Source: Antitrichia curtipendula (Eukaryota; Streptophyta; Bryopsida; Hypnales; Leucodontaceae). From it: 64,000 bases of DNA. Below, in pieces: positions 1-64,000 of the stretch. Location of the stretch: the NCBI GenBank assembly GCA_951230915.1, contig OX579642.1, positions 8,432,001-8,496,000 on the forward strand, read 5' to 3'. The position numbers and the translations under genes were made by a program. A model generated the notes under the pieces. It was not told the DNA's origin and ran no database searches. It was given only the letters and a program-made list of their open reading frames with translations. The stretch's first letter is position 1. Each line of letters begins with the position of its first letter.

Positions 1-795
1 CCAACCACAATGCACATTGTGAAAATGAAAATTATAGGAAGAAGGTTATGTATTTGACAATTTTGGAGTTTATGATGTCTTGTGGAGTTTCTGAACAGAA
101 GCTCTCCATATTATCTTCAAAGCCTTCTCCAGATTGGTTCTATTGTTTGAATTTGTTATGCTTAGAGTAGCATTGCAACATGTACATTCTTGTATATTAA
201 TGACAATACATACTACTGAATGTTATGTGGATCTTAACTATGTGCATGTGAACATGCACCCCCTTCTGTTGATATAAACACAATGAGAACTTTTCACCTA
301 AACAACCAAATTCATCATCTTCGTAATTGAATATAATTGACCTTCAAGAAGAATGTCATTTCGACATAAAATTTTATGTTCTGTATTTTTAAAAGACCAA
401 ATTTGGAAAGACATTCTAAAATCTTAAGATACAAATCACATGGTGTTCTCACTAATAGAATATTAACTTATAATATTAACTTGCAACTCACACAAGGATT
501 ACAACAACTACTAATGCCTTTAGTCAAGGTACATGGCTTTGCCTCATGTAATTCTAAACAAATCTATATGCAACCATAATTGTCATCTCCATTTAGTGTG
601 CAACTATGCACACCATATTTGGAGCCAATCTTGTACAATTCATTGGTAATTAATAAGAAAGGTAAGAAGTACTTTAAGAAAAACAAGGTAAGTGACAAGA
701 ATTATCTTTTGAAATGAACGTCTTGTCCTCTTTTCAAGTTCATGAAATGTGAATGACACCTTCTTGAATGACACACATATATATGTGGTCATACG
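1..795. other. Intergenic flank left of the large MULE element
   Basis: AT-rich DNA with no reading frame that looks coding on either strand. It ends at the left copy of the 10-bp target duplication. I see no repeats or RNA genes in it. Confidence 0.6.
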
Positions 796-805
796 CTTGC
801 AATAA
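796..805. repeat. Left target-site duplication of the 16.5 kb element
   Basis: The 10 bases CTTGCAATAA occur here and again, identical and in the same orientation, at 17309-17318. They directly abut inverted terminal sequences on both sides. Mutator-like elements typically duplicate 8-11 bp, so the length fits. Confidence 0.8.
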
Positions 806-870
806 CAACGTTGCTAGGAAGCGAGCAGGGAGTGGGGAGCGGGAAATAGTGAGTGGGGAGCCTACATGTT
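806..870 (+). repeat. Left terminal inverted repeat of the MULE element
   Basis: Read inward, it holds TGCTAGGAAGCGAGCAGGGA and then AGTGAGTGGGGAGC. The right end, read inward on the minus strand from 17308, holds TGCTGGGAAGCGAGCATGGA and then GGTGAGCGGGGAGC. Identity is high over these blocks and falls off inside. Confidence 0.75.
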
Positions 871-1345
871 GGATGGAAAATGAAAAAATGAAATGAAATT
901 AGAATTTTTGGTGGATGAAAGTCGTTGACATTTCAGATGAAAGTCACTGAAAATTTGGATGAAGGTTACCAAAAATTTGGGTGGAAGTCACTAAAAATTT
1001 AGTGGATGTCAATTAAATTTTAGACTAGAGCATAATAAGGAGATGGTTTGGATGAAAAAAGTGGATGAAAGTAGATGAATAAATTGAATGAAAGTAGTTG
1101 ACATATTGGATGAAAGTGGATGAAAGTAGATGAATAAATTGGATGAAAGTAGTTGACATATTGGATGAAAGTAGTTGACATATTGGATGAAAGTGGATGA
1201 AAATAGATGAATAAATTGGATGAAAGTAGTTGACATATTGGATGAAAGATTGAAAGTGGATGAAAGTAGATGAATAAATTCAATGAAAGTAGCTGAAATA
1301 TTGGATGGAAGTTTAGGAAATAAATTCAATGAAAGTAGCTGAAAT
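871..1345 (+). repeat. Left subterminal array of GGATGAAA-type units
   Basis: A degenerate tandem array built from GGATGAAAGT, AGTTGACATATT and AGATGAATAAATT blocks, densest from about 1050 to 1340. The same GGATGAAA words recur in inverse orientation inside the right end (16850-17215). Open frames across it on the minus strand only reflect the repeat. Confidence 0.8.
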
Positions 1346-1908
1346 ACAGGATGAAATCATATGCTGTAAGAGTTTAGGCATTACTTGAAAATACAAGGGG
1401 ACACTGCTATGAAAATGAGAAAATGAGTAACAAAATTCCATTGCCATGCACAAATGAATATTTTGAGATGATGGTACCTATGGCTATAGAAATATAGTGG
1501 CCTATGACCGCAGTTTAGGGTACAATATTGTTTTGCACCCACATAATAGTAGAACGGGAATACACCTATTACCGTAAAAATGTAAAACAGTTTGGAAGTA
1601 GACCTTGGTGCTTGTTCCAGGGTTTAGGAAAATGTTAATTTTGGACAATAGGTCAGATCACTTGTTTCATATGTTGCCTTTTCGGCTACAAATGTTGGCA
1701 CGATGCTAGAAATTACAAAAATAAAGCACATGCTGGGTATGACTTCATGCAAAGGAACATCATGTACAATATGAGTGTACTTAAACCAATTTTTGAAAAG
1801 GGATGAGTTGATCTAATGAAATGCAAGTACTGGCCTTTTTAGTCTCAGTACATTTTCATTTATGTGTTCAGTAAACATAGGCTATGTTCTTTTACGCAAA
1901 AAGACAAC

Positions 1909-4900
1909 CTAATTTGATCCCAAATGATTCAGTATTCCACTAAAAAGCACTTTCTTCACTTCATTGAAACTGAAACTTGTTGCATGAATGAAGGCCTCCG
2001 ATGTGGACTGTAGGTTGCAGATGATAGTGAAAATAAAATAAAGGTGCTTACAGTTTGCCCAAGTTCCCCGCTTGCCCAAGCACTTTAGCTTCATCTCCTT
2101 GAAATTTGGGCAAGTGCAATCTGGAAAAGAGGATATAGTGAGCATGTACTTTTCAAGGCGAGGCTCTAGACCAGACACGAGTGACACTATGCAACCAAAT
2201 CCAGGGTGGGGAACCATTGTCACCCTCTCTATGCGTGCATTCAGTGTTAGGGCCGATGCGCAATTGTTCTGGTGCTTCACCAGTGGGACCTTCAGGTTGC
2301 GGCGAACGACCTTCCCTGCTCGAGTTGTTGGATGTTCATCTGGTGAAGACGGAACCGGGTAGGCACGCACAATTTGTATTCCTGCTTCTCCACCAAACAG
2401 TCTTCAAGGCGAAATGACTTGACGTTGCGGAAGTTGAAAGCCTGCCGCTTCAAAGGCCAAAATCTCGGCCTTTGAGAGTTTGGTGCCCATTTTCACTGGC
2501 CAAATGTTCGGAATAGCTGGTATTGATAACACCCACTTCCGCCGTGTACCTTTCACACATCGTTCAATGTCGTCGTTGCAAAAGAAAAATTGCATACGAT
2601 CATGCCGATTTTTTTGGTAATTCACCATCATACCTGTATATGTTGGCGCCGCAGTAGCAATGTTGTTCTGGACTATTTGTGCTGTGCACTTCTTCTTGGT
2701 AATTGCTTGGAGTGCAAAGCATGCCTTTGCTGATGTTTTCGGTAAACGTGCTATGTGCCATTGCTCCTCGTTACACATGGTCTCTTGAATTGCTGTGACA
2801 TGAGTCGAGTTCAGCGTACTAGTGACGCCTCCAATGTTTTCATATGATGTTAGCACTGGAGGGGCCACATCCACACATGGAGAAACATCCTCCAAAATTA
2901 TGTTCAAATCCGATGCACTTGAAGTGGCTCTCCACGACCGGGTTTGGATGCGTGGATGGGAGAAATTGACTTTGTCCGGTCTATGTGAGTCATATTCGCA
3001 GCCAAGTGGCATGTCTGCCTTTCTCTTTTGCGATCCAAACACTTCTTCACCTTCAAGGTGAGGCTTTCTACTGAAAAATTCCTCTACATCTAGAATGTTT
3101 GAAATAGCTTCCGTGAGTGGCTTTGGATTGCCCGTTCGCTCGGCTGAACGTTGGGCTACGCGGAGCATTAGTTCTTCCTTCCCCGGTCCTGTACCTGGTT
3201 GATTTCCCTTTAGAAATTGGTAATACCGTACCATCTGCATGAAGGCTCTAACGAAATCATCAATCGTTGCAATGTACAGATCGTTACCCCGATTTCCAGA
3301 TTGTTGAAGCCACTTGTTATGTACTGTCTCAGCAAGGTTGCATGATGGCATTTCTGCTAGCTCTGACTCGTTTAGATCCTGACAGAAAATCATCCATAGA
3401 CCACAATTAATTACCACTATCCACAGACCTACTCTGATAAGGTGCATAAAGCAATATTGAGGATCAAATAGCAGCGGTGGTATTAAATGGACACAAATCA
3501 CTTTAAAGAAGTTTAATGATTCTTCCAAGACAATTTAGAGACAAAGACCCCTCTTGTTAGCGAGAGGAATTTCCAGGGACCAACACCATGGGTCATTGAC
3601 AGATTCTCATCCTGCCCAGTGCGCAATTGACGAGGAAGAAATGAAAGAAATGTAAGCGGTTTACTTACTCACCCCTCTCTCGGTACCGAGAGGGGGGTCT
3701 AGGGTCTCCCTGCCATGCATCACTAAGAGATTTTTGCCTAACAAAGACCGCCCTCCTTGCCCACGTTCTAAGGGATCTACAAGGTCCATTTAGAATGGAT
3801 CGGGTTGGAGCATTGGATAAATTCTAGTTATTGAACAAGAGGGGTAAAGAAGACACTCACTTATTCATTAACATACAAAATCTCTGCATTATTTTCAGAT
3901 GATAAGTAGGAAGGAGAAGGACTTACAAGTTGCATGAATCCGCCCCATTGACGATACCGAAAATGCCAGAAAGAAAGCCACAACTCCAATCGATGCAGTC
4001 CTGAATCAGTGGTGGCTCCTGATGATAACCACCATGCTTTTATGGCTAGGTAACGAGTCTTAGACTCCTCGGGAGTCTGGGCGTTTTTATACTGCTTACA
4101 AAGTAGACGATGTTGATCTTGTAAGTCCCCGCAAATATCCGCCTTTGTATGTTTTTCCATGGATTGTGTCCAATGAAAGAGGCACGTTCTTTCACGATGT
4201 TCCATTGGTACGGTACTGTCCCCACATCCATAGATTGTCCGCACAGCATTCCAATTTGTTTGTGCACTATCTGCCATAAACCCCTTGAATTGAGTGTCGC
4301 AAACTCCATGTCTTTCGACAACAGAGTTAAGGTTTTTCCAAAAGAGGATTTGAGCGGCACAATCTTCAGATTGCATGTCACAAACAGCGATTGTCATTAC
4401 ACGACAATACACGGAGTCGTATACATGACACGCCATGGTTGTCCATCCCTTCACGCGTTTGACGTGATCGAACATTAGCCACGCGTCTTGTAGGTCTCCT
4501 CCACTTTGCATTCGCTTCACTAGGTCAACTCCACTTCCAGGTCCTACTTCTGACATTTTGAAAACAAAAACTTTGTCCACCTCTGTCCCCTGACCAGGGA
4601 ATTTACTCTCTTGAACAAAAGCCCACATGCTTGACTCCCTCAACTTGGTAATGCTGTCAATCACTCCAAATCTCCTTAAATATTTGAAAGACGTTACCTC
4701 GTTTCGAATACTTGGGGAGCTGAAGTATTTGCATTTATCCAGTACAGGGACGAGTTCATTGAAGTCCAAGTCTTGGTTTGCAGTCCATCCGGACACAGAA
4801 TAAGCTCGCCCAAGAGTTCCTTTGTAGCCTCCATGACAATTGATGAGTTGGTGCCACTCGGTGTTCTCTCCATCTGTTCTCCAATCAGAGTCCGAGTTCT

Positions 4901-6022
4901 CTCTTTCATATCGTGGAGTTCTCCATCTTTAACCGGGTGATCATGAGTGCCCAGATGTATAAAAGCACGACTACGCGACTCATTCCCAGTAACGTAATAG
5001 ACCTTCACACTACACCTGGCAATACACGAGGGAGGCTCCTTGCAGATTTTACAAACAAGAGATGAACCTGGAGGATGGATATCGCCAACAGCCAGTGGAG
5101 TAGGTGACAATCCTTCCCATTCTATTTCATTTAAGTCCATGGTTCGGTGGACGCGACTAAGGAACTCACACGAGGAATTTATGCAACGAAGATGACCTAG
5201 GCAAAAAGTGGTGCGGAACGATAACCCCATGGGGTTAGATATATTTGTGGTTACCATCTTGGACCACGCGTGACCATCACAATGCCTATCCATGCCAACC
5301 ATGTTCTTGGCCTCAAATTGAGTAGGATAGGATTGTAATGCAGGCAACTCGAATATCACATTTCCATTAAACTGTGGAGGCAACGCCTGCACTCTTTCAA
5401 TGGAAATAGTATTGTAACTGAGTTTGGACAACACATTTCTACATCCCTTTAACGTTCGAAGTCTTCTCAAGCAATCTATGACAGATACTCCTGAGAGACC
5501 AATTGCAGAAGTATTGCTTGTCATTGCTGGGGTCAAGTTTATAGGGGTTGGTACTGTCGACTGAGAAGGAGTGTCCACGTTCCTATTGTCCTGAGGGAGA
5601 TCTACATCAGAATCATCACTCAAAATGGTGACATGATCCGGGAAGGCCTCCTTCTTCACACGAGTGAAGGTAGAGGTTTGAAATGACGACGAAGATGATC
5701 GATGGACTGCAAAAGCATCTGCACAAACAGACCTATTTGAATCGAGTACTCCATAAGTCCTATATTTTTCGGGCTTCAGATGCCAGTACGTCTCCTCAGT
5801 ATCTGAAATCGGGACTTGTCCTACGCTGTGAGTGATGTTCCCAGTGTCGGCATCAAATATGTCTTCTTCAAGATGAATCGACTCTACCTTCAGATTGAAT
5901 CGTACACTTAATCTAAAAGCTGAAACCACGGCAAGTCCGTCTTGGCCCATAGGAAAAATGACAGGAACCTCGTCTCCATTTGCACTGACCACTATCATGT
6001 TCTCAAAGTCTACCATGGCCAT
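1909..6022 (-). pseudogene. Mutator-like (MULE) transposase, frameshifted, one intron
   Basis: It starts at ATG 6022. The first part (6022 to about 4785) ends in a zinc-finger region with CX4CX4C, a CKIC pair and HLGTHDHP, as in the WRKY/GCM1-type fingers of MULE transposases. A one-base shift near 4785 leads into the DDE core (to 3927), with FDHVKR, then FMADSAQTNW, then a CLFHW motif. An intron at 3926-3379 has GTAAGT and CAG borders and keeps phase exactly. The next exon, from 3378, has NLAETVHNKWLQ, a typical MULE segment. The frame breaks again near 2455 and near 2310, then gives a SWIM finger, CTC followed by CKH, ending at 1909. Family knowledge: this is a cut-and-paste transposase that binds terminal inverted repeats in the nucleus. 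Three frame breaks make it a likely pseudogene. Short introns or sequencing errors at the breaks are alternatives. Confidence 0.82.
3550..3692. promoter_or_regulatory. Two GTACC-type palindromes in the transposase intron
   Basis: CCTCTTGTTAGCGAGAGG (3550-3567, one arm mismatch) and the perfect 16-mer CTCTCGGTACCGAGAG (3677-3692) lie inside the intron 3379-3926. They resemble the palindromes in the first and sixth introns of the neighbouring methyltransferase-like gene. The function is unknown. Binding sites for an element protein are a guess. Confidence 0.65.
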
Positions 6023-7220
6023 CAGATTTGAAAACGTCTAAGTAAAGTATTACATGACAACATACAGTAATTGAAACAGATGAGTTGACTGAAATGATAG
6101 AGTGAGAATGTGAAAGAATGGTTGAACAAGATATGACTCAAGCAAATAAACAATATGACTTAGATGGTAGAGATATATGAAAATTTGTAAGGTAGCATAA
6201 TTTAGAGAAGTTCACCTTTTAAATGGAAAATGCAGGTTGGCGGCTAAGACAGAAGTAACTATCCAGTGACACTAAATGTCATAAAAGACATAATACGGTA
6301 TCAACCGCCTAATATGGTTATTCATATTCACAATAATAAAAAGCCTGACTTCTCTGTGTAAAACAATAATTGCAGACTCCTATTTCAAGCGTATCCATGG
6401 AATTATGTCTTATAAAATCTACACAGCCAACTGAGACCGTCAATCAACCCAAACAAATAAAGTACATTAAGTGACAGTCTAGAAGTCATCTATAGGTAAT
6501 ACATTAGAAGCACAGGGCATATTTGGAGAAAATTTTGGAAAACATAAACAACATGAAATCATAAACGTGTAGTATCTTCAGGAGTGGATCTCATTTTTTA
6601 ATTGGTAAAATAACATAAGGGTTTAGGGTTTAGGATTGAACCGAGGTATATTACTTTTTCAATTCTCAGGCAACATAAATATGAATTAAATATAGTGCTT
6701 TGAAGTCTATATACAAGAATATAGCAGTTGGTAATTGAAAATCAAAAAAGCAAGTATCAATAAAGCTGCTATACGTTCTGGAAATAATTTTAGTTACCTA
6801 TGGCTTCAAAATTTGGAAATTCCAACTTTATTAGAAAAAACAATACTTCAGCCTTTTGCAGAGGCCCAAACAAATTTACCTCGGTGTGAAAGCTGACCAA
6901 CGGCTCGACCAATGCTGTTGATCGCTGGTCACTTGGTAACCTACGATCTCTGGTCACCAAAACCATAACCACCAACAACGAAATCCTAATCAGGAGAACA
7001 CATTGAGGGAACCGACCGCGGCACTCTCCATTTCAATACCTTGTTGCCCCGTACGCCTCCCAACCGGAACACCACGATTGACAGTTCCATCGATTGAATG
7101 TTTCATGGTCTATATGATTCACCATTTGAATGCCTCACCAGTCAAGGAATGCTTTACATGCTTTTTGACTTACTCACATCTTTTGTGAATCTCAGTGTTT
7201 TTATTAAGAGCAGGCTGAGC
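6023..7220. promoter_or_regulatory. Divergent intergenic region of the element
   Basis: About 1.2 kb between the transposase start (6022, minus) and the earliest plausible start of the ParB-methyltransferase gene (7221, plus). It should hold both promoters. I see no coding frame or repeat here, only AT-rich DNA with a short TTTAGGG-like run near 6619. No defined promoter element can be assigned by eye. Confidence 0.45.
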
Positions 7221-10200
7221 ATGGAGCCTAATTTGAGGTCGCGAAGCGGAAAGGCAATTGCAGACAGTGGCGATGCACCTGCACTACAGCCAAAGCCTCC
7301 GAATGACACGGTACGATACTCCGGAATCCATTGTCTTACAAAAAACAACTCGGCCATGGCCGCGTTTCAGCAATTAGGTTTCACTTTCAAAGTTTCGATT
7401 AGGATGTAGGTCGTGAAGAGGAAATGAACAAGACCAAGCGCAGCTTGGGGAGGGTCTCGATACCAAGACCCTAGGGTGGGGGGCGGCAGTCTTGGACATT
7501 TCCAAGATTTCCAGTGAAGGCCCGAGAGCTTCGGTTCCCAATTCTTTTTTGATTTCGTGTACTGGGTTCGTTTTTTGAGTTCTAATTCAAGAATCTCAGG
7601 GGAGAGTGGCATTCAATTTTGGAAAGCAAGCGCGTGAGGCTCACACTCGAGGGCCAAATGGTATTTTCTGTGAATCGAAGTCATGAGGCTAGCAACCAAA
7701 TGTGAATTTAGGGTTTCTTGTTTTTTTCTTTTTCTTCAAAGTTTCGATTAGGATGTAGGTCATGAAGAGGAAATGAACAAGACCAAGCGCAGCTTGGGGA
7801 GGGTCTCGGTACCAAGACCCTAGGGTGGGGGGCGGCAATCTTGGACATTTCCAAGATTTCCAGTGAAGGCCCGAGAGCTTCGGTTCCCAATTCTTTTTTG
7901 ATTTCGTGTACTGGGTTCGTTTTTTGAGTTCTAATTCAAGAATCTCGGGGGAGAGTGGCATTCAATTTTGGAAGGCAAGCGCGTGAGGCTCACACTCGAG
8001 GGCCAAATGGTATTTTTTGTGAATCGAAGTCATGAGGCTAGCAACCAAATGTGAATTTAGAGTTTCTTGTTTTTTTCTTTTTCTTCAAAGTTTCGATTAG
8101 GATGGAGGTCGTGAAGAGGAAATGAACAAGACCAAGCGCAGCTTGGGGAGGGTCTCGGTACCAAGACCCTAGGGTGGGGGGCGGCAGTCTTGGACATTTC
8201 CAAGATTTCCAGTGAAGGCCCGAGAGCTTCGGTTCCCAATTCTTTTTTGATTTCGTGTACTGGGTTCGTTTTTTGAGTTCTAATTCAAGAATCTTGGGGG
8301 AGAGTGGCATTCAATTTTGGAAGGCAAGCGCGTGAGGCTCACACTCGAGGGCCAAATGGTATTTTCTGTGAATCGAAGTCATGAGGCTTGCAACCAAATG
8401 TGAATTTAGGGTTTCTTGTTTTTTTCTTTTTCTTCAAAGTTTCAATTAGGATGTAGGTCGTGAAGAGGAAATGAACAAGACCAAGCGCAGCTTGGGGAGG
8501 GTCTCGGTACCGAGACCCTAGGGTGGGGGGCGGCTGTCTTGGACATTTCCAGGATTTCCAGTGAAGGCTCGTGGACTTTAGATCCAAAAAATTTCTTTCA
8601 TTTTTTCAATTATATCTCTTTTTCTACTGAGGTCTCAAAGGGGACGCCTTCGAATCAAGCTTTTGACAACACTGCACAGGAAGAGGGCCATATTCACGTG
8701 TCTGAGAGGGTCATGGCTGCAATACCTTTGGTAAGCCTCTTAGGATTATTAAAAGAACTCGTGTTGACAATCGATGACTTTTCTAAATTTGGAGTCATTT
8801 CCTAAGTTATTCATCTTCTTCCTCTATAGTTGAAAGTATCTTAGAGGCGATAAATTCATCTCCTCCTCATAGTTTAGAGTACTGCACTTGTGTCCGCATC
8901 GAGGTAGTGGTCATATCCGCTTCAGCATTGGATGATGACATTCGAATCTACTGCTGCGGACATTATTTGCCTATGATCGAGAGGTGCTCTATGATTATTG
9001 AATGTTTTTTCTATCACTTGTTTTATTGATTCACCTTCTTATGTAGTATACTGTGGTACCCACGTTGAATCGGAATACCTATTTGATTTCTTAAATCCAT
9101 TCATAAGTTATGGTCCAGACGCAGATAGACGCCCAAAGAAGCCCTCCTTCGGAGTTACTTGTTCCATCAATAGTGGATCCAGTACCACAACCGCTAATCG
9201 AGTTCTTGGACATCAACGACATGGAAGAAGACAACGCTCCGGGATTCGATGGAGACATGATGGAAGATGAGATAAGGAAGACACATAAAATGGACGTCGT
9301 CTCTATTATTTCGAGCTTGAGGTTGACATCATCCGACTTGTCCAGGATGCGTATCCCCTTATGTCGAATGATACGCATGCCAATGGTTCGGCCTACATTA
9401 GAGTGTGACCTTGTGCAACTCGAGAACCAGTTTGCATGGGGATACGAAGAGGGAGCAAGAGTCTTCTATGTTTCCATTGCAGACGAGCAAGGGCAGACTG
9501 GCGTGTTTTCGACTGTAGAGAAGGAAGAGTGGGGGCCACTGTGGAACCAAGTGAATGACAAGTTCAACGCACAACTCAGTTCCCAGACGGCACTAAGGCA
9601 TTTGGTTGACCACAAATTCTACGTTTGTGATGGCAATCATCGTCGGATAGCCTGGATGAATCATATTAAGCGGAAGCATGCCACCGACATTGATTGGCAC
9701 TACGCTGTAGATTCTATCATTTTGGACACGAGGAGTCGAATTAGCACAACCATGCAGGTTATGCACGACATTAACCAGTAAGTACATTTTGCTCTTCAAG
9801 CAGAATACCATTCTATTTCCTAATAAATTGTTTTGTTCAAATCATTCTTAATTTTAAACTGACAATCGTGACACCTTCTTATTTTTTAGGCACACGGAAA
9901 ACTCGCACGTGAAGAACAACCTTGTCCATACATTATATCGAGTGCAAAAGTATGGTGTCATGGATCTGGAGAAGTTCCATGAGCTACTCAACCCCGAGGA
10001 AATTAAGACTTGCAAGAATACGGCAAGGAAAACCTGGTACTCAATGCCCCTTGAAGTTTTCACATCGTTCATCTTTAAGGTATGAATTCCTGTTCAGTTT
10101 ATTTTCATTTATCCTACGTTCGAAATTCCATGTACTCTAAAATAATTCCCATTCTAAATTAATATGTGTATGCATACAGCAAGAGATTTCAGCGTTGGCG

Positions 10201-13200
10201 GACCTTGCTGTTCGTAAGTACCACAAAGACACCCCGAAGGACGAGGTGACGCCGGATGGAGTGGCTACTGCAATGAGAAGATCTATCAAGGACTCCACGG
10301 CCTCTTTCCGCCAAAAGATGTCAAAGATAGTATCCATGGCGGCTCCATCTCTAGGTCCCGGATTCCTACAAGAGGTAATTTTGTATTCCTCATTTGCTTT
10401 CAGGAACAATCAGACATTGAATTGGAGTATTTGGTCTAATTTTTTTTCTTTGTGATTTTATAGATTGAGAGGCATTGGAGCCTTTTCACGGTACCGGAGT
10501 TAACCCTTGACAAGTTGCAAATGATATCATCTGCCGTAGCTTCCCCTACACACAAAGTAAAATGGCTGAAGTGGATGAATGCATCTGCTCCTACAAGGGA
10601 GGCTCGTAGATTTCTAGCTCAGCCTGTCAACGAGGACAAATTGATGTTGTTCCTTGCGAGGGCAGTTTGGTATGCTGGGGTAAAGATATGTAACTTTCTC
10701 TTGCTTGTTGAGATGTCAACGTTATTTGTTGATATATATCCCTTTGTCAAATTACACTGGATTCTCAATTAATTGCAGACATTGTTTGACTCTTAATAAT
10801 ATTCCATTCTTATTATAGCTAGAGGAGTCAGCTCTTACGCTCTTTGATACCGTTTGTAAGGCTGACAATATTCCAATCAATATGGATATTCCAACGGAGC
10901 CGCAAACACTGTCCAAATATCTGGAGGAGTGGAGAATGAAACTATGGGACATGGCATACACTGGCATGTTCAAGGGATTGGAGCCTTTCAAAAAGTCTGA
11001 TACTTTTGCAGACTTCCGTGGAGCTACCCTCGCAGTGAAACGACTGCTCTACAGGTACTATATATGTTTATTGATGGACACCACTTCTTTATGTTTTATT
11101 GGTGTGTTTGCAAGAGTTAAAAAATCCAAGGCAAGAATGTGGTACCGGGAGGCTCTAATTTGTGAAGAGGTAGGAAGGCCAGAAGGGTGTCTTGTAATCA
11201 AGACGGCCTTTGGAATAGGGGCACCCCATGAAATACTTTCAGGAAATTATGGTTGGAAATCCAGTTTGAAAGTTTAGGAGGGGGCCCAAAAGTTTCAATT
11301 TGTCAAGAGATAGGCAACATGTGAAGGTGTCTTGGTACTGAGACAACCTCAAAGAAGGAGAAACTCATGCAATACTTACATGAAGCTAGCGCTCCAAATA
11401 CAGTTAGAAAAATTTTGGTAGGGACTCGAAGATTCAAAGTTGTTAAAAGGTAGGGAGTCCATGCGGCTGTCTTGGTACCAAGACACCCTCAAAGGCGGGG
11501 CACGCCATGCACAAGTTACTTAGAAAATATCTCTAAATCCTATTGTCTGAGAGTGTGTGTACGTCAAAATTGATGTATGTCAAAATGTGGGCCGGCCATG
11601 CTGGTGTCTCGGTAACGAGAGGGTCTCCAAGGGGAGGCAACTTATGGATGAATACTATTTTCTTGACAAATTATTTTTTCTAAACCATGTTTACATCTGT
11701 TGAAATTGTGGATTCCAGGTACTTCAAGCTTGAGTTATATGCAAAGAAGGCAATAGAAAAGGCGGATTTACCGCCGTTCCTTACTACATGGTTGGACAGA
11801 TCGTTGACCGACTACATGTTCTCTGCTTCCCAGCTGCGTCTGTGGACCACTCCACATTTGCAGGCGTGCCCATGGTATCTCGAGTGCAACTTCGGCACCA
11901 CTCCGCCAGAAGAGGAGTCCCTCTTCTGGAGACTGAAGGGAACCATGGACGTCCAGCCAGAGTTCCATGAATTTGCGGGTTTGGATCCCGAGGCTCGATC
12001 CAAAGCCATTGCAAAAAGGGAGGTGGCAGACAAGAAGGAGGAGAAATGGGAAGAGGCTAAGAAGAAAACAGAGGACAACAAGAAAAAGCGCATGGCGGCC
12101 AAGGTGGAGAAGGAAGAAGAGAAGGCCAAGAAGAAGGGGACTAAGCGTAAAGCGGAGACACCCTTACACGAACCAGCTACTAGCGCAGCAAAGATGAAGG
12201 ATACATCTTCTGGTTTCTCACTCACTCAGGAGCGACTAGTGCACGGTCTCACACCGACAACTCAGAATATCGACCCTGTTCTGGACGTCGATGAGTGCAT
12301 CCTTAACTTGCCTTTAGGAAGTCTCTGCGACCATACGAAGGCACTTCAGGACGTCGAGGCCTTCTTGGGCATGGTGAGTTTACTTTCGTTTATTAATGGC
12401 CTCATATTTCCAATATTCTATGCACAACTACAAGACAATAATGGGCCACATGATGTTGGTTAATAAGATTAGTAGTCTCGTAGTTAGAGCACCGGAATCC
12501 TCATACTTTCTTGAATTTTATGATTTCTGCAACGAATGTCTTTTGCAGCATTCCAGTGACAAGGATCGCTATTTTGATGGTAAATTGAGCACACAAGCCG
12601 CTGTCGACTTGATCATCGTGGACGTCCCGGAAGGACTACATGTGCCAACTATTTCCGCACCGCCTGCACCCATTCCAAAGTGGAATGAATTCGACAAAGA
12701 TTATCTCTTAGCTGTATTTGACTTTGCCCAAGAGTACCTGCACGACAATGGCGGTTTATTGGTGATATATCCTGCCCCTTCTAAGAAACACCGAAGCCAA
12801 CTCCTTGGATGCTGTGAAGAGTATAAGTTCCGCATACTTCTAACGTACTTCGGCAACAACCATCTCCATCTCACATCCCCTGTAGATCCAACAAAAACGG
12901 TAAGAACTCTTCTTCCATCATGTATATTTCATTTGAACTTGCACTTCCCTTGTATCGGCTTCTAACATTTGTTTTCTTCCAGACCAAGCGCTTCGCTGCC
13001 TCTCTAGTGGTCAAAGAGGCTGGCCCGAAGACACAAGAGGATTTTCCGTTCCAATTTGTTCCATCCCATGATGCCGTTGGGGTCACCTTATGCACTGACG
13101 ACATCCTTTCGAACTTGTGTTTCAAAGAAGACGTTACCATGAATGGTGACGTACCGTGGCGGGGCCCACGTGAGAAGGCCCGACAGTTCATGCAGATGCT

Positions 13201-13897
13201 AGTGGAAGGGATGACGGAACCAGGAGACGTCGTCGTCGATTGCACAGCGGCCACAGGTTTTTTTTGGCTAATTATTTAATTTAATGTCAATGATATCATA
13301 TCATGAACTTCATGTTCCGATGATTTTTGTTAATATTTGGTCGGGATGTTTGTAGGTTCCAGCATCCAAGCTTGCCGCGCCACGCATCGGCATATTTGGG
13401 CATTTGAGGAAGACAAGGCTATTTTTGAAGCCCTTATCGCTCCGGTCATGCGCACTGCTGCGGGTGTCTCTAAACCACCGCCACAACTGCCAGTGGAACT
13501 TGTAGACCTAGACGACGAGGACGTACCTGCACAAGTTGTCAAGAAGACATCTCGATTCAGTAAGTAAGTTTTACTTTAATATCTTTGTTTGTTTCCAAAG
13601 ACTGAGCACTATCTCATGTATTCTAATATGTTGTTTCGTGGTGTTTGCAGGAAAGCCACAAAATTGAGGCTCTCTCAACAAGTTCCTTTTTTTGCCAATC
13701 CGGATTTCTTTCCAAGCCCTGAAAAACCATTTCAGCTACCTATATACGCTGAGGAGCTTTGCAGGGATTTTGTTGCCCTAAATCCTAGACCCACTTCTAG
13801 GGCCTACTCGGTATATCCTCGTACTCTCCGATTTGTAGATGATTGTGCCGTAGAGTCAGATTTGCAGACATCGGATAGTGAGGGTAGTTCTACCTGA
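7221..13897 (+). CDS. ParB-like domain fused to beta-class DNA amino-methyltransferase-like domain, spliced
   Basis: Core exons, all with GT-AG borders and unbroken phase, are 9119 (or ATG 9110)-9777, 9890-10079, 10180-10374, 10464-10679, 10819-11054, 11719-12373, 12549-12899, 12983-13256, 13356-13563 and 13651-13897. Two upstream exons, 7221-7310 and 8632-8730, fit in phase but are tentative. The product is about 1,080 aa from 9110 or 1,139 aa from 7221. The N-terminal part has YVCDGNHRRIAW, the ParB/Srx signature. A Lys/Glu-rich stretch with KKGTKRKAE follows and could be nuclear targeting. The C-terminal part has VDLIIVDVPEG in the motif IV position, a Rossmann-like strand GGLLVIY, then EPGDVVVDCTAATGSS as motif I. 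Motif IV before motif I is the beta-class order of N6-adenine/N4-cytosine methyltransferases. DVPE replaces the usual (D/N/S)PP(Y/F/W), so activity is doubtful. DNA binding or marking of the element is inference. Confidence 0.78.
7391..8575 (+). repeat. 349-bp tandem repeat array, about 3.4 copies
   Basis: Copies start at 7391, 7740, 8089 and 8438 (the last partial). The spacing is exactly 349 bp and identity is very high. Each copy carries a 20-bp palindrome of the type GGGTCTCGGTACCGAGACCC. If the tentative first exon at 7221-7310 is right, the whole array lies in intron 1 of the methyltransferase-like gene. Otherwise it is upstream of its promoter. Repeated 60-90 aa minus-strand frames across it come from the repeat and are not genes. 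Confidence 0.93.
7452..8518. promoter_or_regulatory. Four 20-bp palindromes, one per 349-bp unit
   Basis: The sites are at 7452-7471, 7801-7820, 8150-8169 and 8499-8518. The last, GGGTCTCGGTACCGAGACCC, is a perfect 20-bp palindrome. The others have one or two arm mismatches. The spacing follows the 349-bp unit, so conservation may simply reflect the array. The same core recurs in unrelated sequence at 3677 and 11469. Confidence 0.7.
11189..11700. repeat. About 140-bp diverged tandem repeats with palindromes in intron 11055-11718
   Basis: Palindromes sit at 11189-11204, 11329-11344, 11469-11484 (perfect GTCTTGGTACCAAGAC) and 11606-11621. The spacings are 140, 140 and 137 bp. The bases after each (CCTCAAAG, GGCGGGGCA-like, then CATGMA words) are also related, so these are diverged copies of a unit of about 140 bp. 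This is by far the longest of the well-supported introns of the gene (664 bp). Confidence 0.75.
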
Positions 13898-14165
13898 GTC
13901 CAACTTATGTGAAGTACTGATATCATCAAGCACTCTTGGATCAGGTGCATGTACTTCATTTTGAGGATTATGATTTTTTTAAATCTTTGTATGAGTGATT
14001 TCTTTTGGAATGTATATGTATTCTGAAACCATAATATCTTTTGGGGTGCATGCTTAACCACAGTCATTACACACCTCCCTTCTCATAATCTACAGAACTT
14101 GTCAGCAAATTTAGAATCTCCAAAATTTTCTAAGCTATCTTTGCATCCTAGTATAACAAACAGAG
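13898..14165. other. 3' region of the methyltransferase-like gene
   Basis: AT-rich sequence after the TGA at 13895-13897, likely holding the 3' UTR and polyadenylation signals. No further coding sequence is seen. Confidence 0.4.
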
Positions 14166-15560
14166 TTAGCTACGAGGGGGGGAAGCTAGGCTGCGCTGCC
14201 CGATCAATATTGACGGATTAGGCGGGCTGCCCATCCTGCCCACCTCAACTACCAAGGTTGGCTATCCACCCTATCCACATCGACTGGAAGGCCGGCCTAC
14301 CTTGCTTGTCTATTTTGAGAGATTGAGTTGGTAGCCTAGGTTGCCCCTACTATTGGATAGGTAGATGAGTGGGTCGGTAGGTGGTTTGGCAAGGAAGGCT
14401 GTACTTCACAGAATAGGCAACCCGCCCTTCCTACCAAACTCAAGGGCGTGGGCAGCCCGCCCTTCCTGCTAAGGTGGGCCGGGTGTGCAGTTCCCCAAGG
14501 ACACCAGCTCGAGAGGTTGTTAAACACCCCCTCCTTGTGTAGCTTGATAGATTTGGTAGCCCGCTCTCCCTGCCCAATTGGCCGGGTTGGGCAATCCCTC
14601 TCTCCTTGCCTACCTTAATGTGCTAGGTAGCCCTTCCTCCCCCCCCCCTTGCTCAGTTGGAAGGATTGGGCAACCCTCCCTCCATGCCCAACTCAAGTGG
14701 ATGCTCTGCTTGTCCCCTCCAGTCCAGTTGAACAGCCTGGGCAGCCCGCCCTCGCTGCCTAATTGGAGGGATAAGGCAGCTCGCCCTCCTTGTTGAACTG
14801 GAGGGGTGGGGCAACATGCCGTCCCTGCCCAACTCGAGGGGCTGGGCAGACCTTGAATCTTGCCCAAATCAAGGAGGTGGACAGCCTGCCTAGCCTACTG
14901 TACTCAAGGGACAAAGCAGCCCGCTCTCCCTGCCCACCTGGACGAGGTAGGCAGTCTGCCCCGCTCGAAGGGCGGGGTAGCCCCCCTGCTCAAGTCGATG
15001 AGGTGGGCAATCCCTCCTCCCCTGCCCAACTGGATGAGGGGTGCAGTCTGCCCTTTTTTACATCAGTAACATCGCTCGAAGGACAGGGCAACCCTCTCCC
15101 CCTGCCTAGCTCGATGAGATGGGCAGTCTATCCCCCTTTGCCCCACTTGAAGGGCGGGGCAGACCTCCCCTCCCCCCCCCCCCCCCGCCTAGCTCGATGA
15201 GGTGGATGGTCTGCCCTACTCAAAGGGTGGAACAGCCCCCCCTACCCAGCTCGATGAAGTGGACAAACCTCCACACACACCTGCCCAGCTCAATCAGGTG
15301 GGTCCTAAATCCCTCTGTGCCCCGCTCAAAAGCCAGGGCAGCCCTCCCTTGCTCGCTACCCATCCGGACAAGGTGGGCAGTCTGCCTTGCTCGAAGGGCG
15401 GGGCAGCCCTCCTTCCACCCTTGTCTACCTCGACAAACGGAGCAGTCCCTCTCCTCTTCCCCAGCTTGGCGGACTGAGCAGTTTGTCCCCGTTACCTACT
15501 TAGAGAGATAGGGCAGCCCGCCTTCTTAGTTCAGCTAGAAGGATGGGGCCGCCCGCAACC
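14166..15560. repeat. GC-rich degenerate minisatellite
   Basis: About 1.4 kb made of 40-50 bp half-units alternating CTGCCCARCTCGA(T/A)GAGG and GGGCRG(T/C)CYGCCC. Spacings between similar blocks vary (about 56, 80, 85 and 92 bp). Base composition is far more GC-rich than the surroundings. Open frames on both strands (for example 14578-15511) are proline/serine-rich products of the repeat and not credible genes. Confidence 0.8.
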
Positions 15561-16496
15561 ACTACTCACTAGAGTCGGATAAGATGATGTATGGCAAACT
15601 TATCACTTTGTGATACACGTCGCCATGTTGTGGCATTTAAAGAGGATGAGTTTGTCTTTGTCTCCCAAAAAAATCCCCGCATGCGTGCAGTTTTGATAAG
15701 ATTAGTGTTATAGTCTTGTAGAGCTCAAGACAAAGACATCAGATAGCAAGGGTAGTGTTACAGTCAGTGGAAGTAGTACGAGGTCACATTACACTGTAGT
15801 AGTTCGAGTGCATGTAGTTTACAGAGAAATTGAAGTTTCAATTTTCAATCATATTTGCGGGCGCATTACTCTTTTGGGGTGTGCATGCTCATTGTTGCCT
15901 TTGGATTATTACTACTAATTTGTACTTGATTCATTATCTAACACGCTTGACATCTTTGTAACATTGATCATGCATCTTCTTTAGTCAGACGACGTACTCC
16001 TCCATGAACACATTAGAATTGTTGACTTGCTTACCCTTACACCCACAAGAAGAGCCCCTTCTAAAATGGTGTTCCATGGGACATGCATTTCATTTGCCTA
16101 ATGATATTGACAGATGAGTGCGTCGTCTACTGTAGGAGATGCATGATGAATGTCTGTCAGATGGTGAGCTAGTTGGCATGTAATGATAATAAATGAAAAA
16201 TTGATGCTCTAAATGCTGTCATGGACATCAACTCTAAAAAAACAGCCTAAAGCCTCTTAGAATAGAGAATGTAGATGTTTCAACAATCAATTGAACGATA
16301 ATGCTCCAAGTGCTAATCCTACCATGAAGGTAGAAGCGGACAGAAACGAGTAGGTCCACTTGATTCTTGCAAGGCGATCTTTGAAGACTTCCAAAAAAGG
16401 TAAGAGGTACTAGAGGGTAACTACAATGATCGGAATTCCGAGAGTGAAGCAATAATATTTAGCGACTTTCATAAAACATCCAGTAACCATACTGTG
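15561..16496. other. Non-coding segment inside the MULE element
   Basis: AT-rich sequence with no coding frame, RNA gene or repeat that I can recognise. Confidence 0.5.
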
Positions 16497-16665
16497 TTGT
16501 TGCAGTTCAATTTTGTTCGCTTGTCCCAGTCTCTTATGTTGATGCGATTCAATTTCAATTGCTTGTCCTAGTCTCTTGTGTTGATGTAGTTCAATTTTGT
16601 CCGCTTGTCCTAGTCTCGTGTGTGGATGTAGTTCAATTTTGTTTGTTTATCCCAATCCCTTGTCG
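16497..16665 (+). repeat. 42-bp tandem repeat, four copies
   Basis: The word (G/A)TTCAATTT starts at 16505, 16547, 16589 and 16631, exactly 42 bp apart. It is followed each time by a TGTCCTAGTCTCTTGTG-like block. The array lies just inside the right subterminal repeats of the element. Confidence 0.85.
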
Positions 16666-16849
16666 CCACACGAGTATGATTTTGAAAAAGTAGCCCCATG
16701 CAAATTCAAACAAAATTTGAAGCTCTAAACGAGAAGTGCAACAATTCAGATGGACGAAGTCTTTTCTGCTACTACCAAATCACCACTCATCTTATCTTTT
16801 CTACGTATAGGTCGAAGTAGGAAAATTTATTGCAAAATCTTCTATCTTG

Positions 16850-17215
16850 TGTAACCAATTTTTTCATCCATTTTAGTATCTACTGTCATCCATCTTTTGA
16901 TTCAGTTTCATCCATAATTTTCATCTACTTTCATCTGTATTTTTCATCCACTTTCATCCATATTTTTCATCTACTTTCATCCATATTTTTCATCCAATTT
17001 TCCCATCCACTTTCATCCATTTCTTCCAACTCCTTTCATCCATATTTTTCATCTACTTTCATCCATATTTTTCATCCAATTTTCCCATCCACTTTCATCT
17101 ATTTTCTCCAATTACTTACTTCCATTTTTTCCATGCAGTTTTGTGATTTTTTCTTGAAATTTGATCCATTTTTCATCAACTTTCATCCAATTTTTCATCC
17201 ATTTTTTGCCATTTT
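16850..17215 (-). repeat. Right subterminal array of TTTCATCC-type units
   Basis: On the plus strand it is TTTCATCCATATTTTTCATC repeated with variants, including an 82-bp repeat (16971 and 17053). Read on the minus strand it gives GGATGAAA words like the left array at 871-1345. An open frame at 16830-17318 is only the repeat. Confidence 0.8.
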
Positions 17216-17308
17216 TCTTTTTCCGTTCCAATATTTCAGCTCCCCGCTCACCAATCCCCGCTTCTTGCTCACCGCTCGCCGCTCCATGCTCGCTTCCCAG
17301 CATTCCCC
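17216..17308 (-). repeat. Right terminal inverted repeat of the MULE element
   Basis: Read inward from 17308 on the minus strand: GGGGAATGCTGGGAAGCGAG, then GGTGAGCGGGGAGC, then ATTGGAACGGAAAA. It matches the left end at 806-870 apart from the outer six bases and scattered changes. Confidence 0.75.
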
Positions 17309-17318
17309 CTTGCAATAA
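17309..17318. repeat. Right target-site duplication of the 16.5 kb element
   Basis: CTTGCAATAA, identical to 796-805. It immediately follows the last base of the right inverted repeat. Confidence 0.8.
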
Positions 17319-18871
17319 GGAATGACAATTATGTTCATGATTGATAGTATAGAGTTCCATGGGACTCAATTTTCATACCTTACGTTAATGGCCAAAGTGA
17401 TTGTTGAAGGCCTTGGTAGAATTGCAAGTTGGGTACTTGTTGCAATGTTACTTGCCACTTCATTTCACAAGTGTCTTTGATGAAGCACTAGAAGTCCTCA
17501 TGCACATCAATTCTTGCCTAGGGTTGTCCATCTCGACGTGACGCTAGTTTTTCACATCGAAATGTTTGTCAACAACAATCAACTTCCAAATTTATTTTTT
17601 TTGGATGGCCTCGATGGCATGTTCATCAATCTAGACAATATACTAGTCAATAATCAGACTGTCTAGGAAATTTATTTATTTATTTTTATTTTCATTTCAT
17701 TTTTGATGGACGTTGGGGTTATATCCTGAAGTTTTATCAGAGTCACGTCTGTCTAGACATGACATGACAACCTTGTTCTTGCCTTAACTTTCTAGAGGGT
17801 TGGCAACCATAAACTACAATATGATTAATTAAGTGAAATCTCCTTCAGTGTCTAATACCCTCATTAATGAGAAGAGTACACCCTAAATGGTCTTAATTAA
17901 TTCAACTTTCCTATGTCTAATACTCTCATTAATGAGTAAATCCTAAATGATCTTATTTTACTATCTACTTGATTTGTACAACTATATCATTTAATTGTAG
18001 AAGTGGAATGAACAAATCCAATACAGGAATTAGCAAATCACCGGTAGTACATGACATCCATGAAAACTCAAGCTAGGGGTTTAAATTTTACAAGAGATTT
18101 TGATAGTAAATAAATGTAGACACACACTTGAAAGAAAAATCTTAATCTCCAAGTTCTTCCATACTTTGTGATACCAAGTAAAAATGAATATACAATCCAA
18201 TTATTGTCTATTGTTTTAATATGATTGAAATGAGTTACATCATGGACATTTGGCATCCAATGGATGATAGAGAATCTTTTAGTGAAGGGCAAAAAAAGTG
18301 CAACTATTCATCCTTGGAATTTTGAGTGAAAAGGGGAGATCTTCTATAATATTTTGACTTTCAACATTTGCTTTTGGATTTTTTTAGACCAATGATTCCC
18401 ACAATATCAAAATGGGTGATTTCCACGGTCACCAATCTGTCATTTAAGGATTAATGTAAAAAATTCACCAAAAATTGAGTTTTATTTTTTTTGGAATTGA
18501 AATTTCGTATGCATGATGGGATACTGTATAAGAATGCAATGATGCAAGAATTGCAAAGGGTTGTGTTCGAAAATGGGCGTTTGTATGGGAAACAAAGGGA
18601 GGTGCGAATCCACTTGTCCGAGCATTGTTTAACTTTATAGCACGGAACATCCCAAATATTGGACCACGCAATTACGTCAACAATCTGTTCCTTTATTGTG
18701 AGGGAACATCTTTACAATACAAGATATTACTATGGTCTACAAAACTACCACTATCTCACTTAGATGAACCCTCCATGACCTCCAAATAATCTACAAGTGA
18801 CCAATCTCCATACCACCACAGTTCGGACACATCTGACCATGCAAATGGTACATCACCAACACTTGACCACT
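17319..18871. other. Intergenic, right of the MULE element
   Basis: AT-rich DNA with no convincing reading frame. It ends at the stop codon of the Bax inhibitor gene, so its right edge must hold that gene's 3' UTR. Confidence 0.5.
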
Positions 18872-20971
18872 CTAGTCACGACGTTTGCGTCGTTCACGCT
18901 CCTTCCGCTCTCTTTCACCTGCATTCTTTGTCTGCACCCAACCAGACATTAGTTCATCGTCAACCTTCATATATTATGATCAAACCATATGCCAAGTTTG
19001 AACATCACCAAAAGAAAGCGTCCATTCAGGCCATTTACATACTACATAGGGTAAATTGAAGTTTGAAAGTGGAATTCCATACAAGAATGATGTTCAGAGA
19101 CTAACCAAAATGACAAGGATGCGCACAAAGATGGCAACAAAGTCCAAAAAGAGGTCCATTGTGTGTTTAATGTAATCGAAGTCCCCAAGAGATGCCCTCT
19201 CAATTATCATTTGAGTGTCGAATAACACATAGCCCACGAATAGGGCCAATCCAAGGTACAGCTGCACCACAAACAGAATCCTTTAACAATATGCAATAAG
19301 GAATGGACCACACAGTCACTAGCACTGAATACAAATTATGTTAAAATATGAAATGGATTCTGCAACAAAATAACTCATTGCTAAGATGGACAAGCGTACC
19401 TCAACGTTGAACATGAACACTCCACGACCAAAGAACAGTGAGCCAAACTGCAACATAGCCATCATACTGATAGCAGAGGACAAAATTCCTCCCAAAAACA
19501 GGTATTCCCTACGCTTTGCTAACAAGGCAGCCCCAGTGAAGCAGGCAAAGATTGCTGTAGAGCCTAGAAATGCAACCATGACAATACTGCAACAATAAAC
19601 TCCAAGTGAGTATAAAAATGAATCATTGATGTACTCCTGTTTTTCATTTGTAACCTACACACCTTCACAAAAACAAATATTAAAGAGCGAACAAAAGTTC
19701 TCCTCGATAACAGAAAACAATATTAAAAAGTTTACAAGGTAAAATGTCCACATGCATAGCATCACTATATTGCATACCTGGGGTCAAATTCAAGGACATG
19801 CCCCACAAGTGTCCCCAATGATGCTCCCTCACAAAGGGCAGCGGCACCCAACAACTGTAATCTCTTCGTCTGCAAACAAAGACATAGCATTTCACAGCAA
19901 TCAATATTTCAAGAGAAAACCAAAACGAACAGAAACAAACAATCTTCACAAAAACACTATACTGGCAGCCTTCCGAATCACCAGGGTTATATGAATGACG
20001 CACTAATGCTAGCACGGAAAATAAAGCGATAATTATCTATCAATGAAATATGAAAACCTTCAAGGTGAATGGGGCAAATCCATTCTCAGTCCATTATTCC
20101 CCTAAATATGGCATGCTCGGTGACATTCACTATCAATGTCATCTCCACCTGAATAGATGAATTACCGGTAATAGCACGAAATTCTCAAGCCATATCAGAT
20201 TAATTCAAACACGCTTATAAGTTGATTGAAAATTCCCATAAATAGGGTGACTGATAATTCGCAAAAAGTGACCTTCAAATCCCTAAACCCTCAGATGAAA
20301 CGATGAATAGTGATGGCAAGATAACCAAACAGCAACATACCTCATTCTGTACCGTTGAAGGCGTCAAAGCAAGCCATGTACTGGCACCAATAAACATCAT
20401 CGAGGTAATGATACCCCCAATGTTCAACAACGTATGGATGTATACACCCACCGCCGACAGAAGCACCGTCGCAGCCAAGGTCGTGTATACCTGTCAAATA
20501 AGTAGAGATATTGCCTTATGAAACAAGAAGAGGGCTATTATGAGAAAAAAATTTAAAGTTCAAAATTCACCAGTCCACAAGCATCACAAATACTAACCTT
20601 CGCAAACAAAACCCTAAAGCAAACATTGTTTTGGATGCACAACTAGAACAACAAGGACTAGACAATCCCAACACCATAAACATCACGAGGAGGACATCAA
20701 TTACGGAAAAAGTTAATAAATGATGAGCAATAAACTATATAAGTAGGTAAGCATCGTGAGGAGTGCATCAATTATGAAAGAACTTACTACAATTCAACTA
20801 AACCAAATAGAGATATCACCGCAACAACCGACGCGCATTAACGCTATAGAGCAAAACCCTTACCCGTTGCAGATGATGCTGCACAGGCGTGGAGATCGAG
20901 TTGAAATTCTTCATCGCGTTGTAATTCCAATCCTTCCCACGACCCTCGAAGAAAGACGCTGCGTAATCCAT
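18872..20971 (-). CDS. BI-1: Bax inhibitor-1, six exons
   Basis: A multi-pass ER membrane protein that restrains stress-induced cell death and affects ER calcium. This is family knowledge. Exons on the minus strand are 20971-20864, 20490-20341, 19869-19778, 19586-19400, 19261-19106 and 18931-18872. All introns are GT-AG, every phase is consistent, and the total is 250 aa (plant BI-1 is about 247). The start MDYAASFF is followed by [17 protein letters not shown], as in plant BI-1. Further in are [29 protein letters not shown], then [17 protein letters not shown], with the conserved VDTQ-like motif as FDTQ. The C-terminus is the basic tail [10 protein letters not shown], typical of BI-1. Hydrophobic segments alternate throughout. 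The start was chosen because it gives the canonical plant N-terminus. An upstream in-frame extension to 21100 exists but does not look like BI-1. Confidence 0.95.
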
Positions 20972-23133
20972 AGCTCCGACACTCGTAACGGAAAACTTTC
21001 CAAAACCCTCGATATCCCTGAAATCTCCACCAAAAAAACTACAAAAGCTCTCTAAACAGTCGCTGAAACGCGATACCAACGCAATACGCAATTGCACCAC
21101 CGATCACACTCAAGTTTGAAAAAAAATTGCTATCAATCCAGAGGCGGTTTACGTCGAAACTTGACAAAGCTCCTGGCTAGCTCGCTGAACTTGAGAAGAA
21201 GGTACATATAAAGTGTAAAAGGAACTTTCCAGAAGAGGTCCGTTCTCAGGTTTGGGAACTCGTTCTGTTTGTCGGGATGGAGAGATGGGAGCTTTGTTCC
21301 CGAAGTGCCGACGTTCTCCATTCCCGTTCCCTATACCAGATCTGAAACTTTGGGTTGGTTCCAGGAAAGACATGCCGCTTGAGGGTGCCGACTGTTCTCG
21401 GGAAGTGCAGACATTGCTGATGGGGACCGATTTCATTGGCTGTTAGGATTTGAAACGTGTCTCCGCCAATCGGATTGGGGGTGAGGTGTACGTCAAGGAG
21501 CCCTCCAATTGAAGTCCTTAAAAAGTGGAAATTCATAACTTAAGAAATTCACAATTTTAATTCAAATTTAACATTATTCGAAAGGTTTTGCACTCTAGAC
21601 TACAATTGTTGTCAAGGATATCTTTTTGTTACCCTCTAAGGACATACTTTTATACAAAGTTGGAACTCAAAAATAATTTTCAAGTTTTCTAGAATCATAA
21701 ATCAATTTATTTTCTCATTAGTTTTGTATAAATAGTGAAAAAATACATTAAAGAAGAAGCTTTCAAACTAAAAGCGACAAAAATTCTAGTCCAATTTCAA
21801 ATTACTTTTCCAGAAAGCTACCTACCTTATTTTTATCAGCTTCTCCCAATAATTTTGGAAAACAAATTTTCAAGCTTTGTAGAATAAAAATTTGATTTCA
21901 ATGACTTCTATAATGTTTACAATTTAATGTAAGTAAGAGAAAACTATCGATTTTAGGAGAATCTTAGTCTTGTTGTCAATTAAAAGCAACAAAAGTTCTA
22001 GTCTAATGTTAAAATTACTTTTATCGAAAGTTGCATCTTCCATTTTTCATCAACCTCTCCTTACAATTTTGACTTCTAATGTTAAAATTACACTTTTCTT
22101 GAAAGTTGCCTCCTCCACTTTTCATGAACCTTTCCTTACAATTTTGGCAACCAAGAATTTCAAATCTCTTCTTACAAATATTGCACGTTTCCACATAGAA
22201 CTCTAGAAAATCTTATCTTTTTCACAAACTAACTCCATTTGACCAACCTTTGTATAGGGAAGGTTCACTCTAAGTGTCCAAATGGACCAAATTGATCAAT
22301 TACACGTCAAATGGAGTTAAAACAAGTACTGCCTTTATTCCCAAATGATCTTTATGTTGGACAAAATGTTCTAGATTAATTCAAAAAATAACATTTTAAA
22401 GATGTCTTTTGCACTATAAATATAGTTCAGTGTACTCTTAGCGTCCAAGAAACTTTGAGCTTCAAAGCCCTTTTCAAAGTGTAGTTTTGGGGTTTTGAAA
22501 AGTGAAATTATTTGGACATTTTTAAAGAGCACTAGTAGACATTTAATTGTCAAGTGTGAGGTTTTCATTTTATGGGCATTTAGTACATGCCCAAGACAAT
22601 GATTGGACCTCCATTTTGCCTCCCAAAAATCAGAAAATACTCAAAGAATTACAAAAAATAAAAATGAATAATGTTAATTGATCCCTCCAATCATTTCATT
22701 TGTGTTTCAATTGATGATTATAAGGATGGGAAGAGAACTACTACTTAAGGTTGTTTTGCTAGTCCCCCCAAGCAATCAAAAGTCAAATTTGACCTATTCC
22801 AACCAAGGCTTTTTTATTTTACTTGTATCCCCCTTGTTGGCTTCACTAGAGAGGCCAATTTTTGGAGGGATGAAGCCGGACAAGTCAGATTTTTAAAACA
22901 GTCTAGCAAAATTTTGCCCAAAAAAAAAGCCCTGATTCCAACATTGCAAAGTGCAAGAGGAAGATCATTGTGGGACAAAAAATTAAAGCCAACAAGAAGA
23001 TCATTATGGGACAAAGGGAGTAAATACTTTGGGTTGCATTTCAAAGTAGTGCTTACATCTTATCACATGTAAATTTCATCAATACAAAGTCTCCTTTAGG
23101 TGAAAATTCAAGTAACACAGCATAGCATACATG
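20972..23133. other. Intergenic, 5' of Bax inhibitor-1
   Basis: The first few hundred bases (to about 21540) are more GC-rich and should hold the BI-1 5' UTR and promoter. The rest is AT-rich with no convincing frame. Short minus and plus frames near 21133-21536 overlap in several frames and show no family resemblance. Confidence 0.45.
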
Positions 23134-23135
23134 TA

Positions 23136-23585
23136 CACTAAAGATGATATTTAGTGTTGAGTGACATTTAGTGTTTTTACCCCCCTACTAGCTACAACAC
23201 TAAATCTGAACTTGTCCACAATTAGTGTTAGACTTGAATGTGCCAGCTGCAAACTTCAGAGCCTTGTAACTTTTGCAAAAATTCTTCAAATAAGGAAAAT
23301 GAGATGTTTTTCGGCATCTACAAAAACTGTAGATGCTGAAAAACATCTCATTTTCCTGATTTGAAGAATTTTTGCAAAAGTTACTAGGCTCTGAAGTTTG
23401 CAGCCGCCTAGCCCTAATCGGTCCGATTCTGTCCGTGAACAGTGATATTCCGTCTGATATTACAACTCTGGTTCACATTTAGTGTTTGAATTGACATTTA
23501 ATGTTACTTACTTTCATAGGGTAATTGGCTTTTTAGTGTATGCCTTCGTATTTAGTGTACAAGACACTAAACATCATCTTTAGTG
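23136..23585. mobile_element. 450-bp CACTA-ended MITE
   Basis: It starts CACTAAAGATGATATTTAGT and ends with the inverse of CACTAAAGATGATGTTTAGT, 22 bp with one mismatch. A TA dinucleotide flanks both sides (23134-23135 and 23586-23587). The subterminal ACATTTAGTGTT words are repeated. There is no coding capacity. Its ends match the CACTA superfamily, but the flanking TA would fit a 2-bp duplication better than the usual 3 bp. A related element lies at 33542-34139. Confidence 0.75.
23246..23404. repeat. Long hairpin (about 75-bp arms) inside the MITE
   Basis: GCTGCAAACTTCAGAGCC at 23246 pairs with GGCTCTGAAGTTTGCAGC ending at 23404. Pairing continues with few mismatches to the centre, GCATCTACA (up to 23322) against TGTAGATGC (from 23328), leaving a 5-base loop. 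A transcript would form a near-perfect stem of about 75 bp. Confidence 0.9.
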
Positions 23586-23587
23586 TA

Positions 23588-24241
23588 GTACTTTCATGTT
23601 CTCGCACGTAACTTTTGTCAATATAAAGTCTCCTTCCCTTCGAGGAAAAGGAAAAGCCAATTATCATTTAGGTGAAAATTCAAGTAAGATAGCTGAAAGC
23701 CACATATCATATTTCCAAAACAACACTACCTCATAATGTTTCAACCACTTCATGTGACTCTGCTGCATTCGTCCTCATGTCATAAAATCTCAAGTAGCGA
23801 CACGCAGATTACCTACACTAAAACGAAAAAAATTCCACTCTTTGAAATTCGCAAAATTAAATCTTAAGAAAACAGATATCGAGAGAACTCAATCTTAAGA
23901 AGTCCAAGCCTGTGAGTCTTAATTTGACAAATAATAGAAAAATAATCATGATCTAATTCACTATTGAATTACACGTCCAAGAATGGAAGCTCTTGAATCC
24001 AGAGTCTTTTGTGAACTATCACCTGAAATTATGAGATGGTTGTTACGTCTAAAATGTAGTTCTAATATGAGGAAATATCTATAAGAGAAAAGGTTTGGAC
24101 CACTCTACCTACCAGAGTTTGCTCAGACACAGGCGACTTGGGGTCAGGACCAAGGCAACCTCCATTTCACCTGCACCAAATTTCTAAATACAAACCATTA
24201 CATAGGAGAACAGGGCATGGTCGGTGAGCAATACCTCCCAA
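23588..24241. other. Intergenic, 3' of the kinase gene
   Basis: AT-rich. It ends at the kinase stop codon and probably holds its 3' UTR. No other coding sequence is seen. Confidence 0.45.
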
Positions 24242-27200
24242 TTAAAAACCTGCCCACCCTGCTGGTTGTACTCGACTTGCAGGCTCCACACTGCTGCTGT
24301 TTGAGGATGCAAGTGCCTTGGGATTATGAAAGGCCCTACTTACTGAAGGTGGTGGGGGACTGACCGACTTCCAAGAGTCTCCTCCAGGGAGACTAGACCT
24401 AACGTCCTGTTGTCGCATGTTCCTGTCTCCGGGTTTCCCTGAGGAACCAAACACTGAGTCCGTGCTTGCCCTGAGAGGGTTCTGTGGGGTTGGACTAGTA
24501 AAACTGGATTGTTTGGGTGGATCCTCGAAAGCGGCCCATGAGTTTTGTTTGTTGGAGTTTGAGGAGAGGCCTTCCTGGAGGTCCCATATTGTTCCACTCT
24601 GCGGCTCTGACCCCTGTTAAGTACACACCACGCAATTTAGTTTGAGAATTAGAAGCAGAATGTCCTGCTAGCAGCTTCTACGCATGTCCTTACCAGCATT
24701 GCAGTTCAACCTCACAACGAACTACCACATAAAATGGATCGCAGGAACACAGCGGAACAGTCAACATCGAATTCACAAGCAAAATTGATTCAACTAGGTG
24801 ACATCCTATTTTACAGTTAGATAATGCCAGAAGAATAAGATAAACAAGGATGATTATAAATCAGCACTGGAATTTGATAGCACACACGATGGACAAACAT
24901 ACGTATGCACTACCAGTTACTTACCTGTTCATATGATTGCGATGCCCTGCCACGTGAAGCTGAGTTCTGCTGCTGCATCGAATTAGAGTTCCTTGTCGTT
25001 CCCGACTGAAGCTGAGACTTGAGGTCATGGAGTTCTTGCCGTTGAGAACGACAGATGGTTGTCAATTTCTCAAATTTCGACGCTATAGCTGCTTTTTCTG
25101 ATTGAGCCTGTCGCAGTGCTTCATTTAACCTTTTCACCTCGTCTTTCAACTGATCAAGCGACCTCGACTGCAAAACTGATTGACTATACTCGGTTTCAAA
25201 AGCTGCAAAAGACGAAGAATCGTTGGTAGGCTCGGGTAAAACATGTTTTTGCCTCGACGTCGAAGAGCTTTTTCCTGGTTCATCTTCATTCTGCCAACCA
25301 GTGCTCTGCCTCGGCTCGTCCTCGTAATCACCATGCTCCCTGTTCCTAGGGGTCGGTGATGGACCTTGACTTTGCCAAGCCATTCCACTCTTCCCGGGAG
25401 GTGAGCTACCATTCTTTGGGGGACTGTTGTTCAAGTACCTGTTGTTCACGGGCGGACTGGTGGACTTGGCTGGTAGAGGAGCCTTGTTGTTGTTGCCACT
25501 CTTCTCTTGTCTCGAAATGGGCTCATCTGGTTTCGCAGCTTGGGCATACTGTGTAGACCAGAACGCACCTTTTGCAGAGTTAGTGCCCGCAGTTTCAGAT
25601 GAACGCTGCTCGGGTTCTTTAGGCGGAGTACGGGACGGTGGAGTTGAGCTAGAGACCTTGACCCCATCCGTAGAACCGCCTAAAAAAAAATCAGAGTACA
25701 GAGGATCAAAAACTCGCCATATGTATATATCACATTCAATAGATCTGTACGTGAAGAAAGTGATAGCAGTATATGGAAATGTGTTACGTCCAGTTTAGGC
25801 ACTAAGGATTACATAGATCTGGATAAAAAAAACGAACTAGAAAACGATCTTAGCCCCCTGAATGATCGCAAAACTGTTTTGGGTTGATGGAGGTTTTCAA
25901 ACATCCATTACTCGCATCTGAGAGCTCTCTGCTCAGCAAAAACATTACTGGAAGGGACTTGGCAAAGCTACTCTCTACGATGAATGCTCAGATCTGACAT
26001 TATCAGAATTTAGACTTCAATAGAAGGGCATAAAATAAAGAAAGCTTGACTAAGTTGATTTTCAGTTCAAAAGCGGTCTTGAGAATATTGGGTTCCTAGG
26101 TTTAGGCAAGAAAAGAAGTCTAAAAATCACTGCATTGAGAGCGTCAAATTTCAACCCCATTCCAACAAGTTTCATTCGAAACTGTAAAATCTATACTTGT
26201 AACCAGTTCTAGAAAGAACTGAGGTATAAATTTATGTATTAAAATATTAGTGATAGCACTGGGAATGCCGACTGACAAAGATTCAACGACTTTCTACCAG
26301 TTACAAGTTATTTATACAGATATAATTTTCAAATTCAAAACCTACAACTTCTATTCATACACCACTTACGAATTGTTCTCTCGGGTTGCATTATAAGAGG
26401 GATAATTGAAAAATCTTCAAACTAGGAGAAGGATAGAAGCCTTTATGGGTTCAGATATGCTAGCGAGCCAAGTAAAGGAGGTAGAGTCTCTGGGGTTGAG
26501 TTGGCGCGTTGCTCACCTGTATGATGCTTCTTGTATGACGTCAATGTCTTATTATGTGTAGGAGACTTATCCGGGTGCGCTTTTCGACAATCAGAAGGTA
26601 GAGCGTCGTTAACACGCTGCCAGACCTGCAGGGCAAGCTGGCAATTAGATCCAAAAGGACGAAAATCTCGGTCTTCAACAAGCCCCGACCTAAATCCAGA
26701 ACCTTTAGAAGAAAAGTTCTCCATATATCTTGCTGCCACAAAAACTAACCTATTCATGTAGAAGAATGGGCCTAGTCCATCAAAGCCCTTGCCTGCATGA
26801 CATCTGGCCTTGCCTCCGGCGACACATTGAGCATGTCTTTGATGAGTCCCGTGATTGCAGCAGAGTATCTCGGCATGTCCGGAATTCGGTAGTTGCAATT
26901 CAGGATTTGTAGTTTCGACTCACCATCGAATGCTGACTTCAGATAGGCGATCCTATACAGGAGACAACCGAGTGCCTGAATTCATCCAAGTACCAATCAT
27001 TAGTCCAAAGGACTCATCACAGAAACCAATGCAGTCACTACGAATTCATCCAATCAGTAGAAGAACTCTTACCCAGATATCCACCTTCTCGCTAATTAGC
27101 TCCTTCTGGTAAAGGTCCCACATCTGGCAGAGGACGGTCAAGAGACTGAAGTAAGTAGGATCCTAGTTTCGCAAATCAATTCATCGAAAACAAACACCCC

Positions 27201-28892
27201 AGTAGCATCAGACATTGAAGATTATCCTTGTGTGCCCAACGGGACATAATTGGCCACTTGCATATCTGAATGAGTTGAAATAAGTGATTTACGTAATTTC
27301 AAGGAAGGAGACAAAAATCAAAAGAAGAATTCATACACTGTATGTTTGAACAATAAGAAACATGTTTTGAAAGTTACTATAATCAACTATAAGCTTCCGA
27401 AGTGGACAATCCAATTTTAGCCAGTGCATTTAGGGGTTATGCAGTAAGTGCTCATGGGTTATTTAAACTCAACTCCTACGAATGTTACCTAGAAACCCCT
27501 CAGATTTCAAAAAAGGAAGAGGAAAGAAAACAAATTTATAATCAAGGAGCCTAAAGCTCATTACAAGCAAGCAAGCCAATTGCCAACAAACCTCTGGTGC
27601 TCGATAAGAAGGGGTTGTGAATTTTCTTATACAATCTTCTTCAAGGCCCATCTCTTCAGGTGTGTCAAAGTGCTTGTGATTGATAGAAGTGCTGCCGAAG
27701 TCGCACAACTTCCACGTCCCGTCTGGACCCATGAGCACATTCTCCACTTTCAAATCCCTGCGCAGAACGCTTAATCTCTTAGAATTATCCTCAACCTCAT
27801 TCAAAGTTCCTGAACCTGTTTCAGGGAATATGTAGGGGTGCCTCTAATGAATAATGCAATGGACAGCTGCTAGCAAGCATTTATCTGTGATTCAATCACA
27901 AATCTGAAATAATGTTTGACTTTAAGCATAACTGTCATTGATGACAAAAAACTCCAAAACAGTACAATGAATTCTTGAAAATGCAGAATCTGTGGTTGAC
28001 ATCTAGAACTTGGCCCAGAATATGGATTAGCAAACAAATTAGGGTATGGATTTGCCATGTCACCGATCCCGAAACTCTGTCCCGAACAAGCAAGTCCACT
28101 AGGGCTAATGCACCCACAAAACAAGGTAGAGACACTCTGAAATCCGAGACAATAAGAAAATTTATAATTAAGAGAATTTCCTCCCTCTCACGAGCTGACC
28201 GATGACGATTTCGGGACACCTACCAACAGAACCTTGAGTCTTCATAACTTTCATAACTATTGCATACAGCATCCAAACCAAGCACTCATCGGTGCGTTGG
28301 AATCCTCTTCCAATTGCCAATAAGAAAACATAAAGCTTGACCAGCTGAGGAGCGACAGCAAACGAATAGTGACACATTATCGCCACAGCCAAACAAAAGA
28401 GCCGAGGCAACAGATTCCGAACCTGTGGGCAATGGGAGGCGATTGGCAATGCATAGCGTACACCGCATTACAAACATCCAGAAACATAAGCAGAATTTGC
28501 TTCTCCTCGTAATAGCCCGCGCCTCGATTCTCCAGCACCAGCGCCAGCATCTTGTGGCAATACTCCATCACCAGAAAGCACTCCTTGGTGCGCCCCAAGT
28601 CATACACCACCTGCGCCTGCAGGGTGACCACGTTCGGGTGGCCCCGCAGCGCCTTCATGACCGCCACTTCCTTCTTCACGAGCTCCACCGACTCACTGTC
28701 GTTACAAATCATGTGCTTGAGCGCGTACGTCTTCCCACTCGCCGACTCCTTGGCCAAATACACCGACGAGAATCCGCCTTGCGCAATCACCGACCGCACC
28801 TGCAGCTTCAGATCGCCCACGTCCACATGCTTCCCCTCCAGCGTACTCCCGCCCGCCTCCTTGCTGGGCATGAACTGCTTCAAACGCCACAT
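24242..28892 (-). CDS. NAK/AAK1-like Ser/Thr protein kinase, seven exons
   Basis: Exons on the minus strand are 28892-28423, 27757-27592, 27123-27073, 26975-26793, 26625-26517, 25679-24925 and 24613-24242. Phases agree throughout and give 701 aa. The start MWRLKQFMPS is the canonical plant form. The kinase domain (about residues 25-310) shows the glycine loop AQGGFSSVYLAKE, the lysine in YALKHM, HRDLKVEN, LCDFGSTS and TTPSYRAPE, then MWDLYQKELISEKVDIWALG. A low-complexity Ser/Pro-rich tail follows, with a coiled coil near LDQLKDEVKRLNEALRQAQS and the ending GWAGF, as in Arabidopsis relatives. Family knowledge: NAK kinases (AAK1, GAK, yeast Ark1/Prk1) phosphorylate clathrin adaptors and control endocytosis and actin. 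The plant substrate is inferred. Intron 4 starts with GC instead of GT (CAG|GCAAGG). Other introns are GT-AG. Confidence 0.93.
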
Positions 28893-29500
28893 CGTGCCCC
28901 CACCCTCAAGGCACCGAAAGCTCCCCCACAACGGGATCCCAAACCAAACTACAAAACCAGACGACGCGGGATCCAAACGAAGCAACACAGAGATCTAACC
29001 AACCAAAGGATCCAAGACCAAAACCAAACCCTCCAAGGCTGGAGTTCAGGATCCCGAGAGGCAATAAGTTAGGGCAGAGCAATGAATGAGGACAGATCTG
29101 GGGTGCATGATGTCTGTGGAAAGGGGCCTCCCTTTCATCGGCTTCGTAATCAGTGATCTGGGTGATGCGAGGAATGTTAGTTGGGGGATTGCTGGGAAGG
29201 AAGAGGTGAAACGGTGCTGCGGGAATTCGGAGCACATGGGCGGGCGATTAGGGTCCAAGCACGGGCTCCCACAGATGAAGACGAAGGCGAAGGCGGAGGA
29301 GAGAGATGATATCTTCCACAAGGGGTTTCGGTCGTGTGGGCCGGCCATGGGTGGGGATGGAGGTGACGCCGGTATGTCGCGGTTAGGGGGGATTGATATC
29401 TCAATGTGAGTGGGTTGATTTAGGGTTAGGAATTTCGTTGTGTGCTTGACCTTGCAGGCCCTCTGAACTTCTTGATTGCTAGAATTTTGGAAGTCCATTC
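28893..29500. promoter_or_regulatory. 5' region of the kinase gene
   Basis: GC-richer than its surroundings, with many overlapping short frames and none convincing. It lies directly upstream of the kinase ATG and most likely holds its 5' UTR and promoter. I cannot place individual elements. Confidence 0.4.
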
Positions 29501-32500
29501 AAGATCTTGAAGCCACAAACGCACAATTGATGGTAATTATGTTTTCTATACCGTTAATCAATGGACAAAATACTAGTACAAACCACCTTTCCTATTTACG
29601 TTGGATTTGATGAAATTCTATTTTTTTGGGATTGTTTATATGCCCTTTTTTTTGCTTTTTGCTTGATTTTGATTAAAATTCATGAATACTTGTTCAAATC
29701 TATTAAGTTCTATATATTTTAACAAATTTTAATAGAAATTGATCTAAATGAAAAAAAAAAAAATCTACATTTTTTTTTGATAATTTTTTGTTAAAATTTA
29801 AGAAAATTAATAGGTTTCAAAAAGTATTAATAGATTGCAATAGAATCAGGAAAAGAAAAGGCAAAAAAAACAATCTAAAGAAACAAAATTTCACCAAATC
29901 TAATATAAATAGGAAAAGTGATTTTAAACTAGTGAAACTTCAAACAATTGTGAAGTTGATAGAGTTTTGTAGGAAAATTATAATATTCCATTTGAATGAT
30001 ACAAAGAACAAATAAATTCCATCAATCAAACAACACAAATACTTCACTGTATCCTATAATCCATATATAAACATACGTTGAAACTTTTTAATGGGGGCTA
30101 TTTAGCTATTATTTCACAAATGACATGTTTCTATTTTGTTTTTACTTCTACTTTTTTCCTATTTTTCTACCCTTGTGATACTTCAAATTGAAATATGTGG
30201 CGTTTAAACATATTTCTATTGTAATTCAAAAATTTAGATACATTTTTAGGGGTGATTAGTACAACGTATACACTCTAACTATTGTTGAATACAATCCACA
30301 TCAACAACACATATACAAATATCATATATCAGATAATTTATACAAATGAATTATATATATACGATACATTAGGAAATAATACATGACATGAATTATCCAT
30401 GACAGAATCCTCCGTAACTTCAACTAACAAGGACTACAAAGGTGCTATCCCATAATCACAATTTTGAAACCTTCAAGACATTCACGCACCATAATAAAAG
30501 TTTTTGAAACTTACTACTCTAAACACCACATTGGATGCTCCAGCAACTATACCCTATCCTCTTGCATGAATACAACATGTCTTTAAAAACCACTTGCCAC
30601 AGATTTGAATTGGAATGAATGAATAGAAAATATTTTAAAATAAGATGTTGTTCATTGTTTTGTCTATTTTCAAATGAAAAATGGAAGCTCTTTGTGCAAG
30701 TTTTTCTTTTCTTTTTTAGACTATCTCTTGTGTAGATTTATAAATTATGTATTCTGGATCATTACTATATACTAACAATGTACTATAATAGTTGTAATAC
30801 AATACACTTCAAAGAAGTGATGCTATAGTAGTTTGAATATTTTTTAAATGAATAGCTCCAACATTTAAAATGTACCCTATAATAGGTCTCATATTGTTTC
30901 TAAAGTAATTGTAGTGACATTGGTTCATGAAAATGAAGAGATCACTTTATCAATGTGTACCTTATTCACATGTAAGATATACACCCAAATGTGCCACTAA
31001 CCATAAACCGCCATCTTTACTATGTGTGCATTACATCTCCCCAAATCAATTATGTACCTATGTGGCTGGAAGAAACCATTTTAGAACCAAACTTTGTTCC
31101 TTAATAAATTGTGCATACGGTATCCAAATGCCACGTTCTCTGGTGCGTTGGAACCTCCTTTCACTTGCCAACAAAAACATATGAAAATGTGGTCAATCTA
31201 ATAATAGTAACTAGGCTCAGTAGCAAAAGTGGTGGTTTTGGGTGTACCCACCTTAGGCGCACGTTGGGATACATCGTTTGTTGAAAAAGTTCACAATTAT
31301 TCGGGCCTTCTCATTAGACAAGTTCGTCTTTTGCCAAATTTCTCTTTCACTTGCATTGGCCACACAGTCTTGAATACAACCAATGCCTGCTAGAAGCTGC
31401 CGCAGCGTTCCGTATCAGGTATTGAGTTAGGTGATCTTGAGCAGCATTTATACCAGAACTCATCCTTCACAATTCAATGGAGATGGTGACGACAGCCATA
31501 GACCATAGCTTCAATTCAAAGACAGATATGTTCACTCTTGCTTAGATGAACAATTCGCTTTACTTACGGAGTTTGCGTCATGTGTACCCAATCCCCACAT
31601 TGAAGTGATGGTGGTCACGGAAGCTTCATCTGTCGAAACAAAAAAAAATTCTCTCTGCAGAAAATATCAGGGAAAATATACAACATCAAAGAAGAGGAAC
31701 AAGCTAGCCGAGCATCAGACAAGAACGTGGCTACGGCCATCCTCACTCACACGATCGAGTTCCTTACCAAACAGAGAGGGCCATCACTCGCGTCTATTTT
31801 CCGTTGTTCGTAAACGCGCTTCTGGTGAAATAATGTGTTTCTTCAAGCGCACAAACACTGATCATGTGAAGGCAGTCCCCCGGGCCAAACAAGAATGTTG
31901 GAATTTCTCTATTGACAGTGTGCTTGCAAACATTCTCCAAACGAGGGAAGATAGAAAGTTAGTGTCAAGTAGCACCTGAAGTTTCTCGTAAGCCAGTCTA
32001 CCCTGGCGCACATCGTCTCTCCAGCCAACATTTTATCCGACTCCATGAAACTGACATGACCGCAAAGCACAAGGGTTTTCGTCCTCCGAGCTCACGGTGA
32101 CAAGAACGTACGAAGTTTGAAATATACTTCGCATTCGACTCACGCACGCTGTTAATGTCATTTCGTGCAGATGCACAAGTTTACTGTATACGCTAGAGAC
32201 TCACTACAACTCCCGCCACATCTTCCTTTGCAAGTCCGACTGTCAAATTGTGCAGCTTAAAGAGTAGGAGAGCGATCACCTCGTTATTGATTTCAGAAAA
32301 AGTCGATAAACAGCCCGGGCGGAGGGGTTTTAGGTTTGTTTTTTGTTTTTTATGACACAAATGAAACGGAATCTCATTACAAAAACAGGGCTTAGGAGAA
32401 TGGTCTGCGTGTCTGTAGTCTGTACCGACGGTACCATTAATCTTTGTTCTTCCCTAGCTAGGGCAGTAAAGCTCATTCGTAGTTGTTTATTGACATATAT

Positions 32501-33539
32501 GGGCTGCCTGGTTGAAGTACAATCTGGAGCCACATTATCCTGCTAACGCCAAATGAATGTGCTGTAAGCTAAGTTACGTGGATCTGGCAGCAGCGGAGCG
32601 CACTGCATCGAGTCAGATTGCGGATTGCAGCTTCTCTGCCTGGCATGATCATGAAATTGAAGAAGCCCACTGTCTTTCATGACCACCATGGCTTGAATCA
32701 TAAGTGTAGTAAATGATGCGGAGACCTCAATTTCACAAGTAGCATTACAATGAAATGATTGTTTGCAACTAACTTAGCAGTGATATTTGTAAACTGATGC
32801 TTCTCATTGTCAAACGCTAACTTATCAATTCAGTCTTTCTGCGCAGAAGGGTGCAGGATGCAAGTGAGCAATTTTTTTAAAGTTAATTAAGAATTTATTA
32901 CACCGACCAGTAGTCTACCTACTTGTGCACTTGTATTGAAAATTCAATACCATGATATTGCTAGGAGTAAGCCAGAATTGCACTTCCCATCAGTCTTCAT
33001 ACGAGGCACAAAATTCATTTTAATAAATGGCGTGTTCCATTATTTTATTTGGCTTAGAAATTACTACTAGTTTTGCTTCATACTCCAAACTTTCGTACCC
33101 CCACTAAATTATTACAAACTTTTTGTAATAGACTCTCTGATCATTTTATCTGGGGAATTTCTTGAGGACTTGAAGGTTATCAAAGCAATAGCAGATGCAG
33201 TCGAGGGAGTAGCACGAGATCAGCAAGTTGATGATCAAGTACCTCACTGCACCTTATCTGACCGGGTTTCTTGTGCGCAAAACGTTTCATTACGACCCAA
33301 ACTGAAACCATTGTTGTACTCTACGCTATGTCCATTATTGATCTATTTCTGCAAACATATGCTGATTGATAGTGACCGCAAAGCTGAATTCTTGACTAAA
33401 TTCTTGTTCAGGTCCGTCACTTAGTTCCACAGGGCAGAAGCAAATTCTGAAGTGTTTGGGGAGTAAGTAATACAACTGAGAAAGGTGCGTTAATAAGACT
33501 TGACTTGTGTATGTGCTTTCGAACGTAGAGCTCTCCAGC
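29501..33539. other. AT-rich intergenic DNA
   Basis: No gene is supported. About 90 bp near 31095-31195 resembles part of kinase intron 1 (28260-28330), sharing GGTGCGTTGGAA and nearby words. From about 32920 to 33120 the sequence matches 53190-53390 and 54440-54560, part of the duplicated block that carries the ACAD8-like pseudogene. The 124-aa frame at 31605-31979 has no family resemblance. Confidence 0.45.
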
Positions 33540-33541
33540 TA

Positions 33542-34139
33542 CACTAAAATTGGTAAATAGTGTTGGGTGACAATTAGTGTTGTTCCCTATTTTTTACCCC
33601 CAACACTATTTTCCAACTTATGTGCAAATAGTGTAAGGGCACTTAACTCCCGCAGTCAAATTCTGACCCTTTCTTAGGAAACTCTAACATTAAATGTTTT
33701 TTGGGGTGTGTGGAGGGCCGTTTCGGGCCTGTTCCCCCGACAATAAAAGAACGGCCGCTGTCAGAAATTTTTAAGGAAAAAAAAAAAAAAAAAAAAATTA
33801 TTATTAAAATCTTAAAATGAAAAAACAAAATGAACAAAAAAACTATTATTTTTTTGAAAAAAATTATTTTTATATGACGTGGCAATCCCTCTGCTACGTC
33901 ATACAGCTGCTGCGGCGCAGTTCTAGACAGTTCCAAAGTTTGGAACCCCTGGAGAACTTGCAACCTTCCACATGGGCTGAAAAACATATAATGTTTCTAC
34001 CTCCCGCCGTCAAAATTTTTACTATAGAACTCAAATAGTGTTGGAATGGGTAAATAATGTTCTAACACTAACCTTGCAAATCACAATTAGTGTTAGGTGG
34101 GACAATTAGTGTTGCCAACACTATTTACCAATTTTAGTG
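33542..34139. mobile_element. 598-bp CACTA-ended MITE
   Basis: Perfect 24-bp terminal inverted repeats begin CACTAAAATTGGTAAATAGT (33542) and end with the inverse at 34139. TA flanks both sides (33540-33541 and 34140-34141). Internal ACAATTAGTGTTG words near both ends match the pattern of the element at 23136-23585. It has no coding capacity. A poly-A/AT-rich tract is in the middle. Confidence 0.82.
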
Positions 34140-34455
34140 TAGTGTCTTCATTTTGAGTGATTTATGCTGTTTATCTGAGAAAAAGGTGTATTTGGTCTCC
34201 CTCAGACATCTGTTTTAGTATATTCAATGAGCTCCAGTCACTAATGATTCCAATCCTGAAGTTTTGTTACCATTTTGTCCAGTTGTTTTTCAGCAGAATT
34301 TAGATGACTGGATCACACTACCAGGACATTTAATGCGCACAATATTTCCGTTATATCTCCGGCTATCAATTTGTTGTAAATAGTTGGTGAACTGACTACC
34401 AATATACCCAGTCAGGGTTACACCAAAAAAGTTGTAACATGTGCATTTTTTCTTG

Positions 34456-34627
34456 GGCATGGGAGCAGGATTTTGCAGAGAATGAGCTGCTACCATTAAT
34501 AGGTCAATGGGATGAGCAAAAGTATTTCCCAGTGGAGGTTCTGCAGAAGGCAGCGAAGCTGGGGTTTGGGGGTATCTTTTGTGGCCGCGACGTTGGAGGA
34601 TCGCAGTATGGACTTTCTTTCCTTTAG
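34456..34627 (+). pseudogene. ACAD8-like acyl-CoA dehydrogenase exon fragment, copy A
   Basis: The frame reads FAENELLPLIGQWDEQKYFP and then LQKAAKLGFGGIFCGRDVGGSQ, which matches the N-terminal alpha-domain of isobutyryl-CoA dehydrogenase (ACAD8), a mitochondrial valine-breakdown enzyme. The matching downstream exons lie at 47323-47849, beyond the retrotransposon at 34919-46938. Isolated exons and diverged duplicates at 54.3 and 58.9 kb indicate a pseudogene. Another acyl-CoA dehydrogenase family member is possible. Confidence 0.72.
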
Positions 34628-34644
34628 GTGTTGTTGTAGGGTTT

Positions 34645-34712
34645 AGGGTTGGAATGGAATGGAATGTAGGGTTTTAGGATTTTGTAAGGGTTTAGGGTTT
34701 AGGGTTTGGGAA
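34645..34712 (+). repeat. Telomere-like TTTAGGG run
   Basis: Several irregular TTTAGGG units, the plant telomere motif, including GGGTTTAGGGTTTAGGG near 34690. The duplicate at about 54990-55010 keeps a shorter version. An interstitial remnant is a guess. Confidence 0.5.
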
Positions 34713-34914
34713 AAGTGTCGCAGGTTCTGGAAACTCCCGTTAAAGATTTTGCAGATTCACTACCTTTAGGATGTGCAAAAGGAATGCAAACCTGGATTGT
34801 TTCATCCGCAAGTTGACTTGAGCAGATGGAGCTGTTTGATTTGAAGCTCTTGTTTATGCCAATTTGAGCTCTACAGCTTATTTCACAATTCACAATACTC
34901 TTATTGAGTAGTGG

Positions 34915-34918
34915 GTAC
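34915..34918. repeat. Left 4-bp target duplication of the gypsy element
   Basis: GTAC precedes the 5' LTR, and GTAC (46939-46942) follows the 3' LTR. The diverged duplicate of the locus at about 55225-55250 runs straight through this point without an insertion. Confidence 0.7.
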
Positions 34919-35025
34919 TGATAACGGCAATTTCGGTCTAAGGGGGATGTTTCCTGATATTCCTTCAAAGCATTCAGAGATGCAAATTCCAACACGGAAT
35001 CGATCAGATCCAGGGGCCATAGCCT
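34919..35025 (+). repeat. 5' LTR, first part
   Basis: Matches 46585-46691 with one difference (A for G). It ends at the hAT-like insertion. With 40495-40751, less the 10-bp duplication, the length is 354 bp, equal to the 3' LTR. Confidence 0.93.
35016..35025. repeat. Left target duplication of the hAT-like element
   Basis: GCCATAGCCT, repeated at 40495-40504. The intact 3' LTR has a single copy, so this is a true 10-bp duplication. Confidence 0.85.
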
Positions 35026-35868
35026 AGTGTTTTTTTTTGGGCAATAAAATGCCCAAATGCCCCAAAATAAAAAGGGCAGCCTCAGACCCTATGGGAAAAA
35101 GTAGGGAAATTTTTTAAAAAGTGCCCAAGTGACATCGTGTCACTGAGCGCACAGTCAGTTTCATTGCCAGATGGGAGTGCCAGCTGAACTCCGAGGCCAC
35201 CCCTGCTGAAGTGATTGCAGCGCCGGATTTCGTGACATTGCCCAATGCATCTTCAATTCGGTGTGCAGGCTTCTTTGTGATGCCAGATTGATGTTATTCA
35301 TCAATGTTGTTGTTGCCTAGTCGGTCCTCTGCAAGTGTGTGACAAAGCCTCATTCGTTTCCCTGTTTCTGTGAACGATGCCTGAGTTGCTCCAGATTTTG
35401 CCGCTCAACTGCCATATTCGCTGCAGTGTTTTCTCTGGCGATGCCTGAAAATTTTAGTGTAGGTTCTGAATTTTTGATTATGGAATTATGGGTTCTTGAT
35501 GGCGCTTGCTCGAAATTTTGGATTCGCAATCTTGGCTTTCAATTTCCAATTTGAATCTGCTTAAGGAATTGAGTCGCCGCCGTTGGAGGAGCTTCAAGTT
35601 ATTGAATTTTGCCGTTTGCTGTAATTGTGGGCTTTGGTTTCCGTTGTACTGCGTGGTTCTTGCAAGATGGAGATCGGCCGATTTGTGGGAGCCGTATTCT
35701 GGATTTTGGGTTTAGGTATTTGTGGGCATTTTGTAATTAGGGTTGTCATTTCTTCGCAATTGCTAGTCGCTGTATCTCTTGTGCACACAGGAGTGGGTTG
35801 AGGATTGTGATTTCTTGCAAATTTCTTTGAGATTGGGGAATTGGTGTGTTGGAATCTCGAGAGTTGGG

Positions 35869-38800
35869 ATGGAAGACTCTAGTGCTGTCGATGTGGGCTT
35901 GGCTGTCGCCGCAAATGTGTTGGCCCTCCGGCAGTCTGTGGCGCTTCGGGAGAAAAAATTTGTGCGGCTGGAGAAGGAGAAGGAAGCCCTTGCACGCAAA
36001 AGTTTGCAGAGCAGTCGATTGTTGGAGGAACGGGGCCGTGAGAAGGCTTGACAGAAGACAACGATGCAAGCTTATTTCTTGCACTCCCGCAATCCTGACG
36101 CCTTGGATGTGATGGAGAGCGTTTATGTCAATCAACGCAGCACCCCTGAGCTTGAACGGCGTGAGCAGACCCTACACGAGGTCCCCGTGTCTGTAGACGA
36201 GGCGTTGGAGGTGGCTTCCTTAAACAGTGAATCTTCTCTCGTCGTCTTGCGAGCGACCGCAGGGACGGTGGTTCTTTCCAGCGATGATTCTGCTCCACAA
36301 GATCTGAATGCCGACTCTAGAAGTCCCGATTTTCAGATCCCCTCTGAAAGTGAGGAGTCATCAGGAGATGAAGACTTCGAGATTCCTCCTCCCTCCAAGC
36401 GCAGCAAAAAGAACTACAGCTTGATACGGAAATTTCAGATGGAATGGGCAGCAAAGTGTCCGTGGGCCGAAATGGTCCTGGCTCCTGATGGCGTGCTGCA
36501 CATGGTGCGCTGCCAAATTTGCACGGAAATGGGAAAAAAGCCATACGTCATGGGCCCTAAGTTGTACACGCTGCAAACTCATGAGAAGAGGGCGAAGCAC
36601 AAAAGAAACATGGTATTGTTTGCAGGGAAGCGGCCCACCATTGTTTTGTAGCAGATGAACTACAACAACAGCATGGAGTCCAAGAAGAAATGCGTGCAGC
36701 TTGCTACACTCTTCCAGGTTTTGAGTGATGGCAGGCCAATGGCCGAGTTCACTAACCAATTTGCCCTTTACGAATTGCTTGCTGTCCCTGAATTGCCGAG
36801 ATGCATTGGACTGATGGTGCGGGCTGGATTATAGCTTCTCAAATGTGGTCAATTGTTCAGGACAAGATGAAGTCGATTATCACTTCTGCCCATTACATTG
36901 CCCTCACGGCTGATGAGACAAGTGCTGTAGACAATTGCAGCTACCTTGCGGTGCACTGCTACATCATGCAGAATTGGATTCGTGTGCCAATGCTAATTTC
37001 TCTGCAGAAACTAGAAGCTGATGGGGCTTTTGCAGATAACCTCACTTCTGTGATAATTTCTGCCTTGAGCGTGAAAGGTGGTTTGACTGCCGAAGCGATT
37101 TCTGCTAGGCTCATTTGCTTTGGTGCAGATGGAGTTGCTGCTTTCCAAAGGCACAGGAGTGGAGTGACGAAGCAAATCCAGAGCAATCATGCCCCTTTTG
37201 TGTAAGGCGTCCACTGCATGGCGCACCGTTGCAATCTGGCGTTCAAAACTTTGTCCTCTCTGGACGTCATGTCCGCCATAGAAGATTTGCTAAATGTTTG
37301 CCACAACTACTTTTCCTCCAGTCCCAAGAAGTTTGCCAAATTCCACTGCCTTGCACAGATGATGGAAACAAAAGGACTCAAATTGTTAAAAAACGTCTCT
37401 ACACGTTGGGTGTCTCTCATTGACCCTCTAAGGCGGCTGCTCAGTGAGTACCGATCTGTGGTAGCAAAGATGAACGTGGATGCAAGCAACACCAAAGAAA
37501 CGGTAAGTTGCGACTTCGAACTTGTGTGGTTTCGTAGCTCATTCAACTGCAGTTGTGAATTGTTGAAGTGCTTGTTCTTTTGGTAACTGCTACTTTTTTT
37601 GCCTTGTGATCTGCCTAACTTGTATCTGTATTGCTGTTGTCGTGCAGAAACGTGTGAGAGTGAAAGCGACGGGCGTCTTGACAAAATTGTCTGACCCTTA
37701 CGTCATCTTGGGCATGACGTGCTTGCTGCCGTTGTTAGAGAGCATCGACCATCTTGTGCTCTTTGCTCAAAAGCGTGACGTGTTTATTTGTGACTTTGTG
37801 GCAGCTCTCCAAGTCTGTCTGGGGCAATTGTATAAGCTATACGTAGACATTGAGAAGGCCTTTGATACAGATGAATTCTGGTCTTTCAAACAGCTTCTAT
37901 AGTGCTCCCACGAGCAAATCCACCTGAAGTGGGTGCCGCTGCCAATGGACTTGAATGCCACTGGACCTGGGGAGTCTGCACACTTGGCCTTTCTGGCAGG
38001 TGATAAAACCATCTTTGCCATGCATGAAGGCCAATTTGTGACCCGAGAGTCCTTTGCTAAAATTGTGTGCACTATCAAAGCTGAGTGCAAAGGTATGTAT
38101 TCTTCTCTCATTTGTGGCTTTGTTGCATTTGCGTTTCTTTTTCTTTGGCTGGCGCTTGTAGGAGAGACGCAGAGGTAATATGCCATTGTTTTTTTTCCAG
38201 TTGCACTTCCTTTGGCGGTGAAGTGGCCAGGCAAGGTACGCACGTCTTTGAAGGTAAAGGTAAAGGTGAAGGTAAAGGTAAAGGTAACGGTGAAGGTGAA
38301 GGTAAAGGTGCAGGTGAAGGTGAAGGTGAAGGTAATGGTAAAGGTGAAGGTCAAGATGAAGGTAAAGGAGGCCAACAGGTATTTCCGTGTTTCACATTTT
38401 TTTTTGGGTGGCTGGAGGTATGCATAAGTATCCCTCTTGTTCTCTAGCTTTAAATTTCCATTTTTTTTTTGGGTGGCCAAAGGCCACCACATTCACTACT
38501 CATGTATGCAAGGTACAGAATCAACATTCAGGTTTGCTGTATGCAAGGTACAGAAGCAACGTTCAGGTAATCACAGGTGTAAGGTATGTAAGTCACTAAC
38601 ATGATTGCAAGGTATAGGTAAGCTTAGAGTCCCGTGTAATGTTGGTCTCTGTTTTTTGTAGAACAAATTTTGCTTGAATGTCTTCTATTACTCCATTACT
38701 GATTGTGGCCTCCATTATTGACTGTGGCCTTCTAGGTGCGGCGCAGCAACTCATTCATGAACTGAAGTCTCGATTTCCTGCCGATGGAGTCATGGATGCC

Positions 38801-39340
38801 TTGGGCGTGGTGTACCCTCAATACTAGCTGCAAACAGGCTGCGAGCTGACCTTCCACAAGCATTTGGATGTTCTAAAAAAAAGTTTTGGTGAACCCAGAT
38901 GGGTTCACGGGAAGGATGGCAGTAAGCTCGTGCCCCCTCTTCTGGACTGCTTTCAGCTTGAATGCCAGCAGACTTTGTTCAAGTTGTCTATGCTCTCCAA
39001 CTCCATGATAGCCATGGAGCCACCGTTTCTGGTCAATCCCCTGACCAAGCTTTGGAGGTGCCTGGACGCTAACTCTACCCTGGCTTCCAGTTTCAGTGAG
39101 TATGTCAAACTCGCAGAGATTGCAATGATACATGTATTGGGGTCTGTTGAAGACGAACACTGCTTTTCTGCCTTGTCTTTCTTGAAGGACAAAGTGCGGA
39201 ATCGATTGGATTCGAATTTGTCAGTTGCGGTTGGCATGAAGGCATAGCAGGTGTACACGTTGAGCACCTTCCCCTACGAGGAATGCTTTCAGCAGTGGAT
39301 TAGTTCAGCAGAGCGGCAGCGCTATGGTATCACAGGCTAG
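35869..39340 (+). pseudogene. hAT-type transposase, several premature stops, two introns
   Basis: It starts at ATG 35869 (MEDSSAVDVGL). The order is: an acidic region; a BED-like finger, VRCQIC and later THEKRAKHKRN (to 36651); the RNase H-like core with LTADETSAVDN, LICFGADGVAAF and HCMAHRCNLA (36801-37502); an intron 37503-37647 with GTAAGT and CAG borders; further core to 38090; an intron of about 640 bp; and the C-terminal hAT dimerisation motif VEDEHCFSALSFLKDKVRNR (about 39140-39210), ending near 39340. In-frame stops occur at 36049 (TGA), 36649 (TAG), 37203 (TAA), 37900 (TAG), 38825 (TAG) and 39245 (TAG). There is a one-base frame break near 36800. Clearly defective. Confidence 0.85.
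38243..38370 (+). repeat. Hexanucleotide GGTAAA/GGTGAA repeat
   Basis: About 20 units of GGT(A/G)AA in the second intron of the hAT gene. Open frames reading Lys-Val or Gly-Lys-Gly-Glu come from the repeat. Confidence 0.9.
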
Positions 39341-39679
39341 TAAATCTTTCTGTTTAGCAGTGATTCTTAGTGATGCACTAGTCATCCTTGCATGGTGATT
39401 GCATTGCTCCGTAGTTGTGTAGAAATTAGTCTACACATTGCCCTTTTTTGTTTCCATCATCCGTGCTTGGCTGTGGAATTCATCTTGAAGCATTTCCCAT
39501 TCAATGAAGCTTTTTCAATTTCCTCTTCTTGTGATTTGTAGCTTTTGATGCACATTTGCCTAACATGATGAGTGATGACTGATTTGGTTTCAGTTTCAGG
39601 TTTTAGTCATAAAACCTACTTTGCTTCCTCGAATATCATGGGTAACCTCTAGTCACTATCACTACTCACTCCTTGCAAC

Positions 39680-40020
39680 ATGTTCAATGTAAAGAGATTC
39701 TTACTTGGTCGTCGAAGCTTGTTTTGTGTTTTGCAGGTCCAGGATTGTGCATCGGAGACTATCTTTTCATTGTGTAGAATTGTAGATGATTTCAAATGAT
39801 TGCAATGTGGAGAGATTATGACTTGGTCGTCAGAGTATGTTCTGTGTTTTGCAGGTCCAGGAATTTGCAAGGGAGACTGTGTTCTTAATGTATAGAATTG
39901 TAGATGATTTTAAATGATTTCAATGTGGAGAGTTTCTTACTTGATTGTCGGAGTGTGTTTTGTGTTTTGCACGTCCAGGAATTTGCAAGGGAAGAGCATT
40001 TTTCCGTAGATAGAATTGTA
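39680..40020 (+). repeat. 118-bp tandem repeat, three copies
   Basis: The word TGTGTTTTGCA(G/C)GTCCAGGA recurs near 39722, 39841 and 39959, followed by TAGAATTGTA(G/C)ATGATTT each time. It lies 3' of the transposase gene inside the hAT-like element. Confidence 0.85.
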
Positions 40021-40494
40021 CATGATTTTCTTTCTAGTTTCACTTCATTCAAGCAATGTACATATCTATTTTTCTAGCAATATACTTCTCTTCACAAGTT
40101 CACATGTTTTCTTCTTGACTTCATTGAAATGCATCTTTTGCCATAAAATATCTTTGGCAATGAAGGCCACATGCACTTTGTTTATGTTGTTTTTGTAGTC
40201 TGTTTGGTACTTAAATTTTTTTGGGCATTGCCTATATTACATCAAAACTTATGAAGTTCTTGCCTAAATGACAACAAAATTTTACAAGTTATTGCCTAAT
40301 GAACTCCATGCCAACACAAATGAAGGCCAATGCTAACCTCGTCATCTGGAAAAAAAAGGCCACCGGGCTTCACACTCATGGAGTCAGAGGCCACATGCAG
40401 TTGCTGCCGAAAACAGGGAAGGAGCCACCTCACCCTGCCTTATTTTAAATTGAGGCCAACTACCCCATCGTCCAAAAACGAAAAAAAAAACACT

Positions 40495-40751
40495 GCCATA
40501 GCCTAACCGCTATCTGGTGTTAACTGGGCAGTTACAAAAGGCGGTTTTACTTGAATACCAAAGGCAAAATGGTCAAGAGCAGTTCACAGAGGGAGGAGGA
40601 GAGCCAGTAGCCCAAAGAGGACTAAGGGTAGGATGTATCAGGAGACGTCAAATAATAAAGGGCATGATCGATTTCATCTGGATCAAAAGTGTGATCTGTG
40701 TGTACGAAATAGTTGGCTTGACATTAAGCATATAAATTAATTTTGCTTTCA
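40495..40751 (+). repeat. 5' LTR, second part
   Basis: Matches 46682-46938 with two differences, both A here and G in the 3' copy. It ends ...TTTTGCTTTCA. The first 10 bases are the right target duplication of the hAT-like element. Confidence 0.93.
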
Positions 40752-40754
40752 TCT

Positions 40755-40777
40755 TGGTTCCGTTGCCGGGACTCAAA
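40755..40777 (-). other. Primer-binding site, tRNA-Glu-like
   Basis: TGGTTCCGTTGCCGGGACTC lies four bases after the 5' LTR. TGG followed by TCCGTTGCCGGGA is the complement of the 3' end expected of plant tRNA-Glu, with a mismatch or two beyond. The tRNA identity is from memory. Confidence 0.65.
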
Positions 40778-40967
40778 TCGTATACTGTCGTAACACCTGG
40801 AGTAGACAATAGGAATTCTGAAGAGTGTTGCAGATGCGATTATCGAGGGAACTGTCGAAAAGGGTGAGAGCCGAACTTGTTGAGTTCTTTGAGCTTATTG
40901 GTTTCACGATCTTACTATGTTCAGAAGGAGATAACTGAACGTTTGGAACAAGAGTAAAGACACAATC

Positions 40968-41231
40968 ATGTGTTTATCTCAGCCTCCCGCGGAAGAAAGT
41001 TCGCAATTGATAACTGAGTTCACCGACCTTATCGTAGAGACAGAAGAAATTACATTGCAAGAATCAGAAAAGATTATCACGCCAGCAGAATTTGAATCAA
41101 GTCGTTATGAGATTTCCAATGCACCGGAGAGCTATCTAACCACGTTAGCAGAATACGACGAGATAAATCCCCAATATTTTGCAGAAGATGGGTTTTACGC
41201 CGAACCATTCTTTATTTTCCAGGACTTATGA
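40968..41231 (+). CDS. Short acidic leader frame of the retrotransposon
   Basis: An 87-codon frame rich in Glu and Ser, without recognisable domains, between the primer site and the upstream RNase H. It could be a piece of the N-terminal polyprotein or chance. It ends in TGA. Confidence 0.35.
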   Translation: MCLSQPPAEESSQLITEFTDLIVETEEITLQESEKIITPAEFESSRYEISNAPESYLTTLAEYDEINPQYFAEDGFYAEPFFIFQDL

Positions 41232-41326
41232 TTCGATCAGTTGTTGATGATGCATGATTTCGCAGTCGAAGCCTGAAATTGAAGTAGACAGATCGACATG
41301 GTGAGTGGAGTGAAATAGAACCGTAG

Positions 41327-41698
41327 AAATTAAATTTTGACGGTTCGTGTACGAAGCAGTTGGGCTCGGGTGCAGGTGTGACGTTAGAACATCCCAACGG
41401 ATCAAAGGAAGTCTACCATGGAGACCTTGGAAAGGGATTAACTTGCAATCAATCTGAATATGCTGCTTTGATAACCGGGTTAGAAATAGCCAAGGGAAAA
41501 GATATCCAGCACGTTCAGATCAGGGGTGATTCAAAGTTGATTTGTAATCAAATGTCCGGTAACTGGGAGGTCCGGTCCGAGAAGCTCATACCGTTCTATC
41601 AAACCGCTAAAGAATTGATGCACGCTTTCAAAACAACGGAAATTATTCACGTACCACGAGAACAAAACCATGAGGCTGACGCCGCAGCAAGAAATTAA
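41327..41698 (+). CDS. Additional RNase H domain upstream of gag
   Basis: The frame from 41327 gives LNFDGSCTKQLGSGAGV, then SEYAALITGLEIA, then IRGDSKLICNQMSGNWEV and HEADAAARN. The four acidic residues of RNase H (D, E, D, D) are all present, and the fold resembles the plant/archaeal-type RNase H found as a second domain in some plant gypsy elements. The codon just before the domain is TAG, where relatives usually have Trp, one G-to-A change away. This is distinct from the RNase H that follows RT at about 44750-45240. Its place before gag is unusual, since known plant dual-RNase H elements carry it after RT. Confidence 0.82.
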   Translation, partial: KLNFDGSCTKQLGSGAGVTLEHPNGSKEVYHGDLGKGLTCNQSEYAALITGLEIAKGKDIQHVQIRGDSKLICNQMSGNWEVRSEKLIPFYQTAKELMHAFKTTEIIHVPREQNHEADAAARN

Positions 41699-41760
41699 CG
41701 ACCAGTAGTAACATCGACTTGAGGTTGCGGAGCGAGTGGAGGTATTAGGAGGTAGGCCGA

Positions 41761-43542
41761 ATGTATGAGGAGATCGAGATAAAAGGAAAAGGATCCGGCG
41801 CAGCGTGGTTCAAAGACATCATATGGACTGAGCTAACTCACAGCTTAAACACTGAGCAAGTAGCGGAAAGTTCTAGACCCGTGGGCCCTGTCGGGGAGGA
41901 AAAGACCCGGACAGTAACGACGGCCAACATGGTAGCCATCCCGGTGTTCACGGGCAAGGAAAAGGAGGACCCAGAGCGATTTTTAAAGCAATACAAGCGC
42001 GCCTGTATGGCGAACGGGGATCGGGTAGAAGACACTTGGTTGGAGTTATTACCGATCCATCTTGACGACACCGCTTCCTTCTGGTACGATCGACAGTCGG
42101 CGGCCGTTCGAGGAACCTGGACTGCTCTCACGGTGGCCTTGATCGCAGAATTTTAGGAGCGGGAGAGTTACCAGAGTCTACTCGGAACGCTCAGCTTGGT
42201 GAGGCAAGGCCGTGAAGAGACGGTACGGCAGTTCAGCGAACGCGTGAGGGAGTTGCAGGCGCGCATCCAACGAAGTTTGAGCTGCTCGTTGGCGGTCAAC
42301 GGGGAGGCGGACGCAAACGATCCCGTCAATGTGGCTGCCAACTTAAGTAGCATCGAGGCTTTGGCGTTACGAAGTTTTGTAGGTGGGTTGAAACCCACCA
42401 TCCAAGAAATCGTGGCATGGAAGGACCCGACGTCATTTGAAGCCACTATTGCTTTGGCCCAACGTAAGGAGCTGAATTTGAGTAGCATCGCTCACACCCC
42501 TGTTGCGGTAGCAGCCGTGGCACCCGTGGTAGTTAAATTGGTTCCAGTACCGACGTATTCCACCGAGGGTAAGGACGTGATAGTCACCAAACATCCCGAG
42601 ATCTCCCAGTTGGTAGCCGAGATGAGAGATTTAAAGCTATTCTTGTTGCAGGGACAAAACAGCAATCGTGCCAAGAGTCCCATGCCTGACGGTCGGAGCA
42701 ATCCCTCCCGCGCCGTTCAATTTGTGATGTGCCACGAATGCAGACGAAAGGGTCACTACAAAAGCGACTATCCTGATCAAGAAAAGACACCAGTGATCAG
42801 TAGTGCGAAGTTAGCGGAAATTAACCTGGTGCAGATCGCAGACGGTCCACTAACGACTCAGGATGAGTTGGAGATAATGATGACAAAACGAGGGAGACCA
42901 TTGAAAGAACCGGTTCCAGTCCCCGTTGAGGCGCATCGAGATAAGAGGAGTAAACCCAGCAAAACTATTCGTAAGCCCAAGCGCCACATTGGAATTAATG
43001 ATCTGTTAATTGGGAAAGGTCAGACCGAATACTCTATTCTGAACGACCTAGGTACCCAGTCTGCAAATATAACAATGGGTCAGTTAGTTGCAAAATGCCC
43101 TGCGTTAAGGAGAGAACTTCGACAAGGCATTAGCGTGAGGCAATGCAAAGTACCGGCGGGGATCCATGTAGCCGACAAGGCACGTGGCAATCTCAAAGCG
43201 CCACAAGTCGAGGCTACGATACAGGGACGTGATATAGAAGGTTGTTTTATCGATGGAGGTGCCGCGGTGAATATCATGGCGAGCTAGTTCATGGAGGAAG
43301 CGGGATTGAAAACAACCAAGTCATCATCTATGCGATTAAAGGTAGCCGACCAAAGATGTGTGCGGTCCCTTGGACAAATTAATCAGTTGCCCGTTACCGT
43401 CAATGGAATTACAGTGAAAGCGGATTTTCACGTCCTCAATATCTCGATAGGTAATGGTGGTTATCCGTTGATTCTCGGTAGACCTTGGTTACGCCAAGTA
43501 CGAGCCGTAAATTATTGGGAGAAGGGAAGGATGAAAATCTGA
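41761..43542 (+). pseudogene. Gag and protease region, two internal stops
   Basis: One continuous frame holds TAG at 42154-42156 and TAG at 43285-43287, and ends at TGA 43540. The gag core shows IPVFTGKEKEDPERFLKQYK and ASFWYDRQ, then VRQFSERVRELQARI. A zinc knuckle CHECRRKGHYKSDYPD has Tyr where the last Cys belongs. The protease has CFIDGGAAVNIM and, beyond the second stop, YPLILGRPWLRQ. All stops are one C-to-T change from Gln or Arg codons. Confidence 0.85.
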
Positions 43543-43548
43543 TCGTCA

Positions 43549-45281
43549 ATGAACAGAGTAAGTATACAAGTGGTACCGGACGCCGGCTGGAGCTCTTCAG
43601 GTTGTTCTTCACCAGAGGGATCGTCAGGCGAGTCCTCATGGGATTTCGACTTAGCTACAGATTCTAGTGAAGAATCCGAGGACTCAGAAGCGGAGTTATA
43701 TGCCATCGATGTACCACCGCAAGTCATCAGTGATTCTATGGACCATTTGGAGGATCATACTATCGGCCCGTGCAAGCGGAGCGAGCTGTTAAATTTGGTG
43801 AAGTTTGGCCCTAACCTAACTATCGCAGAACGGGAGGAGTTGGAGCAAGTGGTGACCGATTACGCGGATCTCTTCGTGACAAAACATATCGATTTGCCGG
43901 CAATCACAGTTGAAGAACACAAAATCGAATTGCTGCCCGAAGTAAAACCTGTCAGGTCGAAACAAAAGAGGATGGCCCCGGAGAAAATGGCTGTTTTACG
44001 TGCCGAATTAGACCGACTGTTGGAAGGTGGATTTATTACGGAGGTGAGAAACACTGAATGGGTTTCTCCTGTAGTTATTGTACCAAAAAAAGGCGGAAAA
44101 TGGAGAGTTTGTGTGAATTACAAAGCTTTGAACCAATTTACAAAAAAAGACCGACAACCGTTGCCGCACATTGACGAGTTATTAGATGAAGTTGCGGGAC
44201 ATGAGATATATACTTTTTGTGATGGATATTCGGGTTACCATCAGATTCGCATTCATCGCGACAGTATTCTGTACACCACATTTACCACACCTTGGGGAAC
44301 CTATGCTTGGTTGCGCATGCCTTTTGGTTTGTGCAATGCAGGGGGTACTTTTCAACGGGTGCAGCTGAAAATTTTTGGGCCTTATATAGGAAGATTTATT
44401 CGAGTTACCTCGATGACTTCGCTGTGTATGGTGATAGAATATGTCATGTAGAACAAGTAAGAGCTGCTTTTCAACGATTACGAGAACACGGCTGCTCCTT
44501 AAGTCCGGCAAAGTGTAAGCTTGGCTTTGAAGAAGGACCTTTGCTGGGCCATGTAGTATTTCGAGGGGGCTTAAAGGTCTATCCAGATAAGATTCAACGG
44601 ATATTAGAGATGAAAGCACCAGTGTCAAGGGAGCAGGTATCAAGTCTTTGGGGAACTACAGTCTATCATAATCGTTTCATACCTAACCTCGCAAGTTTGG
44701 GACTACCGATAAGCTCACTGATTGCGAAAACCAAACCTTTTGTATGGAGCGAAGAGTGTAAGCAGGCCTTCGAGTGCGTGAAGTCGCGTCTCGCTAGTGA
44801 ACCTGTAGTTCAAAATCCTAACTGGGAGGTGCAATTCATTTTGAATCCATCGGCTTCAGAGTTTGCCGTTGCGGCGGTTTTAATGCAGAACGACAACACA
44901 GGGCGAGTGCACCCGATATATTACGCGAGCCGGCTCATGACAACATATGAAGTGAAATATTCTTCGATTGAAAAGCTCAGGGTCTCACTGTTGTTTGCCT
45001 GCACCAAATTCAAACATTATCTACTGGCCAGTCCATTTCCAGCTCTAGTACAGTGCGAAACGGAAGGCCTTAAGCTCTTGGTGCAGCAATCTCATCCCGA
45101 AGGAAGGGCGGCCCGATTAATGGCTTCACTACAGCCATATGACCTGATTATTAAAACTACAAAAGCAGCTAGAGCGAGTCATGCATCATTGTTGCTGGAC
45201 CTTGGAATACTTCCCGATAGCGTCGAAGGAGCCCTGTTCGACGATTTAGAGTGTTTTGCACTGATGCCTGTCCAGGAGTGA
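43549..45281 (+). pseudogene. Reverse transcriptase and RNase H, one frameshift
   Basis: It continues the gag-protease frame. RT shows WVSPVVIVPKKGGKWRVCVN, then YTFCDGYSGYHQI and MPFGLCNAGGTFQ. About 44407, just before the catalytic YLDDF, one base appears missing and the frame changes. The second frame (44292-45281) carries YLDDFAVYGD, CKLGFEEGPLLGHVV, then the RNase H region with VQFILNPSASEFAVAAVL and HPIYYASRLM. It ends at TGA 45279, in frame with the integrase downstream. Confidence 0.9.
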
Positions 45282-45341
45282 CGTGATTTTGGATACACGG
45301 ACATAATTGAATATCTAAGAAATCTAGATCTACCAGAGGGA

Positions 45342-46607
45342 TTGACTGCACACCAACGCAGAGAGATAAGAAGGAAAAGCCAACCTTATACACTAATAGG
45401 TGACGACTTGTACCGCATGGGCAAAGATGGAATTCTTCGCCGAGCAGTGAGTTCTACTGAAGTAGTGGACATATTGCGACACTGCCACAAAGGAGTGTGC
45501 GGCAGGCATTTTGCCACCGATATCACGTCGAGGAAAATACTCCAAGCTGGGTATTACTGGCCGACCATGTTCGCAGATAGCGCCCTGTTTTGCAAAACTT
45601 GTCAACAATGCCAAGCCTATGGGAAACGATCGATACCTTATACCAAATTAAACCCGATATATCCTACTGGAATATTTGAGAAGTGGGGCGTGGATTTCGT
45701 TGGACCGCTTCCGATGACAGCGAAGCGCAATGAATATTTGATAGTAGCTACTGATTATCTAACCAAGTGGTCGGAGGCAATGCCAGTAAAACATTGCAAC
45801 AAGAAAGTTGCTGTCGAATTCATATTTGGTCAAATTATATGTCGCTATGGATGCCCGCTCGAAATTGTTACAGATCAGGGAACACATTTTATCAACGAAG
45901 TCGTTACAGAACTCATGCATAAGATGTCAGTTAAGCATCGACGCGCAAGCCCATATTATCCGCAAGCAAATGGATTAGTAGAGAAGACCAATGGCATATT
46001 AATCGGAATCATCAGCAAAATAGTGCTCGAAAAACGTCGAGAATGGGATAAGCACGTAGCCAAGGCGCTTTGGGCTTATCGGACATCTCATAAAACAGCA
46101 AAGAGATACACACCATTTCAATTAGCTTTCGGCAAAGAAGCCATTTTACCTGTGGAATTAGAGCTTAAGTCACTGCGCACTGCCGTGCAGCATGGAATCA
46201 GAGACACGGAGGCCTTAAACAACCGGCTACTTCTACTTGAGAAGATGGATGAGACTCGACGTTCCGCATTACAGAATTACGAAAGGCTGCAGAGAAAGCG
46301 AAAACTCCGACATGACTCAAGAAAGAAAACCGTGAAGTTTGACCCAGGAGATCTAGTCATAATGATCGATCACTGGCTCGTCAAGCAACATGGACAAAAG
46401 TTCAAACCCAAGTGGCTGGGGCCATACGTTATTCATCGACGCTATGACAATGGTTCGTACAGGTTAAGTACACCAGCGGGAGTAATCTTGAAGAAACAGT
46501 ATAACGGAACCAAGCTCAAGAGATACTATTACCGATCAGAACAGTCTCTGTGCACTCGAGAAGCTTCAGAGCCTGGGGAGGAGATGATAACGGCAATTTC
46601 GGTCTAA
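45342..46607 (+). CDS. Integrase
   Basis: A 421-codon open frame, the longest intact piece of the element. The HHCC zinc motif is in HCHKGVCGRHF with CKTCQQC. The DDE core has VDFVGPLP, VTDQGTHF and GLVEKTNG. The C-terminal GPY/F-like module reads FKPKWLGPYVIHRRYDNGSY. The stop lies 22 bases inside the 3' LTR, so coding runs over the polypurine tract. In the intact element it would be the last part of the polyprotein. Only a TGA at 45279 separates it in frame from RNase H. Confidence 0.92.
   Translation: MTAHQRREIRRKSQPYTLIGDDLYRMGKDGILRRAVSSTEVVDILRHCHKGVCGRHFATDITSRKILQAGYYWPTMFADSALFCKTCQQCQAYGKRSIPYTKLNPIYPTGIFEKWGVDFVGPLPMTAKRNEYLIVATDYLTKWSEAMPVKHCNKKVAVEFIFGQIICRYGCPLEIVTDQGTHFINEVVTELMHKMSVKHRRASPYYPQANGLVEKTNGILIGIISKIVLEKRREWDKHVAKALWAYRTSHKTAKRYTPFQLAFGKEAILPVELELKSLRTAVQHGIRDTEALNNRLLLLEKMDETRRSALQNYERLQRKRKLRHDSRKKTVKFDPGDLVIMIDHWLVKQHGQKFKPKWLGPYVIHRRYDNGSYRLSTPAGVILKKQYNGTKLKRYYYRSEQSLCTREASEPGEEMITAISV
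46573..46584 (+). other. Polypurine tract
   Basis: CTGGGGAGGAGA directly before the 3' LTR, the expected place and composition for plus-strand priming. Confidence 0.75.
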
Positions 46608-46938
46608 GGGGGATGTTTCCTGATATTCCTTCAAGGCATTCAGAGATGCAAATTCCAACACGGAATCGATCAGATCCAGGGGCCATAGCCTAACCGCTAT
46701 CTGGTGTTAACTGGGCAGTTACAAAAGGCGGTTTTACTTGAATACCAAAGGCAAAATGGTCAGGAGCAGTTCACAGAGGGAGGAGGAGAGCCAGTAGCCC
46801 AAAGAGGACTGAGGGTAGGATGTATCAGGAGACGTCAAATAATAAAGGGCATGATCGATTTCATCTGGATCAAAAGTGTGATCTGTGTGTACGAAATAGT
46901 TGGCTTGACATTAAGCATATAAATTAATTTTGCTTTCA
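46585..46938 (+). repeat. 3' LTR
   Basis: 354 bp, TGATAACGG to GCTTTCA. Differs from the joined 5' LTR at three positions. Followed by GTAC (46939-46942). Confidence 0.95.
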
Positions 46939-47322
46939 GTACCACAGGGTAATCTCCGTTAGTTGGTTTAGTGCATAATCCATTGTCAGTTGACAGTACC
47001 AGTGAAGTGAAGTTTTTATTCTATTTTCCATTGTATAATTCTGTACTTAGAAGGTGTAGTGCCAATACATGAAGCAGTCACTCGTTAATCAAAAGTGCTT
47101 TTACGCAGTCAAAGATTGTGTTCTCTGATCTGAAATTGTTGGATGATTAGTGTCATGTTGAGCTTAGTCCATGGTATATGAGTCGTAAGGCAGTTATTGC
47201 TGTTGCTTTTTACCTTTTCTTGCCCAAACTCTATTTTGCAATTAGCAATCTGGCATGGACGTACTACTTGAAGTTTTTGAAGGGATTGTGATCTAACGTT
47301 TCTCGATAATTGGCTATTGCAG

Positions 47323-47849
47323 GAGTTGTTGCCATCGTACTACTTCACAAAACCCAACACCGGGAGTGATGCGGCCTCTCTTTCGGTTTAGGCTTACGTG
47401 ATCAATGTTTTGTTGGTTTTGACTTACTCTTCAAGCATGACCTGGGATCTTCTCAGGATGAGCTACCATGCTGTATTTTGACATCATGCAATTTTGGCAT
47501 CAAGCTTAATGTTGATCTTGCGTTTTGAACAGACCACAACAAAGAGGGAGGCGGGAAGCAGAGATTACGTACTCAATGGGGAGGAAGTAAGTTTGTTCAA
47601 TCTAATCTTATTTTAATGATCTCATGTAGTGGAACTTGTATAATATCCAGAGATCAGTAAGTTTGCAGAGATTTATTGATCTTTTAGTGGTGAGCTAAAT
47701 CTGCACTACACTAGACTTATTTGACTTCATGTGTCCTCTTGGTGACGAAGCATTTATAAGCGCTGTCCGAGTCAATGATGTCTACTTGGAAATGGCTTGC
47801 GCAGGTGAGCCAGGTCCAGAAGGCATTTCATGTTTTTTGGTCGTAAAGG
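47323..47849 (+). pseudogene. ACAD8-like exon fragments, copy A continued
   Basis: Three exon-like pieces. At 47323-47385 it reads ELLPSYYFTKPNTGSDAASL after TTGCAG. At 47533-47586 it reads TTTKREAGSRDYVLNGEE before GTAAGT. Near 47750-47848 it reads AFISAVRVNDVYLEMACAGE and then PGPEGISCFLVVK. These match successive segments of isobutyryl-CoA dehydrogenase (the flavin-site region and the following beta-domain). The catalytic C-terminal half was not found. With 34456-34627 they form one gene remnant split by the retrotransposon. Confidence 0.72.
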
Positions 47850-48791
47850 TGTGCATCAGCTTCTTCTCACATTTTTGAACCTTTTGGTACTTCTGTCGGG
47901 TTTTGCTTCTTCTATGATCTGGGGATAACAATGAAAAGAACGAGTGCAACGTCAATAATTTTGTGAACAGGAGTCGCAAAGCTCCGGCTCTAAGGTAGTG
48001 CCTCGCCTCTGCCAGCCGGATCCTGGAAGAGTAGAAGCCTGCGTTTGGATCACACAACAAGGACACATCTCAGTGTGGATTCTTCTGCATGACACGGCTA
48101 AGTTAGTTTGACTGATCACAACTGCAGAATGCATGCAAACTCAAACTAAACATGACATTAAGGAAGGGAGCCCATTTGCGTGGGGTTCAAAGCCACACAT
48201 CTAGGACTCAAAAGAAATGATGACCCCGGTACCTCAAGGTTCTACCGGTCACATATACTTTCATGAGATACATCGTTGACGTAATACTCAAGGTTCAAGG
48301 GGAGTCTAGCCTCGCGATTGGGGACCTTGCTACTTCAAACACGATTTCATAACTTTTTCATACGATATCCAAATAATACAGAATTTTAGGGGTTCTCAAA
48401 AACGGGAAAAGACCAGTGATGGAAAAGACCTAAGAAATCTAAAATCTTGGAGACCTCAAGACTTCAGATAAGCGTGCCAGTACCTGGACAATCACTGGAC
48501 AAGAAGCACCAAATAAACTATCAATAAATCAATAAATAATCCATTTTAGAAATCGAAACCACTGAAGCCAGTAAAAAGCCACAGGATTGGGACAGAACAC
48601 GTACCCAAAGCGGCGACAGTGGGACAAATGGTGGGTGAGGACTCCAACTTCCAAGTCTCCTCTTCGTCTACATACCCCATAGCTTGTATTAATCACTCTC
48701 AAAAAATACTCTCAGCCTAATGAGGCGCATTCTGGTAATACACAAATTTTGGGATGCCCCAAGATGCGCTCCGCAGAGGCAGGTTGAATAC
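47850..48791. other. Intergenic
   Basis: No coding frame. Near 48340-48390 a short CATAACTTT/CATACGATATCCAAA block resembles sequence in kinase intron 1 and at 31.1 kb, so a short dispersed repeat is present. Confidence 0.4.
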
Positions 48792-49284
48792 CTATTCTCT
48801 GATAAAAATAAAATTCCACAAGGACGAACCAATTTCCAACACTAAAAGATATCGATCATGAAGGCCCCGCCAGAGAAACACCTCGTCGAACAAGGACGCC
48901 TCCCAGAAACACCTCTGAAGATACAAACGCACATGTACAAGAATCAAAATGTGAAAAAACTCCTCCCCAAATGACAAATCAGCTAGGAAATTCGATGAAG
49001 ACTTTCTGAACGCTGCGGAAATCATACAAAAGTGAAGAAACTGTGTCGCTCACCTTTGTCGAGCGAAGCCAGAAACTCTTTGCAATTGTCAGGAACGAGA
49101 TCCTCTTTCTTCTCGCCCAAACGGGGATGCCATATTCCGAGGCTCTGACCTGCTGCTGTTGTTGGAGCGGCAGCGACCGCTCGAGCATTTGGATCCCATC
49201 ATTGTTCGGAGGAGGGTCGCGATACGACGCTGTCTCCAGCCTCCGCTCGTTCTCCTCGGCCGGGTGTTCGCCATAGTCAGACAT
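48792..49284 (-). CDS. Unidentified two-exon reading frame
   Basis: Exon 49284-49054 starts MSDYGEHPAEENERRLETAS and has a QQQQQ run and GIPVWARRKRISFLTIAKSF, ending at AAG|GTGAGC. In phase, a second exon after ATCTTCAG (near 48917) reads RCFWEASLFDEVFLWRGLHD and stops at 48792. The protein would be about 119 aa. I recognise no family. The start exon looks coding by composition. The second exon is weak. Confidence 0.35.
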
Positions 49285-49332
49285 CTCACTCGAACTCAAA
49301 CTCCAAACTAACCACAACTCACCACATTCCAA

Positions 49333-49810
49333 CCCACCACTCGAGCCCTCTCGACTCTGTTTTGGAATGTCACACGTCGCAAGGGAGATCCAAAGCTACA
49401 AACAACCACGAGAATGCCTCACACTCTCCCCACGCTCAATGAATTTGATCGACGATGCGATAGCCGCAAGCTCTCATGAAGTAGAGCGCGTGGACACGCC
49501 GGCGTCGCATCGAAGGGGGGTGGGTGCCATGGTCTGGTAAAGGCCTCCTCTGAAACGCACGAAGCAACAAGATGCTCAACTAACACAACAATTCTCTTCC
49601 TAGAGAAGGATATCTTAACCCTTGAAGGACGGACTGGTGGCCGTGGAAATCGTGCATTTCGGTATCGTGTGACATTATGTACTTTGAATAAGCCAAATAT
49701 ATTCATTGGAAGTCAAAGTATTATAGAAGATCTTCCTTTTTACCCCTAATACCGAGGATGAATAGTTGCACTTTTGTTCTACATCGGATGCAAAACGTCC
49801 TTGTCGACGT
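49333..49810. other. Intergenic, 5' of the 49.28 kb frame
   Basis: Moderate GC with no convincing coding frame. It may include the promoter of the minus-strand frame. Confidence 0.35.
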
Positions 49811-49814
49811 TTAA

Positions 49815-50403
49815 CCCCTAAAGTCACGCTTGTCCCCTCGGGGGACAATTTGGGTCCGGGTAGGTTCCTATTGTTTCAATTTGAAGTGAAATTTTTTGAG
49901 ATTTTTTGAGGTTGTGTAGCTTTGCAAGAGCTTTGTTGATATATAATTTTTGTTTCAATCGGATGCAAAATGAAAAAGTTATGGCACAATGAGCAAGAAA
50001 TGGAGATTGGCGAGCAGCCCAAAAAAAATTACAAAAAGTCAAAATAATTTTTTTAAAGTTATTTCCCTAAAATATTATGTTTTTACCTATACGTGAAGCT
50101 TTAATTCATTCTATTTGGACTAGGGATGAGAAAGTTATGGACAATCTTAGTTTTTCGGGCAATTTAAGCATCTTCTTGAAAAAAAACTTTTTGTTCAACT
50201 TTGAATGCTAATATCTTCCAATCCATACGGTTAAATTTGATGAAAACTTTACTACATGATCTCAGACAAGTTAAGTACAAGATCCTACGGTTAAATTTCT
50301 AAAAAAACAAAAGAATTGGTTTCCTTAAGTTTTAAGTGAATACAACAAAAAGGGATAGTTTTCAATGGTTTCTGGCAAAAAAACACCCTTAGGGCTTTAG
50401 GGG
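49815..50403. mobile_element. TTAA-flanked element with CCCCTAAAG ends
   Basis: It starts CCCCTAAAG after TTAA (49811-49814) and ends CTTTAGGGG before TTAA (50404-50407). 589 bp, no coding capacity. TTAA duplication with CCC-starting ends is the piggyBac signature, known from general knowledge, but no transposase is present. The inner GTCCCCTCGGGGGAC palindrome recurs near 62420. Confidence 0.6.
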
Positions 50404-50407
50404 TTAA

Positions 50408-52420
50408 GGGTTAAAGCATGATTTGATTTTTTTTTTTTTTGTGGCAATTTGTCGCCAATTTGCACCAAAGTGTTGGGCCCAACATTATGCCCTTAGAACA
50501 AAATGGTAGTGAAAGGGCAGAAAATTGCCAAAAAATTTCAAACAAATAAAAAATCTTGAATGAAATCACCAAATTGTGGATGAAAGCAAATTTGTGGATA
50601 TGTGATATGCACTAATGTGATATTTTTGTCCAGTATGTGGATGAATGTTGAAATTTAAAGCATTGCTATAAGATTTTATATTGACACTTTGACACTTTAT
50701 ATAAAATGAAAAAAAAAACCTAATCTAAAGAGCATCCCACCAATTGCACTCAATTTGACCACGGCATCAAGAAGTGGTGAGATGTGGCGGTGCACTGAAG
50801 CCCCTGTGCTCCACATTATTAAGATGTGCCCGAGGAGTAGCTTTAAGGCCCAATAATTTTCATAACTTTTGACTACTTGGTTAAAAAGTTATTGCATGAT
50901 ATGTCATTTTCATTATTCGGTGGGTAGCCTGGGCAGCTCAAAAAACTTCTTTAAAAATCACATTTTTTTAAAATAAAAATTTGAAATTGGTTCTTTTGAT
51001 TTATATATACATGGAAAGCTTTTGATCATTCCATTTCAATTAATGAGTCAAAAGTTATGATGATTCTTAGTTTGAGGGTAGTTATGGAATCTATACTCTA
51101 AAATAAACTTTGAAATCCTTTATTTAACTCAATTTCCATTGTTTTTGAAAAAACAAACAAAAATTGGGTGTAGATTGTTTATTACAACATTACAACCATT
51201 GGGATTGACATTTTTCAATTCCATATCTAAATTCTTAACAATTTAGTGTTTTGAATCATTCTCTACCTCTTTCTACTTACTATTTTTTTCCTATATGTTT
51301 TACAATTCTAAATGATCTAAAATTTTTCAAGAATGTAGGCAACTTGCCTTGAAGAATGAATCCATAGAGTAACCACCATTTTGGACGTTTTTTCATACAA
51401 ATGTGATCTTGTGAAGTGCACCTGCCCAAATTTTTGCAGGGACAAAAAAAAGGATATTTGTCAATTCAAATGCTATTATCTTGCAATCCACAAGGTGAAA
51501 AATTTTGAAATTTTTTCCACAACTTCTTGAACTAGTGTATTACAAGATCCTACGGTGTCATTTTCCCAAAAATATTTTTTTCTCAAAATTTGGTACTTGT
51601 ATTAGAAATGGCTGTTTTGGAGCAATTTTGGTGAAAACATAGTCTCTGACCTTTAGGGGTTAATACCTTAACATCGCCCCCTGAAGGCCAGGTGCGAACA
51701 GACCTTTAGCTATTTTAAAAAGGAGCCAGCCAGACGGCCCGGGCCCCTTGGGCTCCCCAGCTCCATCCTCCCTCCCCCGTCGATTGTTTGAGTCCTTGTG
51801 TTCCGGGTTTTTGTCTGGATTCCTTCCTGCTTGTATTGTGCCTCTTTTAGACAAGAAATTTCGTTTCATTTGTTTAAAAAAGCAGAAGGAATCAGCCAGC
51901 CAGAGACAGCCGGGACAGGGGTACGCTACTTACTGCAGCTGCGACAATACAGGAAGTCACTTTATGACTTCGGTGTTGGGGGCATTAAGGATAGTCTGTT
52001 TGTATTATGCTTAGTGGCATTAAGGATTGTCCATAGCTCTAAAAGGACTCTTTAAGAGAAGTTGTAGAGACTGTCGAAACTCATATTAAACAAGTGTCAA
52101 CAAGTCAGCCTGCACTCAAGATTGTGTAATCCCATTGGGTGTTTTAGTAAAATAAAATTGATCCATCACATATTTCTACAAAAACAGAAACATAAATTCA
52201 AAAATCCTGCTCCAGATTGATGTGATGAAGACAACAATCTGGTGAGGGAAATCTTACTTCTGGATATCAACTGCTCCTCTCAAAGAACGAGCATTGATGA
52301 AATTGGAACTGCACCAGCTCCGGAGGCGTTTGAAAGCCTCCTTATTCTCGTTAGTGTTACTGCTAGTGCCTTCACCCTCACCCCACCTCTTCTGCTTCTT
52401 GGGATATAGTATGATATGAT
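50408..52420. other. AT-rich repeats and intergenic DNA
   Basis: Sequence from about 50870 to 51660 matches parts of 56030-56520 and, inverted, 62800-63330. A further TTTAGGGG-TTAA end lies at 51651-51663, so a second, larger family member ends there. Its left end is not clear. No gene is seen. Confidence 0.45.
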
Positions 52421-52527
52421 GTGATCTCCTTTCGCACTCACAAATCGTTTTCTAGCATTGTTTGCCTGACATTTTATTTGAATGATGAACAACTCATGCA
52501 ATCCCTCTTTTGCATACTCCTTTGCAG

Positions 52528-53156
52528 ACAAACTGAGGTGTACAAACTACAAGAATTATTGTCGGTTGCTGAGAATCTGAATCATTTGTCTCAGTTCAGA
52601 GAATCACAAGTATCGTTTTTGAACTGGAATAAGAAATACGGAGTAATACATAAGCAAACTCCTGGCAACGACGAAGAGCAGTATCGCAGGAGTGGAAAAA
52701 CGCATGGGAGGTGAGAAGCGCTTGGCGCATAGCAACTACCAGGGAATATGGAAACACAAAACATTTTGTCCATTGCCATTTTGCAGGCTAAGAGTTTCGC
52801 TGCAGAATGACCCCCGTTTTCAAGCAAACCTCCGGCGTTTACAAGCCGATCCGGCCTTCAAGTCATCCATTTCGCAAGCCTGGTGGGGCACTTTGGCAAG
52901 CTTCCTTAGACAAGTCATCCGTTTTACAAGATGGGTGCAAACGCAGCCTTCCCCATATGAGGAATACGATTATGACGGAGCTATGAAGTCTTTGTCAAGG
53001 TGGCGACCGATTCCAATGCTCGGGACCTGTGCTATTGAAATGCTTGGCCGGATTTCAAGATTTTTATTTTTGTTTTGTGAGACAATTCAAACGAATTCCA
53101 TTGCAAAGGGGATAAATACAGGATTTCAGGATTTTTTTATTTTCTTACTCAAATGA
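52528..53156 (+). CDS. Unidentified two-exon gene fragment
   Basis: Exon 52528-52710 (after TTTGCAG, ending GGGAG|GTGAGA) reads QTEVYKLQELLSVAENLNHL and on to KKYGVIHKQTPGNDEEQYRR. Exon 52787-53156 (after TTTTGCAG, in phase) reads RLRVSLQNDPRFQANLRRLQ, then SQAWWGTLASFLRQVIRFTR and EEYDYDGAMKSLSRWRPIPM. Clean splice signals and codon composition suggest a real or recently real gene. I do not recognise the family, the true start is not visible, and the last 30 codons may be intron. Confidence 0.45.
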
Positions 53157-53189
53157 TAATTTTCATTGCAAATAATAAAATACAATACA

Positions 53190-53650
53190 TACTTGTGCAC
53201 TCGTATTGAAAATTCAATACCATGATATTGCTAGGAGTAAGCCAAACATGCATTTCCCATCAGTCTTGATACAAGGCACGAAATTCATTTTAACAAATGG
53301 CGCACACCAATTTCTTAGAAATTACTACTAACTAGTTTTGCTTCAGACTCCCAACTTTCGTACCCGTACTAAGTTACTCTGGTGGTTACCACACACAAGT
53401 GGCGCAGGCAGAGACTCAAATGAGTACGAATGAAGCCCTCCCTTATCCATTGGTCCTGCTCTTGTGCTCTATTCATTTCGTCGTGCCTACCGAGTGCGGC
53501 TTTCCGCACCCACCCAGATTACCATTCGCTTTTTTCACAAGTATGTGTGACCAATACCCAAAGGTGTAAGCAGAAGCTTGGTGACACTATGGCAGTCTTC
53601 CCACTTCCCAGCGTGTGAGCCAAGGTAGAGCATATCTAGTCTTGTAGATT
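53190..53650 (+). repeat. Block duplicated at 54440-54850
   Basis: Shares long stretches with 54440-54850, for example ACTCTGGTGGTTACCACACA, ATCCATTGGTCCTG and CTTCCCACTTCCCAGCGTGT. The first 200 bp also match 32920-33120. It belongs to the multi-copy segment that carries the ACAD8-like remnants. Confidence 0.8.
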
Positions 53651-54288
53651 TTTCAACCCAGGGAACAACCTAGAAATTTATTATTCACTAACATTTACCA
53701 AACAATTGATCAAATTATATCCGTCCATGATATTTATGCGAGAGAGGGTTTACCGACATTGAATTATGAAACTCCCGTCAGGCTCGTTGGCTCCAAAATT
53801 AGGAGCATGTGGCTTCGAACACGGTCGAGGCAAACTTGAAGTCAAGTCGTGGACATGGGATGAGCAATGCTGGGAAGTGATTTAGCAGTTCATGTTTTTT
53901 GCTAATCACTCTCTAGCTTCCTCATGGAGTATGTACGATACTGGGTTGCTTGTTGGATGCATTGTAACACTTAGTAGCCTTTTGAAGGTAAAATTGCATC
54001 CACTACTGCCGGTTTTTCAATTACTGCGAGATGCACTAATTTTATTTTTTCCATTTCCGCACTTTTGTTGAGGAATGAAAGCATTTGAGAGAACGGATGA
54101 CAAAGGAGAGACTGCCGTGACTCTCACTCTTCTTCTTCTCCCAGTAGTCTTTGAAAAAGTGCATGTAAAATAATGTATTCTAGAGGAAAAGTGGAATATT
54201 TGTATGTGTCTTGTAGAAATTGAAATGGAAGGTGTGCTGTTAGTAAGAAAAGCTGTAACATGTGCTTTTATTTCTTGGACATGGGAGC

Positions 54289-54446
54289 AGGATGTTGCAG
54301 AGAATGAGCTGCCACCATTCGCAGGTCGATGGGATGACCAAAGTAGTTTCGCAGTGGAGGTTTTGCGGGAGGCAATTTGGGATATCCTCTGTGGCCACGA
54401 CGTTGGAGGATCGGAGTATGGACTTTCTGCCCTTTCTGATCTTTGA
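54289..54446 (+). pseudogene. ACAD8-like exon fragment, copy B
   Basis: The frame reads VAENELPPFAGRWDDQSSFA, then a short gap, then CGHDVGGSEYGLSAL. It is the diverged counterpart of 34456-34627 with a deletion in the middle. Downstream, 55918-55950 keeps a trace of the next exon (GGATTTGTTGTCATCGTACA). Confidence 0.68.
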
Positions 54447-54850
54447 TACAAGGCACGAAATTCATTTTAATAAATGGTGCACACCAATATCCTTATTCTT
54501 AGAAATTACTAGTCTTGCTTCGTACTCCAAACTTTCGTACCCGCACTAAGTTACTCTGGTGGTTACCACACAGAAGTGGCGCAGGCAGAGACTCAAATGG
54601 GTAAGAATGAAGGTGAATCAAGCCGTCCCTCATCCATTGGTCCTGTTCTTGTGCTCCATTCGTCATGCCTAGCACCCAAGTGTGGCTTGCCCGACCCACC
54701 CAGATTACCATTCGCTTTTTCACAAGTCTGTGTGACCAATACACAAAGGCGTAAACAAGAGCTTGGTGAAACAATGACTAGCTTCCCACTTCCCAGCGTG
54801 TGAGCCAGGGTAGAGCATATCTAGTCTTGTAGATTTTCCAACCCAGGGAA

Positions 54851-56696
54851 CAACGTAGGAACTTCTTCTTCACTAGTGTTTCCCAGTTGCTGGAGGCAGC
54901 AAAGCTGCAGTTTGGGGGTATCTTCTGTGGATTGCAGTATGGACTTCTCTGCCCTTTGTTGTAGTGGACCATCCAGGGTTGTAACAGAATCTAGGGCTTA
55001 GGGTTTAGGGTATTGGGCAAAGTATCGCAGGTTCTGGAAACTCGTTAAAGATTTTGCAGATTCCCTTCCTTCAGGATGCACAAAAGGAATGCAAACCTGG
55101 ATTATTACTACCGCAGGTCCACTCGAGCGAATGAAGCTGTTTGATTTGAAGCTCTTAGCTTTCTCCGACTTGAGCACTACAGTTTAATATCTCACAATTC
55201 ACAGTATGTGTGCTTCTCTTGTTGAGCGGTGGGTCGCACAGGATAATCTCCGTTGACAGGACCAGTGAAGGGAAGCTTTTATTCTGTTTTCCATTGTACA
55301 TTATTGTGTTCAGTGTAGTGCCAACACATGAAGCAGTCGCTCGTTAATCAGAAGTGCTCATGATTGGTGATTAGTGTCATGTTGTGTCATGTTGTTGCAA
55401 GGCAGGTTTGGCACAGAGGAACACCGTCAGGTCTTTCTTCTTGAGCTTACTTCCGTGGTACACCAGTCCTAAGGTAGAAGGCCCGAGAAGAGTTCGGGCA
55501 TTAAGAACCGCCCACCTGTAAAATGTACACGATTTGTACACGCTGTTTTTTCATAGCCTTCACTGATGTACAAACATTTCAGGGGTGGACGATTTTGGAG
55601 CCCTGTGCCAGTTCAACTTCAAAATTTCATAACTAATTCCAAAAAGCTCCAAAAAAATATGAAACGACTTAGGTTAAATGCCAAATCCACTTCTCTTTCA
55701 AGGAAAATTTGCTGAAAAATATTTCAAGAAGTTTCGTCTTCTCAAAATTCAGTTTAAGCTCTTAGGTGGGCGATTTCTAGACCTGTTATCTTACAGGCAA
55801 CTAATGTTGTTTGTTATTGCCCAAATTCTATTATGCACTTAGCAATCTAGCATGGACAGATCAGTTGACGTTTTTTGAATTGTCATGTAACGTTTTTGGA
55901 TGATTGGCTGTTGCAGGATTTGTTGTCATCGTACAACTTAACTTCCTAAAGGACCCACATGCGTTTTTTGGCAGCATATAAATTTTGGGTAGGTTCCTGT
56001 GATTGGAGGTTTGCATATTTTAGGCTGAAATTTTAACAGAAGGTGGGGACGAGGAATATCTTTCATATGCACTAAATTTCACGACATTTGGAAATATGAA
56101 TCAAAAGTTATGGTGTCCTATGTGACTTGTTTCCGCGGTCGGGCAGTTCAGGACAATTTTTTTTAAATCATTTTTTTTTTTAAAACAAAATTTTGAAATT
56201 GGTTTCCTAGAGTTATATATACGTAGAAAGCTTTTAATCATTCCAATTTGATCAATGAATCAAAAGTTGTGGGGAGTTTTAGTTTGCGGGCAATTATGGA
56301 TTTTCAACTCTAAAACAAACTTTGAAGTTCTTTTATCTTACTCAATTTTCAATATTAATTTTTTTGAATAAAATAAAATTATAGGATGTAGATTGTTTAT
56401 TACAACATTACAAACATTGGGACTAGCATTTTTCAATTCCATAACTAAATTCCTAAACAATTTTGTATTTTGAATCATTCTCTACTTCTTTCTACTTACT
56501 ATTTTTTTCCTATATGTTGTACAATTGATTGGATATAGTCTCAAGATCAAATATGATATAGTCAAAAAATAGATTGGTTATTTCAAATTGGTTAAAAGAA
56601 TAATAAATGATTTGAAAAAAACAATCAGTGTATTTATTTCTAAACACATTGGTTCTTAACCCTTCAAGGTCAACAACTTTTTGACAATGGAGGTTT
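54851..56696. other. Duplicate of the 34.6-34.9 and 46.9-47.3 kb flanks
   Basis: The first part follows 34640-34914 and then 46943-47330 without the retrotransposon between, crossing the empty site near 55225-55250. From about 55950 on it is AT-rich repeat related to 50.9-51.3 kb. No gene. Confidence 0.6.
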
Positions 56697-57622
56697 TTAA
56701 CCTCTAAAGGATAGAGGCTTTTTTTCCATCAAAAAACACTCAAAACTACCATTTCTATTGCAAAGAGCAAAAAACCTTAATAATTTCTTTTATTTTTGTA
56801 TATCTAACCATAGGATCCTATACTAGACTAGTATACAAATGTAAGGAAGAAATTTCAAAAGCTCTAATCGCACAGATTGCAAAATGTTTCCATCCAAAGT
56901 GAAGAAAACAAGGCTTTTGGCAACTTGCTTGACTAGATTTTTTTGACATTGAATCTTCTCAACTTAAAATTTTGTACTATTGATTTTGGTTTTCTAGGTT
57001 TTGTATTGAACATTTGAGTTGAAAATCTATAAAAAGAAATTCAAGAGAAAAACACTTGATTTTTACTAATTGAAAAATTGTTAAATGGAAGTAGGTTCAT
57101 GATTGAACACAGCACTAAATTGTTAATAGCTCTAAGATGGAATTGAAATATAATAATTCCAATAGTGAACTTGTTCTATTAGGCAAACCTAATCCTATCC
57201 AACAGTTCTTTTTGGAAAATTGTAAGAATTGCATTCACAAATGAGTCCTATAAACTATTTTTTCAAAAAAGTGCTTAGATTGTCCACAAAACTAAAATTG
57301 TCCATAACTTTCTCATCACTAGTCCAAATAGAATGAATTAAAGCTTTAAATTTAGACAAAATATAACATTTTAGAAGAAAATTAAAAAATTATTTTGACT
57401 TTTTGTATTTATTTTGTGTTGCCCATTGCCCTCCATTTTTGGCTTATTGTGCCATACTTTTTTCTCCCGAGCACCGATTGAAGTAAAAATTAAATATCTA
57501 CAAAGCTCTCACAAATTGTACATCTTCAAAAAGTTTTTAAAACATTCACTAAAAAATCGAGACAATAGGAACCTACCCGGGCCCAAATTGTCCCTCAAGG
57601 GGACAAATGGTCCTTTAGGGAC
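56697..57622. mobile_element. Degenerate member of the TTAA/CCCCTAAA family
   Basis: It starts TTAACCTCTAAAGG and ends near GGGACAAATGGTCCTTTAGG. Its right part matches the start of 49815-50403 in inverse orientation (for example CAATAGGAACCTACCCGG). No coding capacity. Ends are eroded. Confidence 0.5.
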
Positions 57623-58128
57623 TGTTCCACTTTGATATTTCTTTGCACATGGATGTGCTTGAAATTTATAATTCTAATTGTACAAAAGTAAAGACTATTT
57701 TGTTAAGTATGGATGAGATTAATTGTTGAAAATTTTGACTATTGGATTTTTTGATAATAATAACTTTGGATAATCAACTTTATAAGCAAAAAATGCAACT
57801 TAGGGGGAAGAAAAACTACAAGAAGATAAATTTAAAAAAAATATCCCCTTCCGAAAAAGAATTTGTATTAGAATCTAAGGCAAATTTAATATTTTTTAAT
57901 TGAAAAAATTGAAAAATTGAAAATTCTTGCAAATTTGTATACATTTTCAAACAGAAGTAGAAACTAGAAAGCCAAAATTGACCAAAATTGATCCTACAAA
58001 AAAAATTTAAAATTTATATATGCATCAATTTTTGAAATTTAATAATTGATATTATTACTGTAATGTTTGGGACATCTTCAAAAGAATTGGAATCATTCTA
58101 ATTATTTTGTAATCTTGATTACACCAAA
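57623..58128. other. AT-rich intergenic
   Basis: Nothing coding and no clear repeat boundary is seen. Confidence 0.4.
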
Positions 58129-59030
58129 TTGAACCTTATATTTTTAAAATTGCTAAACAAAAAAATCTCCAAATCCAATTTGTTTTTGAGAAAACGGATG
58201 ACAAAGGAGAGAAATCAAATTATTTCCATCAATGACATTTATGCAAGAAAGGGTTTATCAACATTGAATTATGAAACTCCCATCAACATTATTGGCTCCA
58301 AAATTTGGAGCATGTGGCTTCGAATGCAGCTGAAGCAAACTTGAAGTCGAGTTCATATTGTTGTTTTTTACCTTTTCTTGCACAAATTCTATTTTGCAAT
58401 TAGCACTCTGGCATGGTACATATTAGTTGAAGTATTAAAAGGGATTGTCATCTAACGTTTCTCAATAATTAGCTCTATAATTGGCTCTTTGTTCTACATA
58501 TCAGAACCCAACATCGATTGTGATGCGGCTTCTCTTTAGATTTAGGCTTATGTGACCAATGCTTTGTTGGTTTTGACTTACCCTTCAAGCATAAAGTGGG
58601 ACCTTGTAAAGATCAGCTATCATGTTTTATTTTGACATCTTGCAATTTTGGAATCAAGCTTAACATTGATCTTGGCAATCTTGCAGTTTGAACAAACCAC
58701 AACAAAGAGGAAGGTGGGAAGCACAAATTCCCTACTCAATGGGGAGAAGATAAGTTTGTTCAATCTAGTCTAATTCTTATGATCTCATGTTGTGGAATTT
58801 GTATAATATCTAGAGACCAGTAAGTTTGCAAAGATTTATTAATCTTTTTGTGGTGAGCTAAATTTGTACTATAGTATAATAAATTATTTGACTTATTTGA
58901 CTTTTGTGTCCTCTTCGTGACTATGCATTTATAAGCAATGTTAGTGATGTCTACTTAGTAATGGCTTGTATAGGTGAGCCAGGTCCAAAAGGTGTTTTAT
59001 ATTTTTTTGGTCAAAAAGGTATGCATCAAC
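58129..59030 (+). pseudogene. ACAD8-like remnants, copy C
   Basis: Sequence near 58180-58350 matches 53710-53850. Further pieces match copy A exons: CCCAACATCGATTGTGATGC (about 58507), ACCACAACAAAGAGGAAGGT (about 58695) and a frame reading VYLVMACIGEPGPKG (about 58935-58980). All are diverged and stop-interrupted. Confidence 0.68.
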
Positions 59031-61662
59031 TTCTTCTCACATTTTTGAACCTTTTGCTACTTCTCTTAAGGTTTTTCTTCTTTTCTGATTTAAGGATAAT
59101 AATAAAAAGAACAAGTGTATGGTCAATCATTATGTGATTGGGAGTCAAAAGTAAGGTAGTCTGCTCTTAAAGCAACCATTGAAGAGTTGATTAACTTTTT
59201 GGGAAAGTTAAACTACTTGGATTTTTTTGTAGTAAATTTTAGTAAGAAGAAAAATGGAATTGGCATCTAACCCAAGTTGTTTCATATTTTTTGGACCGTT
59301 GTGGAATTAATTATGAATTTTTGAAGTTGAAACATAGTGATCACTAAAAGCATCAACCTCCTGAAATGTACATTGTTGGTACATTGAAGAAAGTAAAATG
59401 TTCCTTTGTGCCGTGATTGCTTTTAGAACATAGTTGCTTTTAGAGCAAAGTACCTTATTTCTTGGCATCTTAGTTTGAAGATGGATGAGGTTGACATTCC
59501 ACGTGTTTCAATTTTTATTTTTTTTGTGCTCATGAGCATTTGACACCAAGGGCTTGGTAGCCATGGTAGCGTTGTAGTACAATTTTCTAACTACATTGTT
59601 ATAGAATTTAGTGCCCTACTACTGCTAATGTCACTACTAATGGAATTCTTATTTGTTACATTACATGTGGAAAGGCATGTAAGAGATCTTTGTATCTATT
59701 CAATCTTGCAAGGAACTAATGGAATCATACGTGTTGTTATGGTCTGCCACATGATAAGTCCTTATTATAGCATTTAGTATATAGCTCCTATATAGATCAT
59801 TTACAAATGTAATTTTTGGCACAATTTGTAATTCATAAACGCATTTGAAGGTAATATGAAGCAAACTCTTGTTGCTCTTGATAATTTGCTATAGAAAATA
59901 TTGAGCTACTTTTGAAAAGGCTCAATAGTATATTCACCCCTCTTTAGTGACATTGCCTCGAGGGACAAATGAGTTTCCGACATGTGTTTACAATTGACAT
60001 GTGAAAGTTGTCCAAGAAGATGTGAACATAACTTGATTTATATGGCTAAATTGGGAACGTGCAATTGTAGAATTTCATCCAAGAACAATAATTGTCTTCT
60101 AAGAGTAACTTAAAAAAAAACTAAAAAATTATTTATATGGAATTGGAATTTGAGAGTAGTGTCATTAGATGTATACATTGCAAAATTACACAACATAGGC
60201 ACATGAAAAATTTAGATTTAGACATAGGATGATAGAAACACCATTAAACACTTCTAATGTAAGGTAAAAAAGAACAGAGGCTCCACTAGAGCTTGTTAAA
60301 AATTTTAAGTGGACATTGTTTAAGTATTCTAACTAGTAGTTCTAAAATGCTATCACTCTTTGTGAGCACAAGCCTAGAATATGATCTTTGTATTGCTAGT
60401 ATTTTATTTATTTTTAATATTTTTGTAATTAGAATATCATTTATTTTTAATTTGTTTATAATTTATAATTTTATTTTGTTATAAAACGTAATATAATGGC
60501 TAATAATAATTAATCATTATAATAGTACATTCCTTTGTATAATTATGAACTATAGATTATAGTGAACAACTTTTATTGAAGTATCTTATGTTAAGCATTA
60601 CAATACATCTTCGTAATTTTTGAAATCTGTATCCCCCTTCTTTTGAACTTTAGGATTTATGTAATTTAAAGAGAGTAGCAAATTTTCTCTTATAGATTGA
60701 AATTACTTTCAAAATATCTGAATCAAGAACATCTTTAAAACATTCAAGAAAATTGGGTCAAATCCAATGAAACCTACCCTCATAAGGCCAAGCTACTTTG
60801 TATCATGAAGTAAGCTTTTAAGCTGTAGAGGATGTGTGAAAACCAAAAAGCCTTGCAAAAATAGAAATCCCATTTGTTACCATGAGTTGAAAATTTCTTA
60901 AATGTTGCAAATGTAATATTTGACAAACATAGTGATGTCTCCTAACCAATTTACCTAAATACTACCAATATTGCGGTATACAAATATAATTGTAAAAGAC
61001 CTTCAATCACTAAGTGCCCAACATAGAAGGAGTGCATTAAACTAATTTTATGGTAGTAATTAATTAAAGTCTTCTTTGCAACACTGAGATACCGTAAAAA
61101 AAAACGTATTTTTTCTAATGTCTAACCATAGACATGGATGTTTTACAAAACATCAAGATGTCAAAGTAAAGATGGCCCTAAAAGGTAGATTTCTATGGAT
61201 GTTGCCTAGAATGCTGGTAGATTATTATATAAACAAGTTGATGCTATGATTGAAATTGATGTTTTATTTGACACAAAAACAAATATAATGATTTTTTTTG
61301 CAACATCCAAAAAACATAGTACTGCCACGTCAATTAATATAATCATTTTGACTATGGATAAGTTTGTGAAAGTTATTGTGCATTGCAAATTTTTTTTGAT
61401 CAAATGTGAAAAACACAAGATAAGGGCAGCCACGTAGCATGTTTTTCAAAAAAAGGAAATGGATGATTGTAAACTATGAATGAAAAGATAAGCTCTTTGT
61501 ACAAGTGGAGTGATAGGAAGTAAAACAATCTAAATGATTAAACTTAACAAAATTCTTACCACATTCTCTTGTAGAATTCTAGTACAAGATCCTAAGGTTG
61601 GATTTGCAAAAAAATCATTTTTTAGCCTACATAGATCAATTCATTAGAAATGGCAGTTTTAA
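59031..61662. other. AT-rich intergenic
   Basis: No gene, RNA gene or clear tandem repeat is seen. Short frames up to about 77 codons are AT-driven. Confidence 0.45.
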
Positions 61663-62450
61663 CCCCTAAATCCCCAAGGCATTTTCTGGCTCCAAAACCA
61701 CTGAAAACTGCCCTTTTTGCTGCGTTCATTGACAAAGTTTTGGAAAACCTTTTTTTTGGAAATGTAACCGTAGGATCTTGAAGCTAACTTGTATGAGAAG
61801 ATGTGGTAAAAATTTCGTGAGTTTTCAACATACGGATTGAGAGATATTTGCATTCAAAGTGAAAGTTTTTATTTTTTTCCATTGTGCCCAAGAATTTCAG
61901 ATGCCTTTGACCGCCTTGTACTGAATTTTTTTGCACTATGAACCATGAAGTTAATATTTTTTCTTATAGGTAATGAAGTTAGTCATATGCTTAACAATTT
62001 TCAAGTCAATCCAACTTCCACAACACATTCAAAAAAATCTTGGAAGGCCACAATGTCCCTATTTTTGACAATACACTAGGCCATCTTCGAATCAATTTTC
62101 CCACCATCCCTCAGTCGCCCACCCTACCCGTCCAACGGGCGCCCAAAAATCCGGGTCTCCACCCAGAACCCGCTGCCCCCCTGTTGCTTCGGGCTTCTCC
62201 ACATGCTCTGCCCATGGAACAGTCAAAGGCTGATTCCCTTGCCCAAGCTGCCCCATGTCCTGCTTTTTCCGGAAAAATGATCATAACTTCTACACAACAA
62301 CTCGGATTTTCATGAATTTTATATGTATGCGAAGCTTGTGACAAACTACACACACAAAAAAAGTTTCAAAAAATCAGCTTGAAAATCAAGGTGGAACAAG
62401 CGTGCCCGAAATCCTAAGAGTCCCCCGAGGGGACTTTGGGGATTTAGGGG
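61663..62450. mobile_element. 788-bp TTAA-flanked element with 15-bp perfect inverted ends
   Basis: CCCCTAAATCCCCAA at 61663-61677 and its exact inverse at 62436-62450, flanked by TTAA on both sides (61659-61662 and 62451-62454). It is the best-preserved member of the family also seen at 49.8 and 56.7 kb. A moderately GC-rich open frame inside (62040-62315) shows no family resemblance. Confidence 0.72.
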
Positions 62451-62454
62451 TTAA

Positions 62455-64000
62455 GTGGGTTTTGAGCAAGACTAAAAGGCCTTGGGATTTTAGGGGTTAA
62501 ATTATTAATTGGATGAATGAGAAGTTTGGAATAAACCACCACATCAAAAGACTCTATTCATCCTCTAAAATATTGACTTTTGAGCACTTAGGATAAAAAA
62601 TTAAAAAAAATTATTATTGATAATAAATTGCATTGTAAGTAGAATAGTTGCATTTCAACACTGAAATTCTACTACATTGGTTTGTTCTAATAGTATAACA
62701 TTTTATAAAGAAGGAATATTTTACAAATGATATTTGTGATGACTCTTCAATATGAAAAGTACTGCACTAATAATAACGTTCAATTGATGTTTAATTCCTA
62801 AAGAATTGTGACTATGTTTTCACCAAAAACCCTCTAAAACTACCATTTCTTGTACAAGTACCAAATTTTGGAAAAAAACATTCTTAAAACCATGTAACTT
62901 AAGAGCATGTGAAAAAATATCCAAAATGGTGGTGCTCCTTTGGATTCATTGTTCAAAGCAAGTTGGCTACATGCTTCAAATCATTTGGAGTTGTACAACA
63001 TATAGAAAAAAAGAAAAAAGTAAAAAAAAATAGTGGATGATTCAAAATGTAAAATTGTTGTGAACTTAGTTATGGAATTGAAAAATGTCAATTTCAATGG
63101 TCAAAATGTTGTAATAAACAATCCTATGATTTTTTATTTATTTAAAAATATTAAAAATAAAATAAAATAAAATAAAGGACTTCAAAGTTTATTTTAGAAT
63201 AGAAAGTCCATAACTACCCGCAAACTAAAACTCCTCATAATTTTTGACTCATTGATCAAAATAAAATGATTAAAAGTTTTCCAACTATATATAACTCTAG
63301 AAAACCAACTTCAAATATTTGTTTATGAAAAAATTGATTTTTTTTTGTCTGCCTAAACTGCTCCATTACAAAAAAAAATAACATATTAGGCCATAATATT
63401 AGTGCAAACATTGATAAATAGTATTTATACTCACATATACTATTGATAACACTAATAGAATTGTTGACATTTAGTGATAGAGTTTATAATTATGTGTGCT
63501 ACTCTAATAATGTTACATATCATTATTAGAGTAGCACACATAATAGGTGAAATTATTTCTCCCTTGGAAAGATGAAACCAAATGTGAATTCATTTTGTAA
63601 TACACACTATTAGGACACACTGGTGTACTTATATAGTTTGCAATGACAATTTCATTTATGAATTGAAACCATAACAAAAAAAATTTAATAAAAATATGCA
63701 AGCTCTAATATGAAGAGATTTGCAAAATCATCTTAATAATCACTGAACTTGTAACTAGGTGCAAGATATTCTACATAATCTACTAAAGAAACCTTAAATT
63801 CTAAATGCTTGAAATGGAAATGGCCTTGTCCAGATTCTGAAGTCACCAATTTTGCACTACCAATATACAATGACAATTTTAAGCAACTTATAAAACTAGG
63901 TTCAATCATATTACAAAAATGATAGAAATGGAATGATATTTAAGCATTCAACTTTCAGAAATATAACATATATTCTATGAGATTTTGGTCAATATCATGA
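62455..64000. other. AT-rich intergenic with family-related fragments
   Basis: The stretch 62800-63330 is related, in inverse orientation, to 50.9-51.6 kb. No gene is seen to the window end. Confidence 0.45.
63490..63543. repeat. Perfect 23-bp inverted repeat with 8-base loop
   Basis: TTATGTGTGCTACTCTAATA begins the left arm (63490-63512). The right arm (63521-63543) is its exact complement. It could form a hairpin or be the core of a small foldback element. Confidence 0.9.

Follow-up and report, generated by a model that had tools for sequence, protein, structure and literature searches.

The window, the 64,000-nucleotide stretch of Antitrichia curtipendula contig OX579642.1 analyzed here, contains a transposase gene and, between the same pair of inverted termini, a second gene with ParB-like and amino-methyltransferase-like parts. 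This arrangement raises the questions of whether the locus is a mobile element, what the product of the second gene might do for it, and whether that gene is a passenger or a part of the element. An earlier note on this DNA had described a Mutator-like transposon carrying a methyltransferase-like gene as cargo. The observation was confirmed and its interpretation was supported in part: the element, its further copies and both genes stood up to analysis, whereas the cargo label did not, and the cases for methylating activity and for a Mutator assignment came out weaker.

A mobile element with 10-bp target-site duplications

CTTGCAATAA occurs at only two plus-strand positions of the window, 796-805 and 17309-17318, flanking inverted repeats that terminate at 806 (CAACGTTGCTAGGAAGCGAGC) and at 17308 (GGGGAATGCTGGGAAGCGAGC on the reverse strand). 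Alignment of the two ends scored 42 over 60 bases, compared with a best score of 22 among 500 random pairs, and random pairs of 10-mers within the window matched 47 times per 2 million. The terminal inverted repeats comprise a core of about 20 bp together with long imperfect mirrored arrays, and the features of the two ends are as follows:

796..805, no strand: left target-site duplication CTTGCAATAA, perfect copy at the right end
806..860, plus strand: left terminal inverted repeat (CAACGTTGCTAGGAAGCGAGC...), left boundary identical in other copies
900..1312, plus strand: left subterminal array, repeat unit about 22 bp, with GGATGAAAG ten times on the plus strand
16862..17217, minus strand: right subterminal array mirroring the left one, with GGATGAAAG six times on the minus strand
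17249..17308, minus strand: right terminal inverted repeat, from the end alignment and the boundary in other copies
17309..17318, no strand: right target-site duplication CTTGCAATAA, perfect copy at the left end

Outside the left array, a single other GGATGAAAG was found on the plus strand of the 64 kb. The mirrored end arrays are conserved between families, and they may serve the transposase alone.

Homology blocks spanning the element identified eight further copies, giving nine with the window, and alignment of the end sequences placed the copy boundaries on the same bases. All eight two-ended copies (window counted) carry a 10-bp duplication, which is perfect and different from copy to copy in seven of them and matches at 9 of 10 positions in copy c3; copy c2a has lost its right end and contains a large insertion. 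These different duplications at the same boundaries rule out a chance origin of the repeat and, with the exact positions in the window, confirm the reported 10-bp direct repeat outside inverted termini 16.5 kb apart. The locus is a real mobile element with a 10-bp target duplication. Both genes were also found between such ends in further copies and families, so that the first refuting condition of the earlier note, a lack of other copies with both genes, does not apply. The element belongs to a lineage of large DNA transposons that comprises several families, with 10-bp target duplications and many copies in one genome. Members of the lineage encode, divergently from the transposase, a protein of roughly 1,080 aa with a ParB N-domain-like fold, a middle region and a beta-type amino-methylase domain in which the catalytic motif is substituted. 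In none of the nine family-1 copies are both genes open. One relative, c1a, departs from the common plan: its methylase identity is only 31-46%, and neither a right end nor a second duplication was found in the 23 kb examined. A TET-like gene (family PF20515) was met at the c1a locus.

The transposase is probably of Mutator type

The transposase exons reported between the ends are present on the minus strand, but the gene is disrupted in the window copy:

3861..6037, minus strand: transposase exon 1, with C-x-x-H and a conserved Asp in each of MFDHVK and FMADSAQ
1909..3534, minus strand: transposase exon 2 region, with CNxAExxHN (candidate catalytic E) and a SWIM-like C-x-C...C-x-H motif

The CNxAExxHN and SWIM-like motifs were assigned by eye and are presumptive. 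The disruption consists of a 1-bp deletion near 4769 (exon 1) and an in-frame TGA at about 2404 (exon 2 region), both of which are absent from all eight other copies.

The two Asp are conserved in 33 of 34 and 30 of 30 cases, and the C-x-x-H motif in 27 of 29 and 29 of 29. A Foldseek search with the transposase model (pLDDT 65) returned ISCth4, which is of IS256 type, in its four best rows; these matches are weak (E 0.007-0.32), and no row had E ≤0.001. The Pfam listings for 40 homologues contained no MULE or SWIM match, and Pfam matched neither the frame 1909-2403, where the C-x-C...C-x-H was seen by eye, nor copy c4b's 541-aa exon. The 10-bp duplication falls inside the range of 8-11 bp that PMC6446971 gives for Mutator-like elements (MULEs), and terminal inverted repeats are a further feature that the element has in common with them. 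The earlier MULE assignment is favored by the duplication length, the acidic residues and the weak ISCth4 fold match, with no supporting MULE or SWIM match from Pfam; we regard the lineage as probably Mutator-type.

The accessory gene joins ParB-like and methylase-like parts

Diverging from the transposase gene (plus versus minus strand) is an accessory gene of 10 exons on the plus strand (9110-13897), with GT-AG introns and an open frame of 1,079 aa, whose exon borders were set by eye on the window copy:

7386..8568, no strand: 349-bp unit repeated in tandem 3.4 times in the interval separating the divergent genes
9110..9777, plus strand: exon 1, ParB N-domain-like fold (FYVCDGNHRRIAW)
9890..12373, plus strand: exons 2-6, middle part of the gene (splice model)
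9890-10079, plus strand: exon 2
10180-10374, plus strand: exon 3
10464-10679, plus strand: exon 4
10819-11054, plus strand: exon 5
11719-12373, plus strand: exon 6, including a stretch rich in Lys/Glu
12549..12899, plus strand: exon 7, methylase motif IV position, VDLIIVDVPEGLH instead of DPPY
12983..13563, plus strand: exon 8 (12983-13256) and exon 9 (13356-13563), region of methylase motif I, VVVDCTAATGSSIQACR
13651..13897, plus strand: exon 10, with the stop codon that closes the 1,079-aa frame

The exon-1 part has a ParB/Srx-type fold (ParB N-domain); set against chromosomal and plasmid ParB, Noc and KorB, the motif in the accessory protein reads DGNHRR. No ParB family was listed by Pfam for 71 homologues. 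The full-length protein found no match at E ≤0.001 among 7,988 candidates scored; because exon 1 alone as query recovered 112 homologues in public proteins, this miss probably reflects length limits on spliced genes. The methylase domain shows homology to beta-type amino methylases, with motif IV preceding motif I, a strong motif I half and a weak motif IV half. Together, the spliced frame, the ParB-like fold and this domain bear out the claim of a divergent ParB/amino-methyltransferase-like gene beside the transposase.

The catalytic motif of amino methylases is (D/N/S)PP(Y/F/W), which the accessory protein does not contain. Across 13 places (the window, family 2, the flank of c4a and 10 others), motif IV reads D[VI]PE in 12 and DVLE in the one exception, L035. 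A phage tblastn search with the methylase domain yielded 196 records, all below 60% identity, with a best E value of 6e-3 among the 20 listed. Because the catalytic motif is lacking, the protein was filed as a relative and not as an active methylase; judged from its motifs, the domain is apparently inactivated, and the DNA-methylating activity suggested earlier is doubtful.

Proposed role of the accessory protein

We give roughly an even chance to the reading that the accessory protein is a self-recognition factor, composed of a ParB part and a pseudo-methylase, that acts in anti-silencing and/or in finding the element ends. CTP-bound ParB clamps spread along DNA from loading sites. The ParB part would load onto the mirrored TGGATGAAAG arrays at both element ends or, alternatively, onto the intergenic 349-bp repeats, and might spread outward from the loading arrays, and the methylase part would be a pseudo-enzyme that binds DNA or SAM. 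Both parts would keep the promoters and ends of the element unsilenced, in the fashion of VANC in VANDAL, and/or help the transposase to locate and pair the ends; we rank anti-silencing first and end-pairing second. Counting against this reading are the neutral-like decay of single copies, the lack of a family-1 copy with both genes open, the departures of c1a and L035, and the transposases listed with no methylase nearby. A specific version, in which a ParB switch of bacterial type, taken over by a eukaryotic transposon for epigenetic self-recognition, would load onto parS-like TGGATGAAAG arrays and spread along the element while the dead methylase shields or re-opens its copies in the face of host silencing, is put forward tentatively and seems to us distinctly less probable. 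The protein, the 9-bp arrays and the open frames offer a concrete and cheap test of ParB-type loading for transposon self-recognition or protection.

Alternatively, the product might be a transposition co-factor, a ParB-like clamp bridging the two mirrored end arrays that would be MURB-like in role, MURB-type proteins being the second proteins of Mutator elements. The mirrored, conserved arrays at both ends and the travel of the accessory gene with the transposase are in line with such a co-factor, but these observations fit anti-silencing equally, and we consider this role a minority possibility. A working methylase, of the adenine-N6 or cytosine-N4 kind, that would mark the element's own DNA is less probable still, and in our judgment unlikely. 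In its favor, the motif order (IV before I) fits a beta-type amino methylase, the SAM-binding half is recognizable, and 12 of the 13 places retain the D and the second P of motif IV; against it, all 13 lack the first Pro and the aromatic residue of DPP(Y/F/W), and motif I has changed from DPFMGSGTT to DCTAATGSS, with one of two glycines lost. A caveat on this comparison is that the DpnA alignment scores only 1.1 bits over motif IV. The self-recognition factor with a pseudo-methylase part is the reading that we prefer.

The accessory gene is a selected part of the lineage

Between families, the accessory gene has a dN/dS of 0.13, and its position and strand are alike in at least three families. 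Among the matches listed, a transposase accompanies it at 29 of 39 loci and is missing within 20 kb at 9 of 39; 33 of 62 transposases, again among the matches listed, have no methylase within 20 kb, a figure obtained by subtraction and unreadable as absence. Three contigs are apparently common to the exon-1 homologues and the transposase matches. The gene is kept by purifying selection during family divergence, which, with the co-occurrence, refutes the label of cargo: it is an old, selected part of the whole transposon lineage, stable across the lineage's several families and numerous copies in a single genome. Selection can therefore retain a methylase domain despite a replaced catalytic motif.

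Singletons across the nine copies comprise 57 silent, 127 replacement and 13 stop changes (expected fractions 0.32, 0.63 and 0.05). Once inserted, the nine copies thus change in a neutral-like manner, and therefore the accessory gene is not maintained at each site. The window copy alone among the nine keeps every splice site and an uninterrupted frame, the borders having been set there, and it stands beside a dead transposase, as would be expected of a copy turning into a host gene; however, its 14 singleton changes (3 silent, 11 replacement) are drift-like and it has merely changed less than the other copies, leaving domestication unsupported and very improbable. Gene capture of the Pack-MULE kind, a host gene taken by chance as a passive passenger, occurs in Mutator-like elements and would agree with the neutral-like decay of single copies, but it is excluded for practical purposes by the dN/dS and the co-occurrence with the transposase, and the shared position and strand and the 112 public exon-1 homologues also stand against it.

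Relation to known systems

ParB-methylase genes have been described in the Sola1 transposon of Ectocarpus (Sola1-1_Ec32) and in green and red algal transposons, where the proteins are proposed to be methylases marking the element's own DNA (PMC12477816). Likened by description, Sola1-1_Ec32 is also a giant transposon (21.5 versus 16.5 kb) with an accessory gene opposite to the transposase, encoding a protein of 1,104 aa (1,079 aa here) with a ParB-like and an N4/N6 methylase domain (PMC12477816). The present element differs in its probably Mutator/IS256-like transposase and 10-bp duplication and, again by description, in the D[VI]PE motif IV and mirrored end arrays. Because the gene class is described in algal transposons, the earlier statement that the architecture was undescribed is limited to the Mutator-type, mirrored-repeat, DPPY-less version, which looks new. 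No Mutator-type element with a ParB-methylase gene is named in the titles or abstract openings of the literature matches listed, which cover few subscription papers, and the available part of PMC12695648 contains nothing on such elements. ParB-methylase accessory genes, in print for algal transposons only in the literature searched, are now found in a probably Mutator-type lineage.

VANDAL21 of Arabidopsis, a Mutator-type element, resembles the present one in encoding a second protein, VANC, and in having a short motif densely repeated in tandem in non-coding DNA, its opponent being host cytosine methylation (PMC5735166), whereas the repeats here lie at both ends and are mirrored. DIRS1-type retroposons resemble the present element in keeping a methylase domain (N6-adenine) that is predicted to be inactive, but they are retroposons with a tyrosine recombinase, and the word ParB is absent from the text of that paper (PMC3537659). 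Virus-borne Mariner elements also have a methyltransferase gene beside the transposase of a DNA transposon, but with another transposase superfamily, other methylase types and an endonuclease gene, and in viruses (PMC3627910). TET/JBP-bearing fungal DNA transposons share a DNA-modification gene on board, which is a dioxygenase there and a methylase here (PMC12730594).

Ends and copies of the element

On the plus strand of the window, the 10-bp sequence CTTGCAATAA occurs only at 796-805 and 17309-17318, immediately flanking two inverted termini. With the left end of the element as query, we searched the assembly that holds the window (400 Mb in 303 contigs); the 40 of 74 candidates scored included nine close matches at 94-100% identity (window counted) and more at about 67-76%. 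The window copy, the eight other close copies (together family 1) and c1a, a 76% relative, were compared; homology blocks covered the copies along the element, and alignment of the ends placed the boundaries at identical bases. Eight copies (window counted) are two-ended and 15.4-16.5 kb long; seven of these have perfect 10-bp direct repeats, each a different sequence, and those of the eighth, c3, match at 9/10 positions. Copy c2a has a big internal insertion and its right end is missing. The claim of an earlier note that a 10-bp direct repeat lies exactly outside inverted termini is borne out by the same boundaries and duplications in other copies, and the paired ends that it proposed to look for recur at a similar distance.

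The transposase of family 1 is encoded on the minus strand by two exons, which in c4a, c4b and c2b span 725 and 541 residues between stops. It has two conserved aspartates (33/34 and 30/30) and a conserved C-x-x-H (27/29 and 29/29), and no MULE or SWIM model was present in the Pfam families listed for 40 transposase homologues. For a core model of modest quality (pLDDT 65), the four best PDB rows, with E values from 0.007 to 0.32 and so all above 0.001, belonged to the transposase of ISCth4, which we take to be of the IS256 family; this family comprises bacterial kin of Mutator. Because of the ISCth4 match and the 10-bp duplications, Mutator-type would be the best, if unproven, label for the element.

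A transposase and an accessory gene in one lineage

The accessory gene, which combines a ParB-fold and a methylase-like domain, was placed as follows.

9110-13897, plus strand: accessory gene, ten exons, 1,079 residues

In the window, the copy on which the exon borders were placed by eye, its frame is open with GT-AG introns. Copy c1b also has an open frame, but one splice acceptor is AA, and the other seven copies have stops or a frameshift. Both transposase exon frames are open in three of the nine copies (c4a, c4b, c2b), and no copy has both genes open. A transposase and a ParB/methyltransferase-like gene had been proposed between the ends; both are indeed present, but the window transposase is broken by two lesions, a stop and a 1-bp deletion, neither of which is present in the other eight copies. 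To the right of the accessory gene, 14200-15540 is GC-rich and of low complexity; by eye, words of the GGGCAG and CTCGA types recur in it.

The accessory coding sequences of the copies are 97.96-98.70% identical in pairs, and 157 of the 197 changes private to single copies are C>T or G>A. These private changes (57 silent, 127 replacement, 13 stop) are close to the neutral expectation of 32/63/5 per cent, indicating that family-1 copies drift, presumably following methylation.

A diverged family-2 element of 18,929 bp on contig C2 shares these ends, shows a 9/10 duplication and carries both genes in matching places, so that co-occurrence of the two genes between such ends holds for the window's close copies and for family 2. 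With codons paired through tblastn and a Nei-Gojobori calculation (own script), families 1 and 2 gave a dN of 0.161, a dS of 1.249 and a ratio of 0.129 for the accessory gene (1,070 codons, no stop), and a ratio of 0.146 for the transposase (1,201 codons, one stop). A family-3 accessory gene on contig C7 is identical at 660/986 aligned residues; it contains no stop and its silent sites are saturated, the last exon lying mostly outside the compared stretch.

For the accessory protein, the genome search scored 39 out of 4,080 candidate regions; for the transposase, it scored 62 out of 1,810. Among the matches listed, transcribed by hand, a transposase lies on the other strand no more than 20 kb upstream at 29 of the 39 accessory loci, and likewise at 29 if orientation is ignored; the window, whose broken transposase is absent from the matches listed, brings the paired loci to 30. 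Random placement (2,000 runs, one contig's size approximated) gave a mean of 0.07 and a maximum of 2. Among the remaining nine, C7:21246133 has a transposase just past 20 kb, another has one at 33 kb, and seven have none nearby among the matches listed. By subtraction, 33 of the 62 transposases are unpaired among the matches listed; that of c1a is counted there, yet an accessory gene lies nearby on direct reading. Judged from these comparisons, the accessory gene is part of the transposon lineage.

Public protein sets held 80 homologues of the transposase exon and 112 of accessory exon 1, none with a precomputed Pfam domain. Contig sizes of 225,379, 258,601 and 555,475 are common to both lists (33 distinct sizes of at least 20 kb per list, entered by hand), and this recurrence suggests that the two genes share contigs outside this genome.

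Directly outside the right end of c4a on contig C4 (c4a-oriented 17363-21390; L030, L012) lies a divergent, full-length, partly broken accessory paralogue, with 577/994 residues identical and 3 stops, as if c4a had inserted into or beside an older relative.

An altered methylase-like domain

The methylase part matched phrog_3008 (E 1.6e-8), PF01555 (E 0.0032, under that family's cut-off) and DpnA (5hfj, E 0.0025). The catalytic TDPPYN of DpnA corresponds to VDVPEG here, in an alignment that is very weak at that point (1.1 bits) and fits in spacing. D[VI]PE was read in 12 of 13 places; the position was looked for at c1a and not found.

Catalytic motif by locus
Window: DVPE (VDVPEG)
Family 2: DIPE
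Paralogue beside c4a: DVPE
Locus on contig C5: DIPE
Further family-3 places: DVPE in 8/9; DVLE at L035

Exons 7-9 have ratios of 0.24, 0.18 and 0.17 between families 1 and 2, which argues that the altered domain is in use. A protein that actively methylates is the rival reading; we favour a putative pseudo-enzyme, because the catalytic motif is altered while exons 7-9 stay under low ratios. Between the two families (L031/L032), silent sites have diverged far more in exons 1-3, at 1.6 to saturated, than they have in exons 7-10, at 0.65-1.0, a contrast that hints at recombination or module exchange inside the gene.

Repeat arrays and a possible function

GGATGAAAG is present in ten plus-strand copies within 806-1400 and six minus-strand copies within 16800-17308, and the 64 kb contain one more. 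These mirrored arrays recur at both family-2 ends, with 5 copies at one and 4 at the other, and c1a carries such an array at its left end. A 349-bp unit is repeated 3.4 times between the divergent transposase and accessory genes; most of these repeats contain GTCTCGGTACC within a near-palindrome (7386-8568), and the similar words CTCGGTACCGAG and GTCTTGGTACC occur singly elsewhere in the element (3679, 11469).

Beyond sequence, fold and selection, we infer that the accessory protein would serve as a self-recognition factor for the element: its ParB-type part may load onto the end arrays and the pseudo-methylase may act with this loading, so as to oppose silencing (ranked first) or pair the ends (ranked second). 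Published accounts describe DIRS1 retroposons with an adenine methylase that is inactive (PMC3537659), methyltransferases in virus-borne Mariner elements (PMC3627910), and VANC with its 9-base tandem motif (PMC5735166). No Mutator-type element with a ParB-methylase gene was named in the titles or abstract openings of the literature searched.

The c1a locus, and frames outside the element in the window

At c1a (L023, L024, L029) the transposase is about 81% identical to that of family 1 and the methylase 31-46%; a second methylase fragment, 66-72% identical, lies on the opposite strand about 2.6 kb onward. By its sequence, c1a is a rearranged or gene-swapping locus. Between its transposase and methylase-like gene (L024:5518-6636, contig C1) is a frame for a TET-like 2OG-Fe(II) oxygenase, which a stop splits into two stretches that match PF20515 (E 2.7e-6 and 3.2e-43). 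The oxygenase may sit inside a nested element; should it instead be a component of the transposon, a single element would combine methylase-like with TET-like genes.

Outside the element in the window, minus-strand frames at 28377-28994 and 24910-25794 resemble by eye a Ser/Thr kinase gene of AAK/NAK type, probably a host gene, and frames at 42157-46607 resemble by eye a Ty3-type LTR retroelement (gag-like, reverse transcriptase, integrase).
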